NCBI RefSeq assembly: GCF_007859315.1
Contig: NZ_VOHA01000029.1
Span: forward strand, 1 to 64,000
Direction: 5' to 3'
DNA: 64,000 bases
Source: Reyranella sp. CPCC 100927
GTDB lineage: Bacteria; Pseudomonadota; Alphaproteobacteria; Reyranellales; Reyranellaceae
The notes under the pieces are model-generated. The model saw only the letters and a list, made by a program, of their open reading frames with translations. It searched no databases and had not been told where the DNA came from. Both the position numbers and the translations under genes were made by a program. The stretch's first letter is position 1, and each line of letters opens with the position of its first letter. Positions 1 to 64,000 of this stretch are shown piece after piece.

Positions 1-3000
1 CAGCTGCGCCTGCGGTTCGACCACCCAGTTGTTCTCGAACTTGAAGGGATAGCCGCCCTCGGCCGACACGGCGAGGCCGAAGCCGTCGGTCTTGAGGTGG
101 TACCGGCCATCGGCGGCGCGGGCCCGGGCATCGTACCAGGTGCCCTGGACGATGCCGTCGAGGTACCAGCCGGAGGCGCCGAAGTGTGTCCAGTAGGCGC
201 CCAGGGAGTAGCCGTCGATCGTGTTCTGGCCGGCGCGGGCGCCGGTATAGTGATCGACCTGGGCCTCGATGCGTCCGGCGCCGAGGTAGAAGCCGGCATG
301 GTCGCGGCGGCCCTCGGAGTCCTCCTTGCGGTAGATGTCGGCGCCGATCTGCAGGGCGTAGAGGCTGTAGTCGTACTTGGGCCCGTTGCGATAGACGTTG
401 CCGCCGTCGGCATTGCCGGTGACGCCCACGATGCGGCTCCAGAAGCCGTTGACGGTGCTGCGGCCGTTGAGATCGGCGCGGCCGCGGATGCCTTCCTCCT
501 CGCCGACGCGCTCGTGCAGGGTGTCGAGCAGCCAGCGGCCGTAGGTCAGGCCCATCGAGGGCAGGGCGGAATAGAGCGACGTCTCCTGGCGATAGTCCGG
601 CACGACGGGCGTCGGTGGTGTCGGATCCGGGCCGGGACCGGGACCGGGACCTGGACCTGGACCGGGATCCGGCGGTGTGGGACAGCCGGCGGGCGGCGGA
701 GATTGCGTGCAGTCCAGCACCGAGCGCAGATACCAGTTGCCGTCCGCGGCGTCGGCGCCGACGCCACCCTGGTAGAGCGAGTACTGGTAGGGCCCGGCGA
801 CCACGCGGCCGGCCAGGGCGAAAGCGCCGGCGGCGGAGCCCTGCTTGTTGCGGACCTCGACCAGCTCGATGCCGTTGCCGGGCGTGAGGGCGCCGGCGCC
901 GCCGACATTGGTGACGGTGATCTGTGTTGCAGTCGATTTGAGCTGCGTGCCATCGACGATCAGCATGTCCGCGATGCTGCCGCCGGTGCCGTCGACGCCG
1001 CCGTTGAGCACGGCGTTGGCCAGCAGCCGGCCGCCGTCGGACACGAACACACCGGTGCCGGGCGCTACGGCACTGGCGCCGCCGGTGATGACCAGGGTGT
1101 TGCCGACGGCGGGGCCGCGCAGGTCGATGGTGCCGGCGTTGTTGAAGGTGGCGAGGTTGACGAACTGCCCCTGAACGATGCCCTCGCGATTGAGGTCGTA
1201 GGTCGTCGTGCCCAGGCTGCGGCTGTCGGCGCCGGTGGTGGGGACGTAGTAGTTGGCGGGCTCGATTTTCGTGGCACCGCTCACCGGCGCGAACTTCACG
1301 GTGCCGGCGGCAACGTTGTTGAAGGTCGAATTCGGCCCGCCGAAATCGGAGATGGCGACACGCTTGGTGCTGCGCACGCTACCGTCGGCGGTAACAGCGA
1401 AATGACGGATCTCGAATGTGCCGTTGTTGTCGAAGATGTGCGGCGCGCCGGGCAGGAACGAGACGAAGCCGGTGACCGTGTTGTTGTTCGTCACCTGCAG
1501 CTGCTGTATCGCGGGCAGTGGATCGGTGCAGGGGTCTAAGACGCCGCCGCTTCCGGGGCCGTTCTCGCTGGCGCAGACGGTGCCCATGGTGATCGCCAGA
1601 TCGCTCAGCGCGCCGATGAAACCGTTGTTGACGATGGTCATGGCCGGCGTGGCACCCATCGCGCCGCTGTAGACGACGATGCCGGCCGCCGGCAGCCTGC
1701 TCCCGATCGATCCATAGCCAGGGACTTCGCTGCCGACGACAGAGAGATCGCCGGGGTTGGCCGCCCAGCCGCCCATGACGCTGACGCCGGCGGCGACCTT
1801 GATCGCCACGGTTCCGGATACCGAGGCCGCGTGGATGCCGACGGCATCCTGGCCCGAGGCGGTGATGGCGGCATCGGCGTTGACGGTCACCGCGCCGCTG
1901 ATGAAGCCGCTGGGAACGAAGCTGACGGCGACGATACCACCGCCGTTGACGCCGGTGGACGTGATCGGTGCCGTGTTGGTGATGGTGATCGGGCCGGACG
2001 CCCCGGCGGGGACCTGCGGGCTGCTCCCATCGTTCGGATCCGATAGGACCAGGCGAGTCACGGAGGCCGCGGCGACGCCGAACGCACCGGGCCCCGATGT
2101 GGTGATGGCGCCGGTGCGGATCGTCGCATCGGCCGTGGGGTCCGCGCTGAAGACGAAAACGCCGGCCGCACCGGCGCCGGATGTGTTGATGGGCGCCGCA
2201 CTCGTATCGAGATCGAGCCGGGAGACGCGAAAAACGTGGACGCCCGCTGCATTGGCGCCTTGCGTGGTGATCGGTCCTGTCTGGATTTTCGTATCGAAGG
2301 CAGGGACGACTGTATATGTGAACCCCTGGATCGATAGACCGGATGAATTGTCGCCGACTGTCGTGATTTGCCCGGCTCTGGTATCGACCGAAACTACGTT
2401 TCCGCCTGCTGTGGGCTGCGGGCTGACGGTGACTGCGTTGGCGTAAGCGCCGGATGTCGCGACATTGCCGGTACGCAACGTAACCGGACCGTCACTGTAT
2501 GCGCTGACAACTATGCCGGCAGAACCGTCTCCTGTCGTGGAGATCGTTCCCGCGGTCGTGTCAACGGCGACCTTTGATCCGTTTACCTGTAACGCCGATG
2601 CGTAGTAGCCCTGGGTCGTGATGTCGCCGGTAGAGACGGTTGTTTCGCCCGACCCGTTGTAGACTATGACGGCGCTCGAGAAATCACCGTATGTCGCAAT
2701 CGGCCCACCTCTGGTGTCGACCGACAGCGAGGCTGCGTTGACGCTCGCCAGCACAGCGATGCCGGACGACGCCGGTGCTACGCTGCTGCCCACCGTGATG
2801 GTGCCGGTTCTGACGGTGACGGGGCCTGCTGCATTGTAAGCCTGGACGTTAATACCGCCTGACGAGTTGCCTGATGCGACGATCGGTCCACCGGTCGTAT
2901 CGATGGTGATCGGACCAGTTCCCTGGCTGTTCACGGAGACGCCATAGGTGCCAAAGCTGCCATTGCCGCTGACCGTGATGGGGCCGGTTGTGACTGTCAG

Positions 3001-3474
3001 CGCGGCCGGTCCTGCATTGGCGGTGACGGCGATGCCATGGACGGCGTTTGATGTGACGGCACCCTGGTCCGCGGTGATGCTGCCGCCGGTCGTCGTGATG
3101 CTGATCGTGCCGGTCGCCGGTGTGCCTTGCGTGCCTACCGTGATGCCGACCTTGCCAACGCTCGGCTGAACGACAACGCCCGGATCGAACGTGAGCGTCA
3201 GCCCCCCCACGCCGCCGTACGTGATCCCGTCGGGATAGGAATCAACTGTCACCGAGCAGGTGACCGTCGGCCCCGTCCCGCATTCGTCGATGGCCAGGGC
3301 GGACCGGGTGACGAGGGCGGTGCCGGCGAAGGCCACGATCGGCGCACTGCAGGCCACATACATCGCGATCCGCGAGACGGTGGTCAGAAGGCCCGATGTC
3401 GGCTGGAGGGGAGGAACAAACGTGCGCGAACAAAGGATACGAGACGTCTTGTCCGCAGAGGCATCCGAGAGCAT
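1..3474 (-). CDS. Autotransporter (type V secretion), C-terminus outside window
   Basis: Reading the minus strand in one open frame gives a large surface protein of at least 1158 residues that leaves the window at base 1. A long extended N-terminus ends in a hydrophobic stretch and an Ala-Leu-Ala cleavage site just before IDECG. The passenger is built of repetitive Gly/Ala/Thr/Val-rich beta-helix-like units (recurring patterns such as GAITTSG and AAGV). Near 735-770 comes the passenger-end motif GNWYLRS, then a Pro-Gly linker (repeated PG, about 605-700), then an outer-membrane barrel segment with WVVEPQAQL, typical of autotransporter barrels. The start is uncertain. The frame also has ATG at 3519 and 3363; 3519 lies inside the conserved upstream block, and 3363 would leave a signal peptide without basic residues, so 3474 is preferred. 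The passenger function is unknown. Confidence 0.85.
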   Translation of the reverse strand, partial: MLSDASADKTSRILCSRTFVPPLQPTSGLLTTVSRIAMYVACSAPIVAFAGTALVTRSALAIDECGTGPTVTCSVTVDSYPDGITYGGVGGLTLTFDPGVVVQPSVGKVGITVGTQGTPATGTISITTTGGSITADQGAVTSNAVHGIAVTANAGPAALTVTTGPITVSGNGSFGTYGVSVNSQGTGPITIDTTGGPIVASGNSSGGINVQAYNAAGPVTVRTGTITVGSSVAPASSGIAVLASVNAASLSVDTRGGPIATYGDFSSAVIVYNGSGETTVSTGDITTQGYYASALQVNGSKVAVDTTAGTISTTGDGSAGIVVSAYSDGPVTLRTGNVATSGAYANAVTVSPQPTAGGNVVSVDTRAGQITTVGDNSSGLSIQGFTYTVVPAFDTKIQTGPITTQGANAAGVHVFRVSRLDLDTSAAPINTSGAGAAGVFVFSADPTADATIRTGAITTSGPGAFGVAAASVTRLVLSDPNDGSSPQVPAGASGPITITNTAPITSTGVNGGGIVAVSFVPSGFISGAVTVNADAAITASGQDAVGIHAASVSGTVAIKVAAGVSVMGGWAANPGDLSVVGSEVPGYGSIGSRLPAAGIVVYSGAMGATPAMTIVNNGFIGALSDLAITMGTVCASENGPGSGGVLDPCTDPLPAIQQLQVTNNNTVTGFVSFLPGAPHIFDNNGTFEIRHFAVTADGSVRSTKRVAISDFGGPNSTFNNVAAGTVKFAPVSGATKIEPANYYVPTTGADSRSLGTTTYDLNREGIVQGQFVNLATFNNAGTIDLRGPAVGNTLVITGGASAVAPGTGVFVSDGGRLLANAVLNGGVDGTGGSIADMLIVDGTQLKSTATQITVTNVGGAGALTPGNGIELVEVRNKQGSAAGAFALAGRVVAGPYQYSLYQGGVGADAADGNWYLRSVLDCTQSPPPAGCPTPPDPGPGPGPGPGPGPDPTPPTPVVPDYRQETSLYSALPSMGLTYGRWLLDTLHERVGEEEGIRGRADLNGRSTVNGFWSRIVGVTGNADGGNVYRNGPKYDYSLYALQIGADIYRKEDSEGRRDHAGFYLGAGRIEAQVDHYTGARAGQNTIDGYSLGAYWTHFGASGWYLDGIVQGTWYDARARAADGRYHLKTDGFGLAVSAEGGYPFKFENNWVVEPQAQL

Positions 3475-3492
3475 TAGGCACCACAAAGCGCA

Positions 3493-3540
3493 TGAGCCTG
3501 ACAAAAAACCATTCGACATCTAATCTTTCGCAATCTAACA
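3493..3540 (-). promoter_or_regulatory. Conserved upstream block, copy A (autotransporter gene)
   Basis: On the plus strand this holds TGAGCCTGA, then ATCTAATC and, exactly 15 bases after the first ATCTAA, AATCTAAC. The same words in the same order and spacing recur at 4455-4505 upstream of the next minus-strand gene. The conservation looks like a shared binding site or promoter element; no regulator can be named. Confidence 0.45.
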
Positions 3541-3745
3541 GATTGCACTCGCATTGGCACTGGTGTTTCACTGCGGTCTTGAGATGAGGCAGAAAAATTG
3601 GGTCGTGGCGCGCGCCTGGCGCAGCGGACGGCCGGGCGATATGATTTTGACGCCGACGCCGAGCGTGTCGTCGAATTCGCCTCAGGCCCGTGGCAGCGTC
3701 AACGTCCGGACATCGGCCGTTGCTGCCGCTCCGGATGACGGGGAA

Positions 3746-4393
3746 TCAGGGCCGCTGTTCGGGCAGCGTGATCTTGATGGTGTTGTCGAACCGGTACGTC
3801 ACTTCGACTTGTGTCCGTGACGCGCCGAAGTCGACGATGGTCACGCCCGACACCGGCTGGTACGTGGCAAGATCGAAGGCGGCCGTGGTCTGTTGCCTGC
3901 CGCCGCCATGGCGGCCGGCAAGGGTGAAGGTCAGATACGGCGTGCCGTCGACGATCTGGGCGTCTTTGCAATCGACGTTGTTGGCGTTCGGCGCCGCGAA
4001 GTAGGCCAGCAGCGGCACGTTCTTTACGATACGGTCCACGTCACCCGCGGGCATGGCAACCCATGACGGGTCTGTATCCCTCTTGAACCACCCCCGGCGG
4101 CCGTTGTTTGAGGTTCCCGGGCTGCCTTCGGCGATGATGATCTCTGTCGTCTCCGACTTGATGCGCATGGCCTCGGATGGCACGACCTGGACGATCGACA
4201 GTCTTTGCGGCGTATCGGGGCGCCGGTCCTCGGCCTTGTACAGGAACTTGCGCCATTCGACCGAATAGGGGCCGGCGCTGGCATTGACCCGGTTGAAGCT
4301 GTTGAAGTCGGATGTGCAGTCGGCTCTGGCTGCGGGTACGGCCTCTACCAGGCTGTACGCTGCGATGAGCGCAGGGATCAGATGAAAGCGCAT
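3746..4393 (-). CDS. Secreted protein of unknown function
   Basis: Encodes 215 residues. The first 24 or so form a clear Sec signal peptide (MRFHLIPALIAAYSL..., cleavage after AARA before DC), so the mature protein should be periplasmic or outside the cell. The start at 4393 is chosen over an in-frame ATG at 4447 because it sits directly before the signal peptide. The mature part has two cysteines (after the cleavage site and in VDCKDA) and a beta-rich C-terminal half. I recognise no family. It lies just upstream of the autotransporter gene in the same direction and carries a matching upstream block, so joint control of the two is plausible. Confidence 0.7.
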   Translation of the reverse strand: MRFHLIPALIAAYSLVEAVPAARADCTSDFNSFNRVNASAGPYSVEWRKFLYKAEDRRPDTPQRLSIVQVVPSEAMRIKSETTEIIIAEGSPGTSNNGRRGWFKRDTDPSWVAMPAGDVDRIVKNVPLLAYFAAPNANNVDCKDAQIVDGTPYLTFTLAGRHGGGRQQTTAAFDLATYQPVSGVTIVDFGASRTQVEVTYRFDNTIKITLPEQRP

Positions 4394-5023
4394 GATTCCA
4401 TCAGGACGTTGAAAATTGCGGAGCCATTGAACCCGGTCGAACATCACGTGCAGGTGAGCCTGAACGCAAAACAGTTCGTTATCTAATCATATCCAATCTA
4501 CCAGAGTGCTCTCTTCATTGACATTTCAATTCTTTATTCAGAAGCCTGAGTATTACGGCTTCCTGTCGCTGCTGGCGCGGCGGTTATTTCAGCAGAAAGC
4601 AGGGCGTTGATCGTCATTGCTGGCAAGGTTGTTTCGGTACTGCCCCCGAAATTCGACAGTGAAAAACCCGGGGATGCCGGTGTAGGCGGGGGATGGCGGC
4701 TCCACTACCCGGTATCGGGCAGTGCGATCGCCTATGACCCGAGGCGGTACGATCAAACGCTGGGGGCGCGCCACTCCGTGGAACGTCATGGCTTGCGGTC
4801 ATACTCGATGTTTGCCGGCGGAGCACGGCCAGATGGCGAAACCGGGCCGCCTTGGCGGATACCATGAGCGTGGCGCGCGCCCAGCGTGTGTTGCGCCGGT
4901 CTCAGCCAATCCCCTCGAGCCATATGCGATTGCCCTGCGGTATCGGGAATAGACGCCGGCACGAGCTGTTCATGGCCGAAGCGATCTTCCGTTGTCGTTT
5001 CAGGACACGCGCGCGGGGCAACC
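4394..5023. other. Non-coding stretch with one conserved block
   Basis: This 630-base gap holds upstream block B (4455-4505). The rest contains only short overlapping ORFs on both strands with inconsistent codon use and no recognisable product. I see no gene, tRNA or repeat between about 4560 and 5000. Confidence 0.5.
4455..4505 (-). promoter_or_regulatory. Conserved upstream block, copy B (secreted protein gene)
   Basis: Plus-strand words TGAGCCTGA, ATCTAATC and CAATCTACCAG match copy A at 3493-3540 in order and spacing, including the 15-base step between the two ATCTA words. On the gene strand TATGAT follows as a possible -10 element, about 80 bases before the start codon at 4393. A single half-site (CAATCTAACAG) also occurs at 45914-45924 upstream of the lipoprotein gene ending at 45256. 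Confidence 0.45.
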
Positions 5024-5311
5024 ATGGCAGCCTACATCATCGTCGATCTCGACATCAAAGACGCCGGCACGTTCGAACGCTACAGACAGGAGGTTCCCGC
5101 TCTCATCAGAAAGCACGGCGGGGAATATCTCGTCCGCGGCGGTGCGGTGCGGGTTTACGAGGGCGCGTGGCAGCCCAAGCGTGTGGTGCTGTTCCGCTTT
5201 CCTTCCATGCGGGCCATCGACGATTTCATGAATGATCCTGCCTACGCCGAACTCAAGGCGTTGCGCCATGCCATCGCCGATACGGACCTCGTTGCCGTCG
5301 AGGGAGTCTGA
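5024..5311 (+). CDS. DUF1330 domain protein
   Basis: A 95-residue protein covering a whole DUF1330 dimeric alpha/beta-barrel domain: AAYIIVDLDIKD at the start, then Y-R..V..L.....G.YLVRGG, the VVLFRFPS strand and the DPAYAELKALR helix. Family members are small cytoplasmic ferredoxin-like-fold proteins of mostly unknown role. The start at 5024 is chosen because the family begins at this Met-Ala-Ala-Tyr; upstream in-frame codons look non-coding. A terminator-like hairpin follows directly, so it is probably a single-gene unit. Confidence 0.85.
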   Translation: MAAYIIVDLDIKDAGTFERYRQEVPALIRKHGGEYLVRGGAVRVYEGAWQPKRVVLFRFPSMRAIDDFMNDPAYAELKALRHAIADTDLVAVEGV

Positions 5312-5314
5312 CGC

Positions 5315-5342
5315 GGCCGGCCAACTTCATTTTGGACCGGCC
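5315..5342 (+). terminator. Hairpin after the DUF1330 gene
   Basis: GGCCGG-CCAA pairs with TTGG-A-CCGGCC across a short loop, four bases after the stop codon. There is no long T-run, so intrinsic termination is likely but not proven. Confidence 0.45.
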
Positions 5343-5530
5343 AGGTGCGACACGCCGGCCTGTGTTTGTACCAATACTTTGAAAATACTTGACTTTTTCA
5401 GGCACTCATGACATAGATCGGCATCCTCACATCCAAGGTATCGACAGACCGGCGCAGGCTTGCGGGCCCGCGCCCGGGCTTTCGAGCTTGGCTCTGCCCA
5501 TGGCGCCGTGATGCGCTTCAGGAGGATGAC

Positions 5531-5860
5531 ATGAACGCGGAAGACAACCAGCGACCTGTCGCGCCAGCGACGGTGGAGGCGTTTCGCGATCTCGTACGCG
5601 CCTACACCACGCTGGCGATCGATACCCTGGTCGAGGTGATGCGCAACGAACGCGCGCCGGCATCGGCCCGTTTGGCGGCAGCGGAGGGCATTCTCGACCG
5701 CGCCTGGGGGCGATCGAAGCCGGGCATGGATCCGGATGCCGCGCTGGACTTCGTTGACGTGCTGCAGGAGGCCGTCGCCATCCGCACCCGCCGTCACCAA
5801 CAGGAACAGGCCGACGACGATGCCGATGACGGCGGCGAGCGCGGCGGGCGCCGCCACTAG
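5531..5860 (+). CDS. Small helical protein of phage-like type
   Basis: A 109-residue protein with a strong ribosome binding site (CAGGAGG, 5 bases before ATG). The central part (LVRAYTTLAIDTLVEVM, then ARLAAAEGILDRAWGRSKP) is a helical pattern I associate, from memory, with small proteins of prophage and transposable regions that precede terminase or replication genes. The tail is a low-complexity Asp/Glu-rich and Gly/Arg-rich stretch. The DUF3987-type gene follows on the same strand 119 bases later, with a palindromic repeat between them. Exact function unknown. Confidence 0.6.
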   Translation: MNAEDNQRPVAPATVEAFRDLVRAYTTLAIDTLVEVMRNERAPASARLAAAEGILDRAWGRSKPGMDPDAALDFVDVLQEAVAIRTRRHQQEQADDDADDGGERGGRRH

Positions 5861-5862
5861 CC

Positions 5863-5945
5863 CGGGAGCGCGGGCCTCCGGCCCGCTCATGTCGGCGAAC
5901 GTAAAGCGTTCGTCCTGATGCGGGCGAGACGCCCGCGCTCCCGGG
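5863..5945. repeat. Interspersed palindromic repeat (family GGGAGCGCGGGC)
   Basis: Outer arms CCCGGGAGCGCGGGC and GCCCGCGCTCCCGGG are perfect reverse complements with about 50 bases between. It fills the gap between two genes. Part of one arm reappears near 61780 (TCGGGAGCGCAGG), so it is a dispersed element. Confidence 0.65.
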
Positions 5946-5979
5946 CATTCCTGTGTCTGCTTCCTGCCTCTGGTGAGCC

Positions 5980-7488
5980 ATGCTCGATCGAACGAATGCG
6001 ACCAGCATCGAGGCCGATGCCGACTGGGATGAGCCTGACCTGACCTTGCTGGGTGCACGCCACGGCGATCTGCCGGCGTTCCCGGTTGCGCTGTTGCCGC
6101 GGTTCTGGCGCGACTGGTGCCAGAGGGCGGCAGCGGGCAAGGGCGTGGCGGTCGACTACGTCGCGCTGCCGCTGCTGGCGGCGGCAGCCAGCCTGCTGGG
6201 CGCCAAGAGATACGTCAGCCCCGTGCCGGCATGGGTGGAGCCCTGCGTGCTGTGGACGGCACTGGTGGGGGAGCCATCGTCCGGCAAGACATCGGGCCTG
6301 GCGGCGGCCGTCGCGCTGACGCGCGCGCTGGATGACGACTGGGAGTTGGCTGCCGCCGGGCGAAGACGCTACGTGACAGACCTGGAAACGGCCCGGGCCG
6401 AGCGTTGGTGGTGGCGTGAAGCGGTGCGCGGCGCGGTGGCGAACCACAAGCCGTCGCCGGCGATACCGCCGGAGGCGCACGAACCGCAGCCTTTCGTGCC
6501 GCGCCAGTGCGTCGTCGACGAACCGGGCATCGACGCCGTGGCCGCGGCGCTGCGCGGTCGTCGTGGCGGCGTGCTGCTGGCGCCAGAGTCGCTCGCCGGC
6601 TGGTTGACGGCCATGGCACATGATGTTGCTGGTGCGTCGGATCGGTCGCGCTGGCTGAAGGCGTGGTCCGCCGACTCCTGGAAGCTGGATGGCAAGGCAC
6701 CGGCAGACACCGTTCTGGAGACCGGTCGGTGCAACTGGATTCCCTGCACCGCTGTTTCCATCACGGGTACCATCGAAACCGACGCGATCGCGGCGATGCT
6801 GGCTGGCCATGATGGCGGGTTGGGCGCACGGTTCCTGTTCACCTGGCCCGGCCGCCCGCCGTTGCAGCCGCTGTCCGACGCGGCGGTGGGCCGGGATGCC
6901 GATTGGGCTCTGGCTCGGCTGCGCGACTTGCCGGATGTGACGCACATCCTGCCGTTGACGACCGAGGCCCGGGCGCTGTTCGAAGATTTTCGTCGCACGC
7001 TCGATGCACACGCCGAGCGGCTTGACGGCGCCGAGGCGGCCTGGTGGGGCAGGGGTGCCAGCAACGTGCTGCGGCTGGCCGGCGTGTGGACGTTCCTCGA
7101 CTGGTCAGCGCAATTCGCCGACCCGTCGGAGCCACCGGTGGTCGCCGCCCCGGCGCTGGAGGCTGCCATCGCCCTGTGGACCACGTACTTGTGGCCGCAC
7201 GCCGGCGCAGTCCTGGGAGCGGCCGGCACCAGCGACACAAAGCGGCAGGCGCGCCGGGCGCTGCTCTGGATTCGCGGTCAGTCGTTGGCCCAGGTGTCGC
7301 GTGACGATCTCTGGCGCCATGCCCGTGTCGCGCCCAACGCATCCGGCGTCGACGGCGTGATCGAAACGCTGATCGCCGGCCGCTGGCTGCGGCGCATCGT
7401 GCCCGCCGAGGGCGTCGGCCGCCCCCGCCTGCGCTGGGCCGTCAACCCGGCGCTGTCCTGCGATGCCCAGGCCTTCGAATTGTTGTGA
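5980..7488 (+). CDS. DUF3987-type P-loop ATPase/primase-like protein, phage relic
   Basis: A 502-residue protein. A Walker A motif, GEPSSGKTS, lies near residue 104 after a conserved block (FPVALLPRFWRDWC..AAAGKGVAVDYVALPLLAAAASLLG). QCVVDEPGIDAVA acts as the Walker B region near residue 180, and SITGTIETD, GLGARFLFTWPG and a C-terminal winged-helix-like region follow. This order matches DUF3987 proteins, found in prophages and integrated elements beside primases. The expected primase/toprim partner, integrase and terminase are absent here, so it is probably a stranded remnant with an intact ORF. A 9-base tandem repeat runs through its stop codon. Confidence 0.75.
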   Translation: MLDRTNATSIEADADWDEPDLTLLGARHGDLPAFPVALLPRFWRDWCQRAAAGKGVAVDYVALPLLAAAASLLGAKRYVSPVPAWVEPCVLWTALVGEPSSGKTSGLAAAVALTRALDDDWELAAAGRRRYVTDLETARAERWWWREAVRGAVANHKPSPAIPPEAHEPQPFVPRQCVVDEPGIDAVAAALRGRRGGVLLAPESLAGWLTAMAHDVAGASDRSRWLKAWSADSWKLDGKAPADTVLETGRCNWIPCTAVSITGTIETDAIAAMLAGHDGGLGARFLFTWPGRPPLQPLSDAAVGRDADWALARLRDLPDVTHILPLTTEARALFEDFRRTLDAHAERLDGAEAAWWGRGASNVLRLAGVWTFLDWSAQFADPSEPPVVAAPALEAAIALWTTYLWPHAGAVLGAAGTSDTKRQARRALLWIRGQSLAQVSRDDLWRHARVAPNASGVDGVIETLIAGRWLRRIVPAEGVGRPRLRWAVNPALSCDAQAFELL

Positions 7489-7504
7489 TTGTTGTGATTG
7501 TTGT
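7480..7504. repeat. 9-base tandem repeat across a stop codon
   Basis: TTGTTGTGA occurs twice in full, followed by TTGTTGT. The first copy supplies the last two codons and the TGA of the DUF3987 gene, so adding or losing units would not change the encoded protein. Confidence 0.8.
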
Positions 7505-7555
7505 CACGCGATTCGCCGAGGCGATTTTATATCCGGATATAGGGTGGAGAACGGG

Positions 7556-7843
7556 ATGGCGAGCATGACGCAGAGATGTGCCTTGCGACGATATCGACAC
7601 CGTCTCGCCGATCGTGGTTTGACCCGGTTCGAGGTGATCGGCCGCGGTGATGATCGCGATCTCATTCGCGCGCTGGCCAGGCACCTTGCGCGTGACGATG
7701 CGAAAGCCGCCCGTTTGCGCGCCATGGCAACTCAAGTCTTGGGCGACGACTCCGTCCCCGAGAGATTGTCCGGCCCGAACGACAGCGGCAGCAGCTCACC
7801 CAGGGTGATCGTGCGGCGCGGGCCGTCGGGGCCGCAGATGTGA
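7556..7843 (+). pseudogene. Truncated small antitoxin-like protein gene
   Basis: ATG at 7556 follows a good ribosome binding site (GGTGGAGA). The first 60 or so residues (MTQRCALRRYRHRLADRGLTRFEVIG...DLIRALARHLA) look like a small alphaproteobacterial protein that I recall, without certainty, as an antitoxin-type partner of PIN-domain toxins. After about residue 63 the frame runs antisense through the 3' end of the cytidine deaminase gene and its sequence becomes unrelated. I infer that the gene lost its 3' part and any partner, and now reads into neighbouring DNA until a chance stop. Confidence 0.5.
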
Positions 7844-8157
7844 ATCGGCAGGGCGTCGGTGGCGAACTCGCGCAGCCGCTGACGGCAGCCGCCGCAGGGC
7901 GTCACCAGCGCCGCGCCGGTGCCCATCACCAGCGCCTCGACGATGCGCCGTTCGCCGTCCATCACCATGGCGGCAATCGCCGACGCCTCGGCGCACCATC
8001 CCTCGGGGTAGGCCGCGTTCTCGACATTGCAGCCGGCATAAAGCTTGCCATTGGCGCCGCGCAGCACGGCGCCGACCGGAAACCGCGAGTAGGGCGCATG
8101 TGCCCGTTCCATCGCCTGGCGCGCCAACGCAATCATGTCATCGGAGGGTGCTGTCAT
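7732..8157 (-). CDS. cdd: Cytidine deaminase
   Basis: A 141-residue homotetrameric-type zinc cytidine deaminase, converting cytidine and deoxycytidine to the uridine forms in pyrimidine salvage. Visible motifs are GCNVENA (substrate binding, residues 42-48), CAEAS with the proton-shuttling Glu57 and zinc ligand Cys55, and PCGGCRQ with ligands Cys88 and Cys91. The start at 8157 gives normal family length; the larger open frame upstream is a high-GC artefact. It lies at the 3' end of a minus-strand nucleoside-type ABC importer locus, which fits deamination of imported nucleosides. Its 3' end overlaps the truncated plus-strand gene. Confidence 0.95.
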   Translation of the reverse strand: MTAPSDDMIALARQAMERAHAPYSRFPVGAVLRGANGKLYAGCNVENAAYPEGWCAEASAIAAMVMDGERRIVEALVMGTGAALVTPCGGCRQRLREFATDALPIHICGPDGPRRTITLGELLPLSFGPDNLSGTESSPKT

Positions 8158-8160
8158 TTC

Positions 8161-8425
8161 CGTCGTCCTGAGCGAAGCGAAGGACCTTGCGGTGCGTCGA
8201 TCAAGCAGGGTGCGCGTTTCGAGGCAGGAAAGATTCACCACAGAGGCACAGAGATCACAGAGGCGCACAGAGGGCAGAAGAGATTGCGCGTCGACGGCGC
8301 GCTTCTGTCTTTCTTTCTCTGTGTCCCTCTGTGATCTCTGTGCCTCTGTGGTGAATCTTCCAGCGGAACTCACGCGTCCCATCGCGGCGATCGACGCACC
8401 GCAGGGTCCTTCGCTCAGGACGACA
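8161..8425. repeat. Nested inverted repeats between cdd and permease gene
   Basis: There are two nested palindromes. The outer arms at 8162-8201 and 8389-8424 contain GTCGTCCTGAGCGAAG. The inner arms at 8231-8263 and 8327-8358 contain ATTCACCACAGAGGCACAG. The inner family (CACAGAG words) recurs at 9435-9560. It looks like one small palindromic element inserted into another. Confidence 0.75.
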
Positions 8426-8432
8426 GAGCCTG

Positions 8433-9407
8433 TCAATGCTCCTTCTCGTACGGCACGCCGATCGCCTTGGGGGCGACGGCGCGGCCGATGAAGCCGGCCA
8501 GCAGGATCACGGTCAGCACGTAGGGCAGTACCTGGATGAACTGCACCGGCACCTCGCCGATGCCCGGCACGCGTACGCCCTGCAGGCGGATCGCCACGGC
8601 ATCGAGCAGGCCGAACATCAGGCAGGCGCCCAGGGCCGGGAACGGCCGCCACTTGCCGAAGATCATGGCGGCGAGCGCGATATAGCCCTGGCCCGCCGTC
8701 ATGTCGCGGCTGAAGGCGGCGTTCTGCGCGATCGAGAGGTAGGCGCCGGCGATGCCGGTGAACAGGCCGCAGATCAGCACGGCGCGATAGCGCAGCCAGG
8801 CGACGGAGATGCCGGCGGCGTCGACCGCCAGCGGCACCTCGCCCACCGCGCGCAGGCGCAGGCCGAAGCGCGTGCGGGTCAGCACCCACCAGGTGATGGG
8901 TACGATCAAGAGCGCCACGTAGACGAAGAGGTTGTGGCCGCCGATCAGGTCGCCCCAGATCCGGCCCAGCACCGGCACGTCGGCCAGCGCCTGCGTGCCG
9001 GGCAAGGTGATCGGCATGAAGCGCGCCTCGGGCGGCAGCGCCGGCGTCTGCCCGCCGCGCTGGAACCAGGCCATGCCGAACACGATGGTGAGACCGGATA
9101 CCAGGATGTTGATGGCGACGCCGCTCACCACCTGGTTGCCGCGGTGGGTGATGCAGGCGAAGCCGTGCAGCAGCGCCAGCGCCTCGGCGACCAGGATGGC
9201 GGCGCCCAGCCCGAGCCAGGCCGAGCCGGTGACCGACGCCGTGGCGGCGGCCACGAAGGCGGCCGCCAGCATCTTGCCCTCGAGCCCGATGTCGATCAGC
9301 CCGCTGCGCTCGGAGAACAGCCCGCCCATGGCGCACAGGATCAGCGGTGTCGCCACCCGCAACGTGGCCGACAGGATCAGCACCGCAAAGGTGATCGCCT
9401 CTTCCAT
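8433..9407 (-). CDS. ABC importer permease (BMP/nucleoside type), second subunit
   Basis: A 324-residue inner-membrane permease of the branched-chain/ribose-type superfamily (BPD_transp_2), corresponding to the smaller permease of nucleoside importers such as NupQ/YufQ. Typical motifs are GLFSERSGLIDIGLEGKML near residue 30 and VGEVPLAVDAAGISV in the cytoplasmic coupling region near residue 200. Eight to nine hydrophobic segments are visible. The start at 9407 (MEEAITFAVL) is where the first membrane helix begins; the upstream codons come from a repeat. It should pair with the permease encoded at 9571-10701, using the ATPase at 10850-12403. Confidence 0.9.
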   Translation of the reverse strand: MEEAITFAVLILSATLRVATPLILCAMGGLFSERSGLIDIGLEGKMLAAAFVAAATASVTGSAWLGLGAAILVAEALALLHGFACITHRGNQVVSGVAINILVSGLTIVFGMAWFQRGGQTPALPPEARFMPITLPGTQALADVPVLGRIWGDLIGGHNLFVYVALLIVPITWWVLTRTRFGLRLRAVGEVPLAVDAAGISVAWLRYRAVLICGLFTGIAGAYLSIAQNAAFSRDMTAGQGYIALAAMIFGKWRPFPALGACLMFGLLDAVAIRLQGVRVPGIGEVPVQFIQVLPYVLTVILLAGFIGRAVAPKAIGVPYEKEH

Positions 9408-9434
9408 GTCAGTGCGGTCCGGAATGAAGAGAAG

Positions 9435-9560
9435 GCCAACCAAGGAGGCACAGAGACACAGAGATCGCACAGAGGAAAACTTTACGCGCGCCGCAGGCGC
9501 GCAGCCTCATCATGCTCTGTGTCTTGCTCTGTGCCTCTGTGTCTCTGTGGTTCGTCTTCA
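9435..9560. repeat. Interspersed palindromic repeat (CACAGAG family)
   Basis: GAGGCACAGAGACACAGAG on the left pairs with the complementary CTCTGTG words on the right, around a centre containing GCGCGCCGCAGGCGCGC. It sits exactly between the two permease genes, and is the same family as the inner palindrome at 8231-8358. Confidence 0.75.
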
Positions 9561-9570
9561 TCTTTGTCCG

Positions 9571-10701
9571 CTACGCCTCCGCTGCGCCGGCCGCGGTCGT
9601 CCGCCCGCTGCGCGCGCGCAGGGCGCCGAACAGCGCCTCGAACCACGGCCGGGTGAAGTGCGCCAGCGCGCCGCAGAACAGGATGATCAGGCCCTGGATC
9701 ACCACCACCATCTCGCGGGTGATGGCGGGGATGTCGAACGACAGCTCGGCGCCGCCCTGCTGCAGCATGCCGAACAGCAGGCTGGCCAGCACGATGCCGA
9801 CGGGATGGTTGCGGCCCATCAGCGCCACGGCGATGCCGGCAAAGCCGTAGCCGGCGGTGAAGTTCAGGATCAGGCGGTGATGCACGCCCAGGATCTCGTT
9901 GACGCCGACGAAGCCCGCCAGCGCGCCCGACAGGCACATCGCCAGCACGGTCATGCGGCGGATGTCGACGCCGGCGTAGATCGCGGCGCTGGGGTTGTGG
10001 CCCATGGTGCGCAATTCGAAGCCCCACGGCGTGTGCCAGAGGAACACCCAGACGAAGACGCAGCACAATGCCGCCCACACGATCGCGAGGTTGAGCGGCG
10101 ACTGGCCCATGGTGATGCCGGCATAAGCCAGCAGGTCGTGGATGAAGGGCAGGTGGCCGGCGTCGGCGAACGCGCGGCTCTCGGGCGACATCGAGCCGGG
10201 AGCGATCAGCACGTTCACCATCAGGTAGACCATCACCGCCGCGGCGATGAAGTTGAACATGATGGTGGTGATGACGATATGGCTGCCGCGATAGGCCTGC
10301 AGGTAGGCCGGAATCGCGGCCCAGGCGGCGCCGAACAGCGCCGCCGCCAGCACGGCGAGCGCGATCAGCAGCACCGGCGGCAGGGTGGCATCGAGCGCCA
10401 GCACCACCAGGCCGACACCGAGCCCGCCGAGATAGGCCTGGCCCTCGCCGCCGATGTTGAACAGGCCGGCATGGAAGGCGAGCGCCACGGCGAGCCCGGT
10501 GAAGATGAAGTTGGTCGTGTAGTAGAGCGTGTAGCCGATCGCCTCGGGATAACCGACGGCGCCCACGATCATGATGCGCACGGCCGTGAACGGGTTGACG
10601 CCGACCGCCAGCACGATCAGCCCGACGACGACGAAGGCCAGCAGCACGTTGACGACCGGGATCAGCCCGATATCGACCCACCCCGGCAGCGGCGCTTTCA
10701 T
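9571..10701 (-). CDS. ABC importer permease (BMP/nucleoside type), first subunit
   Basis: A 376-residue inner-membrane permease, the larger subunit in BMP-dependent nucleoside importers (NupP/YufP type). After a first helix (VVNVLLAFVVVGLIVLAVGV) come AFHAGLFNIGGEGQAYLGGLG and, further on, the coupling-loop motif HNPSAAIYAGVDIRRM. About nine hydrophobic segments are present. The start at 10701 is set by MKAPLPGW; upstream in-frame sequence is palindromic repeat. It forms a transporter with the genes on either side. Confidence 0.9.
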   Translation of the reverse strand: MKAPLPGWVDIGLIPVVNVLLAFVVVGLIVLAVGVNPFTAVRIMIVGAVGYPEAIGYTLYYTTNFIFTGLAVALAFHAGLFNIGGEGQAYLGGLGVGLVVLALDATLPPVLLIALAVLAAALFGAAWAAIPAYLQAYRGSHIVITTIMFNFIAAAVMVYLMVNVLIAPGSMSPESRAFADAGHLPFIHDLLAYAGITMGQSPLNLAIVWAALCCVFVWVFLWHTPWGFELRTMGHNPSAAIYAGVDIRRMTVLAMCLSGALAGFVGVNEILGVHHRLILNFTAGYGFAGIAVALMGRNHPVGIVLASLLFGMLQQGGAELSFDIPAITREMVVVIQGLIILFCGALAHFTRPWFEALFGALRARSGRTTAAGAAEA

Positions 10702-10830
10702 ACCTTCCCCCGCTTGCGGGGGAAGGTGGCGCGCAGCGCCGGATGGGGGGCGGATCGAACAGACCGAATGTGAGGCGGCAGCCCCCATCCGCCCTTCGGG
10801 CACCTTCCCCCGCAAGCGGGGGAAGGTATG
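10700..10830. repeat. Interspersed palindromic repeat (CTTCCCCCGC family), copy 1
   Basis: Outer arms ACCTTCCCCCGCTTGCGG and the complementary CCGCAAGCGGGGGAAGGT flank an inner pair (GGATGGGGG and CCCCCATCC). It lies between the permease and ATPase genes. Copy 2 at 12413-12542 is nearly identical in its arms but differs in the centre. Confidence 0.85.
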
Positions 10831-10849
10831 GTCAGATGTCCGCGCCCGC

Positions 10850-12403
10850 TCATGGTACTCCGGCCTTCGCTGCGTCCGGCCTCCACACGTTGGCCATCAT
10901 CAGGCCCAAGGTGCGTTCATCGGCGGCGCTGCCCTCGACCTCGCCCACGATCTGGCCGCCGTACATCACCAGGATCCGGTCGGCCAGCGCCATCACCTCG
11001 TCGAGCTCGACCGAGACCACCAGGATGGCGCAGCCGGCGTCGCGCGCCGCCACCAGCTGGCGATGGATGAACTCGATGGCGCCGATATCGACGCCGCGTG
11101 TCGGCTGGCCGACCAGCAGGATCTTCGGCTTGGTGGCGATCTCGCGCGCCAGCACCAGCTTCTGCTGATTGCCGCCGGAGAAACTCGAGGAACGCAGCTC
11201 CGGCCGGCGCGGGCGCACGTCGTAGTGCTCCATCAGGTTGCTGCAGTGCCCGGCCATCGCACGGCGGTCCATCAGGTACCGGCCGCTGAACGGCGGTTCG
11301 TGGTGATAGCCCAGCACCGATGTCTCGGTGGCGTCGAACGGCGCCACCATGGCGTAGCGATGGCGGTCCTCCGGCACATGCGCCAGGCCCAGCGCGCGCA
11401 TCTCGGCCGGGTCGGCCGGATGCGCCGCGTCGATCGCGCGATCGCCAATCACCAGCCGTCCGGTGGTCGGCGCACGGATGCCGGCCAGCACTTCCAGCAG
11501 TTCGCTCTGGCCGTTGCCCGAGACGCCGGCGATGCCCACGATCTCGCCGGCCCGCACGGTAATATCGATGTTGTCCAGCACCGCCACGCCGCGGCCGTCG
11601 CGCAGGCCGATGCGCTCCGCCGTCAACGCCGGCGCTTCTGCGTGGCAGGCGGGCTTGTCGAGCGCCAGCCGCACCTTGCGGCCCACCATCAGTTCGGCCA
11701 GTTCCTCGCTGTTGGTCGCCTTTGTCTGCCGTTCGGCCACCATCTGGCCATGGCGCATCACGAACACCGTGTCGGTGGCGGCCATGATCTCGCGCAGCTT
11801 GTGGGTGATCAGGATCACCGTGGCGCCGCGGTCGCGCAGCGCCTGGAGAATGCGGAACAGCTGCTCGGTCTCCTGCGGTGTCAGCACCGCCGAGGGTTCG
11901 TCGAGGATCAGGATACGGGCGCCGCGATAGAGCACCTTCAGGATCTCGACGCGCTGCTGCTCGCTCACCGGCAGGTCGCCGACCAGGGCGTCGGGATTGA
12001 CGCGCAGGCCGTACTCGCGGCCCAGCCGCTCGAGTTCCTGGCGCGCGGCCGCCAGGCTGGGGCGCAGCACCGCGCCGGTCTCGGCGCCCAGCACGACGTT
12101 CTCCAGCACGGTGAAGGTGTCGATCAGCATGAAGTGCTGGTGCACCATGCCGATGCCGCTCGCGATCGCATCGCGCGGGCTCTTGATGCGCACGGGTTGG
12201 CCGTCGACCAGGATCGCGCCGCTGTCGGCCTCGTAGAGGCCATAGAGGATGCTCATCAGGGTCGACTTGCCGGCACCGTTCTCGCCGATGATGCCGGTGA
12301 TCGAGCCGCGCGCGATGGACAGCGAGACACCGCGGTTGGCATGCACCGGCCCGAACGACTTGTCGATCGACCGCAACTCGATGGCAGGCGGAGTGTCAGG
12401 CAT
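10850..12403 (-). CDS. ABC importer ATP-binding protein with two ATPase domains
   Basis: A 517-residue protein with two nucleotide-binding domains, as in sugar and nucleoside importers (NupO/YufO, MglA type). Domain 1 has Walker A GENGAGKST (about residue 40), Q-loop, signature-like DLPVSEQQRVEI and Walker B ILILDEPSAVLTP. Domain 2 has the degenerate Walker A GVSGNGQSE, signature FSGGNQQKL and ILLVGQPTRGVD, where Gln replaces the catalytic Glu, as usual in this family. It energises the two permeases downstream. Palindromic repeats lie on both sides, so the transcript may be processed. Confidence 0.93.
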   Translation of the reverse strand: MPDTPPAIELRSIDKSFGPVHANRGVSLSIARGSITGIIGENGAGKSTLMSILYGLYEADSGAILVDGQPVRIKSPRDAIASGIGMVHQHFMLIDTFTVLENVVLGAETGAVLRPSLAAARQELERLGREYGLRVNPDALVGDLPVSEQQRVEILKVLYRGARILILDEPSAVLTPQETEQLFRILQALRDRGATVILITHKLREIMAATDTVFVMRHGQMVAERQTKATNSEELAELMVGRKVRLALDKPACHAEAPALTAERIGLRDGRGVAVLDNIDITVRAGEIVGIAGVSGNGQSELLEVLAGIRAPTTGRLVIGDRAIDAAHPADPAEMRALGLAHVPEDRHRYAMVAPFDATETSVLGYHHEPPFSGRYLMDRRAMAGHCSNLMEHYDVRPRRPELRSSSFSGGNQQKLVLAREIATKPKILLVGQPTRGVDIGAIEFIHRQLVAARDAGCAILVVSVELDEVMALADRILVMYGGQIVGEVEGSAADERTLGLMMANVWRPDAAKAGVP

Positions 12404-12412
12404 GGCAAGCCC

Positions 12413-12542
12413 TTACCTTCCCCCGCTTGCGGGGGAAGGTGGCGCGCAGCGCCGGATGGGGGGCCGATTGATCAGACGCGGTGTGTAGCGGCAGCCCCCA
12501 TCCGCCCTTCGGGCACCTTCCCCCACAGGCGGGGGAAGGTAA
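12413..12542. repeat. Interspersed palindromic repeat (CTTCCCCCGC family), copy 2
   Basis: Same structure and arms as the element at 10700-10830, between the ATPase gene and the substrate-binding protein gene. The centre differs, and one outer arm has CCCCCACAGG instead of CCCCCGCAAG. Confidence 0.85.
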
Positions 12543-12556
12543 AAGGTCATGCGCCA

Positions 12557-13558
12557 TCAATACGTGCACGTGTTGTTGCTCATGTAGTCATGCACCTTGA
12601 TCTTGCCGCTGATGATATCGGCCTTGGCCTGCTCGACCTTGGCCTTCATGTCGGGCGTCACCAAGGATGCGTTGTTCTTGTCCAGAGCCCAGTCGACGCC
12701 GCCGTCCTTCAGGCCCAGCACGGTCACGCCCGGTGTCCAGGTGCCGCCCATGGCCAGCTTGAACGTGTCGTAGGCCACGATGTCGACGCGCTTGATCATC
12801 GAGGTCAGCATGGTGCCGGGATGCAGGTGGTTCTGGTTGGAGTCGACGCCGATGGCGAGCTTGCCGCGATCCTTGGCGGCCTGGTAGACGCCGATGCCGG
12901 TGGCGCCGGCGGCGGCGTAGATCACGTCGGCGCCGCGTTCGAACTGGCCCTTGGCCAGCTCGCCGCCGCGGCCGGGATCGTTCCACGCCGCCGGCGTGGT
13001 GCCGGTCATGTTCTGCAGCAGCTCGGCCTTGGGGTTGGCATACTTCACGCCCTGCTCGTAGCCGCAGGCGAAGCGGCGGATCAGCGGGATGTCCATGCCG
13101 CCGACGAAACCGACCTTGCCGCTCTTGGACGCGATGGCGGCGGCAACGCCGACCAGGAACGAACCCTCGTGCTCCTTGAACAGCACGCTTTGCACGTTGG
13201 GCAGCTTCACCACGCCGTCGATCACGGTGAAGCGGACCTTGGGAAATTCCTTGGCCACCTTCTCGACGGCATTGGCCTGGGTGAAGCCGACACCCAGAAT
13301 GGGATCCTGGCCGCGCTGCGCGAAGCGGCGATGCGCCTGCTCGAACTGGGTCTCGTTGGTGACTTCGAACTCGGCCACCGACAGCTTGGACTCGGCCTTG
13401 AAGCGCTCGACCCCGTTGTTGACGCCCTCGTTGAACGACTTGTCGAACTTGCCGCCCATGTCGAAGACGACAGCCGGCTTGATGTCGGCAGCCTGCGCCA
13501 CGCCCGCGATGCCGGCGGCGGCGATGGCGCCCAGCGCGCTTCGAGTCCAAGTCTTCAT
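12557..13558 (-). CDS. BMP-family ABC substrate-binding protein, copy 1
   Basis: A 333-residue periplasmic binding protein of the BMP (PnrA/TmpC-like) family, which mostly binds nucleosides. A signal peptide of about 22 residues ends at VAQA before ADIKPAVVFD. Characteristic blocks are FDKSFNEGVNNGVERF, GVGFTQANAVEKVA, VGFVGGMDIPLIRRF and ADVIYAAAGATGIGV. The start at 13558 places the signal peptide at the N-terminus; the longer frame comes from repeat DNA. It is a close tandem paralogue of the protein encoded at 13670-14677, and both end in the same HDYMSNNTC pattern. Confidence 0.92.
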   Translation of the reverse strand: MKTWTRSALGAIAAAGIAGVAQAADIKPAVVFDMGGKFDKSFNEGVNNGVERFKAESKLSVAEFEVTNETQFEQAHRRFAQRGQDPILGVGFTQANAVEKVAKEFPKVRFTVIDGVVKLPNVQSVLFKEHEGSFLVGVAAAIASKSGKVGFVGGMDIPLIRRFACGYEQGVKYANPKAELLQNMTGTTPAAWNDPGRGGELAKGQFERGADVIYAAAGATGIGVYQAAKDRGKLAIGVDSNQNHLHPGTMLTSMIKRVDIVAYDTFKLAMGGTWTPGVTVLGLKDGGVDWALDKNNASLVTPDMKAKVEQAKADIISGKIKVHDYMSNNTCTY

Positions 13559-13575
13559 GACGGCCTCCCTGTTGT

Positions 13576-13661
13576 CTTCATGGTGAGCTTGTCGAACCAT
13601 GAAGGCCTTCGCACGATCGTCGGTGCGCGGCACTCCATGGTTCGACAGGCTCACCATGAAG
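13576..13661. repeat. Interspersed palindromic repeat (CTTCATGGTGAGC family)
   Basis: Arms of 26 bases at 13576-13601 and 13636-13661 are reverse complements with very few mismatches (core GTCGAACCATG and CATGGTTCGAC). It fills the gap between the two tandem substrate-binding protein genes. Confidence 0.85.
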
Positions 13662-13669
13662 TGCTTTCC

Positions 13670-14677
13670 CTACTGCGGGCAGGTGTTGTTGCTCATGTAA
13701 TCGTGCACCTTGATCTTGCCGCTCACGATGTCGGCCTTGGCCTGCTCGACCTTGGCCTTGATCTCGTCGGTGATCAGCTTGGCATTGTTCTGGTCCAGCG
13801 CCCAGTCGACGCCGCCCTCCTTGAGACCCAGGACGCGCATGCCGGGCGACCAGGTGCCGGCCTTGGCGGCGGCAAAGGTCTCGTAGGTGGCAAGATCGAC
13901 GCGCTTGATCATCGAGGTCAGCACCGAGCCGGGATGCGTGCCGTTCTGGTTGGAGTCGACGCCGATCGAGAGCTTGCCGCGGTCCTTGGCCGCCTGCAGC
14001 ACGCCCAGCCCGGTGGTGCCGGCAGCAGCGTAGATCACGTCGACGCCGCGCTCGAACTGGCCCTTGGCCAGTTCGGCGCCGCGACCGGGATCGGTCCACG
14101 CCGCGGGCGTATTGCCGGTCATGTTCTGGATCACGCTGGCGCCCGGCTTGGCGTACTTCACGCCCTGCTCGTAGCCGCAGACGAACCTGCGGATCAGCGG
14201 GATGTCCATGCCGCCCACGAAGCCGACCTTGCCCGATTTGGAGGCCAGGGCGGCGGCGACGCCGACCAGGAACGAACCCTCATGCTCCTTGAACAACACC
14301 GAGCGCACGTTGGGCAGGTCGACCACGGTGTCGATGACGGTGAAGCGGATCTTGGGGTACTGCTTGGCCACCGTGGTGACGGCCGATGTCTGCAGGAAGC
14401 CGACGCCGACGATGGGATCGTTGCCGGCCTGGGCGAAGCGGCGATGCGCCTGCTCGAGCTGCGCCTCGTTGGTGACCACGAAATCGCGATAGTTGATCTT
14501 GCTCTCGGTCTTGAACCGTTCGGCGCCGCGATAGGCCGCCTCGTTGAACGAGCCGTCGAACTTTTCGCCCACGGAGTAGACCACCGCTGGTGTGATATCG
14601 GCGGCGCGGGCCGTGAAGCCCGTCCCGACCAGGATCGCGGCGGCACCCAGCGTCACGGCACACCGGCGTTGCAGCAT
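13670..14677 (-). CDS. BMP-family ABC substrate-binding protein, copy 2
   Basis: A 335-residue paralogue of the neighbouring binding protein, sharing long identical blocks (EGSFLVGVAAA, SGKVGFVGGMDIPLIRRF, GVDWALDQNNAK). The signal peptide ends near FTARA before ADITPAVVYS. ATG at 14677 has GGGGAGG upstream; another in-frame ATG at 14701 lacks this. It is the first gene of the minus-strand importer locus. Two binding proteins for one transporter suggest a duplication that widened or split substrate range; ligand-contact differences cannot be judged by eye. Confidence 0.92.
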   Translation of the reverse strand: MLQRRCAVTLGAAAILVGTGFTARAADITPAVVYSVGEKFDGSFNEAAYRGAERFKTESKINYRDFVVTNEAQLEQAHRRFAQAGNDPIVGVGFLQTSAVTTVAKQYPKIRFTVIDTVVDLPNVRSVLFKEHEGSFLVGVAAALASKSGKVGFVGGMDIPLIRRFVCGYEQGVKYAKPGASVIQNMTGNTPAAWTDPGRGAELAKGQFERGVDVIYAAAGTTGLGVLQAAKDRGKLSIGVDSNQNGTHPGSVLTSMIKRVDLATYETFAAAKAGTWSPGMRVLGLKEGGVDWALDQNNAKLITDEIKAKVEQAKADIVSGKIKVHDYMSNNTCPQ

Positions 14678-14869
14678 CACAGCCTCCCCATCTCTTCGCA
14701 TGCCAGTCTGACGCGGGATTGCCGTTCACGCCATCCCGAGATTTGCGCACTGTGCTGTCCCTTCTCCCCGCTGCCCCTCAAGCCGACGTGAAGAATCATC
14801 ATATGGAGGCGTCCGGTCGGTCAGCTAAGCTTGCGGCCATTGACAGTACCCGATCGAAAGGATGCACGT

Positions 14870-15595
14870 ATGTTCGATCTCCATTACTGGCCGACGCCCA
14901 ATGGCAAGAAGGTCACGATCCTGCTCGAGGAATGCGGGCTGGAGTACAAGGTCGTGCCGGTGAACATCCAGCGCGGCGACCAGTTCAGCGACGCGTTTTT
15001 GAAGATGAACCCCAACCACCGCATGCCGGTGCTGGTGGACCACAAGCCGAAGGATGGCGGGGCGCCGATCAGCGTCTTCGAGTCCGGCGCCATCATGATG
15101 TACATCGCCGAAAAGGTCGGCCGCTTCTGGCCGCAGGATGTGCGCGGCAAGTACGCCGTCACGGAATGGCTGATCTGGCAGATGGCCAACCAGGGCCCCA
15201 AGCTGGGCGAGTGCGGCCATTTCCGCCGTCTGGGCGATCGCGAGGGCGATCAGTCCTATGCCGTGCGCCGCTTCAGCGACGAGGCCAACCGGCTCTACGG
15301 CGTGCTCAACAACCGGCTGCACCAGCAGCCGTACCTCGCCGGCAACGAATACTCGATCGCCGACATGATCGCCTATCCCTGGACGGTGGGTTGGCAGGCC
15401 CAGGGCCAGGACATCGACGAGTTCCCGTACTTCAAACGCTGGTTCGAGGAACTCGCCGCCCGGCCGGCGGTGAAGAAGGGCATGGCGGTCGGATCGGACC
15501 TCTCGACCGACGTCACCAAGCTGCCGCCGGAAGAGCAGGCCCGCATCCGCAAGCTGCTCTACAATCAACGCGCCATCCCCGTGAAGGCCGCGTAG
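14870..15595 (+). CDS. Glutathione S-transferase, YghU/YfcG (nu) type
   Basis: A 241-residue cytoplasmic protein with an N-terminal thioredoxin-like domain (HYWPTPNGKKVTILLEECGLEY, NPNHRMPVLVDH, FESGAIMMYIAEK) and a C-terminal helical domain (LAGNEYSIADMIAYPW N-capping box). NPNHRMP and the start motif are typical of nu-class enzymes, which have disulfide-bond reductase activity with glutathione. The start at 14870 follows GAAAGGA and gives normal length. It is divergent from the ABC importer operon. No operon partner is evident; a palindromic repeat follows. Confidence 0.9.
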   Translation: MFDLHYWPTPNGKKVTILLEECGLEYKVVPVNIQRGDQFSDAFLKMNPNHRMPVLVDHKPKDGGAPISVFESGAIMMYIAEKVGRFWPQDVRGKYAVTEWLIWQMANQGPKLGECGHFRRLGDREGDQSYAVRRFSDEANRLYGVLNNRLHQQPYLAGNEYSIADMIAYPWTVGWQAQGQDIDEFPYFKRWFEELAARPAVKKGMAVGSDLSTDVTKLPPEEQARIRKLLYNQRAIPVKAA

Positions 15596-15605
15596 TTTTT
15601 CAAAT

Positions 15606-15730
15606 TCCTCCCCAGCTTCGCTGGGGAGGTGCCCCGAAGGGGCGGAGGGGAGGCCTCGTGGTCTATATAACAAAGACCACGTCGGCTCCCCTTCCGGCCT
15701 TCGGCCACCTTCCCCGCAAGCGGGGAAGGG
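15606..15730. repeat. Interspersed palindromic repeat (CTCCCCAGC family)
   Basis: An imperfect palindrome with nested hairpins: CCTCCCCAGCTTCGCTGGGGAGG at the left end, a central stem CGTGGTCT pairing with AGACCACG, and CTTCCCCGCAAGCGGGGAAG at the right end. It lies between the GST and cinA-like genes. The right arm resembles the CTTCCCCCGC family of 10700 and 12413. Confidence 0.75.
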
Positions 15731-15751
15731 AAGACGTCATCAAAGGACCCT

Positions 15752-16993
15752 ATGCGCATCGAGATTCTCTGCACCGGCGACGAGATCCTCACCGGCAAGA
15801 CCATCAACAGCAACTACAGCCACATCGCCCGACGCCTGGTCGAAGTCGGTCTCGAGGTCGCCTGGGGCACGACGGTCGGCGACGACCGCGATGCCCTGCT
15901 GAAGGCTTTCCGCGAGGCCGCCAAGCGCGCTGATGCGGTGATCGTGAACGGCGGGCTGGGGCCGACGGTCGATGACCTGTCACAGGAGATCGCGGCCCAG
16001 GCGGCGGGCGTCGACCTGGTTCTGCACGAAGCCTGGCTCGGTCGCATGGAGACGTTCTACAGCCGGCGCAACCGCGCCATGCCGCCCAACAACCGCAAGC
16101 AGGCGATGCTGCCGTCCGGCGCCGAGTTCATCGACAACCCAATCGGCACCGCCTGCGGCTTCGCCGTCACCATCGACGGCGCGCGCTTCTTCTTCACGCC
16201 GGGCGTGCCGCGCGAGATGCGCCGCATGATCGACGAGCAGGTGATCCCGCGCCTGCTGGCGCTGAGCGGCATACAGGGCGTGGCGCGCGTCAAGCGCTTC
16301 CACTCCTACGGCATCGGCGAATCGCGCGCCGATCAGATGCTGGACGGCATCGAGGCGCTGGCGCCCGACGGCGGCGTCAAGCTCGGCTTCCAGGCCCACT
16401 ATCCGCAGCTCGAGACCAAGCTCGCCGCGCGCGGCACCGACGCCGCCGACCTCGACCGCAAGCTGGCGCCGATCGAGGCCGAAGTGCGCCGCCGGCTGGG
16501 CAACTTCATCGTCGCCGAGGACGACCAGACGCTCGAAGGCGTCGTGCTGGCGGCGTTGCGGGCGCGCGGCGGCTCGTTGGCGATCGCCGAGACGTTCACA
16601 TCGGGCACCATCGCCACCCGCATCGCGCCGGTCCCCGGCGCCGAAGCCCTGTTCCGCCGCGCCATCGTGGCGCGCGACCTGGGCCAGCTCGATGTCAGCG
16701 GCATATCGGCCGAGGCCGCCGTTGCGGTCGCCAGCGCGTTGCGCGACCAGAGCGGCGCCAGCCACGCGCTGGCCGTCCTGGTGGGACTCGACGAGGGCGC
16801 CGACGGCCTTGAACTGGGCGGCACGATCTCGATCGGCATCGTCGATGGCGGCGCACCGGTCGCCCGCCAGGCGCGCATGTTCGGCGGCCGCGACTGGATT
16901 CGGCTGGGCGCCACCGAGATGGCGCTCGACTGCCTGCGCCGCCATCTGCTGGGCCTGCCGGTCGACGAGCAGATCGACTTCGAGCGGCGCTGA
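15752..16993 (+). CDS. CinA-like protein with altered C-terminal domain
   Basis: A 413-residue protein. The N-terminal molybdopterin-binding-like domain (about 1-170) is well conserved: IEILCTGDEILTGKTINSNYSHIARRL, VNGGLGPTVDDLS and FTPGVPREM, as in CinA ADP-ribose pyrophosphatases. The C-terminal domain corresponds to the NMN deamidase (PncC) fold, but the usual AESCTGG motif reads AETFTSG near residue 278. I infer the deamidase function may be weakened or lost while the N-terminal activity remains. It starts at the first ATG after the repeat. Confidence 0.85.
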   Translation: MRIEILCTGDEILTGKTINSNYSHIARRLVEVGLEVAWGTTVGDDRDALLKAFREAAKRADAVIVNGGLGPTVDDLSQEIAAQAAGVDLVLHEAWLGRMETFYSRRNRAMPPNNRKQAMLPSGAEFIDNPIGTACGFAVTIDGARFFFTPGVPREMRRMIDEQVIPRLLALSGIQGVARVKRFHSYGIGESRADQMLDGIEALAPDGGVKLGFQAHYPQLETKLAARGTDAADLDRKLAPIEAEVRRRLGNFIVAEDDQTLEGVVLAALRARGGSLAIAETFTSGTIATRIAPVPGAEALFRRAIVARDLGQLDVSGISAEAAVAVASALRDQSGASHALAVLVGLDEGADGLELGGTISIGIVDGGAPVARQARMFGGRDWIRLGATEMALDCLRRHLLGLPVDEQIDFERR

Positions 16994-17003
16994 CATGGTC
17001 CTT

Positions 17004-17134
17004 TCTTCGGACCGCGGGCGTCCACGCCCGCATTCGCTTGCAGCGAAGCGGAAAGCGAAAGACAGTCGGCGCTGGCGCGCACAGGCGAAAGCGAGCTTCG
17101 CCGGAGATGCGGGCGTGGACGCCCGCGGTCCGAA
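17004..17134. repeat. Interspersed palindromic repeat (GGACCGCGGGCGTCC family)
   Basis: Arms of about 28 bases (CGGACCGCGGGCGTCCACGC and its complement) at 17005-17032 and 17107-17134 flank about 75 bases rich in GCGAAAGCGA-like words. It lies between the cinA-like gene and the acetyltransferase gene; the right arm ends three bases before the latter's start codon. Confidence 0.85.
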
Positions 17135-17136
17135 AA

Positions 17137-17619
17137 ATGAATGACGCGACGCCCCTGCCGATCGCGGCGGACGACGAAGCCGCCGTGCTGGCGCTGAACA
17201 ACGCCCACGCTGTGGAACTGTCGTGGCTGGAGATCGATCGCCTCAGGCAACTGTTGGGATGGGCCTTCCATGCCCGCCGCATCGGCGGCCTGGAGGCCTT
17301 CCTGATCGCCTTCGACGAGACCTCCGGCTATGACGGCGGGCATTTCCAGTGGTTCCGCGCCCGCTACCCGCGCTTCGCGTATGTCGATCGCGTCGTCGTT
17401 GCGCCGACGGCGCGGGGCAAGGGCCATGCCCGGCGGCTCTACCTGGACCTGTTCGAGCATGCCCGGCGCCGCGGCCACGATATCGTGACCTGCGAAGTGA
17501 ACGCCGAGCCGCCCAACCCGGCCTCGGATGCATTTCATGCCGCGATGGGCTTCGCGGCGGTGGGCAGCGCCAGTCACAACGACAAGACGGTCCGCTACTT
17601 CGTACACCGCCTGGGTTAG
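17137..17619 (+). CDS. GNAT-family N-acetyltransferase
   Basis: A 160-residue protein with the GNAT core: VDRVVVAPTARGKGHARRLY is the acetyl-CoA-binding motif A (R/Q-x-x-G-x-G/A form), followed by CEVNAEPPNPASDAFHAAMGF and a final VRYFVHRL strand. COG3818-type proteins have this length. The acceptor substrate is unknown. The start at 17137 directly follows the repeat arm with no obvious ribosome binding site; an alternative upstream start would translate the repeat and is rejected. Confidence 0.8.
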   Translation: MNDATPLPIAADDEAAVLALNNAHAVELSWLEIDRLRQLLGWAFHARRIGGLEAFLIAFDETSGYDGGHFQWFRARYPRFAYVDRVVVAPTARGKGHARRLYLDLFEHARRRGHDIVTCEVNAEPPNPASDAFHAAMGFAAVGSASHNDKTVRYFVHRLG

Positions 17620-17735
17620 AAGCTGCCGGCATGCCTGTCATTCGAGGCGTCGCGCGGATCGTTGCTGTCGCCGGAGAGATCCCTCGCTAGGTTCGGGACG
17701 GCAACCGACTGCCGCCGATGAGAACGAGGAACGCC

Positions 17736-18986
17736 ATGACGCCTGCGTCATTTGACTTCACGCCGCTGCTGGCGCCCAACCAACCCGTGCCGGCGGCGAA
17801 ATGGTCGGGGTTCCCGAAGTACAACTTCATCGGCGGGCACAACGACGCCGCGCACGTGCCAGTCGACAAGCTGATCGCGGCAGCCACCAGCGTGCTCAAG
17901 CGCGAGGGTGCGTCGCTGGCGACCTATGGGCTGGCCAGCGGGCCGCTGGGCTATCGGCCGCTGCGCGAATTCCTGGTCGGCAAGCTCAAGGGCCACGCCG
18001 GCATCACCTGCGCGGCGGATGACATCCTGATCACATCGGGCTCGCTGCAGGGGCTGGACCTGGTGAACAACATCCTGCTGTCGCCCGGCGATACGATCCT
18101 GATCGAGCAGGAAACCTATGGCGGGGCCCTGACCCGCCTGGCGCGGCTGGGTGTCAAGATGGTCGGCGTGCCGCTCGACGACGAGGGCTTGCGCGTCGAT
18201 GCCCTTGAAGCGGCGCTGAAGGACCTCCAGCAGCGCGGCGTGCGGCCCAAATACCTCTACACCATCCCCACGGTGCAGAATCCGACCGGTGCCATCATGG
18301 GACCGCAGCGGCGGGCTGAGATCCTGAAACTGGCGCAGGCCTATGGCGTGCCGATCTTCGAGGACGAATGCTATTCGGACCTGATCTGGGACGGCAAGCG
18401 GCCGCCGGCCTTTTACGCCATGGCGCAGGGCAGCGGCGTCATCCATGTCGGCTCGTTCTCCAAGTCGATCGCGCCGGCGCTGCGGGTGGGCTACATCGTG
18501 GCCGGCTGGGACGTGCTGTCGCGCATCCTGGCGCTGAAACAGGACGCCGGCTCCGGCGCGCTGGAGCAGATGGTGCTGGCCGAGTTCTGCACCGCCCATT
18601 TCGCCAGCCACGTGCCGGCACTGACCCGCGGCCTGCGGGTCAAGCTCGATACCCTGATGGAAGCGTTGGCTGAGCAGTTCGGCACCGCGGCCGAGTTCGA
18701 GGAACCGCAAGGCGGTATTTTCCTGTGGGTCAAGCTGCCCGACCAGGTCGACACCTTGAAGCTGTCGCAGGCGGCGCTGGCCGCCGGTGTCGCGCTCAAT
18801 CCCGGCCCGGAATGGTCGACCGACAAGGCCTACGGCAAGAGCCGCCTGCGCCTGTGCTTCGCCAACCCGGCGCCGGAGACGATCCGCCAGGGGGTCGCCG
18901 TGCTGGCCGACATCTGCCGGCGCGAGTTCGGCGTGCCCGCCCGGATCGCCAACGTGGAGCGCCCCGGTGCCGCGCGCCAACTATAG
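17736..18986 (+). CDS. PLP-dependent aminotransferase, class I/II
   Basis: A 416-residue fold-type I aminotransferase of the LysN/2-aminoadipate type. Visible are YGLASGPLGYRPLREFL near residue 65, LITSGSLQGLDL, the IPTVQNPTG substrate-binding block, FEDECYSDLIWDG with the PLP-contacting Asp and Tyr, the Schiff-base lysine in GSFSKSIAPALRVGY and the C-terminal SRLRLCF with the carboxylate-binding Arg. It probably transaminates an amino acid with 2-oxoglutarate in the cytoplasm. ATG at 17736 has GAGGA five bases upstream; another in-frame ATG at 17718 is less likely. Confidence 0.88.
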   Translation: MTPASFDFTPLLAPNQPVPAAKWSGFPKYNFIGGHNDAAHVPVDKLIAAATSVLKREGASLATYGLASGPLGYRPLREFLVGKLKGHAGITCAADDILITSGSLQGLDLVNNILLSPGDTILIEQETYGGALTRLARLGVKMVGVPLDDEGLRVDALEAALKDLQQRGVRPKYLYTIPTVQNPTGAIMGPQRRAEILKLAQAYGVPIFEDECYSDLIWDGKRPPAFYAMAQGSGVIHVGSFSKSIAPALRVGYIVAGWDVLSRILALKQDAGSGALEQMVLAEFCTAHFASHVPALTRGLRVKLDTLMEALAEQFGTAAEFEEPQGGIFLWVKLPDQVDTLKLSQAALAAGVALNPGPEWSTDKAYGKSRLRLCFANPAPETIRQGVAVLADICRREFGVPARIANVERPGAARQL

Positions 18987-19044
18987 GCACTTGGCCTCAT
19001 TCGGCTGTACAATCTGAAACAGAGTTGTCTGCTCGATTCCGAAT

Positions 19045-20655
19045 ATGGCCGAGGAAGGTATTGGTTTTGGCCGTTGGTGCCTGTTGCCGCGAACCCGGAC
19101 CCTGTTGGCCGGCGGCGAGCGTATTGTGCTGGGAGGCCGGGCGGCCGACATCCTGCTGGCCCTGATCGAGGCTGATGGCGCGGTTGTCGACAAGGACACC
19201 CTGATCAGCCGGGCTTGGGGTGGCCGGAAGGTCGAGGACGGCAACCTGCCGGTCCAGATTTCAGCATTGCGCAGGGCCTTTGGCGCCGAGGGGGCGGACA
19301 TCGTGGTCACCGTCCCCGGGCGCGGCTATCGCTTCGGCGGTCAGCGGACGCCGACGCGGGCGGCCGCGCCGATCCAGCTGGCGGCGGTGCGGCCGGCGGG
19401 AGCCGAGGCACCCACCCGCGGTCCGTCGCTGGCCGTGCTGCCGTTCCGGACCCTGGGCGACGATGCCGACCAGGCCCACATCGCCGACGGCATCGTGGAA
19501 GACCTGATCACGGCGCTGTCGCGTATCCGATGGTTCTACGTGCTGGCGCGCAACTCGGCCTTCAGCTTCAAGGGACACGACATATCGGCGACCGAGATCG
19601 GCAGCGAACTGGGCGTGCGCTATGTCGTCACCGGTACGGTGCGGCGTGCCGGCGGGCGCGTGCGGGTCAATGTCGACCTCGTCGATACCGCCGACGGCGT
19701 GCCGGCCTGGAGCGACCGTTTCGAGTATCCCTTCGACGAGGTCTTCGCCCTGCAGGACCGGATCGTGGGCAGCATCGTGGCGGCGCTGGAGCCTGGCCTG
19801 CGGCGGGCCGAGATCGACCGGCTGCGGCGACGGCCGACCGAACTGCCGCGGGCCTATGAAGCCTACCTGCGCGCGATGGCGTGCATGCACCCGATGACGC
19901 GCAGCAACTGCGAGGCAGCGCTGGGCTTCCTCGACCAGGCGCTGGCAGTCGATCCGACGTTTGCGTTGGCGCTGGCGGCGGCAGCTTCCTGCCGCATGTG
20001 GCGAGTCTCGCAGAGCTTTCCCGAGGACGCCGCCGCCGAGGCGGAGGCCGCCATCCGCCTGGCCGAAGCGGCGCTGGCGCAAGCCCGCGACGATCCCCTC
20101 GTGCTGGCCCAGGTCGGGGTCGTCTTCGTCTACCTGGTGCATCGCTCGGAGGTGGCGCTGCTGCTGGTGACGCGTGCCGTCGACCTGCATCCCAATTCGG
20201 CAACCACGCGCAGTTCGGCCGGCTGGGCGCACATCTATGCCGACGATCCGGAGGCGGCGATCCCGCACCTCCAGGAGGCATTGCGCCTGGATCCGCTGGA
20301 TCCCGGTGCCGGCGAGCCGCTGACCGGCATGTCCTACGCCCATCTTGCCGCCGGTCGGCCCGATGCTGCCGTGCGGTGGGGCGAGCGGGCCATCGCCGGC
20401 AGTCCCGAACGGTTGTCGGCACACCGCGCCCATGTGGCGGCCCTGGGCGCCGCGGGCCTGCCGGCCGGGACCGCCGTGGCGCATCTCATGACGCTCGATC
20501 CGACGTTCAACCTGACCGACTACAGCCGTTTCCACAGCCGCCGGTCGTCGAGCCGCCTGTTGGCGGCGGTGATGGACGGATTGCGCCGTGCCGGCGTTCC
20601 GGAGCGGCCCAGTCCCACCGCCCGGCCGGCGCTGCGCGTGGTGCGCAGCGGCTGA
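19045..20655 (+). CDS. OmpR/CadC-type winged-helix regulator with TPR tail
   Basis: A 536-residue protein. Residues about 10-97 form a winged-helix DNA-binding domain (LGGRAADILLALIEADGAVVDKDTLISRAWGG, ISALRRAFG, IVVTVPGRGYRF). A domain typical of adenylate-cyclase-like and TolB-like regulators follows (SLAVLPFRTLGDDADQAHIADGIVEDLITALSRI, SELGVRYVVTGTVRR), then TPR-like helices (about 270-480). No transmembrane helix separates the parts, so it should be cytoplasmic. A metalloprotease gene follows on the same strand, with two ACTTTTAAG direct repeats between, a plausible target. The signal sensed is unknown. Confidence 0.85.
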   Translation: MAEEGIGFGRWCLLPRTRTLLAGGERIVLGGRAADILLALIEADGAVVDKDTLISRAWGGRKVEDGNLPVQISALRRAFGAEGADIVVTVPGRGYRFGGQRTPTRAAAPIQLAAVRPAGAEAPTRGPSLAVLPFRTLGDDADQAHIADGIVEDLITALSRIRWFYVLARNSAFSFKGHDISATEIGSELGVRYVVTGTVRRAGGRVRVNVDLVDTADGVPAWSDRFEYPFDEVFALQDRIVGSIVAALEPGLRRAEIDRLRRRPTELPRAYEAYLRAMACMHPMTRSNCEAALGFLDQALAVDPTFALALAAAASCRMWRVSQSFPEDAAAEAEAAIRLAEAALAQARDDPLVLAQVGVVFVYLVHRSEVALLLVTRAVDLHPNSATTRSSAGWAHIYADDPEAAIPHLQEALRLDPLDPGAGEPLTGMSYAHLAAGRPDAAVRWGERAIAGSPERLSAHRAHVAALGAAGLPAGTAVAHLMTLDPTFNLTDYSRFHSRRSSSRLLAAVMDGLRRAGVPERPSPTARPALRVVRSG

Positions 20656-20688
20656 CGCGACGGCGCCATTCATTCCCTGGGAATTGTC

Positions 20689-20707
20689 ACTTTTAAGAAC
20701 TTTTAAG
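20689..20707. promoter_or_regulatory. Direct repeat ACTTTTAAG, candidate regulator site
   Basis: Two identical 9-base words lie one helical turn apart (10-base step). OmpR-type winged-helix proteins usually bind direct repeats, and the gene just upstream encodes one. Binding is inferred from position only. Confidence 0.35.
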
Positions 20708-20761
20708 CCCCGCCGTCGCCGATAAAAGCTTACAAAACGCGCGTGGCTTGGGGAATGAGCC

Positions 20762-20809
20762 GGCCCGGTGCCTGACGTCCAGACTGCGAACAACGGCGGG
20801 CACCGGGCC
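20762..20809 (+). other. Strong hairpin in leader of protease gene
   Basis: GGCCCGGTGCC pairs perfectly with GGCACCGGGCC (11 base pairs) around a 26-base loop. It lies about 130 bases before the protease start and has no T-run. It may terminate the upstream gene or act in the leader mRNA. Confidence 0.4.
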
Positions 20810-20942
20810 ACACACGCGAAAAACTCTGAAACGGATCAGACCCGGATGCGCGGGACGATGCTGCGCGGCTTGCGATGGCGCGCGCCCCACCGGCTGCCGG
20901 ACGTGATTGTTCCAGTGATTTCCTGGCGGAGGGAGCAAGACG

Positions 20943-21713
20943 ATGGATATGACGATCGAGAAGGTGCACGTCACCAATTGGAGCGGAGATCCCTTCCTCA
21001 AGCTCGGCTCGACCTCAAAGGCGAAGCTGGCGACGGCGATCCGCTATTCGCGGCAGATCGTGGATGACGCCTGCCAGCTGCTGGCCCAGTACGAGCACGC
21101 CCAGATCGTCGCCAGCGTCGACAAGCAGATGGCGAAGGACTATTTCGGCAGCCACAGCGTTGTCAAAGAAGCCTTGGAGAAGTACTTCGGCCTCGACCTC
21201 AAGAAGCCGACCGACAAGGCCAAGGTCGCCACGATTCGCCTGAAGTTCGGTCAGATCCGGACCGGCATCGCCGGTCCCTTCGATCTGGTCGTCGGATACA
21301 TCCATGACCGCGACGACGTGAAGACCGGCGTCAAGGACGCCTTGTCGGCATTGCGCCACGGCAAGGGGAAGACAGCCTGGAAGCACATCAAGTTCATCCG
21401 GGAAGGGACCGAGGGCTGGGTTGCCTCGCGCGGCACGCATGTCGGGCGCATCCACCTGAACATGGACAGCGTCGAGACCTACAGCGAAGGCAAGATCGCC
21501 CGCATCATCGTGCATGAGGCCTCGCACAAGTTCGCCAACACCGACGATGTCGACGTGCTCGACGACGGCACCCGCAACGGATCGGGCTACAAGTGGGATG
21601 ACCTCAAATACAACGCCAAGGGCTATGTCGGGCTGGAGAACAACGCCGACTCGTATGCCTGGGGCGGCCGCCTGATGTGGAAGCGCAAGCGGAACCTGGC
21701 GTCGGGCGTTTGA
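20943..21713 (+). CDS. Putative aspzincin (M35-like) zinc metalloprotease
   Basis: A 256-residue protein with HEASH (zinc-binding HExxH, His191-His195) followed about 40 residues later by ENNADSYAW, in which Asp236 would be the third zinc ligand. This combination is typical of the lysine-specific metalloendopeptidase/aspzincin group. GTHVGRIHLNMD upstream of the motif resembles the substrate-cleft strand. There is no classical signal peptide at the N-terminus, so secretion would need another route, or the enzyme acts inside the cell. It may be controlled by the regulator encoded just upstream. Confidence 0.75.
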   Translation: MDMTIEKVHVTNWSGDPFLKLGSTSKAKLATAIRYSRQIVDDACQLLAQYEHAQIVASVDKQMAKDYFGSHSVVKEALEKYFGLDLKKPTDKAKVATIRLKFGQIRTGIAGPFDLVVGYIHDRDDVKTGVKDALSALRHGKGKTAWKHIKFIREGTEGWVASRGTHVGRIHLNMDSVETYSEGKIARIIVHEASHKFANTDDVDVLDDGTRNGSGYKWDDLKYNAKGYVGLENNADSYAWGGRLMWKRKRNLASGV

Positions 21714-21721
21714 CGCACCCT

Positions 21722-21752
21722 GCGGTGCCGGCGCCGTGAGATTCGGCACCGG
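21722..21752. terminator. Hairpin between convergent genes
   Basis: CGGTGCCG at 21723-21730 pairs with CGGCACCG at 21744-21751, between the protease stop and the end of the convergent oxidoreductase gene. No T-run is visible; it may act in both directions. Confidence 0.4.
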
Positions 21753-21766
21753 CATATCGGCATGGA

Positions 21767-23044
21767 TCAGTCGGACGATTCGGCTGTCGTCTTGGTCTTT
21801 TCTTCCAGCAACTCCGAGCCGGGGCGCCAGCCGCCGCCCTGCGGTGCCACGGCCATCTGCTGCATGGTGACGGCCAGTGCCGCCTGGGCCTTTTCGTTGC
21901 CCTTCACCGTGGCGCGGATCGATTCGGCGCGGCCTGTCATCAGTTCCACCCGGTGCTGCGCCAGATACTCGGCCGAGGCTTTCTGATTGCGGGTGTAGCC
22001 GTTCAGCTCCGGGATGACGTAGCGCGCGAACAGCTCCCAGGAGCGCAGCGTCGCCTCGGTGTTGGCCCAGTCGTGGGCGAAGCCCAGCACCACGCCGAAG
22101 CCGCCGGTGACCTCCTGCAGGTGCTGGATGGTCTTGACCAGTTCGTCGGGCGTGCCGATCACCGACGAGCCGGTGCCGCTGCCGGCGGCACCGGTGACCT
22201 GTTCCATCAGCTTCCAGCGGTCGTCCACGGCCGTGGCGCCCAGTTGGCCCAGGACCCGCACGCGGTATTCGTTGTGCCACCACCACAGGCCGTCGACAGC
22301 CTCCTGTTGCGCCTGCTTTTTGGACTCCGCCAGGTGCCAGGAGAGCAGGACGCGCCAGTCGCGGCGGTCCACGGTCTTGCCGTGCTTCCGGGCGGCCTCC
22401 TCGGCAAAGCCCCACTGCACCGGCAGCGCCTGCAGGCCCTCGGATGAGGTCGAAGCGATCGACAATACGCCCATGCCGTACTTGCCGGCCAGCTGCATGC
22501 CGGATGGGCTGATGGACGAGGCAGCCGCCATCGGAATCTTCTCCTGCAGCGGCAGGAGCTGTAGCTGGGCGTCATTGAGCTGAAACCATTCGCTCTTGGC
22601 GGTGAAGCGCTCGCCCTCGAGCAGGCGGACGATCACGCCGAGCGCCTCGTCCTGCCGGTCGCGCAGCAGCATCTGGTCGATGCCGAAGGTGCGGGCGTCG
22701 GACGGCAGCGCGCCCGGCCCGGTGCCGAACAACACCCGGCCGCCGGTCATGTGGTCGAGCTGCACGATGCGCTGCGCCACATTGAACGGGTGGTGATAGG
22801 GCAGCGATACGACGCCGGTGCCGAGCTTGATGCGCTTGGTGCGCTCGCCGGCGGCAGCCAGGAACATCTCGGGCGACGCGATCATTTCCCAGCCCGAGGA
22901 ATGATGCTCGCCGCACCAGAACTCGTCGTAGCCCAGCCGGTCCAGGTGCGCCGCGAAATTCAGGTCGCGCTGGAACTGCAGCGCCGGGTGCTCGCCGACG
23001 GGATGGTGGGGTGCCAGGAAGGTACCGAACTTGAGGCGTTTCAC
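21767..23044 (-). CDS. LLM-class flavin-dependent oxidoreductase
   Basis: A 425-residue luciferase-like monooxygenase: FGTFLAPHHPVGEHPALQFQRDL, GYDEFWCGEHHSSGWEMIASPEMFLAAAGERTKRIKLGTGV, YHHPFNVAQRIVQLDHMTGGRVLFGTGPG and SSVIGTPDELVKTIQ. Such enzymes use reduced FMN (or F420) supplied by a separate reductase to oxygenate organic substrates. The GTG start at 23044 has CAGGAGAC seven bases upstream and matches where family members begin; the open frame before it is non-coding. It is divergent from the AhpD-like/ECF41 pair; ECF41 loci often include an oxidoreductase, so it may belong to the same response. Confidence 0.88.
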   Translation of the reverse strand: MKRLKFGTFLAPHHPVGEHPALQFQRDLNFAAHLDRLGYDEFWCGEHHSSGWEMIASPEMFLAAAGERTKRIKLGTGVVSLPYHHPFNVAQRIVQLDHMTGGRVLFGTGPGALPSDARTFGIDQMLLRDRQDEALGVIVRLLEGERFTAKSEWFQLNDAQLQLLPLQEKIPMAAASSISPSGMQLAGKYGMGVLSIASTSSEGLQALPVQWGFAEEAARKHGKTVDRRDWRVLLSWHLAESKKQAQQEAVDGLWWWHNEYRVRVLGQLGATAVDDRWKLMEQVTGAAGSGTGSSVIGTPDELVKTIQHLQEVTGGFGVVLGFAHDWANTEATLRSWELFARYVIPELNGYTRNQKASAEYLAQHRVELMTGRAESIRATVKGNEKAQAALAVTMQQMAVAPQGGGWRPGSELLEEKTKTTAESSD

Positions 23045-23155
23045 GGACGTCTCCTGCGGGAAGTGTTCGTTGATCGGTGACCAGCCTAGCGCGGCAGGAC
23101 GCCGCAGCCTAGGTGGCCGGACGCAGGCCGGATCCTCAAAAAAGTTGGCGCCGGG

Positions 23156-23182
23156 CGCCACAAGTCTGCGGGCTGGATCGTC
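23156..23182 (+). promoter_or_regulatory. Candidate ECF41-type promoter
   Basis: CGCCACA, a 16-base spacer, then CGTC. From memory, ECF41 sigma factors recognise TGTCACA-N16-CGTC, so five of seven -35 bases, the spacing and the whole -10 element agree. It lies 45 bases before the AhpD-like gene, whose operon encodes an ECF41 sigma factor, suggesting self-activation. Confidence 0.55.
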
Positions 23183-23226
23183 GTAGGGGTATCGGTCGGA
23201 TTTCCCCGACGCAGGAGAACGTCATC

Positions 23227-23658
23227 ATGAGCGAGACAAGCCCCGTCAAATACGAGCAGGTGGTGGGCGATGTGCTGCAGGCGCTGGCTGGCGTGCACAA
23301 GGTCATGGATACGCATGGCTTCGACCGCACCATTCAGCATCTGGTCCAGCTGCGCGCCTCCCAGATCAACGGCTGCGCCTTCTGCATCAAGATGCACACC
23401 AAGGAGGCCCGCCAGGACGGCGAGACCAACGAACGCCTCGACCGGGTGATCGTCTGGCAGCACGTCCACGACTTCAGTGACCGCGAAAAAGCCGCCCTGG
23501 CCTGGACCGAGGCGCTGACGGTGATCGACGGCAGGACCGATCTGGCGGCGATCCGCGCCCGCCTGCGCCAGCACTTCTCGGAGGAGGAGATTGGCCTGCT
23601 GACCTCGATCGTGGCCATGATCAACCTGTGGAACCGGATTCAGGTATCGAGACACTGA
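23227..23658 (+). CDS. AhpD-like carboxymuconolactone decarboxylase family protein
   Basis: A 143-residue alkylhydroperoxidase D-like protein with the CxxC redox motif (Cys50, Cys53) in INGCAFCIKMHTKEAR, plus the family helix ERLDRVIVWQHVHDFSDREKAALAWTEA. These all-helical proteins act as peroxide-linked disulfide reductases or lactone decarboxylases. ATG at 23227 follows CAGGAG. The sigma-factor gene starts one base after its stop, so the two are co-translated. Carboxymuconolactone-type proteins are the classical partners and targets of ECF41 sigma factors. Confidence 0.9.
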   Translation: MSETSPVKYEQVVGDVLQALAGVHKVMDTHGFDRTIQHLVQLRASQINGCAFCIKMHTKEARQDGETNERLDRVIVWQHVHDFSDREKAALAWTEALTVIDGRTDLAAIRARLRQHFSEEEIGLLTSIVAMINLWNRIQVSRH

Positions 23659-23659
23659 G

Positions 23660-24547
23660 ATGTCGGACGGCAACGACGTCGAAACCTTCCAGGAGGCCAG
23701 GCCCATGCTGTTGGGCCTGGCCTACCGCATGCTGGGCTCGCGGGCCGACGCCGAGGACGCGGTCCAGGACACGTTCCTGAAATGGCAGCAGGCTGACAGG
23801 CGCGGGATCGAGAATGCAGCATCGTGGCTCACCACGGCGTGCACGCGCCGATGTATCGACCTGCTGCGATCCGCCCATAAGAAGCGGGTGGACTACGTCG
23901 GCGCTTGGCTGCCCGAGCCGATCCACACCGTGAGCACCGACATGAGCGAGGACAATCTGGCGCTGGCGTCGTCGCTGACGACAGCCTTCCTGCTGCTGCT
24001 CGAGCGGCTCACGCCGCGTGAGCGCGCCGCCTATCTGCTCTACGAGATCTTCGAGGTGTCCTACGCCGATATTGCCCGCACCTTGGGCGTCCAGGAGAGC
24101 ACCTGCCGCAAGCTCGTCAACCGGGCGCGTGCCAATGTCGACCGCTCGAAGGTCAGGCACGCGACGACACCCGAACGCCAGGAACAGCTGCTGGCGGCCT
24201 TCGAGGCAGCCATCGCCGGCGGCGGCACACAGCAATTGGCAGCGCTGTTGTCGGACGACATCGCGCTCAGCGCCGATGGCGGCGGCAAGGTGCAGACCAT
24301 CCGCCAGATCCTGCACGGCAAAGCCGATGTGCTGGCGTTCATTGCCGATGCGCTGAGTGCCTACTGGAAACCCTACGAATGGACCGTAACAGACCTCAAC
24401 GGCCATCGCGGGGTCATCCTGCAGCACGGCGGCAAGGTCGCGGCCGCCGTGTCCTTTGCCTACGACGCGGACGGCCAGGCGACAAACATCTACATCATGC
24501 GCAATCCCGACAAGCTCGCCAGCCTGAGCAGGATCGCGATGTCATGA
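23660..24547 (+). CDS. ECF41 RNA polymerase sigma factor with SnoaL-like tail
   Basis: A 295-residue extracytoplasmic-function sigma factor. Region 2 (about 10-75: LAYRMLGSRADAEDAVQDTFLKW) and region 4 (about 105-165: LTPRERAAYLLYEIFEVSYADIARTLGVQESTCRKLVNRAR) are complete. The three marker motifs of ECF41 are present: WLPEP (83-87) in the linker, DGGGK (206-210) and NPDKL (282-286) in the SnoaL-like C-terminal domain. In this group the fused tail replaces an anti-sigma factor and controls activity. No anti-sigma gene is adjacent, as expected. Confidence 0.93.
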   Translation: MSDGNDVETFQEARPMLLGLAYRMLGSRADAEDAVQDTFLKWQQADRRGIENAASWLTTACTRRCIDLLRSAHKKRVDYVGAWLPEPIHTVSTDMSEDNLALASSLTTAFLLLLERLTPRERAAYLLYEIFEVSYADIARTLGVQESTCRKLVNRARANVDRSKVRHATTPERQEQLLAAFEAAIAGGGTQQLAALLSDDIALSADGGGKVQTIRQILHGKADVLAFIADALSAYWKPYEWTVTDLNGHRGVILQHGGKVAAAVSFAYDADGQATNIYIMRNPDKLASLSRIAMS

Positions 24548-24559
24548 CGCCGGTGGCCG

Positions 24560-25132
24560 TCAGTGCTTGCCGTTGGCGGCGGTCACTCCCATGCGATCAA
24601 CGGTGGCGATGCCGATGGCCGACAGGATGAACAGGCCATGGATGATCGCCTGCCACATCACGCCAGCTTCGGTGTAGTTGGTGTTCGTCGAGCCCAGGTT
24701 GCCGGCCTCGATGAAGGTGCGCAGCAGGTGAATAGAGGAGATGCCGATGATCGCCATCGCGAGCTTGATCTTGAGCACGCTGGCGTTGACGTGGCTCAGC
24801 CATTCCGGCTGATCGGGATGGTTCTGCAGTTCCAGCCGTGACACGAAGGTCTCGTAGCCGCCCACGATCACCATGATCAGCAGGTTGGAGATCATCACCA
24901 CGTCGATCAGGCCCAGCACGACCAGCATGATCTGCTGCTCGTTGAACGAAAAGGTGTGGGTGACGAGGTGCCAGAGCTCCTTGAGGAACAGGGCGACATA
25001 GACGCACTGGGCGACGATCAGGCCCAGGTAGAGCGGCAATTGCAGCCAGCGTGACGCAAAGATGAGTCCGGGCAGTGGGCGCAATCGCGCTGGGGCCGGG
25101 GAAGTCGCTCGAGCCTCGGGAGCCGCAGACAT
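24560..25132 (-). CDS. YqhA/UPF0114-family membrane protein
   Basis: A 190-residue inner-membrane protein of the TIGR00645/YqhA family. Four hydrophobic segments are visible (LQLPLYLGLIVAQCVYVALF; IMLVVLGLIDVVMISNLLIMVIVGG; LAMAIIGISSIHLL; IIHGLFILSAIGIATVD). The loop ENxFVSRLxxxxHPDQPEWLSHVNASVLKIKL corresponds to the family signature. Function is unknown; some members are suggested to be channel-like. It is convergent with the sigma-factor gene, with only 12 bases between stops. Confidence 0.85.
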   Translation of the reverse strand: MSAAPEARATSPAPARLRPLPGLIFASRWLQLPLYLGLIVAQCVYVALFLKELWHLVTHTFSFNEQQIMLVVLGLIDVVMISNLLIMVIVGGYETFVSRLELQNHPDQPEWLSHVNASVLKIKLAMAIIGISSIHLLRTFIEAGNLGSTNTNYTEAGVMWQAIIHGLFILSAIGIATVDRMGVTAANGKH

Positions 25133-25269
25133 CAGGTTTCACCTCGTCGTTCGGGGAATGGACCACCCGGATGAAACCAGGCGCGGGTGCTGATCTAGGG
25201 ATGGATCGGCATCGGTCAAGCCGGTTTATGCCGGCCAGGGTACCCGGAAGATAAATAGCGTTGGACTGT

Positions 25270-25299
25270 CTGTTCAGAACAGGGTTTTGCGTGTAAAAT
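25270..25299 (+). promoter_or_regulatory. Candidate promoter with overlapping palindrome (Sel1 gene)
   Basis: TAAAAT at 25294-25299 resembles a -10 element, with TGTTCA 17 bases upstream as a weak -35. The -35 lies inside a perfect 13-base palindrome CTGTTCAGAACAG (25270-25282), which could be an operator. It is about 37 bases before the Sel1 gene start. Confidence 0.4.
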
Positions 25300-25335
25300 G
25301 AGCGCTCGCACCGGGCGGTGGGGACCAGCGGGGCG

Positions 25336-26721
25336 ATGATGGGGAAACGGCGATCCGATCAGGGGCTGCGATCGGCGGTGGTTGGTGCCGCTGTCTGCCT
25401 GCTGGCGCTCGCGCTCATGACGCCGGCCGCGGCGGATCCGCACGAGGATGCGCGCGCGGCGTACTACCGGCGCGATTATGCCCACGTGCAGCAGTTGATG
25501 CGGCCCCTGGCGGCGCAGGGCGATGCGCGGGCGCAGTTCGGTCTCGGGTTCCTGTACGCCAGCGGCCGGGGCGTGCGGCAGGACGATGGGCAGGCCGTGC
25601 GCTGGTTTCGCCGGGCCGCCGACCAGGGATTGGCCGACGCCCAGGCCAACCTGGGCTTCATGTATGCCAGTGGCCGCGGCGTGACCAAGAGCGAGGCCGA
25701 GGCCATGCGCTGGTATCGCAAGGCCGCCGATCAGAACCACGCTGGCGCACAGAACAACCTCGGCTTCATGCATGCCAACGGCCTGGGCGTGCGGCGCAAC
25801 GATGCGACAGCGGTGGGCTGGTACCGCAAGGCGGCAGAGCAGGGTTATGCCGACGCACAGGTCAACCTCGGCTTCATGTATGACAACGGCTGGGGGGTGA
25901 AGCGCAGCTACACGGATGCGTTCGCCTTCTATCGCCGGGCCGCGGACCAGGGGCACGTGATCGGCCAGTACAACGTCGCCAGCCTGTATCTCGTCGGTCA
26001 AGGCGTGCGGCGCGACGATGTCGAAGCCGCGAAATGGTACCTCGAAGCGGCGTACCAGGACTATCCCGCCGCCCAGTTCAACATCGCCTACATGTACGCC
26101 CACGGCCTCGGCGTGACGCAGGACGATGCCACCGCGGCCGAGTGGTACCGCGAGGCCGCCAACCGCGGCGATGTCCGGGCCCAGGTCAATCTCGCCGCCA
26201 TGTATGCCGACGGGCAGGGCGTCGCGCAGGATCTGGCGGAAGCCGCGACCTGGTATCGCCGGGCGGCGGATCAAGGCTACGCCGAAGCACAGTACAGGAT
26301 CGGCCTGCTGTACGACGAGGGTCGTGGCGTGCCGCCGGACGATGCCGAAGCCGCCCGCTGGTATCGCAAGGCTGCGCTGCAGGGGCATGCCGGCGCGCAA
26401 TGCGGTCTTGGCAGCCTGTATGCCATGGGGCACGGCGTTCACCAGGACGATGGCGAAGCCGTGTGGTGGTATCGCAAGGCAGCGGTGCAGGGCTTCGCGG
26501 CGGCGCAATCCAGCCTGGGCTTCATGTACGAGGCCGGCCGCGGTGTCGCAGCGGACGTTGCGGAGGCACACCGGTGGTATGACCTCGCCGCCGCCAACAC
26601 AGCGGTCGCGCCGCCAGCGCCGGAAGACGTGGGCATGACCGACGAACGCATCGGTGCGACATTGCCCGACGATCAGATCGCGCAGGCACCACGGCCCGCC
26701 GGTGGCCGCAGTCGTCGATGA
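25336..26721 (+). CDS. Secreted Sel1-repeat protein, ten repeats
   Basis: A 461-residue protein. A signal peptide (VVGAAVCLLALALMTPAAA before DP) places it in the periplasm or envelope. The body is ten consecutive 36-residue Sel1 repeats of the form AQxxLGxxYxxGRGVxxDxxEAxxWYRKAAxQGxAx, from about residue 60 to 415. Sel1 proteins are protein-protein interaction scaffolds in envelope stress, exopolysaccharide control or host interaction. Repeat 5 is the most divergent (GQYNVASLY). ATG at 25336 and 25339 are equally possible; a GTG at 25318 is less likely. The partner is unknown. Confidence 0.88.
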   Translation: MMGKRRSDQGLRSAVVGAAVCLLALALMTPAAADPHEDARAAYYRRDYAHVQQLMRPLAAQGDARAQFGLGFLYASGRGVRQDDGQAVRWFRRAADQGLADAQANLGFMYASGRGVTKSEAEAMRWYRKAADQNHAGAQNNLGFMHANGLGVRRNDATAVGWYRKAAEQGYADAQVNLGFMYDNGWGVKRSYTDAFAFYRRAADQGHVIGQYNVASLYLVGQGVRRDDVEAAKWYLEAAYQDYPAAQFNIAYMYAHGLGVTQDDATAAEWYREAANRGDVRAQVNLAAMYADGQGVAQDLAEAATWYRRAADQGYAEAQYRIGLLYDEGRGVPPDDAEAARWYRKAALQGHAGAQCGLGSLYAMGHGVHQDDGEAVWWYRKAAVQGFAAAQSSLGFMYEAGRGVAADVAEAHRWYDLAAANTAVAPPAPEDVGMTDERIGATLPDDQIAQAPRPAGGRSRR

Positions 26722-26796
26722 TCCCGGGGTCATAATCTTTGACGTGACCGCCGCTGTCATTCCGGGCAGAACGCGCCGGCGCTATGGTGAGCAGCC

Positions 26797-29595
26797 GTGA
26801 GCGGAGCTTTGGAGACGACGCCGGCCATGGAGCATTTGGATCAGTCCGCCATTCCCGAGAAGGATGTCCCGCTGCGTTACGACATCCGGCTCCTCGGCCG
26901 TATCCTCGGCGACACGGTGCGCCTGCAGGAAGGCGAGCCGGTGTTCGACGTCGTCGAGCGCATCCGTCGCACGGCCGTGCGTTTCCATCGTGATGCCGAT
27001 GAGGCGGCTCGGCAGGAGCTGCAGGCGATCATGAGCAGCCTGCCGGTGGACCGGGCCAATCGCATCATCCGGGCCTTCGGCTATTTCTCGCATCTTGCCA
27101 ATATCGCCGAGGACCAGCACCACATCCGGCGCACGCGCGCCTACGCGATGGCCAATGCGGCGCCGCGTCCGGGCACCATGGCGTATGCGCTGGAACGCGC
27201 CAAGAACCACGGCGTTTCGCGTGCGCATCTGCAGGCATTCTTCGAGCGCGCCCTGTGCAGCGCCGTGCTGACGGCGCATCCGACCGAAGTCCGCCGCAAG
27301 AGCTCGATCGACCGCGAGATGGACATCGCCCGGCTGCTCGACGAACGCGATCGCATCCAGTTCACGCCGGAGGAGCTGACCGCCAACCGCAAGGCACTGC
27401 GCCGCGCGGTGCTCACGCTGTGGCAGACCAGCCTTCTGCGCCGCACGCGGTTGCGCGTCATCGACGAGGTCGCCAACGGGCTTGCCTATTACGACTACAC
27501 GTTCCTGCGCGAACTGCCGCATTTCTACGCCGATCTCGAAGACCAGCTCGGGTCGGTCGATGCGGCCTGGCAGGACCTCGATGTGCCGTCGTTCCTGCGC
27601 CTGGGCAGCTGGATCGGCGGCGACCGCGACGGCAATCCCTACGTCACCGCCGACGTGTTGCGCCAGGCGCTGGCCATGCAGAGCGAGCGCGCCCTGCGCT
27701 TCTATCTCGAGGAACTGCATCAGCTGGGCGCCGAACTGTCACTGGATGATCGCATCGTGTCCGTATCGGGGTCCGTCGCCAAACTGGCGGCGGAATCGCC
27801 CGACCGTGCACCGGAGCGCCAGGACGAACCCTATCGCCGCGCCATTGCCGGCATCTATGCGCGGCTGGCAGCAACGGCGTGGGACCTTGATCGCCTCGAA
27901 GCACCGCATCTCGCGGTCGGCAGTGCGCCGGCTTACGCCACGGCCGCCGACCTGGAGATGGACCTCGACGCCATCCACGAGTCGCTGATGGCCAACGGAT
28001 CGGCACCGCTGGCGCGCGGCCGGCTGCGGGCGCTGCGTCGTGCCGTCGATGTCTTCGGCTTTCACCTGGCATCCGTCGATCTGCGCCAGAACGCCGATGT
28101 GCATGAACGCACGATCGGCGAACTGCTGGAGACGGCCGGTGCCTGCACCGGCTATCGCGCGCTCGCCGAGGACGCACGTGTGCGGGTGCTGGCCGGTGAA
28201 CTGCGCAATGCGCGGCCGCTGGCCTCGCTGCACCTCACGTATTCGGACGAAACGGCGTCCGAACTGGCCATGCTGCGCGTGGCCGCCGATGCACACCGGC
28301 GCTATGGCGCCGCCGCCGTTCCCCACTACGTGATCTCCAAGGCTGACGGTGTCTCCGACATCCTGGAGGTCGCGCTCCTGCTCAAGGAAGTCGGCCTGCT
28401 GCGCCCGCGCGAGGGCAAGCTCGATGTCGATATCGTGCCGCTGTTCGAGACCATCGGTGACCTGCAGCGCTGCGGCCCGGTCATGGAGGCGCTGTTCGGC
28501 TTGCCTGAGTATCGTCGGCTGCTGGCCTCGCGGGGCGGCATCCAGGAGGTGATGCTGGGCTACTCCGACAGCAATAAGGACGGCGGCTACCTGACGTCGA
28601 CCTGGGAGCTGTACAAGGCCGAAGTGGCGCTGATCGAGACGTTCGCGCGCCACGGGATCGGCCTGCGCCTGTTCCACGGCCGTGGCGGGTCGGTCGGCCG
28701 CGGCGGCGGGCCGAGCTATCAGGCGATCCTGGCGCAGCCGCCGGGCGCGCTGCAGGGCTCGATCCGCATCACGGAGCAGGGCGAGGTGATCGCCGGCAAG
28801 TACTCAAACGCCGATGTCGGCCGCCGCAATCTCGAGACCCTGGCGGCCGCGACCCTGGAAGCGACGCTCCTGGAAGCCGACCAGCCGGCGCCGCCGGCCG
28901 CCTATCTCGACGTCATGGAGGCGCTGTCGGCGCATGCCTATCGCGCCTATCGCGATCTCGTCTACGAAACCGAGGGCTTTGAACGGTACTTCCGCGAGTC
29001 CACCGTGTTGGGTGAGATCGCCAACCTCAATATCGGCAGCCGGCCGGCGTCGCGCTCGAAGCTTGGGCGTATCGAGGATCTGCGGGCCATACCCTGGGTC
29101 TTCAGCTGGGCGCAATGCCGCCTGATGTTGCCGGGATGGTATGGCTTCGGCAGCGCGGTGAAAGCGTGGACCGAGGCGCGATCGGATGACGGCCTGGCGA
29201 TCCTGCAGGCGATGTACCACGACTGGCCCTTCTTCCGCACGACGCTGTCGAACATGGACATGGTGCTGGCCAAGAGCGATATCGCGATCGCCTCGCGCTA
29301 CGCCGAACTGGTGTCCGATGCGGAGCTGCGCGACTCGATCTTCGAGCGCCTGCGCGCCGAATGGCAGGCCTCGATCGAGGCGGTGCTGGCGGTCACGCGT
29401 CAGCGCACGTTGCTGGAAAGCAACCCGCTGCTGGCGCGGTCGATCCGCAACCGTTTCCCCTACATCGACCCGCTCAACCACGTGCAGATCGAACTGCTGA
29501 AGCGCCATCGCGCCGGCGACACCGACGAAGGCGTGATCCAGGGCATCCATCTCAGCATCAACGGCATTGCCGCCGGCCTGCGCAATAGCGGTTGA
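26797..29595 (+). CDS. ppc: Phosphoenolpyruvate carboxylase
   Basis: A 932-residue anaplerotic enzyme that carboxylates PEP to oxaloacetate. The catalytic His lies in [13 protein letters not shown] (about residue 161), bicarbonate/PEP-binding [12 protein letters not shown] near 271, the second catalytic block [14 protein letters not shown] near 585, the glycine-rich loop [14 protein letters not shown] near 628 and a family-typical C-terminus, [11 protein letters not shown]. The length fits bacterial enzymes. GTG at 26797 has GGTGAG six bases upstream; ATG at 26827 (MEHLDQ) is the alternative start. It is a single gene with no clear operon partner. Confidence 0.97.
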
Positions 29596-29659
29596 GGGTT
29601 GAAGGAATTTGTGGCCGCCTCTCCGACAGCGCAAAACGTAAGAGATACTGATTCCATAA

Positions 29660-29872
29660 TGCTTCCGGTATCAGAGCATCGAGCGCAAATCTATCAGCCT
29701 GCGCGTCGAACGCATCGCCGTCATTACTGCCTTCCTCATCGAAGAAATCAAAGCGCAGACCGTCGAAGAGATCGCGCGATACGATGACTTTATCAATAGC
29801 CCGCTAGGTCAGCTATTCCAGAGCGGCATGGCGAACTCGCTAATTGACAAGGTAGCGCGCGCGGGGGCGTAG
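29660..29872 (+). pseudogene. Coding-like fragment without a start codon
   Basis: An open frame of 70 codons reads ...IERKSISLRVERIAVITAFL, IEEIKAQTVEEIARYDDFIN and SPLGQLFQSGMANSL up to a TAG. Its composition is protein-like (regular helix pattern), but there is no ATG/GTG at its head and a TAA lies just upstream. It overlaps the end of the convergent citrate-synthase-like gene by 33 bases. I do not recognise the family; it may be the 3' remnant of a lost gene. Confidence 0.3.
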
Positions 29873-31156
29873 CATTACGCCGGCCAACCTCTGCTCCATC
29901 ACGTGCGCGATCCATCCTGCGCAGCGCGCGATGGTCAGGATGGCGCCTGCAGACCGATAGGGAAGCTGCAGCGCGTGACAGAGCACCACGAGGCCGGTTT
30001 CGACACTGGGCCCTATCTTGAATGCCTCGGCAGCCTCCTCGAGAAAGGTAACGATGTCGATCGTACGGTCCGGATTGATGCTCAGATTGCGGGCCACACC
30101 CAGCAGGTGCTCGGCCCGGGGATCGCCGTTCGGGTAGAGCGGATGGTTGAAGCCCGGTATCGCGCTTCCCGACTTCGCCATTTCAGCCAGCCGATCTCGA
30201 CGGGTGCTCCTGGCGCGAGCCGTCGTCAGCAGATCCTCCACTTTGTCGCAGGCGCGGCGGATGCGCGATCCGCTATGGGCGCTCAAGGCCGACAGGATGC
30301 AGAAATAGAGGTTGGCGCCGCTCGAGGCGGCGAGGCGCGCTGCGACCGTCTGCGGCGTGAGCTCGTGGTCGGCAAGCAGCACCAAGGCGGTGTTCACCGC
30401 TGCCGTCGTCTCCGCGGTTGCGCGCGCGCCGGCGCCAGCCACGATACGGGCAGCGACCGCGAGCCCGCCGCCGGATGCGGACGCGTCCAGGGCGATGCTC
30501 TTGCGAGAGCGGGCCAGGAAGCGCATGCAGGCCGGCAGGCCCATCAGCAGAGCGCGAGCGGCAATGACCGTGTTGCCGTCGCGCAGGTCGTCACCGCCCG
30601 ACGGCCGCGCGACGAGTGACATGACGAACAGCGAGAACAACTTGACGATGTCGGGCTGCGAGGCGTCGACCTCGGCCGCCGCGATGAGCTTGTCCATCGC
30701 GACCGCCGCGGCGGTGCCGGGCCATGCGCCCTGTTCCTCCATCCATGCGCCCGACCACAGCAGCTCGGCAACACTCTCGAAGCTCTGGCTGTGCCGTACG
30801 AAGTCGAGCGCAGGGCGACCGCGGTAGGCCGGACCCGCCGGCGTTATCGTCGTGATCGACGTTTGCACGATGGGTTCCGACCATCTCGGCGCGCCGCCCT
30901 TGTAGAGTCCGCCTTCGGCCTTCGCATGGCCCCGTGCGCGCAGCCGTTCGACGTCCTCGCGCGAGTAGAGGAAGCCATGTCGCTTGTCCTGGCCGATCGA
31001 ATGGATCCAGCCGCGACTGACGTAAGCATAGAGCGTCTGCGGCTTGATGCGCAGAAGGTGCGCCGCTTCCTTCGCCGAGAGAAAGCTCTTGGCGTCGTGT
31101 GCACGCGCCGCCGCCGCGACCTTGGAAGGCTTTCTGGTCATGTCAAAAGAAGCCAT
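29840..31156 (-). CDS. Citrate-synthase-like protein with N-terminal HTH domain
   Basis: A 438-residue protein. Residues about 22-80 form a MerR/excisionase-type helix-turn-helix (FLSAKEAAHLLRIKPQTLYAYVSRGWIHSI, FLYSREDVERLRARG). The rest is a citrate-synthase fold with catalytic histidines in LLADHELTP and GFNHPLYPNGDPRA. The usual catalytic Asp motif (PNxDF) reads GPSVETG, with Glu in place of Asp. Such fusions may make a 2-methylcitrate- or citrate-like product, or act as acyl-CoA-sensing regulators; neither can be shown here. It is divergent from the 31.3-40.1 kb catabolic cluster. Neither start (31156, or 31141) has a good ribosome binding site. Confidence 0.85.
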   Translation of the reverse strand: MASFDMTRKPSKVAAAARAHDAKSFLSAKEAAHLLRIKPQTLYAYVSRGWIHSIGQDKRHGFLYSREDVERLRARGHAKAEGGLYKGGAPRWSEPIVQTSITTITPAGPAYRGRPALDFVRHSQSFESVAELLWSGAWMEEQGAWPGTAAAVAMDKLIAAAEVDASQPDIVKLFSLFVMSLVARPSGGDDLRDGNTVIAARALLMGLPACMRFLARSRKSIALDASASGGGLAVAARIVAGAGARATAETTAAVNTALVLLADHELTPQTVAARLAASSGANLYFCILSALSAHSGSRIRRACDKVEDLLTTARARSTRRDRLAEMAKSGSAIPGFNHPLYPNGDPRAEHLLGVARNLSINPDRTIDIVTFLEEAAEAFKIGPSVETGLVVLCHALQLPYRSAGAILTIARCAGWIAHVMEQRLAGVMLRPRARYLVN

Positions 31157-31158
31157 AT

Positions 31159-31176
31159 ATTGACCGAATAATCAAT
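31159..31176. promoter_or_regulatory. Inverted repeat in divergent promoter region
   Basis: ATTGA and TCAAT form an inverted repeat with an 8-base AT-rich spacer, a few bases upstream of the HTH citrate-synthase-like gene and about 100 bases upstream of the catabolic operon. It could be an operator for the HTH protein; it is not a standard FNR site (spacing differs). Confidence 0.35.
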
Positions 31177-31272
31177 GTTGATCCACAAGGCGTCCACCCC
31201 TAGCCTCGACCCTGTGCACATCGGACGGTGCGGCGGATCGTCCGGCCGGAACAACGGGAGGGCAGCGTAGCC

Positions 31273-32397
31273 ATGTCGATCATCGACGCCGATTCACACG
31301 TCATCGAATCCCAGGAAACCTGGCAGTACCTCGATCCGAAGTTCGCGAAGCGGCGGCCGGTGCCGGTTGCCGTGCCGGCCGACACCTCGTTCCTCGACTG
31401 GAACACGTTCTGGATTATCGATCGGCAGGTCCGCCATTTCGGCGCCACGCCGATCGAAGGCAACGTGATGGCCGGCCGCAAGTCCTACTCGCCTGACGTG
31501 CAGCAGATCACCGACGTCAAGGCGCGGCTCGCGGCAATGGACAGGATGGGCGTCGCCAAGCAGCTGGTGCATCCCTCGTTCACGCTGTCGACTCTCACAG
31601 AGGACCCGGAGCTCGAGGCCGCGCTGTTCCAGAGCTACAACACCTTCATGTCGAATGCGTGCGCGGCATCGGGCGGCCGCATTTTCTTCAATGCCGTGAT
31701 CCCGTATCGCCGGCCGGAGCAAGCGGTGGCCGAGCTCCGCCGCCTCGACAGGATGCCGGGCATGGCGAGCGTGCTGGTGCGCGGGCTCGAGTGGGACAAG
31801 CCGATCGACGATCCCAGCCACTACCCCGTCTTCGCCGAGGCCGAGCGACTTGGCCTGCCGATGGTGGTCCATCTCGGCCTCGGATCGCCCTCGATGTACC
31901 GCATGTTCGACGGTATGGCGCACCCGGTTGCCGAGAAGAAGACCTTCTATCCGGCGCGCTCGCGGCGTCTGCTGTCGACGCTGACGGTGCAGTACGCCTT
32001 CTACAACCTGATGGAAAGCACGCTCATCGACGACTTCCCCAAGCTCAAGTGGGTCTTCCTCGAGGGCGGCGGCTGCACCTGGATGGTGGGCGCGGTGCGC
32101 ACCATCGAGCGCAGCGGCAAGCCCCGTGTCCTCGACCACTTCGAGGCCGGCCGCGTGCTGGTGGGCTGCGAGCCCGACGACGACATTCCCTATGCCTCCG
32201 GAGTCCTGGGTGAGCACGCGCTGCTGGTATCGAGCGACATGCCGCATTTCGACGAGGCGGCGCACGACAGCATCGCCGAGGAGTACGAGGAGCGCGGCGA
32301 CCTTTCGCCGGAACTGTTGAAGATGATGTTCACGCAGAATGCCGAGCGCGTCTTCGACTTCGGTCGTGTCGCCGCCAGGACAGCCGTGCCGGCCTGA
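31273..32397 (+). CDS. ACMSD-like amidohydrolase (amidohydrolase_2 family)
   Basis: A 374-residue TIM-barrel metal-dependent hydrolase or decarboxylase. It opens with IIDADSHVIES (metal-binding D-x-D-x-H, residues 5-9) and has MVVHLGLGSP with a metal-ligand His near residue 200, LEGGGCTWM in place of the usual E-x-G, and SSDMPHFD with the late Asp near 322. The family includes aminocarboxymuconate-semialdehyde decarboxylase and gamma-resorcylate decarboxylase, both acting on aromatic-pathway intermediates. ATG at 31273 has GGGAGGGCAG upstream. It is the first gene of the operon, followed four bases after its stop by the DszB-like gene. Confidence 0.88.
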   Translation: MSIIDADSHVIESQETWQYLDPKFAKRRPVPVAVPADTSFLDWNTFWIIDRQVRHFGATPIEGNVMAGRKSYSPDVQQITDVKARLAAMDRMGVAKQLVHPSFTLSTLTEDPELEAALFQSYNTFMSNACAASGGRIFFNAVIPYRRPEQAVAELRRLDRMPGMASVLVRGLEWDKPIDDPSHYPVFAEAERLGLPMVVHLGLGSPSMYRMFDGMAHPVAEKKTFYPARSRRLLSTLTVQYAFYNLMESTLIDDFPKLKWVFLEGGGCTWMVGAVRTIERSGKPRVLDHFEAGRVLVGCEPDDDIPYASGVLGEHALLVSSDMPHFDEAAHDSIAEEYEERGDLSPELLKMMFTQNAERVFDFGRVAARTAVPA

Positions 32398-32401
32398 AGC
32401 C

Positions 32402-33445
32402 ATGCGGATCTGGTACACGCGCTGTCCCCTGCCGACCGCGTCGAGCATCGCGATCGAGCGTGGCATGCTCGATGACGAATTCCGGGCCGACGGTATCGTC
32501 GTGCAGTCGCTCAACGCGTCGAGCGACATGGCGGTGCGCGAGGCGCACTACAACCACGGCCAGACCAATTTGTTCCGGCAAGGCGGCAACATTCCGCCGA
32601 TCTGGAGCCGGTCACGCGGCGCCGACACGGTAGTGGTCGCCACCAACTGGATCGACGAGTACCAGGCGATTGTGGCGCTGCCGTCCTCGGGGATACAGAA
32701 TGCCGCCGACCTGCGCGGCAAGCGGCTCGGGATGCCGCGACGCCTGAACGAGCAGATCGACTACTGGCGTGCCATGTGCCTGCGCGGATACCTCGCTGCG
32801 TTGGAGATTGCCGGCCTCGAGCCGAACGACGTCGAGTTCGTCGACCTCCCGATCGACGAAAAGCAGATCCCGACGGGCGGCGCATCGCAACGTGGCACCT
32901 TGTGGCGCGGCGCCAACCGCGCCCGCAGGCAAAGCCGCGAGGCGCTCGCCCTGATCCGCGGCGAGATCGACGCGATCTATACCGCCGGTGCGCCGGGCGC
33001 CCAGCTTTCGTCGTTCATGGGGGCCTCCACTGTCGTCGATCTCGGCGCGCATGCGGACTCGGGCTCGCGTGTCAACAACCAGGTTCCCACCGTCCTGACC
33101 GTCGACGGCGAGCTCGCCCGCTCCGCACCCGAGACGGTCGCGCGCTATCTCGCGGCGCTCATGCAGGCGGCGCGCTGGGCGCACGAGCACGAGGCGGAGA
33201 CGCTCGGCATCGTGGGCGGCGACGTCGGCGCAACGCCGGAATGGGTGACGGCGGCCTACGGCGCCGAGGTACATGATCGACTTGCCCTGGAACTCGACGA
33301 GCGCTCGATCGCGGCGGTCGCGGCACAGAAGGCATTCCTGCTCGGGAACGGCTTCATCGATAAGGATTTCGACGCCGGCGCATGGATCGATCCGCGCCCG
33401 CTCGAACTGGCACGAGGAATGGACCATGAACGTAGGCTTGGCTGA
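32402..33445 (+). CDS. DszB-like protein, putative aromatic sulfinate desulfinase
   Basis: A 347-residue protein with the periplasmic-binding-protein fold shared by sulfonate-binding proteins and DszB (2'-hydroxybiphenyl-2-sulfinate desulfinase). It has no signal peptide, so should be cytoplasmic, as expected for an enzyme. From memory of Rhodococcus DszB, its catalytic Cys27, His60 and Arg70 align with Cys8 (WYTRCPLPTAS against TYSNCPVPNAL), His49 and Arg59 here. The His-to-Arg distance is identical (10), and GGxIPP follows the Arg in both. IRGEIDAIYT and the end (FLLGNGF..DFDAGAWIDP) also match DszB. It overlaps the next gene by 20 bases. The alternative is a binding protein that lost its signal. 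Confidence 0.72.
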   Translation: MRIWYTRCPLPTASSIAIERGMLDDEFRADGIVVQSLNASSDMAVREAHYNHGQTNLFRQGGNIPPIWSRSRGADTVVVATNWIDEYQAIVALPSSGIQNAADLRGKRLGMPRRLNEQIDYWRAMCLRGYLAALEIAGLEPNDVEFVDLPIDEKQIPTGGASQRGTLWRGANRARRQSREALALIRGEIDAIYTAGAPGAQLSSFMGASTVVDLGAHADSGSRVNNQVPTVLTVDGELARSAPETVARYLAALMQAARWAHEHEAETLGIVGGDVGATPEWVTAAYGAEVHDRLALELDERSIAAVAAQKAFLLGNGFIDKDFDAGAWIDPRPLELARGMDHERRLG

Positions 33446-35069
33446 GCGTCCCGAGGCGGCGATGGCGCGGCGCGCCGTGGCGAGGGGCGGCATGGTCGCG
33501 ACCGCCCATCCGCTCGCGAGCCGGGTCGGGCTCGACGTGCTTGCCCGAGGTGGCAATGCGATGGACGCCGCGATCGCGGCGGTGGCGGTGCTCGGCGTAG
33601 TGCAGCCCATGATGAGCGGGCTGGGCGGCGACAGCTTCATCCTGATCCGGTCCGGACGTACCGGTGCGATACGCTCGGTCAATGCCAGCGGCCCCGCGCC
33701 CCATGGCCAATCGCTCGAATGGGCCAGGAAAGCCGGGCTGGCCAGGCTGCCCGATCGCGGCATGCTCTCGGTATCCGTACCGGGGGCGGTGGCCGCGATG
33801 TGCGCAGCGCACCAGCAGTTCGGCAGCGGCCGGCATAGTCTCGCGGCGCTGCTGCAGCCGGCCATTGGTCATGCAACCGACGGCGTGGCCCTGACGCGGT
33901 CGGTGGCGCGCTTCTTCGCGCTGAACGAAGCTGTCCTCGCTGGGTCCGAATCGGCCCGCGCTGCGTACCTGAAGAACGGCAAGGCGCCAGCGGAAGGCGA
34001 AGTGCTGAGCCAGCCGGAGCTCGCGAACACATTGGAGGCCGTGGCCGCCGGCGGAGCCGATGCGTTCTATCGCGGCGAGTTCGCCCGCCGCCTGGTTGCG
34101 CACAGCGCCGCGACCGGCGGCCTGTTCTCGCTCGACGACCTTGCCGAGTACCAGTGCGAGACCGTCGAGCCGCTGTCGTTGGCGCTCGGACAAGGCAGGA
34201 TCTACACCAATCCGCCGGTCGGGCAGGGCATCGTGCTGCTGGAGGCGCTCGGCATCCTCGAACGCTGCACACCGATGGATCGCAGCAGCGAGGTCGTGCA
34301 GGTGCACAGGATGATCGAGGCGCTGAAGCTCGCCTTCCTCGACCGCAATCGCCACCTCGGCGATCCGCGCTTCGTGGCCAACCCGATCGACCGCCTGCTG
34401 AGCGATTCCCACCTGCGCGGGCACGCCGGGCGGATTGATGACCGGCGGGCCATGACGTCGGTCGAGGAGAGCTGGTCCTCCTTCGGCGAAGGCGACACGA
34501 CGTGCCTGGCGACGGCGGACGAGTCCGGCAACGTCGTCGCCTACATTTCCAGCCTGTCGACGCCGTTTGGCGCGGCCGAGGTGATCGACGGGACGGGCGT
34601 GCTGATGAACAACCGGGCCGGCCGGGGCTTCACGCTCGATCCGACGGCGCCGAACTGCCTCGCCGGCGGCAAGCGCACGATGTCGACCTTGCACGTCTAC
34701 ATGGTCTGCGACGACGACGGCCTGAAACTTGCTGGCGGAACATCCGGCGGCGACGGGCAACCGCAGTGGAATTTGCAGATACTGGACGCTGTGCTGAATG
34801 GCGGGCGTGACCTCCGGGAGGCGATCGACCAGCCGCGCTGGGAACTGATGCCGGGAACCGATCCGGTCAATCTCGGCCAGCCCTTCGAAATCCGAATGGA
34901 TGGTCGCTTTGCATCGTCGCTGGCGGGTTTGGGCGAACTGGGCCATCGCATCAGTGACAAGCCGCTGGGCATGCTCGGCGCCGCCCAGGCGATTGCCGTG
35001 AGCGGGGACGGGACGTTGGTCGGGGCCGCCGATCCCCGCGCCGATGGATGCGCGCTGGGGCTCGACTGA
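33426..35069 (+). CDS. Gamma-glutamyltransferase family protein, cytoplasmic
   Basis: A 547-residue Ntn-hydrolase of the GGT family: MVATAHPLASRVGLDVLARGGNAMDAAIAA at the start, MSGLGGDSFILI, then the autoprocessing site GDTTCLATAD, with Thr358 as the likely nucleophile, and MNNRAGRGF, PNCLAGGKRTMSTLHV and GGTSGGDGQPQ. No signal peptide precedes it, unlike classical periplasmic GGT, so it resembles cytoplasmic members that remove gamma-glutamyl groups from pathway intermediates or glutathione conjugates. Its start overlaps the DszB-like gene by 20 bases and has GAGGAATGGACC as ribosome binding site. A zeta GST in the same operon makes a glutathione link plausible. Confidence 0.88.
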   Translation: MNVGLAERPEAAMARRAVARGGMVATAHPLASRVGLDVLARGGNAMDAAIAAVAVLGVVQPMMSGLGGDSFILIRSGRTGAIRSVNASGPAPHGQSLEWARKAGLARLPDRGMLSVSVPGAVAAMCAAHQQFGSGRHSLAALLQPAIGHATDGVALTRSVARFFALNEAVLAGSESARAAYLKNGKAPAEGEVLSQPELANTLEAVAAGGADAFYRGEFARRLVAHSAATGGLFSLDDLAEYQCETVEPLSLALGQGRIYTNPPVGQGIVLLEALGILERCTPMDRSSEVVQVHRMIEALKLAFLDRNRHLGDPRFVANPIDRLLSDSHLRGHAGRIDDRRAMTSVEESWSSFGEGDTTCLATADESGNVVAYISSLSTPFGAAEVIDGTGVLMNNRAGRGFTLDPTAPNCLAGGKRTMSTLHVYMVCDDDGLKLAGGTSGGDGQPQWNLQILDAVLNGGRDLREAIDQPRWELMPGTDPVNLGQPFEIRMDGRFASSLAGLGELGHRISDKPLGMLGAAQAIAVSGDGTLVGAADPRADGCALGLD

Positions 35070-35086
35070 CGGGAAGGGAGGACTTC

Positions 35087-36163
35087 ATGGGGCACGAGAG
35101 GGCAGATGGGAGCAGGACGATCCGGATGGCACGCCGTACGTTCATGACGGCGGCTCCAGTCCTTCTTGCTGCAGGCACGAGTGGCGCGTGGGCCCAGGCG
35201 CCGACGATCGTCAGGGTGGGCGTGCTCAACAGCCTGTCCGAGATCATCATCTTCGTGGCCATGGAGAAGGGCTACTTCAAGGAGGAAGGGCTCGACATCA
35301 AGCTGGAGCGCTTCTCCAACACCGCCGACATGATCGCTCCGTTGAGCAGCGGCCAGATCGACGTCGCCTCCGGCGCGCCCACGCTCGGCTTGTTCAACGG
35401 GTCCCTGCGCGGCCTGCCGCTCAAGCTGGTGGCCGACAAGGGCCGCAACTCCAAGGGGCACGGCTTCAACGCGATCGTCGTCCGAAAGGACCTGGTCGAG
35501 TCCGGGAAGGTCAAGTCCGCGGCCGACCTCAAGGGGCTCAGGATCGCGACCGCGTCCCGGCATTCGCCGATGGAGCAGCAACTCGAGATGGCCCTGCAGA
35601 AGGTCGGCCTCAGCAACAAGGACGTCGAGATCCAGAACCTCGACTTCCCCGACATGATCACCGCCCTGGATAACAAGGCCGTTGACGGAGCGCTGATGAT
35701 CGAGCCGTTCGTCGCGATCGCGGCGAAGCGCGGCGTCGGCGTGCGTTTCATGGGTGTCGATGACATTGCGCCCGACTTCCAGATCGCCGGCGTCATCTAT
35801 GGTCCCGACTTCGTGGTCAAGCAGCCGGAGGCCGCGAAGCGCTGGATGGTCGCCTATGTCCGGGCCATCCGCGACTATCTCGCTGCGGTCGGCAGCAAGG
35901 CGGGCAAGGATAAGCTGATCGTGGTGCTCAAGAAGTATGCGTCTGGCACCACCGACGCCAGCGTGCTCGAGAATGCGGTGTTTCCGGGCTTCGATCCCGA
36001 CGGCTACCTGAACCTCAAGACCATAGAGGCCAGCATCGACTGGTATGCCACCCGCGGCCTGCTCAAGGCCAAGCCGAAGCTCACCGACCTTGCCGACTAT
36101 CAGTACCTGAACTACGCCCTGGAACGCCTGGGTCGGCGCGAACGGGCGCAGAAGGTCCAGTAG
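35087..36163 (+). CDS. ABC substrate-binding protein, sulfonate/nitrate (SsuA/NMT1) type
   Basis: A 358-residue periplasmic binding protein. The N-terminus has a twin-arginine-like motif (ARRTFMTAAP, Arg16-Arg17), then a hydrophobic stretch and cleavage at AWAQA, so export may use Tat. The mature part has the SsuA/TauA-family pattern: GVLNSLSEIIIFVAMEKGYFKEEGLDIKL, GQIDVASGAPTLGLFNG, SAADLKGLRIAT, DNKAVDGALMIEPF. The GGGAGG ribosome binding site sits six bases before ATG at 35087. The ATPase and permease of the same system are encoded at 37315 and 38135. The substrate is unknown; context points to an aromatic acid or sulfonate. Confidence 0.9.
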   Translation: MGHERADGSRTIRMARRTFMTAAPVLLAAGTSGAWAQAPTIVRVGVLNSLSEIIIFVAMEKGYFKEEGLDIKLERFSNTADMIAPLSSGQIDVASGAPTLGLFNGSLRGLPLKLVADKGRNSKGHGFNAIVVRKDLVESGKVKSAADLKGLRIATASRHSPMEQQLEMALQKVGLSNKDVEIQNLDFPDMITALDNKAVDGALMIEPFVAIAAKRGVGVRFMGVDDIAPDFQIAGVIYGPDFVVKQPEAAKRWMVAYVRAIRDYLAAVGSKAGKDKLIVVLKKYASGTTDASVLENAVFPGFDPDGYLNLKTIEASIDWYATRGLLKAKPKLTDLADYQYLNYALERLGRRERAQKVQ

Positions 36164-36188
36164 CAACGTCGATTGGCAGGAGCGAATC

Positions 36189-37295
36189 ATGAGTCGAACC
36201 AACGCGAAGCCCGCGTTCCAGGCCGATACGCTGGACCGTCTCCATGAGGACATGGAGAAGGCGCGGCTGGTGCCGACGTGGAAGTACGTATCAGAGTTCG
36301 TCTCGGCCAAGCCGAAGGTGACCTACCGGCCGTACCTCTGGCGATGGAGCGAGGTGCTACAGTATCTGTACCGTGCCGGCGAGCTGATCACGCCGGAGCG
36401 CGGCGCCGAGCGGCGCTCGATGGAGCACACCAATCCCGACCTGCGCGCCCAATACACGACATCGCACACCATCGCGACGGCTGTGCAGCTCGTGAAGGCG
36501 GGAGAGTCCGCGCCGTCGCATCGGCACATGGCGGGTGCCATCCGCTTTGCCGCGAGCAGCCGCGGCGGCCGAGTGTTCACCAGAGTCGACGGCGAGGCCC
36601 TGACGATGGAGGAGAACGACCTGCTGCTGACGCCATCGGGCATGTGGCACGAGCATGTCAACGACACCGAGCACGACATCGTCTGGCTGGACGCGCTGGA
36701 CTATCCACTGGTCAACCTGCTTCAGGCGAGCTGGTTCGAGCCGTCCGATCCGGCCAAGCCTGTCCCCACCTATGCCGACGGCCATACGGCGGCGCGCCTG
36801 GGCCACGGCCGGCCCGTCGGCTGGGGCGACAACCCCGCCGGAACGCCGCGCATGCGCTATGCCTGGAGCGACATGCATGCCGCGCTTGAGCGGTTGTCCG
36901 GGGAGGAGGGCAGCCCCTATGACGGGGTGATCCTCGAATACGTCAATCCGCTCACCTCGGGGCCGACCCTGCCGACCATGTCGTGCCGCGCGCAGCTGCT
37001 GCGGCCGGGTGAGCACACGCGGGCCCACCGTTCGCTGTCGAGCACGATCTACTTCGTCATCGAAGGCGAGGGGACCAGCGTCGTCAACGGCGTGCGCTTC
37101 GATTGGGCCAAGGGCGACGTCTTTGTCGTGCCGAACTGGCATTGGCACGAGCACGACAACCATGGAACAAGACCGGCATTCCTGTTCTCCGTGACCGATC
37201 AGCCCGTCATGGAGAAGCTCGGCATGTTCCGCGAGGAAGCCCATCCGGACGGCGACGGCCGGCAGGCCATCGTTGGCTCATTTCAGCCGGTCTAG
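36189..37295 (+). CDS. Gentisate 1,2-dioxygenase-like bicupin dioxygenase
   Basis: A 368-residue two-cupin protein of the gentisate/1-hydroxy-2-naphthoate dioxygenase family. The N-terminal cupin carries the Fe(II) ligands in APSHRHMAGAIRFA (two His near residue 115) and GMWHEHVND (third His near 156). The C-terminal cupin has EHTRAHRSLSSTIYFVIEGEG and NWHWHEHDN, so a second complete His set is visible. RPYLWRWSEV near residue 45 is family-typical. The reaction would be ring cleavage between a hydroxyl and an adjacent carboxyl-bearing carbon. The zeta GST encoded downstream is the usual partner of gentisate cleavage. The true substrate may be an amino- or sulfo-analogue. Confidence 0.88.
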   Translation: MSRTNAKPAFQADTLDRLHEDMEKARLVPTWKYVSEFVSAKPKVTYRPYLWRWSEVLQYLYRAGELITPERGAERRSMEHTNPDLRAQYTTSHTIATAVQLVKAGESAPSHRHMAGAIRFAASSRGGRVFTRVDGEALTMEENDLLLTPSGMWHEHVNDTEHDIVWLDALDYPLVNLLQASWFEPSDPAKPVPTYADGHTAARLGHGRPVGWGDNPAGTPRMRYAWSDMHAALERLSGEEGSPYDGVILEYVNPLTSGPTLPTMSCRAQLLRPGEHTRAHRSLSSTIYFVIEGEGTSVVNGVRFDWAKGDVFVVPNWHWHEHDNHGTRPAFLFSVTDQPVMEKLGMFREEAHPDGDGRQAIVGSFQPV

Positions 37296-37314
37296 GCGTA
37301 CGCAGACCCAGCCG

Positions 37315-38148
37315 ATGCCTCCCAACACAAAAAAGGTGCTGTCGGTCGTCGAGCCGGCGGCCATTGCCGGCCCTGGCCGCAACACGGTCATTCGCATCGC
37401 TGGGCTGAGCAAGCGGTTCCTCACCGACCGGGGCGAGTTCGAGGCGCTGCGCGGCATCGACCTGGCGATAGGAGGGGGCGAGTTCGTCTGCCTGCTCGGC
37501 GCCTCGGGATGCGGCAAGACGACGTTGCTGCGCATCCTCGCAGGACTCGATCGGCACACCGATGGCGTCGTCGAGATCAGGGCTGCGCGGTCGGGGGAGC
37601 CGCTCACATCGGTCGTGTTCCAGGAGCATTCGATCTTCCCGTGGATGACCGTGTGGGACAACGTCGCCTATGGCCTTCGCGCGCGCAGGCTCGACAAAGC
37701 AACCGTGCGCGAGCGCGTCGACTTCTTCGTGCACAAGGTTGGCCTGACGAGCTTCGCGCGGTCCCTCCCGCACCAGCTTTCGGGCGGCATGAAGCAGCGC
37801 GTGTCGATCGCGCGGGCCTTCGCCAACGACCCCGAGATCCTCCTGATGGACGAGCCGTTCTCGGCGCTCGACGAGCAGAACCGCGCGATCCTGCAGGAAG
37901 AACTGCTGCGCATCTGGAGCGATACCCGCAAGACCGTGGTCTTCATAACCCATTCGATCGACGAGGCAGTGTTCCTGGCCGATCGCGTGGTCGTCCTTGG
38001 AGGTCCGCCCGGTCACGTCGTCATGGATGCGAGAGTGCCTTTCGCACGGCCGCGCAATGCCTATGAATTGCGTGCCTTGCCGGAATTCGGAGCCCTGGTT
38101 GCGGACTTTGGCGCCCACATCAAGGCGGGTATGAATGGCCAACGCTAA
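37315..38148 (+). CDS. ABC importer ATPase, SsuB/TauB type
   Basis: A 277-residue nucleotide-binding subunit with Walker A LLGASGCGKTTLL, Q-loop VFQEHSIFPWMTV, signature LSGGMKQRVSIARAF, Walker B ILLMDEPFSALDEQNR and switch His in FITHSIDEAVFLADR. It matches the nitrate/sulfonate/taurine family. ATG at 37315 begins 20 bases after the dioxygenase stop. The final 14 bases overlap the permease gene, so the two are translationally coupled. Confidence 0.93.
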   Translation: MPPNTKKVLSVVEPAAIAGPGRNTVIRIAGLSKRFLTDRGEFEALRGIDLAIGGGEFVCLLGASGCGKTTLLRILAGLDRHTDGVVEIRAARSGEPLTSVVFQEHSIFPWMTVWDNVAYGLRARRLDKATVRERVDFFVHKVGLTSFARSLPHQLSGGMKQRVSIARAFANDPEILLMDEPFSALDEQNRAILQEELLRIWSDTRKTVVFITHSIDEAVFLADRVVVLGGPPGHVVMDARVPFARPRNAYELRALPEFGALVADFGAHIKAGMNGQR

Positions 38149-38989
38149 TCGCAACAGGGCGGCAAGCGACGCGGACGGCCTCGTCCGTCTCCCGGCCGAC
38201 CCGGACATCGGCCAATCGGTCCGGCGGCGCGCGCGCCTGGAAAAGGCGCTCGGCATCCTGAGCCCGTTGCTGATCCTGGTGCTCTGGGAGATTGTCGTCC
38301 GTGCCGGGCTGCTCGACGCGCGCATCGTGCCCGCGCCCAGCATGATTCTCGAGACGTTCAAGTCGCTGATCGAGAGCGGCGAGCTGGCGCGCCATGTCGG
38401 CGTTTCGTTGACGCGGGTTTTCGTCGGGCTGCTGCTCGGGGCGATGCCGGGCCTCGTCGTCGGCACGCTGATGGGGCTCTCGCCAATGACGCGCGCCATC
38501 GTCAGCCCGATCGTCGCCTCGTTGTATCCCATCCCCAAGATCGCGATCTTTCCGCTGGTCATGGCCATCTTTGGCATCGGCGAGCTCAGCAAGTACGTGC
38601 TGGTCGCTATCGCAGTCTTCTTTTTCATGGCCATCAATTCGTTTGCCGGTGTGGCCAACGTCGATCGGATCTACTGGGACGTCGGCCGCAGCTTCGGCGT
38701 TTCGCGGTCCCGCGCGATCCTGACGATCGCCCTGCCGGGCGCGCTGCCGATGATCCTCGCAGGTCTTCGCCTCAGCCTTGGCGTGTCGCTGCTGGTGCTG
38801 GTCGGTGCGGAGTTCGTCGGCGCCAAGAGCGGCATCGGCTACCTGGTGTGGAATTCGTGGCAGGTGTTTGACGTCGAGTCGATGTACGCCGGCATCGTCG
38901 TCATCGGCCTGCTCGGCTGGGCCTTCTTCGCCGTGCTGGACGAGCTGGAGCGGCGGCTAGTGCCGTGGGGCCCCGGCAATCGGCGTTAG
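38135..38989 (+). CDS. ABC importer permease, SsuC/TauC type
   Basis: A 284-residue inner-membrane permease with about six helices (first at LGILSPLLILVLWEIVVRAGL). The binding-protein-dependent transport motif reads VGRSFGVSRSRAILTIALPGALPMILAGLRLSLG (EAA-type loop, about 190-215). The periplasmic-proximal PAPSMILETF segment after the first helix is typical of SsuC/NitT families. It completes the importer made with the binding protein at 35087 and the ATPase just upstream. Confidence 0.92.
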   Translation: MANANRNRAASDADGLVRLPADPDIGQSVRRRARLEKALGILSPLLILVLWEIVVRAGLLDARIVPAPSMILETFKSLIESGELARHVGVSLTRVFVGLLLGAMPGLVVGTLMGLSPMTRAIVSPIVASLYPIPKIAIFPLVMAIFGIGELSKYVLVAIAVFFFMAINSFAGVANVDRIYWDVGRSFGVSRSRAILTIALPGALPMILAGLRLSLGVSLLVLVGAEFVGAKSGIGYLVWNSWQVFDVESMYAGIVVIGLLGWAFFAVLDELERRLVPWGPGNRR

Positions 38990-38996
38990 CGCGGAG

Positions 38997-39650
38997 ATGG
39001 ATATGTTCAAGCTGTTCACCTACTGGCGGTCGTCGACGGCCTATCGCGTCCGCATCGCGATGAACCTCAAGAGGCTTGCCTACGAGCCGGTGTACGTCAG
39101 CATCCCGAAGCTGGAACACAAGGCGCAACCCTACCTGGCCGTGAACCCGCAGGGCCTCGTCCCCGCGCTGGTCGAGGACGGCAAGGTGGTGGCGCAGTCG
39201 CTCGCCATCCTGGAATACCTCGAAGAGCGGACGCCGCAGCCGGCGCTGCTGCCCGAGGGGCGATATGAACGGGCCTACGTGCGGGCGCTGACCCAGATCG
39301 TTGGTTGCGAGATCCATCCGCTCAACAATGTGCGTGTGCTCAAATACCTGGAACAGCGGCTGCAGGTGTCGGCCGACGCCAAGCTGGCGTGGTACCGCGA
39401 CTGGATGGCAGAAGGCCTGGCATCGTACGAGGCGACCCTGCAGGCGTGTGCGATGGCGGGCGACTTCTGCTACGGCGACCAGGTGACATTGGCCGACGTC
39501 TGCCTGGTGCCGCAGATTTACAATGCGCGGCGTTTTTCCTGCCCGCTCGACGCCTATCCGCGAACGATGGCGATCGCCAGCCGCTGCGAACGGCTCGAGC
39601 CATTCATCCGCGCCTTCCCGGACACCCAGGAAGACGCCGTTGTTTCTTGA
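38997..39650 (+). CDS. Zeta-class GST, maleylpyruvate/maleylacetoacetate isomerase type
   Basis: A 217-residue glutathione-dependent cis-trans isomerase: LFTYWRSSTAYRVRIAMNLK contains the catalytic Ser-Ser motif of zeta GSTs (usually SSCSYR; Cys is replaced by Thr), then VNPQGLVPAL, SLAILEYLEE, the CEIHPLNNVRVLKYL block and the C-terminal GDQVTLADVCLVPQIYNARRF. It should isomerise maleylpyruvate-like ring-cleavage products to the fumaryl form in the cytoplasm. It begins seven bases after the permease stop; ATG at 39003 is an alternative start. No fumarylpyruvate hydrolase gene is in the operon. Confidence 0.88.
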   Translation: MDMFKLFTYWRSSTAYRVRIAMNLKRLAYEPVYVSIPKLEHKAQPYLAVNPQGLVPALVEDGKVVAQSLAILEYLEERTPQPALLPEGRYERAYVRALTQIVGCEIHPLNNVRVLKYLEQRLQVSADAKLAWYRDWMAEGLASYEATLQACAMAGDFCYGDQVTLADVCLVPQIYNARRFSCPLDAYPRTMAIASRCERLEPFIRAFPDTQEDAVVS

Positions 39651-39667
39651 GTGAGGAGACGGACAGA

Positions 39668-40066
39668 GTGAAAAGACAGAGAATCTACAGCGAGCAAGTT
39701 GCCGAGCCGAAGCCGCGCCTGTGGTCGAACTGCCTGCGGGTGGGCGATGTGGCCTATGTTTCCGGCATGACGGCGCGGGCCAAGGACGGCGAAACCGTGC
39801 TCGGGGAAGAGTACGAGCAGTCGAAGGTGATCTTCGGCAAGATCAGGGACCTCGTCGAGGCCGCGGGCGGCAAGATGGACGATGTCGTGAAAATGACCAT
39901 CTTCGTCACCAACATCGCGAAGAACACCGAAGTGTGGCGCGCCCGCAGCGAATTCTTCAACGGCGACTTCCCGGCCTGCAGCCTGGTCGAGGTGAGCAAT
40001 CTCGCCAAGCCGGAGATCCTCGTGGAGATCGAGGCGATCGCCCATCTCGGCAGCAGCTCGCCTTGA
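39668..40066 (+). CDS. RidA/YjgF-family protein
   Basis: A 132-residue single-domain Rid protein: VAYVSGMTARAKDGETVLG, QSKVIFGKIRDLVEAAGGKMDDVVKMTIFVTNI and the C-terminal AKPEILVEIEAIA. The position that holds the imine-binding Arg in RidA (usually ARPE or similar) is Lys here, so the activity may differ. Rid proteins hydrolyse reactive enamines/imines, and one branch deaminates 2-aminomuconate in aromatic degradation. As last gene of the operon it hints at an amino-substituted intermediate. GTG at 39668 with GGAG upstream is the start; no upstream ATG fits. Confidence 0.85.
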   Translation: MKRQRIYSEQVAEPKPRLWSNCLRVGDVAYVSGMTARAKDGETVLGEEYEQSKVIFGKIRDLVEAAGGKMDDVVKMTIFVTNIAKNTEVWRARSEFFNGDFPACSLVEVSNLAKPEILVEIEAIAHLGSSSP

Positions 40067-40098
40067 GGCGAGCGCGCAGAGTTGGTCAGCCGCGTAGC

Positions 40099-40533
40099 GT
40101 GGGCAAGCCCGCATTCCGCATCGACATTCACGGCATAGCGGACTTCATCACCCGCTATCCGGGCGTCGATGTCGGGCGCCTCGGCCTGCTCGGCATCTGC
40201 GGTGGCGGCGGATACTCGTTATCAGCGGCGAAAACCGACAAGCGTTTTAAATCAGTTGCAACATTGAGCATGTTCAACTCCGGGCGGGTACGTCGCAATG
40301 GCTTTGCGGTTCGCAACTGGCCACGATCCAGGAGCGCCTGCGTCAGGTTTCGGCGGCCCGTGCCCAGGAAATGGCGGCCGAGAAATCATCTATGGAGGTG
40401 CCGCCAGCTTGTCGGATGCGCAGATCGCCGCACTTCTGTTTGAAATGTATCGCCAAGGTTACGAATATTATTGGAAGACGCACGCACATCCCAACTCGAC
40501 CTTCAAGTACACGATGAGCAGCTTGCTCGACCC
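40099..40533 (+). pseudogene. Frameshifted alpha/beta hydrolase remnant
   Basis: Three pieces of one hydrolase are readable in three different frames: DIHGIADFITRYPGVDVGRL with the nucleophile-region GICGGGGYSLSAAKTDKRF (40130-40300), LATIQERLRQVSAARAQEMA (from about 40317), and [20 protein letters not shown] with [18 protein letters not shown] (40385-40530). At least two frameshifts separate them, the N-terminus is missing, and the 3' part is cut off at the junction with an IS630 transposase fragment. Before decay it was probably a dienelactone-hydrolase-like or COG1073-type enzyme. Confidence 0.75.
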
Positions 40534-40809
40534 GCAGATATCGTAATCATGGACAACCTCGCGGCTCACAAGGTCGCCGGCGTCCGCGAGGCAATCGAAG
40601 CGGTCGGCGCGACGCTGCGCTACCTGCCGCAGTACTCGCTCGATCTGAGCCCGATCGAGATGTCGTTCAGCGCTCTCAAGGCGCATCTGCGCAAACTGGC
40701 CGAGCGGACAGTGCCTGTATTGTGGCAACGCGTCGGGCAGTTCGCACGTTGCCTGAGCCCACAGCACGCCTCTAACTACTTCAGGCATGCTAACTATGCA
40801 TCCAATTGA
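40528..40809 (+). mobile_element. IS630-family transposase fragment (C-terminal part)
   Basis: The frame reads [20 protein letters not shown], then [20 protein letters not shown] and a C-terminal [10 protein letters not shown], the end of an IS630-family DDE transposase. The second catalytic Asp (IMDN) and the final Glu (SPIE) are present; the N-terminal half with the first Asp and HTH is missing. It is fused directly to the hydrolase remnant, so the junction near 40530 probably marks a deletion. I did not identify terminal inverted repeats. Confidence 0.8.
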
Positions 40810-40859
40810 ACGGAATATGCTCTAGTATGGCCCGATCGACCGGTAAAGCGGGGGCAACA

Positions 40860-41339
40860 ATGGGCGGTGGTGTACGGGGTCTCGCGGCGGTGGCCATACT
40901 GGCGGGCCTGACCGCCTGTACGGTCAACTACGGGCGGCAGGCCACGCTCGTGACCACATCAGGCGACCAGTTGTCCGCCAACGCCGGCGATACGGTGATG
41001 GATGTCCGCATCCTGCGCGGCGGAATCAGTGCGTTGGCGCTGGTCGACCACGGCGGTAGCGAAGCCCAGCGGGTGATCGTGCGCTTCACCGGCGCCCAGG
41101 GCGGCAAGGCCGTTCTGGTGCGCAACGACCTGGTGATGAGCGGCGACAATCCCCTGTTGTGGGTGCCGGCCGGTGTTACCTCGCCGGAGGCCAACTACGC
41201 AGCGGCAGCGCAACCCATCACCTTGGTGCTGGGACCGGGCGAGTATCTTCCCTTGGAAGGCCGGCGCCTTGTCGTGCGCCGGGTCAGCCGCGATACGCTG
41301 GAGTACACGGTCGAAGCAATCCAGCCGGACGCGCGGTAG
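40860..41339 (+). CDS. Putative lipoprotein of unknown function
   Basis: A 159-residue protein with a type II signal peptide: GVRGLAAVAILAGLTAC, where LTAC is the lipobox and Cys20 would be lipidated. The rest is beta-rich (VTTSGDQLSANAGDTVMDVRIL, AGVTSPEANY, LGPGEYLPLEGRRLVVRRVS) and lacks charged helices; no family recognised. ATG at 40860 has GGGGC eight bases upstream; ATG at 40827 would lengthen the N-region. It starts 50 bases after the transposase fragment, which may have replaced its original upstream region. Confidence 0.65.
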   Translation: MGGGVRGLAAVAILAGLTACTVNYGRQATLVTTSGDQLSANAGDTVMDVRILRGGISALALVDHGGSEAQRVIVRFTGAQGGKAVLVRNDLVMSGDNPLLWVPAGVTSPEANYAAAAQPITLVLGPGEYLPLEGRRLVVRRVSRDTLEYTVEAIQPDAR

Positions 41340-41354
41340 CGGGCACGCCGCCTC

Positions 41355-42698
41355 TCAGCTTGTTGTCGCAACCGGCCTGCACTTGTGGAAATTCTTGGCG
41401 ATCTTGGACTCCGTGACCTTGCACGTGGGGCACGTCCACGTTTCACCGATGCTCTTGGATGGCAGCCGCGGCTTGTTTTGGTCGAGGTATCGGGTCCGGG
41501 CGCCGGCAAAGGCCTGTCGCGCCGATTGCTGCAAGCCTTGCATCAACGCCTCAAGCTGGATCGGAAAGTGCGAACCATAGATTGCCGTCTGTGCGCTGCG
41601 TGATGGCAACACGCGCGTCGTCTTGAAGTCGACGTCATACAGCGTCACGGCGCCGGCGCCTGATGCGTCGGCGTCGAAGAAATACTTCCGCGTGACCTCA
41701 ATCTCGGCCAGGATATCCTCGATCGGGATCTGGGCGACGGCAGCCTCGGGAAATGGATTGCTGACATGCAATCGCTTCTGCCAAGCCTCGGTGTTGAACG
41801 CGACGGTGTTGTCGACGCGCACGATGTAGACCCGGATCTCATTCTCCAGATGGTCGATTTTCCGCGGACTGCCCCCTTCAACCACCCGGATCTTGAGCCA
41901 ATGACTGGCGGCTTCCCGTTTGTCTTCGGCGGTCCAACTGCTGAACGGTTTGAACGCCAGACGGAACGTCGCTGCATCGCTGAGCAGCGGATAAGGCATG
42001 ATCTCGCTGAACAGCTTGGCGACGCTGACCACGGAATGCAGGCAGTTGTCCTTGTTGTGGCCTTTGCGCAGGAACAGCGACCGCGCATAGACGTCCAGCG
42101 ACAACGGATGCCAGGGCAGGTCGAGGCCGAACTCGCTGTAGACGGACTGGCCGGACGAGCGGGCGCGGCTGTGAAAGCCGCCCTGCTCGACGAGCTTTTC
42201 GTAAGGCCGGCCGTCGGCGCGAAAGCCGATGGCGATCGACCATGCCTGGCCGCGCCGATTGAACTCCAGATTTTTGATGAACACGCTGCGCGCGTCGATT
42301 GCCTTCTCGGCGCGGATGCCGGCCGGACTCGACGACAGGAAACCGTCCAACGCGATCCGTTGAAATCCCAGGACGAGCAGCGTAGTCAGGATCTGGCGCC
42401 GGCGATGATCGTCCATCCGCGCCAGATCGGGCGACGGCGACCATGCCGTGCCCGTCTTCGTCAGCACGGCAAGGAATGCGTCACTCAAGCGCGTCTTGTC
42501 GCCGTCGGTGAGATCGTCGACCTGGCGCGCTTCTTCCCAGAAGTAGTTGAACCAATAGCCGAAGCTCCGCTTGTCAGTCCCACCGAAGGGATTCGCAACA
42601 TCCTTGATCTCGGCCCATCGGTCGGCCCGGTTGTTCGGCGCCGCTCTGAGGTTCGGCGGCATGGTGTTCACGACGGGCGCTTGATAAATCGGTCGCAT
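41355..42698 (-). CDS. Unrecognised 447-residue protein with zinc-ribbon-like tail
   Basis: A soluble protein without signal peptide or membrane segment. ATG at 42698 follows CAGGAG at seven bases. The N-terminal region contains VANPFGGTDKRSFGYWFNYFWEEARQ. The centre has FGLDLPWHPLSLDVYARSLFLRKGHNKDNCLHSV, which looks like a conserved active-site or binding block. The C-terminus has WTCPTCKVTESKIAKNFHKC, a CxxC...HxxC arrangement resembling a zinc ribbon. I cannot assign a family; an effector or DNA/RNA-processing role is possible but unsupported. Neighbours (lipoprotein, Old Yellow Enzyme) give no pathway hint. Confidence 0.75.
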   Translation of the reverse strand: MRPIYQAPVVNTMPPNLRAAPNNRADRWAEIKDVANPFGGTDKRSFGYWFNYFWEEARQVDDLTDGDKTRLSDAFLAVLTKTGTAWSPSPDLARMDDHRRRQILTTLLVLGFQRIALDGFLSSSPAGIRAEKAIDARSVFIKNLEFNRRGQAWSIAIGFRADGRPYEKLVEQGGFHSRARSSGQSVYSEFGLDLPWHPLSLDVYARSLFLRKGHNKDNCLHSVVSVAKLFSEIMPYPLLSDAATFRLAFKPFSSWTAEDKREAASHWLKIRVVEGGSPRKIDHLENEIRVYIVRVDNTVAFNTEAWQKRLHVSNPFPEAAVAQIPIEDILAEIEVTRKYFFDADASGAGAVTLYDVDFKTTRVLPSRSAQTAIYGSHFPIQLEALMQGLQQSARQAFAGARTRYLDQNKPRLPSKSIGETWTCPTCKVTESKIAKNFHKCRPVATTS

Positions 42699-42865
42699 CG
42701 ACGATCTCCTGATGCGCGCGATACGCGCGGAGGTGTGCGCTGGCCGGCTATCGAGGGGCACACTGTTCTGTCGCGTCGGCGACGTCCCCTTCGCGTGCTG
42801 AATGCCGAACTGTATGCGCTTGCGGCGAACACCAACGTTGTTAAAAATTCTTAAATTGGTTCCGC

Positions 42866-43951
42866 CTACGCTGCCATCTCCAGCCGGGGATAGTCCGTGT
42901 AGCCTCGCATGTCGCCGCCGTAGAACGTCGTCGTGTCGGGCACGTTCAGCGGCGCGTTGCGGGCGAGACGCTCGACGAGATCGGGATTCGCCAGGAACGC
43001 CCGGCCGAAGGCGATCAGATCGGCGCGGCCTGTTTCAATCGCCGTCATCGCGAGGTCGCGATCGTAGCCGTTGTTGGCCATGTACATCCCTTTGAAGGCC
43101 CGGCGCAGCACTTGAACATCGTGACCGGGCTGCAGGTCACGCGATCCGCCAGGATGGCCTTCGGGCATGTGCAGGTATGCCAGAGGATAATCGTTCAACC
43201 GCTCGATGACGTAGCCGAACGTCGTCATCGGATCGCTGTCGGTCATGTCGTTGGCCTGGCTGAACGGCGCCAGGCGCAAGCCCACGCGGCCGGGCCATTC
43301 GGCGCTGACGGCTTCGATGACGTCGAACAGGAAACGAGCGCGGTTGGCCAGCGATCCACCGTAGTCGTCAGTGCGCCGGTTCGTGCCGTCCTGCAGGAAC
43401 TGATCGATCAGGTAGCCGTTGGCGCCGTGGATCTCGATACCGTCCAGGCCGGCCTCGCGAGCGTTGCGCGCGGCAAGCGCGAAGTCGCGTACGATGGTGC
43501 GGATCTCATCGACGTCAAGCGCGCGCGGTTGGCCGGCAGCGATGAACTGCGTGCCGTCGAAGACGCGGGCCTTGGCTTGCACCGCCGAGGGAGCCACCGG
43601 CGCTGCCCCGCCGGGGCGCAGGCTTGCGTGCGAGATGCGGCCGACGTGCCAGAGCTGGGCGAAGATGCGTCCGTGACGCGCATGAACGGCCTCGGCGATC
43701 TGGCGCCAGCCATCGATCTGCTGTGGCGTGTACGTGCCGGGCGCGCGCACGCCACCGACGGCGTCGGCGGAAATGTCGGTCGCTTCACTGATGATCAGGC
43801 CGGCACTGGCGCGCTGGGCGTAGTACGTGGCGTTCAGCGCCGTCGGTGCATTGGTGCCGGCAGCCGCGCGATTGCGGGTCAGCGGCGACATCACGAGGCG
43901 GTTGGGCAACGTCAGCGTGCCGATCCGCAACGGGGAGAACAGGGTGGTCAT
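42866..43951 (-). CDS. Old Yellow Enzyme family NADH:flavin oxidoreductase
   Basis: A 361-residue FMN-dependent ene-reductase of the NemA/xenobiotic-reductase type. Motifs include LFSPLRIGTLTLPNRLVMSPLTRNRA (FMN binding), IFAQLWHVGRIS, GIEIHGANGYLIDQFL with the substrate-binding His-x-x-Asn pair, DGTNRRTDDYGGSLANRARF with the proton-donor Tyr region, and IAFGRAFLANPDLVERL binding FMN phosphate. It reduces activated C=C bonds, nitro compounds or quinones using NAD(P)H in the cytoplasm. Its expression could be linked to the many GST and quinone-reductase genes nearby. Confidence 0.93.
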   Translation of the reverse strand: MTTLFSPLRIGTLTLPNRLVMSPLTRNRAAAGTNAPTALNATYYAQRASAGLIISEATDISADAVGGVRAPGTYTPQQIDGWRQIAEAVHARHGRIFAQLWHVGRISHASLRPGGAAPVAPSAVQAKARVFDGTQFIAAGQPRALDVDEIRTIVRDFALAARNAREAGLDGIEIHGANGYLIDQFLQDGTNRRTDDYGGSLANRARFLFDVIEAVSAEWPGRVGLRLAPFSQANDMTDSDPMTTFGYVIERLNDYPLAYLHMPEGHPGGSRDLQPGHDVQVLRRAFKGMYMANNGYDRDLAMTAIETGRADLIAFGRAFLANPDLVERLARNAPLNVPDTTTFYGGDMRGYTDYPRLEMAA

Positions 43952-44047
43952 GGCGGGTACCCTTCCAGTGGAACAGGCCGGCGACGGAGCCGGGATGTCC
44001 GGAAGGTATTCGCGCCAGAGTGCGCTATAAATACGCCATGGATCCCA

Positions 44048-44683
44048 TCACTGGGGACTGTCAGTCGCCAATTCGGCATCAGGCGGCAGCTCAAAAGTGG
44101 CATCGTAGCGAAACAGCACACCGGCCAAGGGGTGCCGGATGACCATGCACATGGTGAAGCGAGTCTCGTCCACCGGGCGTTCTTCGACATAGGCCTTGCC
44201 GAACAGCAGGCCGAGTGGGATGGGCAGACGCCATCCCAGGATGCGCCAGATGTAGCCGGCGCTCCTGAACACCAAAGCCCCGTCCTCGGCGCCAACGATC
44301 AGCCGCATGCCGACGCCGAAGCGCACGAACTCGATCACCTCGTTGTCTCGCACGTGTTCCATGTGCGAGCGAAAATGAAAATCGGTGCGATCGTCGATGT
44401 GAAAGACTCGATCCCAGTAGATGAAGGCGTCGTCTGGCCGGCAGTTGTAGTGCACGTCGATGGGAACATCCTTGCGCCGATAGGGGACGATGGCACCGAA
44501 CAGCAGGCCGAAAGGGATGAGCAGCTTGGCCACGGCGGCGTGATGGATTTCGTGCATGACGCCGCGCACGGTGATGCGGTCGTCCGAGTATGGGCGCAGA
44601 AAATAATGGCGCCGGATCACCGCGCCGAGGCGGTTCCAATCGTTACCCAGCACCTGCTGGAAAGCAGGCAGGTCCGGTTTCAT
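44048..44683 (-). CDS. DUF4166 domain protein
   Basis: A 211-residue soluble protein whose pattern matches DUF4166: VRGVMHEIHHAAVAKLLIPFGLLFGAIVPY, FIYWDRVFHIDDRTDFHFRSHME, NEVIEFVRFGVGMRL, GYIWRILGWRLPIPLGLLFGKAYVEERP and IRHPLAGVLFRYDATFEL. DUF4166 is often fused to or beside SDR-like saccharopine reductase domains; none is seen here. Function unknown. The start at 44683 (MKPDLP) is preferred over an in-frame start nine bases upstream. Confidence 0.72.
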   Translation of the reverse strand: MKPDLPAFQQVLGNDWNRLGAVIRRHYFLRPYSDDRITVRGVMHEIHHAAVAKLLIPFGLLFGAIVPYRRKDVPIDVHYNCRPDDAFIYWDRVFHIDDRTDFHFRSHMEHVRDNEVIEFVRFGVGMRLIVGAEDGALVFRSAGYIWRILGWRLPIPLGLLFGKAYVEERPVDETRFTMCMVIRHPLAGVLFRYDATFELPPDAELATDSPQ

Positions 44684-44795
44684 ACTGGCCAATGATAATG
44701 CTCCGGCAACGTGTTCATTCGCGTCAAGCCAGAGAGTATAAACGGAACAACGTCACCCCTTGCCTCAAAGGCGAGGGGATCATCAGGAGAACTCC

Positions 44796-45191
44796 ATGCC
44801 TGCCGATGTCGGAAAATATCAGGACCTGCTGACCACCGCCAAGGCGCTTGCCCATTTGGCAACGCGCATGGCGGACGGTTCACCGCAGGTCACGCCGGTC
44901 TGGTTCGATTGGCTTGACGGCAAGGTCCGGGTGAACACGGCGCGCGGCCGGGTCAAGGACAGGAACATGCAGGAAGGTAACCCGGTGGCGCTGTCGATCG
45001 TCGATCCGGCCAACCCGTATCGCTACGTGCAGATCCGCGGCACCATCACGCGCCGGACCGAGACCGGCGCCGAGGATCACATCAACCAGCTCTCGCGGAA
45101 GTATACCGGAGATACCTACAAATTCGGCCAGCCCGGCGATGTGCGCGTAATGTGTGAGATCACGCCGACGTCCGTCTCCGGCATGGGCTGA
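44796..45191 (+). CDS. PPOX-class flavin/F420-binding protein
   Basis: A 131-residue split-barrel protein of the pyridoxamine-phosphate-oxidase-like superfamily: HLATRMADGSPQVTPVWFDWLDGKVRVNTARGRVKDRNMQEGNPVALSIVDPANPYRYVQIRG is the characteristic order. TPVWFDW with R-x-K-x-R-N is typical of F420/FMN-dependent members. It probably reduces a small substrate with a bound deazaflavin or FMN. ATG at 44796 has CAGGAG eight bases upstream. It is convergent with the lipoprotein gene, with a strong hairpin between. Confidence 0.85.
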   Translation: MPADVGKYQDLLTTAKALAHLATRMADGSPQVTPVWFDWLDGKVRVNTARGRVKDRNMQEGNPVALSIVDPANPYRYVQIRGTITRRTETGAEDHINQLSRKYTGDTYKFGQPGDVRVMCEITPTSVSGMG

Positions 45192-45212
45192 CTGGGTATT
45201 TTCCCCATGATC

Positions 45213-45238
45213 CCGGCGAGCGCGAGCACGCTCGCCGG
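45213..45238. terminator. Perfect hairpin between convergent genes
   Basis: CCGGCGAGCG pairs with CGCTCGCCGG (10 base pairs) around a 6-base loop, midway between the PPOX-type gene and the end of the lipoprotein gene. No T-run follows, but the symmetry suits bidirectional termination. Confidence 0.55.
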
Positions 45239-45255
45239 TCGTGCCGGCGCACCGC

Positions 45256-45867
45256 CTATCCGTTGTTGACGATCGCCGCGGCGCGTTTCTGTTCCACAAC
45301 AGCAAGGGCGCGGTCGCGCGCCTCTTCCAGTCGCCGGATGTCGATCTGGCAGAACTCGCGCTGTTGCGGATTGCACTTGTCATTGACGGCCTTGATATCG
45401 GCCGTCACCAGTTCCTTGATTTGCTCGGCAATGCGCGTGAAGTGCGCATCGCGGTCCGACGGTGTGCGGAACGGCGGCGGCGCCATCACGATGATGTTCC
45501 GCTCCGGATAGTAGTTGTTGGCGCCTGACGATGCATCGACGGCGGCGCCGATCAGGCCGCCCATCAGAATGTTACCGAGCGTCGCGCCACTGAAAGTCGG
45601 TTCGATGATTTCGGTGGTCTGCTCGGAGCCGGCACCGGTACATACCACCGTCAGGGGGTCCTTGCGCCGCAGCACCCTCAGCTTGCCTGGCGTTTTAGTG
45701 ATACTACCCAGGCTGCCGTCTCCAGAACGCGATACCGCGCACTGGGCGCCCTCAGGATAAGTGACGAACGTCAATTCCTGGCTTGTGCCGGACAAGACCG
45801 TAGCACACGACCCCAACAACATCGCCGTCGCCACACCGGCGGCGATGCCCAAACCCTTGAGATACAT
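45256..45867 (-). CDS. Putative lipoprotein of unknown function
   Basis: A 203-residue protein with a lipoprotein signal: GIAAGVATAMLLGSC, lipobox LGSC, lipidation at Cys21. A PEGA-like strand follows (TYPEGAQCAVSR, TPGKLRVLRR, LTVVCTGAGSEQ), then a glycine-rich hydrophobic stretch (GATLGNILMGGLIGAAVDASSGA) and a C-terminal charged helix that may be coiled coil (DIRRLEEARDRALAVVEQKRA). It is probably anchored in the outer membrane. A single CAATCTAACAG half-site, as in the blocks at 3493 and 4455, lies about 45 bases upstream of its start. Confidence 0.78.
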   Translation of the reverse strand: MYLKGLGIAAGVATAMLLGSCATVLSGTSQELTFVTYPEGAQCAVSRSGDGSLGSITKTPGKLRVLRRKDPLTVVCTGAGSEQTTEIIEPTFSGATLGNILMGGLIGAAVDASSGANNYYPERNIIVMAPPPFRTPSDRDAHFTRIAEQIKELVTADIKAVNDKCNPQQREFCQIDIRRLEEARDRALAVVEQKRAAAIVNNG

Positions 45868-45977
45868 GAAACCCTACTTCCCCAGTGACCCAGCCTTCTT
45901 CGGAGGCATGTTATTCAATCTAACAGTGTGGAGAGCGGGTCGCTACATCTTTTGCGCGCAGGTGTGAATTCTTGCGA

Positions 45978-46595
45978 TCAGCCGCCCTGCTCCTGTACCG
46001 CTTGGCGTACATTCGGACGTGCTGCCATTCGATTGCGGTGATCCATGATGCGCGGCAGGCGGGTGACATCGACGCCATCCGCTTCCAGCCAGCGGGCGAG
46101 CGTGTAGAGATAGGGATCGCAGATCGAGTACTGGTCGCCCAGGACCCATGGTCCCTTGAGCATGGTACGTTCGATCAGGTCGAAGCACCCGAATACGCTC
46201 TCCGGCACTTTCCGCTTCATGGCTTCGATCGCAGCCGCGTCGTCCGCCCACCGATAACCGCGCATGCGATGGGCATGCGCGACATGAACGGTTGAGCACA
46301 GATAGCTGTTGAACGCCTGGGCCTGGGCGAAGGCAAAGGGATCGGTCGGCGCCAGCACTGCAGCGGGGAACGATTGCGCGATGAAGGCCAGGATCGCCGG
46401 CGTTTCGGTCAGTACCCCCTTGTCCGTCACCAACGCCGGCACGCGCCCCTTGGGATTGACGCGCAGGTAGTCCGGCGATTGTTGTTCGTTGGCGGCGAAA
46501 TCGATTCGCGTAGCTTTGAACGCGGCACCGGCGTCGATCAGCGCGATGTGGCTGGCCAGCGCACAGGTGTTGGGCGTGTAGAAAAACGTGAACAC
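45978..46595 (-). CDS. Glutathione S-transferase family protein
   Basis: A 205-residue GST: N-terminal thioredoxin fold (FTFFYTPNTCALASHIALIDAGA, VNPKGRVPALVTDKGVLTETPAILAFIA) and helical C-terminal domain (GPWVLGDQYSICDPYLYTLARWLEADG). The TPNTCALASHIAL start and ETPAI glutathione-binding turn suggest the beta-type bacterial class. GTG at 46595 with AGGGAGA upstream is the start; the open frame before it belongs to no domain. It is 22 bases downstream of the dienelactone-hydrolase gene and probably cotranscribed with it. Confidence 0.88.
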   Translation of the reverse strand: MFTFFYTPNTCALASHIALIDAGAAFKATRIDFAANEQQSPDYLRVNPKGRVPALVTDKGVLTETPAILAFIAQSFPAAVLAPTDPFAFAQAQAFNSYLCSTVHVAHAHRMRGYRWADDAAAIEAMKRKVPESVFGCFDLIERTMLKGPWVLGDQYSICDPYLYTLARWLEADGVDVTRLPRIMDHRNRMAARPNVRQAVQEQGG

Positions 46596-46617
46596 GGCGA
46601 TCTCCCTGGTCTGCGGG

Positions 46618-47445
46618 CTAGTCCGGCGATGGCGCCAGTCGACGGGTGAAAAATGCCAGGATTTCGTCGCGCGCCGCAATCGTTGGCTGACCGGCCGTGT
46701 CGATGAGGTGGACCGTCACGACGCTGTGCGGGCTCGTCACGTGACGTGCGAAGAAGGGCGGCACATCCGGGTTGGCGGCGCTGTCGGGCAGCACCCGGCT
46801 GACGAAGCGCTCGCCGAGTGCGGCGGCGTAGGCGGCGAAGCGCTGGCTCCGACAGAACGAGTCGCCGTCGAACCTGTACGCCAGCACCGTGAGGTCTTCC
46901 CGTTCGAGGCGGGCACGCACGGCCGCGGCGTCCTCGGGTGCGATCTCGATGCCGGCCGGATCGTTGAGCGGCAGCGACGGCTGGCAGAGGACAGGTGCCA
47001 GCACCGATGGCTCGAGCATCATCGTAAGCGCGAAGTTGCCGGTGAAGCACATGCCGATGGCGCCGACGCCCGGGCCGCCGCATTGCTGGTGCGCCAGCCG
47101 GGCGAGCGCCATCAGCCACCGGGTGACCGGGCTCGACTGATTTGCGGCCAGCGCGCGAAACTCGGCGCTGACGCAGGCACGCTGGAACACGGCGGCGCCT
47201 TCCGCCGCCGCCGGCATGGCGCCGTCGCGGCCGAAGAGCGATGGCATGTAGACGGTGAAATCCGCATCGCGAACCCAGCGCGCAAATCGTGCGACGTGCG
47301 GACTGATGCCCGGCATCTCGGTCATCACGATGACCGCCGGTCCGGAACCCGCGACATGGACCACCTTGGTCGTACCCTCGAGCGTGATCGGCCGGTGCTC
47401 GAAGTCCTCCAGGCGATCGTCCTCATTCAGATTCCGACTTGTCAT
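46618..47445 (-). CDS. Dienelactone hydrolase family protein
   Basis: A 275-residue alpha/beta hydrolase of the DLH family. The nucleophile is Cys in GAIGMCFTGNFAL, as in dienelactone hydrolases, after AVIVMTEMPGISPHVARFARWVRDADFTVYMPSLFG. The late catalytic region is HSVVTVHLIDTAG, where the His would be expected. Likely substrates are lactones or esters in aromatic or xenobiotic breakdown. ATG at 47445 and GTG at 47454 are alternative starts. A divergent AraC-type regulator gene lies 100 bases away and may control it. Confidence 0.85.
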   Translation of the reverse strand: MTSRNLNEDDRLEDFEHRPITLEGTTKVVHVAGSGPAVIVMTEMPGISPHVARFARWVRDADFTVYMPSLFGRDGAMPAAAEGAAVFQRACVSAEFRALAANQSSPVTRWLMALARLAHQQCGGPGVGAIGMCFTGNFALTMMLEPSVLAPVLCQPSLPLNDPAGIEIAPEDAAAVRARLEREDLTVLAYRFDGDSFCRSQRFAAYAAALGERFVSRVLPDSAANPDVPPFFARHVTSPHSVVTVHLIDTAGQPTIAARDEILAFFTRRLAPSPD

Positions 47446-47545
47446 GGGTGCCACCGTTTCTTCCCAGGCATGGCGGCCATGTTTGCCCGCGCAGGTACGT
47501 ATCGGCTAGTGTCGAATTCGACATTATTCAGGGTGAATCCGCCAC

Positions 47546-48505
47546 ATGACACGTACCCTGGTTCTGGCGTTTCCGGATGGCTTGGCGTCGAGCCTGGCCA
47601 TCACGCTCGACGCCCTCGAGACGGCGAACCACATCAGCCGCCAGGGTGGGCGTCGCCCGCCGTTTCAGGTGCAGACAGTGCCGTTGCGGCGAGCCGGGCC
47701 GGTGAAATTCACGCACGGCGATCTCCTGATCGTACCGGGACTGGGCGGTACCTCGGAGCAGGAGGTCATCGCACGCCTCGCCACGTTGCCGGCGCGGCGG
47801 GCAATCGACCTTGTCGGCCGCGCGAGCAAGGCGGGCGCGTCCATCGCGGCTTCATGCGCCGGTACTTTCGTGCTGGCTGAAGCAGGCTTGCTGTCGGCGC
47901 GGCGTGCCACGACGACCTGGTGGCTGGCAGCGCTGTTTCGGCGTCGGTATCCCGACGTGCGCCTTGAGCCGGACGCGATCGTGATGCCGGATTGGCCGTT
48001 GGCGACGGCCGGGGCGGCCATGGCGCAGATGGACCTCATGCTGTCGATCATCGCCAAGTTCGCCAGCCCGGCGCTGTCGGCTGCCTGCGCCCGCTATCTC
48101 GTGCTGGACCGGCGGCGCTCCCAGGCGCCCTACATGGCGCTGGCCTTCCTGGCAGGCCAGGACGAAACGGTCGCGCAGGCTGAAGCGTGGGTACGCCAGA
48201 ACATCCGCAAGGACTTTTCGGTCGATGCGGTGGCGGATGCCGTGGGCCTGTCCCCGCGCACCTTTGCGCGTCGCCTGGCGGCTGTCTGCGGCCTGTCGCC
48301 GATCCGATTTGTCCAGCGGATCCGGATCGAGGCTGCCGAGGTGCTGCTGGAGACGACGCGCCTGCCCGTCGATGCGGTTGCCCGCCAGGTCGGCTATGCC
48401 GAACCCTCGACGTTGCGGCGCCTGATTCGGCGGGAGGCACGGCGATCTCCGGCCGAGTGGCGGCGCGGGCGTGTGATGCCGAGTGTCCGGCAGCCACCGG
48501 CATAG
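47546..48505 (+). CDS. GlxA-type AraC-family transcriptional regulator
   Basis: A 319-residue regulator. Residues 1-180 form a DJ-1/PfpI (class I amidotransferase-like) domain, with the nucleophile-elbow position in IAASCAGTFVLAEAGLL and then ATTTWWLAALFRRRYPDV. Residues about 215-310 hold two AraC-type helix-turn-helix motifs (FSVDAVADAVGLSPRTFARRLAAVCG and LPVDAVARQVGYAEPSTLRRLIRREA). GlxA-type proteins usually activate neighbouring catabolic genes on sensing amines or lactam-like ligands. The divergent hydrolase/GST pair is the likely target. Confidence 0.9.
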   Translation: MTRTLVLAFPDGLASSLAITLDALETANHISRQGGRRPPFQVQTVPLRRAGPVKFTHGDLLIVPGLGGTSEQEVIARLATLPARRAIDLVGRASKAGASIAASCAGTFVLAEAGLLSARRATTTWWLAALFRRRYPDVRLEPDAIVMPDWPLATAGAAMAQMDLMLSIIAKFASPALSAACARYLVLDRRRSQAPYMALAFLAGQDETVAQAEAWVRQNIRKDFSVDAVADAVGLSPRTFARRLAAVCGLSPIRFVQRIRIEAAEVLLETTRLPVDAVARQVGYAEPSTLRRLIRREARRSPAEWRRGRVMPSVRQPPA

Positions 48506-48606
48506 CAAACGGATATCGCTGAAATAAGCAAAGGCGCGCTTCAATAGTGCGCGGATGACGCCAATATGAAGGGGACTGCGAGGCGTTACACAGGACGGTA
48601 CGTCCG

Positions 48607-49566
48607 ATGAAGCTGATGATCGATGGGGTTTGGCGCAGCGATATCGCGCCGCCGCCTGAACTGGCCGCCCAGCGTGCGATCCACGACGGTCGCTTTCGTC
48701 ACGTGGTCATGCCGCACCGGCCGTCAGCCTTTGCGGCCGAAGCCGGTCGCTATCACCTCTATGTCTCCTACGCCTGTCCGTTCGCACACCGCACGCTGGT
48801 GGTGCATGCGCTGAAACGACTGCGGGACATCGTGCCGATATCGATCGTGGATCCCATCTGGGACACACCCGACGGCTGGGCGTTCGGCGCCTCGCCCCTG
48901 TCGACACCGGATCGGGCCGGCAACGGTTTTCGCTTCCTGCATGAGGCCTATCGGGCATCGCATGCGACCTACACCGGGAAGGTGACGGTTCCCGTTCTCT
49001 GGGACACAGGCACGCGACAGATCGTCAACAACGAGTCGATCGAGATCGCGCGGATGCTGAACGCGGCGTTCGACACGGTCGGCGCCGATCATGGCGTTGA
49101 TCTTGATCCGCCGGCACGCAAACCCGAGATCGACGCATTGAGCCTTCGGATCGCGGAAAAGCTATCCAAGGGTGTTTACGCGGTTGGGCAAGCCCGGGAT
49201 CAGGGCGAGTACGACCTGTCGATGGGATCGCTGTTCGGCTTCCTCGACGAGATGGAGCGGTTCGTGGGTGACGGCCGTATGTTCCTGCTGGGAGACCAGC
49301 CGACATTGGCCGACGTTCTGATCTTCACGCCGCTGGTCCGCTTCGACGGTGTCTACAATCCGCTGTTCCGCGCCAGTCGAAAGCGCCTTGTCGATTATCC
49401 GGGCCTGGCTGCGCTCACCCGGCGGCTCTACGGCCTGCCGGGCGTCGCCGACACCGTGCGGTTCGACCATATCCTCACCCACTACTACGACGGTGACTGG
49501 GGCGTCGTAAGCCGGCGGGGCATTACACCGGAGGCGCCGGCGATCGACTTCCGCACGACGCCTTAG
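48607..49566 (+). CDS. Glutathionyl-hydroquinone reductase (YqjG/PcpF/ECM4 type)
   Basis: A 319-residue xi-class GST that reduces glutathionyl-(hydro)quinones back to hydroquinones with GSH. The catalytic Cys lies in LYVSYACPFAHRTLVV (family CPWAxR, with Phe for Trp) near residue 57. Other family blocks are VPVLWDTGTRQIVNNESIEIARMLN near residue 135, GVYAVGQARDQGEYD, FLLGDQPTLADVLIFTPLVRFDGVYNPLFR and the C-terminal HYYDGD. The length is normal. It fits with the other glutathione enzymes in this half of the window in handling quinones from aromatic metabolism. Confidence 0.92.
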   Translation: MKLMIDGVWRSDIAPPPELAAQRAIHDGRFRHVVMPHRPSAFAAEAGRYHLYVSYACPFAHRTLVVHALKRLRDIVPISIVDPIWDTPDGWAFGASPLSTPDRAGNGFRFLHEAYRASHATYTGKVTVPVLWDTGTRQIVNNESIEIARMLNAAFDTVGADHGVDLDPPARKPEIDALSLRIAEKLSKGVYAVGQARDQGEYDLSMGSLFGFLDEMERFVGDGRMFLLGDQPTLADVLIFTPLVRFDGVYNPLFRASRKRLVDYPGLAALTRRLYGLPGVADTVRFDHILTHYYDGDWGVVSRRGITPEAPAIDFRTTP

Positions 49567-49569
49567 CCG

Positions 49570-50424
49570 TCACAGCGACGCGCGATGCTCGCGAAAGGCG
49601 GCGGCCAGGGCGCGCAGGGCGGCGCGGGAGCGCGGGTCCGATACGGTGGAGTGCAGAACGACCGCCGCCGGCGGCAGTGACGGAAGACCCAGCTGCGCGC
49701 CAACCTCCACGGCACCGACGGGCGCGATGGTGCGCGCCATCGCCGCCACCGCAAGTCCAGCCGACACCGCCGCCGTGACGGCGGCCATGCCACCGCCGAC
49801 GAACACTTCCGTCCAGACGATACCGGCGTCATCCAGCAGGCGGGTGGCGATGGTGCGAACGCCGCACGTCTGGGCGAGCGATGCCAAGCGTAGCGGATCG
49901 CCGTCTCGACGCACGAAGGTGGGCGCTGCGAACCAGCCGAAGCGTTCCTGCGCCAGGACGTCGCCGTCGTGCCGATCGCTCTCCCGTCGCACGATCGCAG
50001 CGTCCAGGACACCACGGTCGAAGGCGTCGAGCAGACTGCGCGATGACTCGATCCGGACCTCGATCAGCAGTGCCGGGTCATGCGCGTGCAGACGGGCCAG
50101 CAGGATGGGAAGTTCCGTACTGGTGAACTGATCGGTGATGCCGAGAACGAAGCGGCGCGGCGTTGAGGAAAGCCCGGCCAGGGCACGCTGGTGCGCGGCC
50201 ACAAACTCGCGCGCGGGCCCCAGGAACGCCGCGCCGCGCGACGACAGGCGCACGAGGCGGGGCGTGCGTTCGATGAGCCTTTCGCCCAGTCGTTCCTCCA
50301 GTCGCTTCAGTTTGACACTGACCGCGGCCTGGGAGGTGTCGAGCGCTTCGGCCGCGCGCGTGAAGCTCTGAAATTCGGCCACGAGAACGAAGGCCTGCAC
50401 GGCATCAACGTCGAGGGTCGTCAT
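49570..50424 (-). CDS. LysR-family transcriptional regulator
   Basis: A 284-residue regulator with an N-terminal winged helix (VDAVQAFVLVAEFQSFTRAAEALDTSQAAVSVKLKRLEERLGERLIERTPR, residues 5-55) and a two-lobe effector domain (RRFVLGITDQF onward). It is divergent from the amidase-MFS pair, the usual layout for LysR control of the neighbouring operon; a palindrome lies between. It ends only three bases from the convergent quinone-reductase gene. Confidence 0.92.
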   Translation of the reverse strand: MTTLDVDAVQAFVLVAEFQSFTRAAEALDTSQAAVSVKLKRLEERLGERLIERTPRLVRLSSRGAAFLGPAREFVAAHQRALAGLSSTPRRFVLGITDQFTSTELPILLARLHAHDPALLIEVRIESSRSLLDAFDRGVLDAAIVRRESDRHDGDVLAQERFGWFAAPTFVRRDGDPLRLASLAQTCGVRTIATRLLDDAGIVWTEVFVGGGMAAVTAAVSAGLAVAAMARTIAPVGAVEVGAQLGLPSLPPAAVVLHSTVSDPRSRAALRALAAAFREHRASL

Positions 50425-50440
50425 TGTTCATATTGGAATG

Positions 50441-50459
50441 TTATCTCTGATATAGATAA
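50441..50459. promoter_or_regulatory. Inverted repeat, candidate LysR site
   Basis: TTATCT and AGATAA flank a 7-base spacer (CTGATAT), 17 bases upstream of the LysR gene start and about 110 bases before the amidase gene. The position suits an autoregulatory LysR binding box; no experimental support. Confidence 0.4.
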
Positions 50460-50566
50460 ACATCACATTCAGTTATTGTCAACGGATCACTAGGTTTGGG
50501 GCCGACACATGAGGCGCGGCTGAAATCTGAGGACAGCGCGCGCCGACAAACCTCTGAGGTGGACGG

Positions 50567-51973
50567 ATGACGGGCTGGCACTATGCAACCCTGACTGAAG
50601 CGGCCGATGCCATCAGGTCGCGGAAACTGTCTTCGGTGGAATTGACCGACGCGCTGCTGGATCGCATCGCGCAAGTCGATCCCACGCTTCATGCCTACGC
50701 GACCGTAACGCCGGAGGTCGCCCGGACACAGGCGCGTCGGGCCGACAAGGACCTTGCCGAGGGCCGCGATCGTGGGCCGTTGCATGGCATTCCCATCGCG
50801 GTCAAAGACATCTGCAACACGGCCGGCATCGTCACGGCCGCCGGCATGCCGATCCATGCCAGCCACGTCCCGGATTTCGACGCGACCGTCGTCAAGCGCC
50901 TGGCCGACGCCGGCGCGGTGCTGCTGGGCAAGCTGCAACTGACGGAAGGTGCCTTCGCCAAGCACCACCCTGGCATCGCCGTGCCGCGCAATCCCTGGCA
51001 TGCGGCGTACTACGCCGGCGCATCGTCCAGCGGTTCGGGCGTGGCGACCGCCGCCGGTCTCGCGTTCGGTGCGATCGGCAGCGATACCGGCGGCTCGATC
51101 CGTTTTCCCGCCGCCGCCAATGGCATCACCGGGCTGAAGCCGACCTGGGGCCGCGTCAGCCGCCACGGCGTATTCCCGCTGGCGCCCAGCCTCGATCACA
51201 TCGGACCGATGACACGGTCGGCCGCCGATGCGGGTGCCATGCTGGGCGCAATTGCCGGCCACGATCCGAGTGATCCGACGACGCTCGTCGCGCCGGTGCC
51301 CGACTATCTTGCCGATCTGGACAAGGGTGTCCGCGGCCTGCGAGTCGGGATCGATCTGTCCTATGCCGAAGACGGTGTCGACGCCGACATTGTCGGGGCG
51401 CTTCGCGACGCACGACGTGTGCTGGAGGACCAGGGCGCGGTGATTCGTGACGTGCGGGTTCCGGATCACGACGCGGTCACGGCGGCGTGGGGATCGCTGG
51501 CCGGTGTCGAGACCGGCATCGTTCACGCGGCGACATATCCTGCCCGGTCTTCGGACTATGGCCCGCCCGCCAGCGGCACGATCGCCGGCCTGATCGAGCA
51601 TGGTCGCACCGTTACGGCGATCGATCTGATGAACATCCACTATGCCCGGCTGGCCTTCGGCGGCGCCTTGGCCGCGCTGTTCCGCGACATCGACCTGCTG
51701 CTCATTCCCACGCAGCCGCTTGCCGATTTCACGGTAGCGCGGGAAGCCGCGCTCTTCACGCAGCCGGACGAGCTTGGCGCGTTCCTGCGTTTCGCGGCAC
51801 CCTTCGACATGTCCGGCAGTCCGACGCTCACGCTGCCGTGCGGCTTCACGGCGAGAGGACTGCCGCTCTCGTTCCAACTCGTCAGCCGGCACCTCGATGA
51901 AGCCCTGCTCGTGCGGGCCGGTCACGCCTACCAGCAGGCCACCGACTGGCACCGCAAGCAGCCGCTGCGGTGA
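50567..51973 (+). CDS. Amidase signature family hydrolase
   Basis: A 468-residue amidase with the Ser-cisSer-Lys triad: Lys80 in PIAVKD, the cis-Ser in GASSSGSGVATAAG (about residue 153) and nucleophile Ser177 in SDTGGSIRFPAA. PLHGIP and GLKPTWGRVSRHGVFPLAPSLDHIGPMTRS complete the signature. It hydrolyses an unidentified amide in the cytoplasm; there are no GatA-specific partner genes, so it is not the tRNA amidotransferase. ATG at 50567 follows GAGGTGG. It is cotranscribed with the MFS exporter starting 10 bases after its stop. Confidence 0.9.
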   Translation: MTGWHYATLTEAADAIRSRKLSSVELTDALLDRIAQVDPTLHAYATVTPEVARTQARRADKDLAEGRDRGPLHGIPIAVKDICNTAGIVTAAGMPIHASHVPDFDATVVKRLADAGAVLLGKLQLTEGAFAKHHPGIAVPRNPWHAAYYAGASSSGSGVATAAGLAFGAIGSDTGGSIRFPAAANGITGLKPTWGRVSRHGVFPLAPSLDHIGPMTRSAADAGAMLGAIAGHDPSDPTTLVAPVPDYLADLDKGVRGLRVGIDLSYAEDGVDADIVGALRDARRVLEDQGAVIRDVRVPDHDAVTAAWGSLAGVETGIVHAATYPARSSDYGPPASGTIAGLIEHGRTVTAIDLMNIHYARLAFGGALAALFRDIDLLLIPTQPLADFTVAREAALFTQPDELGAFLRFAAPFDMSGSPTLTLPCGFTARGLPLSFQLVSRHLDEALLVRAGHAYQQATDWHRKQPLR

Positions 51974-51983
51974 GGGGCGCATC

Positions 51984-53411
51984 ATGAGCACGACAACACT
52001 CGAAAAGCCGGCCGGCGCACAGGCAGATGGCGATCCGCGACGATGGCTGGCGCTGCCTGTCCTGCTGACGGGGGCGTTCCTGCCTATCCTCGACTTCAAC
52101 GTCGTCAATCTGGCACTGCCGGCCATTCGACAGGATCTCGGGGCGACATCGAGCGACCTGCAGTTCGTCATATCGGCCTATGCCGCGACCTACGCCGTGT
52201 TCCTCATCACCGGCGGGCGGCTCGGCGACTGGCTCGGCCGCAAGCGCCTGTTCACGCTGGGCGTCGTCGGTTTCACGCTGGCTTCCGTCCTGTGCGGAAC
52301 GGCGTGGTCGCCGGATGTGCTGATCGCCGGCCGCATCCTGCAGGGGCTGGCCGCGACCATGATGGCGCCGCAGGTGCTGGCCTCGATCCGGGTGCTGTTT
52401 CCGGCGGCCGAACAAGGGACGGCACTCGGTCTCTACGGTGCCACCTTCGGGTTGGCCAATATCGCAGGACAGATTCTGGGTGGCGTCCTGGTGTCGTCGC
52501 AGCCGTTCGGCCTCGCATGGCAGGCGATTTTCCTGGTGAACGTGCCGATCGGCCTTGCGGCCTTCATCGGCAGCCTGCTCTTTCTCGGTGATTCAAAAGC
52601 CGACCACGCGCAGAAACTCGATGTCGGCGGCGTCATCCTGCTGTCGGCGACGCTGGGCCTTCTCGTCTATCCCCTGGTCGAAGGGCGGGAGATGGGATGG
52701 CCATTCTGGATCATCGCGATGCTCGTGGCGTTCCCGATGGCGCTGATCGCCTTCGTCCAGTTCGAGCGCCGGTTGATCAGGCGTGGCGGGTCGCCGCTGG
52801 TGGACATCGGCCTGTTCCGGCAGCGCGGCTTCGCAATCGGTGTGGCGATGGCGCTGCTCTACTACATGCTGTCCTCGTTCTATCTGACCTTCTCCGTCTA
52901 TCTCCAGGCGGGCCTGCACCTGGCGCCGCTGGATGCCGGCCTGCGAACGCTGCCGTTCGGCGTTGGATACTTCCTCGCATCGTTCGCCGCGGCCGGCATC
53001 ATGCAACGCCTGGGATCGCGCGCGCTCACGCTCGGATTCGCCATCCAGGTCATCGGCTTCGGTGCGGTGACCCTGGCTGTCGCAGGATCGCGTGCGGGGT
53101 ACATCGACGCGGGGCTTGTCGTGGCCGGCATCGGTTTCGGCATCGTGATGCCGTCGGTCATCAAGGCGGTGATCGGCGGTATCGATCCGCGTCATGCCGG
53201 CCTTGCTTCGGGAATCGTGATCTCGACGTTCCAGATCGGCGCCGCACTCGGGGTTGCTGTGATCGGCGGCATTTTCTTCAACGTGCTCGGATCGAGGCTC
53301 GATCTGGCCGCTCACGCGCACGCTTTCAGCGTGGCGCTTGCCTGCAATGTTACGTTGCTGGTGATCGGCGGCCTGCTGTCGCTCTGGCTGCCGAAAGGGG
53401 ATCATGCGTGA
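51984..53411 (+). CDS. MFS drug efflux transporter (EmrB/QacA, DHA2 type)
   Basis: A 475-residue inner-membrane protein with about 13-14 hydrophobic segments. The DHA2 pattern is clear: ILDFNVVNLALPAIRQDLG (D1 motif in helix 1), GGRLGDWLGRKRLF (motif A), GRILQGLAATMMAPQVLASI (motif B) and GLYGATFGLANIAGQILGGVLV (motif C, antiporter type). It is probably a proton-driven exporter of a small toxic compound, maybe the amidase substrate or product. ATG at 51984 gives normal length; the open frame before it overlaps the amidase. Confidence 0.9.
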   Translation: MSTTTLEKPAGAQADGDPRRWLALPVLLTGAFLPILDFNVVNLALPAIRQDLGATSSDLQFVISAYAATYAVFLITGGRLGDWLGRKRLFTLGVVGFTLASVLCGTAWSPDVLIAGRILQGLAATMMAPQVLASIRVLFPAAEQGTALGLYGATFGLANIAGQILGGVLVSSQPFGLAWQAIFLVNVPIGLAAFIGSLLFLGDSKADHAQKLDVGGVILLSATLGLLVYPLVEGREMGWPFWIIAMLVAFPMALIAFVQFERRLIRRGGSPLVDIGLFRQRGFAIGVAMALLYYMLSSFYLTFSVYLQAGLHLAPLDAGLRTLPFGVGYFLASFAAAGIMQRLGSRALTLGFAIQVIGFGAVTLAVAGSRAGYIDAGLVVAGIGFGIVMPSVIKAVIGGIDPRHAGLASGIVISTFQIGAALGVAVIGGIFFNVLGSRLDLAAHAHAFSVALACNVTLLVIGGLLSLWLPKGDHA

Positions 53412-53602
53412 TCAGCGTCTGCATGCGCTGCGACCCGTAATGCCGGGGTGCGAACGTGCCGTGGGGTTCTGGCGATCGCTGATCGTCGGATGGGGAAAGG
53501 GTGCCGATTGTCCTTGTGGCGCGTCGTGGAGAGGCCCACAGTGAATTTGTCGGTATAGGGGCCGACCGCGTGTGGCGTGCTCCCCTGCGAGGAGCGATGC
53601 CT

Positions 53603-53935
53603 ATGGTCACCGGCACATTTGTAACACCAGCCCCGTGGGGCATCGGGCCGGGTCCGGCCAGGCTGTACTCGATCGCGGGCGCCTTGCATGCTGTCAGGAT
53701 GTGGCTCGACCTGACGCCGGATCGACCTGACACGAGGCGCGAACGCGAGCTCATGCTGACCTTGCGCGACCTGCTCGCGGCCATGCCCATCAGCGTTACG
53801 GAGACCGACCGTCAATCGGCCAAGCGTGCGATCAAGGGCATGGTGACGTATTCGCGCAGCCGACTGGCCGAGAGCCTGCGGGTCGAATCGTACCTTCGAT
53901 TGGTGCCGAGGCGTTCGGTCAGCATGGTCGAATAG
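53603..53935 (+). CDS. Hypothetical protein
   Basis: A 110-residue ORF with the strong G/C third-position bias of real genes here and GGAG eight bases before ATG at 53603 (ATG at 53597 is also possible). The central part (ALHAVRMWLDLTPDRPDTRR) precedes an amphipathic helical region (ERELMLTLRDLLAAM). No signal peptide, membrane helix or known motif. Overlapping ORFs on the minus strand look like shadows. Confidence 0.45.
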   Translation: MVTGTFVTPAPWGIGPGPARLYSIAGALHAVRMWLDLTPDRPDTRRERELMLTLRDLLAAMPISVTETDRQSAKRAIKGMVTYSRSRLAESLRVESYLRLVPRRSVSMVE

Positions 53936-54194
53936 CCCCTCAAGCCACGACTGAGAATACTGAAATTGGTGCCACGTTTTGCCGCGAGGTAACGGCTGCC
54001 ATCGCGCGCAATGACCTGATCGCATTGTCGTATGCGCAAAATGCCGGCCGCATCACGGGTATGCATCGCGAGACTTTCCTGATCGTCGTGCAGAGGCATC
54101 GGTGGTTGCCCGAAACTTGCATGGGCTGGTAATGGTTGGTCGCGCCGGCCGCCAAGCCCGCGTTCTCCGCCTCATCATATCCTCGGGAAGTTCG

Positions 54195-55922
54195 ATGCAT
54201 CATGAAGCCACGCTGATCGCGACCGTTGCCATGGGCTTCGTTCTTGCATTTGTATTCGGTTTCGCCGCCAGCAGGCTGCGGCTTCCCCCGCTCATAGGCT
54301 ATCTGGTCGCCGGCGTCGCCGTTGGCCCCTTCACGCCGGGCTTTGTCGCCGATGCCGCGCTCGCGGCGCAACTGGCGGAGATGGGCGTCATCCTGCTGAT
54401 GTTTGGCGTCGGGTTGCATTTTTCCGTGGCGGACCTGATGGCCGTGCGGCGGGTCGCGATCCCCGGCGCCATCGGCCAGATTGTCCTGGCGACGGCATTG
54501 GGTGCTGGGCTCGCCATGGTCTGGGGCTGGAGCCTGGGCGCGGGCCTCGTGTTCGGTCTCAGTCTGTCGGTCGCCAGCACGGTCGTTCTGTTGCGCGCCC
54601 TTGAGGACCGAAACGCTCTCGATCACCCGAACGGACGCATTGCCGTTGGCTGGCTGATTGTCGAGGACCTGGTGACCGTGCTCGCACTGGTCTTGCTGCC
54701 GGCGCTTTCGGAATTGCTCGGCGGTCGCCCGGATCCGCATGCAACACCAGGCGGCAGTGTGCTGTTGACGTTGGGCATCACGCTTCTGAAGGTGGCTGCC
54801 TTCGTTGCCCTCGCGGTGGTTCTCGGGCCGAAAGTGGTTCCCTGGCTGCTCAAGCAGGTCGCGCGTACCGGCTCCCGCGAACTCTTCACTCTGTCCGTTC
54901 TGGCGATCGCCATGGGAATCGCCTACGGCTCGGCCGAGCTGTTCGGTGTGTCCTTCGCGCTGGGCGCATTCTTCGCCGGCGTCGTGCTCAACGAGTCCGA
55001 GTTCAGCCATCGTGCGGCGGCCAACTCGCTGCCGTTGCAGGATGCTTTTGCCATCCTGTTCTTCGTATCGGTCGGCATGCTGTTTGATCCCTCGATCGTC
55101 GTGCGCGAGCCATTCGCGATCATTGCCGTGTTGCTCGTGATCGTGCTGGGAAAGTCCATCGCTGCCCTGGGGGTCGTTGTCGCGCTGGGCTACCCGGTCG
55201 CGACGGCGCTCACCGTCTCCGCGAGCCTGGCGCAGATCGGCGAATTCTCCTTCATCCTGGCAGGGCTGGGAAAAAGCGCGGGGTTGCTGCCGCAGGAAGC
55301 CTTCGACCTGATCCTCGCCGGCGCCCTGCTGTCGATCACGCTCAATCCTGTGTGCTTTGCCGCCGTCGACATGCTCGGTCCGCGAATCGCCGCCGTCAAA
55401 TCCATCCGCAACTACGGCGCGCGACGACTGGCGGCACTGCAGACCCAACTTACCATGCTGCGCGAACGGACCGAGGCCCGTGAAGAGGCACGCAGCCTGC
55501 AGATGAAGAACCTCGTCGATCTCTTCCCGATCTTCGGGCATCTCGATCATCAGGCGCGCGAGGAGTTGCTGGTGCTGTTCCAGCCGCGCATGGCTTCGCC
55601 GGGCGATCGTGTGCTGCGCAAGGGTGACCGGCCGGACGCGGCATATTTCATCTCGGAAGGCGCCGTGCAGGTAGACGTCGGCAACCGCACGATACGCCTG
55701 GCGCAAGGCGAATTTTTCGGGGAAATGGCGCTGCTCAGCGGCGAACGGCGATCAGCTGACGTGACGGCTGTCGATTTCTGCAAGTTCCTCACGCTCGACA
55801 GGCGTGACTTTCGGACGTTCCTCGGTCGTTACCCTCAACTGCGCGCACATGTCGGCGAACTCGCCGCCGAGCGGGCGAGGGCGAACAGGGCCGCCACGGA
55901 GGCTGCAGCCGCAACGTCGTGA
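54195..55922 (+). CDS. CPA2 cation:proton antiporter with cyclic-nucleotide-binding domain
   Basis: A 575-residue membrane protein. Residues 1-385 form the monovalent cation:proton antiporter-2 domain (KefB/YbaL type) with about 12-13 helices: LRLPPLIGYLVAGVAVGPFTPG, LMFGVGLHFS, SLSVASTVVLLRAL, AVGWLIVEDLVTVLALV with the ion-site Asp, and GVSFALGAFFAGVVLNESEF. Instead of the usual TrkA-N/NAD domain, the tail (about 450-550) is a cyclic-nucleotide-binding domain with FFGEMALLSGERRSADVTA as phosphate-binding cassette. I infer K+ or Na+/H+ exchange gated by cAMP/cGMP or a related ligand. ATG at 54195 has GGGAAG upstream. Confidence 0.88.
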   Translation: MHHEATLIATVAMGFVLAFVFGFAASRLRLPPLIGYLVAGVAVGPFTPGFVADAALAAQLAEMGVILLMFGVGLHFSVADLMAVRRVAIPGAIGQIVLATALGAGLAMVWGWSLGAGLVFGLSLSVASTVVLLRALEDRNALDHPNGRIAVGWLIVEDLVTVLALVLLPALSELLGGRPDPHATPGGSVLLTLGITLLKVAAFVALAVVLGPKVVPWLLKQVARTGSRELFTLSVLAIAMGIAYGSAELFGVSFALGAFFAGVVLNESEFSHRAAANSLPLQDAFAILFFVSVGMLFDPSIVVREPFAIIAVLLVIVLGKSIAALGVVVALGYPVATALTVSASLAQIGEFSFILAGLGKSAGLLPQEAFDLILAGALLSITLNPVCFAAVDMLGPRIAAVKSIRNYGARRLAALQTQLTMLRERTEAREEARSLQMKNLVDLFPIFGHLDHQAREELLVLFQPRMASPGDRVLRKGDRPDAAYFISEGAVQVDVGNRTIRLAQGEFFGEMALLSGERRSADVTAVDFCKFLTLDRRDFRTFLGRYPQLRAHVGELAAERARANRAATEAAAATS

Positions 55923-55939
55923 GCGGGTGCAAACAGGCT

Positions 55940-56314
55940 CTATCGTGAGAGCGGCTGGGTATTCAGCAGTCTTTTGATTCGTTCCTCGACGTCTGCGACG
56001 TCATAAGGCTTCGGAACAACGCCGTCCTCGGTGTACACGCCTGAGGTGAGGAGGACGGGAACCTCCGGGCGGTGCCTGCTGACCCATCGCGCGAGGCCAA
56101 AACCATCGACGTTGCCCGGCATATGCACGTCCGAAAACACCACGTCGACATCGCCGACTGTTTCGAGCGTTGATATGGCCTCGTCGCCGGACGTTGCTTC
56201 GACGACCGGGTAACCCCTGTCGCGGAGAAAGTCCGCAATGGTCATGCGCAACAGCCCGTCGTCCTCGACGAGCAGAATGCTCGGGGCATTGGTTTCCGAT
56301 CTGAGATTCGACAT
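55940..56314 (-). CDS. Receiver-only response regulator
   Basis: A 124-residue single receiver domain: acidic pocket in ILLVEDDGLLR (Glu-Asp-Asp), the phosphoacceptor Asp in VDVVFSDVHMPGNVDGFGLARW, Thr/Ser in VPVLLTSGVY and the conserved Lys in VVPKPYDVADVEERI. With no output domain it should act by protein-protein interaction, like alphaproteobacterial CheY/FixJ-receiver-type proteins of hybrid-kinase systems. The start at 56314 (MSNLRSE) gives the domain with a short leader. No kinase gene is adjacent. Confidence 0.9.
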   Translation of the reverse strand: MSNLRSETNAPSILLVEDDGLLRMTIADFLRDRGYPVVEATSGDEAISTLETVGDVDVVFSDVHMPGNVDGFGLARWVSRHRPEVPVLLTSGVYTEDGVVPKPYDVADVEERIKRLLNTQPLSR

Positions 56315-56439
56315 GGCGACACACTCTGGCGGTTCAAGAATCCAACGGCAGACGGAAAGGCCAGTTCCCGGGCTGTTGGACACCGCTGCGGCGTAGCTCG
56401 CGCTTACCGATGGGACGACGTGCATCACACTGACGCGGG

Positions 56440-58659
<2,220 letters not shown>

Positions 58660-58876
58660 GATTCTACCCGGCTGGAAGTGGCAGGCGGCCTGACGACAGG
58701 AATGGCCGGAAGACGATCTTCCGAGCATGGGCCTCGAACCTTACGCGCGCGTATGGTGAAGGTTGCGCTTGGCTGGGGAGCGCGACCCTCTGCCGCCAAT
58801 ACTGTTGACGCGAGAACGGGGAACCATGCTTCCGCTACGACGTCCTAACAGCAGGTCACACGCGAGGAGTTGGTCG

Positions 58877-59113
58877 ATGGTGGATCGCGAGGAGAGGATC
58901 AGGCAGCGCGCTCACGAGATCTGGGAAATGGAAGGGCGGCCCGACGGTCGCGACCAGGAACACTGGGAACGCGCCCACCGGGAAATTGATGCGAAGCAGG
59001 GCGAAACACCTTCCGGTCAAGCCAATGAACCGCGTTCGCCGGATGATCCTACCGCCGGCAAGCCGCAGCCGCGCCAAACAGCCCCCGCGAGCCCGTCTCG
59101 CGCGAAACGGTAG
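58877..59113 (+). CDS. DUF2934 protein
   Basis: A 78-residue protein whose first half is the DUF2934 motif (EERIRQRAHEIWEMEGRPDGRDQEHWERAHREI). The second half is a disordered Pro/Ser/Gln-rich tail. DUF2934 proteins are small, frequent in alphaproteobacteria, often near glycogen or trehalose genes, and of unknown function. ATG at 58877 has GAGGAG eight bases upstream. It is divergent from glgX, which fits that association. Confidence 0.8.
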   Translation: MVDREERIRQRAHEIWEMEGRPDGRDQEHWERAHREIDAKQGETPSGQANEPRSPDDPTAGKPQPRQTAPASPSRAKR

Positions 59114-59193
59114 CGCCGTCAGGGCATGAAGAATCGCCACACGCAGGTATGGTCAGTATGACTTGCCAAGATGCCGGTACTACTGGTGTGAGG

Positions 59194-59270
<77 letters not shown>

Positions 59271-59365
59271 CGCACCTGGACCGGACCTGTGGTCCGACGC
59301 GGCGGACCATACTGGATCGGCCTCTGGTGGGCAACAGCGGCGGCGAGGCCCATTCGCCGCGCGCC

Positions 59366-59941
59366 TCAGCGGGGCGGTGCGCCGGTGCTCGCAGCAATGA
59401 GCGACGAAAAGGCGTCCATGGCGGCCTCCGCCGAGACGCGGCCGTCGTGCTTTTCGCGCGCGATCGCTTCCGCCGCACCCAACAGCCCGATGCACGTGAG
59501 CTTCAACGCGTCAGGTCCCAACGGGGAAAAAGGCTGAAGGGCCCGGTGCATGATGTCGACATAGTCGTCGATCATGGCGCGCTGCTGCGCTGCCATGGCC
59601 TCGCTGCCCTTCAGCGCCGCCGAGATGGCCGGGGCTTCGGGGCCGAGATCGGTCTGGCAATTGAAATAGGCCCTGCTCATCACGTCCGCGATCGCGTGGA
59701 GGTCGCGCGGCGTGGCGCGCAGGGCATCGCGCAGCGCCTGCACGTAGCGGTCCTCCAGGCGCTGTGAGAGCGCCAGAAGCAGACCCGCCCGCGTCCCAAA
59801 GTGGTCATAGGCAATGGGCCTGCTGACGCCGGCCTTGGCCGCGAGCGTACCCAAGGTCAGCCCGTCGGCGCCGTCGGCGCGAACGATCGTCATGGCCACG
59901 TCGAGCATCTGCTCGCGGCGCCTGTCCTTCGGCAGTTTCAC
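59366..59941 (-). CDS. TetR-family transcriptional regulator
   Basis: A 191-residue repressor with the TetR helix-turn-helix (QMLDVAMTIVRADGADGLTLGTLAAKAGVSRPIAYDHFGTRAGLLLAL, residues 12-60) and a helical ligand-binding domain. GTG at 59941 is taken as start; TTG at 59944 is also possible, and no in-frame ATG lies upstream. A near-perfect palindrome lies 26 bases upstream, between it and the divergent imine-reductase-like gene, and is the expected operator for both. Confidence 0.9.
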   Translation of the reverse strand: MKLPKDRRREQMLDVAMTIVRADGADGLTLGTLAAKAGVSRPIAYDHFGTRAGLLLALSQRLEDRYVQALRDALRATPRDLHAIADVMSRAYFNCQTDLGPEAPAISAALKGSEAMAAQQRAMIDDYVDIMHRALQPFSPLGPDALKLTCIGLLGAAEAIAREKHDGRVSAEAAMDAFSSLIAASTGAPPR

Positions 59942-59966
59942 CAATGCGTCGGTCCCGGCTTGATTT

Positions 59967-59993
59967 CTACATTCTGTAAGTTACATTTTGTAG
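59967..59993. promoter_or_regulatory. TetR-type operator palindrome
   Basis: Two 13-base arms, CTACATTCTGTAA and TTACATTTTGTAG, with one G between. Outer CTACA/TGTAG and inner TGTAA/TTACA are fully complementary; only the three bases between them in each arm mismatch. It is 24 bases before the divergent reductase start, so it probably represses both genes. Confidence 0.75.
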
Positions 59994-60016
59994 GTATGAA
60001 ATCAAGTGAGGATCTC

Positions 60017-60886
60017 ATGAGCGACGTGACCGTGATCGGCCTTGGCGAGATGGGCAGCGCCCTGGCGCGCGCCTTCCTGGCGGCCGGCAAGTCGGTCGTG
60101 GTCTGGAATCGGACCCCGGCAAAGGCCGCGCCCCTGGTGGATCTAGGGGCTGTGCATGCCTCCACTGTTTCCGACGCCGTGGCAGCCAGCCCTGTCCTGG
60201 TGGTGTGCCTGTCCGACTATGCGGCAACCACCGGCGTGCTGAGCGGGGACGGCGTGGCCGAGGGGCTCGGCGGCCGACTGATCGTGCAGTTGACGTCGGG
60301 GACGCCCCACCAGGCGCGCGCGCTTGAGTCTTGGGTGGCTGCGCACGGCGCCCACTATCTCGACGGTGCCATCGCGGCTTGGCCGCGCCAGATCGGCGGG
60401 CCTGACGCCGGCATTCTCATCGTCGGCAGCGAAGCGCTGTTTACCGTGGCCGAACCGCTGCTGAAGCTGCTGGCGGGCGGCCTCACCTACACGGGTGCGA
60501 ACATCGGCCATGCCAAAGCACTGTTCGGTGCGGCGCTTGCCTACTTTGCCGCGCACTGGATCGGCTTCAGCCACGGTGCGGCCATCTGTGAGGCCGAGGG
60601 GCTCGATGTGGGCATGTTCGGCGAGATGATGGCGGGGATGTCCCCGTCGTTCGCGCAAGACTTGCGTCACATGGGGCGCGCCATCGCCGAAGACCGCTTC
60701 GACAAGCCGGAAGCCACCCTCAAGACGGTCAGCGCCGACGTCGCCCGGCTTGTCGAACTGTCGCACGATCTGAAAATCGGCGCGGCGTTTCCAAGCTTCG
60801 CCGCCGGCATATTCCGACGCGCGGTGGACGCGGGCTTCAGCGCCGAAGAGCCCTGCGCGATCGTCAAGGTGCTGCGGCGCGTCTGA
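60017..60886 (+). CDS. NADPH-dependent reductase, imine-reductase/6PGDH-like family
   Basis: A 289-residue enzyme with an N-terminal Rossmann fold (TVIGLGEMGSALARAFLAAGKSVVVWNRTPAKA: GxGxxG plus the Asn-Arg-Thr of NADPH-binding members). The sequence goes on VQLTSGTPHQARALESWV and YLDGAIAAWPRQIG, blocks I associate with imine reductases, then a C-terminal helical dimerisation domain. It probably reduces imines or beta-hydroxyacid-like substrates. ATG at 60017 with GAGG six bases upstream is preferred over ATG at 59996. It is under the divergent TetR repressor. Confidence 0.85.
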   Translation: MSDVTVIGLGEMGSALARAFLAAGKSVVVWNRTPAKAAPLVDLGAVHASTVSDAVAASPVLVVCLSDYAATTGVLSGDGVAEGLGGRLIVQLTSGTPHQARALESWVAAHGAHYLDGAIAAWPRQIGGPDAGILIVGSEALFTVAEPLLKLLAGGLTYTGANIGHAKALFGAALAYFAAHWIGFSHGAAICEAEGLDVGMFGEMMAGMSPSFAQDLRHMGRAIAEDRFDKPEATLKTVSADVARLVELSHDLKIGAAFPSFAAGIFRRAVDAGFSAEEPCAIVKVLRRV

Positions 60887-60965
60887 TCGGCCTCCTAGGC
60901 TACTGCCAGTGGCGATGCATCCCGTGCCGCGATAGCCTGCCGGTGCAGACGCCGAGAAGGGAACC

Positions 60966-61775
60966 ATGCCAGAACCGTCCGTGCGCATCGAAAAGGGCCT
61001 GGGGCCACAGGGCCGAATCGCGGTGGTGCGTTTCGACCGCGGCGACGATATCAACGCGCTGTCGATGGCGGCGATCCGGGATCTCACGGAAGCCGCGCGA
61101 TCGTTCGAGGATGATATCGACACCTCGGTCGTGGTGCTGACCGGCACGGCGCGGGCCTTCTCCGCCGGCTTCGATCTCAAGGAGCCGGCCGGCAAGGCGC
61201 GCGGATCGCTGCCGCTGGGCCAGCGTCGCGTCGCGCTGCGCAACGGCCCGCGGCTGGCCAAGGCCTGGTACGAGTTGGATCAGGTCACGATCGCGGCCAT
61301 CGAGGGCCATTGCATCGGCGGCGGCGTGGCGCTGGCCGTGGCGCTCGACTTCCGCTTCTGCGGCCGCAGCGCGCACTTCCGCGTGCCTGAGTTGGAGCTG
61401 GGCATGAACATGACCTGGGGCTCGGTGCCGCGCATGCTGCAGCTGATGGGACCGGCGCGCACCAAGCAGGCCGTGATCCTGGCCTCGGATCGCATTTCCG
61501 CCACCGAAGCGCTGGAGTGGCGCCTGGTCGAAAAGGTCGTCGATGATGGCCAGGCCTTCGCCAGCGCCATGGCGTTCGCCGAGCGGATCGGTGCGCAGCC
61601 GCCGATCCCGGTGCAGATGACCAAACAGACCGTCAACCGACTGGCCGGCGCGCTCGACGATGTGGCGAGCCAGATGGAGATGGACCAGTTCGCGCTGGCC
61701 ACGACCAGCGACGATCACCGCGAAGGCGTCGAAGCCTTTATCGCCAAGCGCAAACCGGTATTCCGCGGGCGGTGA
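60966..61775 (+). CDS. Enoyl-CoA hydratase/isomerase family protein
   Basis: A 269-residue crotonase-fold protein: VVLTGTARAFSAGFDLKE (oxyanion hole 1), VTIAAIEGHCIGGGVALAVALDFRFCG (oxyanion hole 2), then FRVPELELGMNMTWGSVPRMLQLMG and ISATEALEWRLVEKVV. In hydratases a Glu is usual in the segment after the second oxyanion hole; PELELG supplies a Glu, while the second catalytic Glu position appears to be within GMNMTWG and is not acidic, so an isomerase or other crotonase activity is possible. Cytoplasmic; acts on acyl-CoA. Confidence 0.88.
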   Translation: MPEPSVRIEKGLGPQGRIAVVRFDRGDDINALSMAAIRDLTEAARSFEDDIDTSVVVLTGTARAFSAGFDLKEPAGKARGSLPLGQRRVALRNGPRLAKAWYELDQVTIAAIEGHCIGGGVALAVALDFRFCGRSAHFRVPELELGMNMTWGSVPRMLQLMGPARTKQAVILASDRISATEALEWRLVEKVVDDGQAFASAMAFAERIGAQPPIPVQMTKQTVNRLAGALDDVASQMEMDQFALATTSDDHREGVEAFIAKRKPVFRGR

Positions 61776-61818
61776 CCCTCGGGAGCGCAGGTCGCCTGAG
61801 CCCGCGGTCCCAGGTTGG

Positions 61819-62025
61819 TTACGTCGCTGGAGTCGGATCAGGGCGCGTCGGCAGCGCGTCCAGCACCGCCAGGCGCTGGTCCTCGTTCATCATCACCCAG
61901 CGCGCGATCTCGTCGAGCGTGCGCTTGCAGCCGCGGCACAGGCCGCTCTGGGGATCGATGACGCACACCGATATGCAGGGCGACACGATCGGCCGGCGCT
62001 GCGGGCGAGGAGGGGAGTCAGTCAT
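61819..62025 (-). CDS. DUF1289 small cysteine-rich protein
   Basis: A 68-residue protein with the DUF1289 pattern SPCISVCVIDPQSGLCRGCKRTLDEIARW: four cysteines in C-x3-C-x8-C-x2-C spacing that may bind an iron-sulfur cluster or zinc, followed by a conserved Trp and short helix. Common in proteobacteria, function unknown. It is on the same strand as phaR and downstream of it by about 50 bases. Confidence 0.88.
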   Translation of the reverse strand: MTDSPPRPQRRPIVSPCISVCVIDPQSGLCRGCKRTLDEIARWVMMNEDQRLAVLDALPTRPDPTPAT

Positions 62026-62073
62026 GTCTCGTCATGCTGTACCGGGCGCCTTCGCGGCGCGCGGTGGTAGCGC

Positions 62074-62751
62074 TCAGCCCTCGCGGCGGGTCGAGATCTG
62101 GCTGAGCTGGCTCTGCAGTTCCTCGAGCTTGCGGCGCAGATCGTCGAGCGCCTGCGTGTCGCCGCCGCCCTCGCGTGGGCGCTCGGCCGGCGGCGGTGCC
62201 ACGGGCGCCACCGGCGGGGTGGCATTGCTGTCGGGTGTGGCCTGTGGCGCGGCGCCCTGGGCGCCCATGCCTGGCACTGCCGCCATGAACGGGTTGAACA
62301 TCTTCATGGCCTGCTCGAACATGGCCATGCTCTGGCGCGTCTGCTGTTCCATCTGGGCGAACGGGTTGAAGCCGAAGGCGCCCTGCATGGCCTTGCGCAT
62401 CTGTTCCTGGTTCTTGGCGAAGCTCTGCATCGACATTTCCAGGTACTGCGGTACCAGGGCCTGCAAATTGTCGCCGTAGAAGCCGATCAGCTGGCGCAGG
62501 AACGAGATGGGCAGCAGGTTCTGCCCCTTGCTCTCTTCCTCGAAGATGATCTGCGTCAGCACCGAGCGCGTGATGTCATCGCCACTCTTGGCGTCGTAGA
62601 CGACGAAGTCCGTCTTGTCCTTCACCATCTGTGCCAGATGGTCGAGCGTGACGTACATCGAGGTCGACGTGTTGTAGAGGCGTCGGTTGGCGTACTTCTT
62701 GATCACCACCGGCGCCGGTTTCGCGCTCGGAATACTCTCCGCTGCGGCCAT
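62074..62751 (-). CDS. phaR: Polyhydroxyalkanoate synthesis repressor PhaR
   Basis: A 225-residue regulator. The N-terminal PHB/PHA accumulation regulator DNA-binding domain (IKKYANRRLYNTSTSMYVTLDHLAQMVKDKTDFVVYDAKSGDDITRSVLTQIIFEEE) is followed by the second PHB_acc domain (LPISFLRQLIGFYGDNLQALVPQYLEMSM) and a Met/Pro/Ala-rich tail ending in a coiled coil (LDDLRRKLEELQSQLSQI). It binds PHA granules and represses phasin and PHA genes when polymer is absent. The start at 62751 gives the normal length. It is divergent from a PhaE-like/PhaC-like pair, its likely regulon. Confidence 0.93.
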   Translation of the reverse strand: MAAAESIPSAKPAPVVIKKYANRRLYNTSTSMYVTLDHLAQMVKDKTDFVVYDAKSGDDITRSVLTQIIFEEESKGQNLLPISFLRQLIGFYGDNLQALVPQYLEMSMQSFAKNQEQMRKAMQGAFGFNPFAQMEQQTRQSMAMFEQAMKMFNPFMAAVPGMGAQGAAPQATPDSNATPPVAPVAPPPAERPREGGGDTQALDDLRRKLEELQSQLSQISTRREG

Positions 62752-62910
62752 GTCATGCCTCGCACGGTTCGTTTGTGGCGCTGCATCTAGTGCGCCGCAC
62801 AATACACGAACGTAGCGCGCGCACGGGACTTCTACAAGTGGGGGTGTGCACTGCGATACGACACGTGCAGAACGGATGCTGCGCAGCATAGGCTCGGCTA
62901 TACTGCCGCC

Positions 62911-63285
62911 ATGGCCGACGACTACGATGCGCTCGCCAAGCGCTACCTCGATCTGTGGCAGAACCAGCTTTCGGCCCTGTCGTCGGATCGCCAGCTCACC
63001 GAGACCATGGCGCGTTTGCTGGCCACCACCAACGCCAGCATGGCCGCTGCTTTCGAGACCGCGCGGAAGGCACACGCTGATGCCCGACATGCCACTGCCG
63101 CCGGGGCCACCGGCGCCTCGCCTGGGACCGCGTCCGCTGCCGCTGCACCTGCTGACGGCATTGCAGACCTGGGGCAGCTGCGCGCTCGGCTTGACGCCCT
63201 CGAACGACGGGTCGCCGAACTCGAGGCCCGGCCCCGACCGCGACGACGCACCCCCAAGCCCAAGCCGCCTGAGCCTGCCGCCTGA
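62911..63285 (+). CDS. PhaE/phasin-like small protein, overlaps the next gene
   Basis: A 124-residue protein. The helical N-terminus (YDALAKRYLDLWQNQLSALSSDRQLTETMARLLA) resembles PHA-synthase accessory (PhaE-like) or phasin proteins. An Ala/Thr-rich linker and a C-terminal coiled coil (LGQLRARLDALERRVAELEARP) with a basic Pro/Lys tail follow. It is divergent from phaR. The last 206 bases are also read in another frame as the start of the PhaC-like gene, and both frames look genuine, so the pair is translationally coupled. Confidence 0.75.
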   Translation: MADDYDALAKRYLDLWQNQLSALSSDRQLTETMARLLATTNASMAAAFETARKAHADARHATAAGATGASPGTASAAAAPADGIADLGQLRARLDALERRVAELEARPRPRRRTPKPKPPEPAA

Positions 63286-64000
63286 GGCGGCGGCCGATCC
63301 GGCCGCGTTCCGCGATGCCCTGCGCCGCGAGACGGTGCGGCGGCTCGATCTGCTGGCCGCCGGCGTGCTGGCCTATCGCCAGCATGCCGTCCGGCGCGTG
63401 CTCGACGATCCGCCGCCGGCCTGGCGCGAGGGGGCAACCTGCCTGCGCGATGTCGGCGCGGCGCAGGGCGTGTCGGTGGCGGCCGATGCGGTGCCGGTGC
63501 TGGTGGTGCCGTCGCTGGTGAACCGCTGGCAGGTGCTCGACCTGGCACCGGGCAAGAGCTTCGTGCGCGCGCTCGCCGCCGAGGGCTTCCGGCCGTTCGT
63601 CGTTGATTGGGGTACACCGGGCGAGGACGAGCGCGACATGAACGCGGCCGGCTGCGTCAAGCGGCTGGCGCGCGGGCTCGAGCATCTCGCCGCGACGTAT
63701 GGGCGTCCGCTGCCGGTGATCGGCTACTGCATGGGCGGCACGTTGACCGTGGCGCTCGCCGCGATCCAGCCGGCGGCTGTGTCGGGCCTGGTGGCGCTGG
63801 CAACGCCGTGGGACTTCCATGCCGACCGTACCGGGCAGGGCATGCTGGTGACGATGGGGCCGGCACTGGCGGAACTGGCGCGCACGGCGGGGGAGTTGCC
63901 GACCGACATCATCCAGACGCTGTTCTACTCGCTGGACCCTTGGCTGGTGATCAACAAGTTCCTGCGCTTCGCCACTCTGGACATGGCGTCGGACGCCGCG
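63080..64000 (+). CDS. PHA synthase-like alpha/beta hydrolase (PhaC-like), 3' end outside window
   Basis: The first 307 residues of a PhaC-like protein; the gene continues past 64000. The lipase-like box GYCMGGT (residues 214-220) carries the Cys nucleophile of PHA synthases, after VVPSLVNRWQVLDL and FRPFVVDWGTPGEDERDM. The N-terminus read from ATG at 63080 (MPDMPLPPGPPAPRLGPRPL, then LPLHLLTALQTWGS) matches what I recall of related proteins. ATG at 63080 has GGAAGG upstream, ATG at 63089 is an alternative. The first 206 bases overlap the PhaE-like gene in another frame. Polymerase or other acyl-transfer activity cannot be decided without the C-terminus. Confidence 0.82.
   Translation, partial: MPDMPLPPGPPAPRLGPRPLPLHLLTALQTWGSCALGLTPSNDGSPNSRPGPDRDDAPPSPSRLSLPPEAAADPAAFRDALRRETVRRLDLLAAGVLAYRQHAVRRVLDDPPPAWREGATCLRDVGAAQGVSVAADAVPVLVVPSLVNRWQVLDLAPGKSFVRALAAEGFRPFVVDWGTPGEDERDMNAAGCVKRLARGLEHLAATYGRPLPVIGYCMGGTLTVALAAIQPAAVSGLVALATPWDFHADRTGQGMLVTMGPALAELARTAGELPTDIIQTLFYSLDPWLVINKFLRFATLDMASDAA

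Follow-up and report, generated by a model that had tools for sequence, protein, structure and literature searches.

Is the protein encoded at 32402–33445 of the window (the whole 64,000-nucleotide stretch of Reyranella sp. CPCC 100927 analyzed here, on contig NZ_VOHA01000029.1) a sulfonate-binding protein, the name under which it is liable to be filed, or an enzyme related to the desulfinase DszB? The sequence data point to the second answer: this 347-residue protein is, judged by homology, fold and position in the tree, a cell-internal relative of DszB with its catalytic residues intact. We lean, with some reserve, towards a candidate cytosolic aryl-sulfinate desulfinase of the DszB superfamily that would feed ring cleavage and may have a dinuclear oxygenase, encoded by the preceding gene, as its partner.

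The gene lies on the + strand and begins with an ATG located 4 bases past the stop codon of the upstream gene; an alternative in-frame start at 32339 would give a longer product and overlap that gene. As the original prediction had proposed, the HMMER alignment places Cys8, His49 and Arg59 of the window protein on C27, H60 and R70 of DszB, with the same His-to-Arg spacing of 10 in both and with RQGGNIPP matched to RFGGEIPP. In addition, Gly62 and Thr6 align with G73 and S25 of DszB, the Ser25 hydroxyl being replaced by that of Thr6. The expected absence of a signal peptide was judged from hydropathy only, and there the best 12-residue mean within the first 40 residues is 0.83, so that no leader is evident, versus 1.75 for the binding protein of the same operon and 1.85–2.31 for three exported homologues; by this measure the protein lacks the signal peptide of SsuA-type binding proteins. 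Pfam returned a partial NMT1 match only, and the score against the NCBIfam SsuA model TIGR01728 was 78.3 bits for a cut-off of 163.5, which the operon's binding protein (99.6) does not reach either.

When the PDB was searched by sequence, the best match of the window protein was DszB (2de2, E 1.5e-19, residues 3–334), and binding proteins appeared in the same search at E 0.014 or worse. A profile of its subclade gave DszB at 2.3e-30 and SsuA at 1.1e-5. The whole-length fold of the structural model matched substrate-bound DszB best, above other folds. We count against a desulfinase the identity to DszB of 26–27% and the raw bit scores, which are 75.5 for an exported binding protein (L010), 73.7 for DszB and 83.7 for a plasmid DszB. 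A 94-row tree splits the family and DszB from the binding proteins with an SH-aLRT of 99, and in it a third, very long-branched row (L033) groups with DszB. The same split was supported at 98 in a 43-row tree from which L033 was left out, and on this tree a topology with DszB outside the family and its nearest binding proteins was rejected (p-AU 0.0035). DszB is the sister branch to the family, on a long branch holding two DszB rows only, and the window protein falls in a clade (support 98) with a Burkholderiales sequence (L031) and two Sneathiella sequences (L036 and L040).

Taken against DszB (PDB 2de2, 2de3), the window protein shares the whole-length fold, the lack of a leader, the Cys/His/Arg/Gly site residues, the RxGGxIPP motif and a hydroxyl residue two positions ahead of the Cys, but differs in its low identity, its sister-branch position and its ring-cleavage context, with no dszA or dszC neighbors. 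We rejected a DszB ortholog of the dszABC 4S type on account of this gene context and the different branch. With SsuA/TauA (PF09084/TIGR01728) it has in common the periplasmic-binding fold, and this is its probable automatic annotation; in contrast, none of the binding-protein rows compared carries the Cys, His or Arg, and each one tested has a leader. An ordinary binding protein was also rejected, given the missing leader and the retained catalytic residues. The relatives found in annotated loci are indeed filed as 'ABC transporter substrate-binding protein', in line with the misnaming that had been foreseen for the window protein.

To place these residues in a wider family we drew relatives from three sources: 398 genomes of the phylum, of which 12 had a match at E ≤1e-8 (the window genome included, and some holding binding proteins only), 99 plasmid records that matched the family, 50 of them from Sinorhizobium, and a scan of a genome collection that gave at least 566 confirmed stretches, the best 80 of which were kept. 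The resulting alignment has 149 rows, 138 of them above 100 bits: 117 carry Cys, His and Arg together, 18 have Ser instead of Cys (with Ile at the His position in 11 and Ser in one), two have Cys without His and one is partial, whereas 0/8 binding-protein rows carry any of the three residues. The leaders of these eight rows were judged by eye, and hydropathy was computed for three. The triad is complete in 69/69 rows that are scan matches at base 9001 because the scan patterns contained the Cys and Arg motifs; among the remaining 68 rows, to which truncated contigs still contribute some scan matches, it is found in 47. Cys8, His49 and Arg59 are also within the 12 invariant columns of the 43-row alignment, a set of our own choosing that includes the plasmid DszB and excludes the Cys-to-Ser paralogues, and they are invariant across the five aligned subclade sequences. 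Arg59 alone says little, since the RXGG motif of Arg70 is described as general in DszB homologues and assumed to be structural (PMC6100217). In 148 family rows a Met occurs no more than 22 residues from the Cys motif, so there is little space for a leader. Rather than being signal-bearing, Cys-less binding proteins, the closest relatives of the window protein keep the Cys and show no evident leader.

The 18 Cys-to-Ser copies share their locus with another family copy, and the Cys is present in all the partners kept as rows; the partners of L007–L009, removed as duplicates, were seen as L016–L018. These copies occupy three places in the tree, and examples lie at L037:2944-4278, L073:6220-7419, L005:356-1408 and L059:10099-11178, all on the − strand. 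Since the C27S variant of DszB is reported to be inactive (PMC6100217), they may be non-catalytic partners, natural counterparts of C27S DszB with perhaps a binding or regulatory role.

The surroundings of the gene agree with the aromatic catabolic operon with a separate, exported binding protein that had been claimed for it. Upstream lies a PF04909 'amidohydrolase' gene, a candidate dinuclear oxygenase (31228–32397, likely start 31273, + strand, assigned by Pfam). Downstream, and also on the + strand, a gamma-glutamyltransferase-family hydrolase gene (33426–35069; PF01019, E 9.2e-129; nearest PDB entry 2nlz) shares 20 bp with the DszB-like gene and precedes the SsuA/NMT1-type binding protein of an ABC importer (35048–36163), which has a leader if its start is at 35126. 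Then come a 5-aminosalicylate 1,2-dioxygenase of the MabB type (36189–37295; NCBIfam equivalog NF049978, 674.3 bits, cut-off 650), the importer ATPase (37273–38148), a permease of the TauC/SsuC type (38135–38989), the maleylacetoacetate/maleylpyruvate isomerase MaiA (38997–39650; TIGR01262, 261 bits, cut-off 171) and a RidA-family enamine/imine deaminase (39662–40066, start codon provisional; PF01042). Importers of this ABC type also carry anions other than sulfonates, and as the enzymes of the operon name a ring pathway we set aside an operon for sulfonate import only. No flavin monooxygenase was found in the window operon, nor any sulfite gene among its annotated genes, and we count this against a desulfinase. 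Divergent from the operon, an HTH_17 protein fused to a citrate-synthase domain (29840–31156, − strand) is a possible regulator that possibly senses a CoA ester or a carboxylate; L026 and L109 have fusions 91–96% identical to it next to their copies of the operon. We know of no DszB-like step in the mab (3-aminobenzoate) pathway of Comamonas sp. QT12. That pathway resembles the window operon in its 5-aminosalicylate 1,2-dioxygenase and proposed deaminase step and differs in that the text of the paper on it contains neither 'amidohydrolase' nor 'glutamyl' (PMC9584955).

The product of the upstream PF04909 gene is probably a dinuclear (Mn/Fe or Fe2) oxygenase, judging from its profile matches and predicted metal ligands. 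A profile of its clade matched, in the PDB, 8sm8 (3.8e-14), PtmU3 (1.8e-11) and SfbO (1.8e-10), next 6m1w chain B, which we took as AibH2 (5.7e-10), and then 5-carboxyvanillate decarboxylase (4.1e-9); the uncharacterised entry 4dzi is also found among the oxygenases. A wider profile placed 8sm9 (3.1e-30), PtmU3 (5.7e-29) and 8sm8 (3.5e-28) ahead of the first decarboxylase (5.8e-22), with AibH2 (4.7e-19) ranking below decarboxylases, and the single window sequence gave a list in which oxygenases and decarboxylases are mixed. By fold score, dinuclear oxygenases could not be told apart from PF04909 decarboxylases; the top structural match was DitZ, for which an open-licence PMC search returned only unrelated papers.

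The ligands of AibH2 are given as Asp25, His27, His211, Glu265, Asp337 and His340, and its acidic Asp342 as conserved only with binuclear centres (PMC7782822). Their counterparts are D7, H9, H200, E264, D322 and H325, plus D327 for Asp342, all invariant in the four clade sequences. H200, E264, D322, H325 and D327 are aligned directly in the clade-profile match, and the placing of D7 and H9 draws on the shared DxH motif, on a weak match to PtmU3 and on the structural alignment, which begins with model residue 1 against AibH2 residue 19. More distant PF04909 relatives retain the ligands, with Glu replacing D327 in some, and one fragment row is without the N-terminus. The protein thus resembles AibH2, PtmU3 and SfbO in its six ligands and acidic residue and in its best PDB sequence matches, but differs in gene context: an adjacent small Rieske protein is reported for 90% of AibH2-like genes (PMC10401708), and none of the 28 Rieske matches in the window genome lies on the window contig (C22). 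SfbO is described as hydroxylating the C–H next to nitrogen with release of an aldehyde and ascorbate as the reductant (PMC10811679). A distant PF04909 relative at L143:6169-9439 lies with an Acyl-CoA_dh_2 gene, with a molybdenum hydroxylase further off; at E 1e-70, no DszB-like match came from the genome of L143.

The nearest named match of the window protein, 96% identical, is from Reyranella soli. The operon is kept in this species (L026; again as G413/L110) and in one more genome (G428/L109), and its presence in 3/76 genomes of the order makes it patchy. Behind the PF04909/DszB-like pair come RidA and a homogentisate dioxygenase (HmgA, over its cut-off) in both Sneathiella loci and in the one from Burkholderiales. 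Both Sneathiella loci also hold an ABC ATPase, permease and binding protein and a fumarylacetoacetase. MaiA is present in L036 and, on the opposite strand about 5 kb off, in L031; none was seen in locus L040, and no ABC homologue was seen in locus L031. RidA stands right after the DszB-like gene in all three (L036:10031-10432, L040:10032-10433, L031:10026-10427). To our knowledge HmgA involves no deamination step; RidA directly behind the DszB-like gene even with HmgA is a hint of the upstream release of an enamine, for instance 2-aminoacrylate. In L040, the region upstream of the pair (388-5709) contains a VanA-type Rieske oxygenase, TRAP transporter genes (assigned by eye) and a ferredoxin-type reductase.

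Among the best 80 of at least 566 stretches, a PF04909 gene lies within 400 bp of the DszB-like gene in 4/4 clade loci, and no homologue of it was found anywhere in the 76 other loci by blastp (1e-10, half-length cover), a search that would miss more distant PF04909 proteins. In the same set, a gene of the LLM or acyl-CoA-dehydrogenase family, to which DszA and DszC belong, is found within 2.5 kb in 52/76 of the other loci and in 0/4 of the clade; the 76 are not independent, many being close rhizobial relatives, most LLM matches share only 24–28% identity with the chosen reference, and the baseline (0 in 318 kb) was taken from two contigs of a single genome. The 24/76 loci with neither gene within 2.5 kb, which we count against a desulfinase, include most of the sister branch L027–L035, and ten neighbor proteins of this branch showed no common theme. 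Three annotated family loci contain a sulfurtransferase in two cases and a cysteine dioxygenase with a cystathionine lyase in one.

As the operon cleaves aromatic rings, the window protein probably removes sulfur from an aromatic compound ahead of ring breakdown. In the proposed route, the candidate PF04909 oxygenase would prepare an aryl sulfinate, which Arg59 and Gly62 would grip; Cys8, its thiolate steadied by His49, would donate a proton to the ring carbon, and SO2/sulfite would leave. The desulfinated amino- or hydroxy-aromatic acid would be opened by the MabB-type dioxygenase (by HmgA in the relatives), and the ring-opened product would be handled further by RidA and MaiA. The sulfinate as leaving group, the order of the steps and the role of the oxygenase are what we infer from site and gene context.

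The main rival to a desulfinase is a same-fold cytosolic enzyme with another aromatic-acid chemistry, most likely a protolytic decarboxylase, in which the same proton transfer to the ring carbon would expel CO2 and Arg59 and His49 would bind the carboxylate. Compared by fold and active site, 4,5-dihydroxyphthalate decarboxylase was neither favored nor dismissed as its identity. The fold of the binding proteins is also home to decarboxylases and other enzymes, a point we count against the desulfinase; even so, we consider such an enzyme unlikely. The protein could instead be a sulfur-scavenging desulfinase acting on a small or promiscuous sulfonate or sulfinate, co-transcribed but outside the ring pathway. 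Many relatives lie in clusters resembling sulfur acquisition, and an SsuA/DszB protein present in the proteome of strain IGTS8 (peg4802) is classed under sulfur acquisition (PMC8557817), but the genes of the window operon abut or overlap and the ring-cleavage pairing recurs in the Reyranella relatives, the two Sneathiella genomes and the Burkholderiales genome, so we regard scavenging as decidedly improbable.

Least probable is a degenerate, non-catalytic binding protein that has no signal peptide and serves as a ligand sensor or decoy. In its favor, the fold is that of the binding proteins, and Cys-less paralogues adjoin Cys copies in other genomes; against it stand the invariance of Cys8, His49 and Arg59 in the subclade, the nearness of a Met to the Cys motif across the family and a binding protein with a leader already present in the operon.

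The aryl-sulfinate desulfinase that we favor could belong to a new aromatic desulfurization module, in which a dinuclear oxygenase replaces the 4S flavin monooxygenases, the DszB-like enzyme desulfinates and MabB or HmgA cleaves the ring; we hold this whole scheme to be rather unlikely. Hydroxylation next to sulfur would make an aryl sulfone or thioether derivative break to the aryl sulfinate, and a candidate role would be to salvage the adducts that quinone forms of the ring-cleavage substrates make with cysteine or glutathione. Such salvage would account for the glutamyltransferase-family gene in the Reyranella relatives and for RidA, which would dispose of 2-aminoacrylate.

The original prediction held that a DszB-like desulfinase outside the 4S pathway would be new. 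The DszB-type protein with its Cys, His and Arg stands, but the novelty was overstated, as a diverged benzothiophene desulfurization operon, bdsABC of Gordonia terrae C-6, has been published. Extracts of E. coli with bdsABC are reported to convert benzothiophene to o-hydroxystyrene (PMC3868597; also PMC11852219), an activity seen for the whole operon, whose desulfinase gene has low homology to the dsz genes (PMC3868597). By its description, bdsA resembles the window gene in being DszB-like, with low homology to dszB, and outside dibenzothiophene metabolism, and differs in its pairing with flavin-type monooxygenases and its service as a sulfur source. PLP-dependent desulfination is also known (PMC6100217), and at least 566 confirmed stretches amount to hundreds of DszB-like relatives in genomes. 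The apparent novelty lies in the setting, where a DszB-like gene has a dinuclear-oxygenase-type neighbor and serves ring cleavage: among the papers listed by searches of the open-licence PMC literature, none dealt with this combination.

DszB is described as a slow, product-inhibited enzyme of biological fuel desulfurization (PMC12168087). A large family that mostly retains its site offers many natural variants, the Cys-to-Ser ones included, and a subclade wired into aromatic catabolism suggests an undescribed route of carbon–sulfur cleavage on aromatic rings. Elsewhere in the family, in Sinorhizobium meliloti pSymA (L023) and Devosia (L105), an acyl-CoA-dehydrogenase-family gene lies between two DszB-like genes with an NtaA/DmoA-type monooxygenase downstream, which makes a dsz-like organosulfur cluster.
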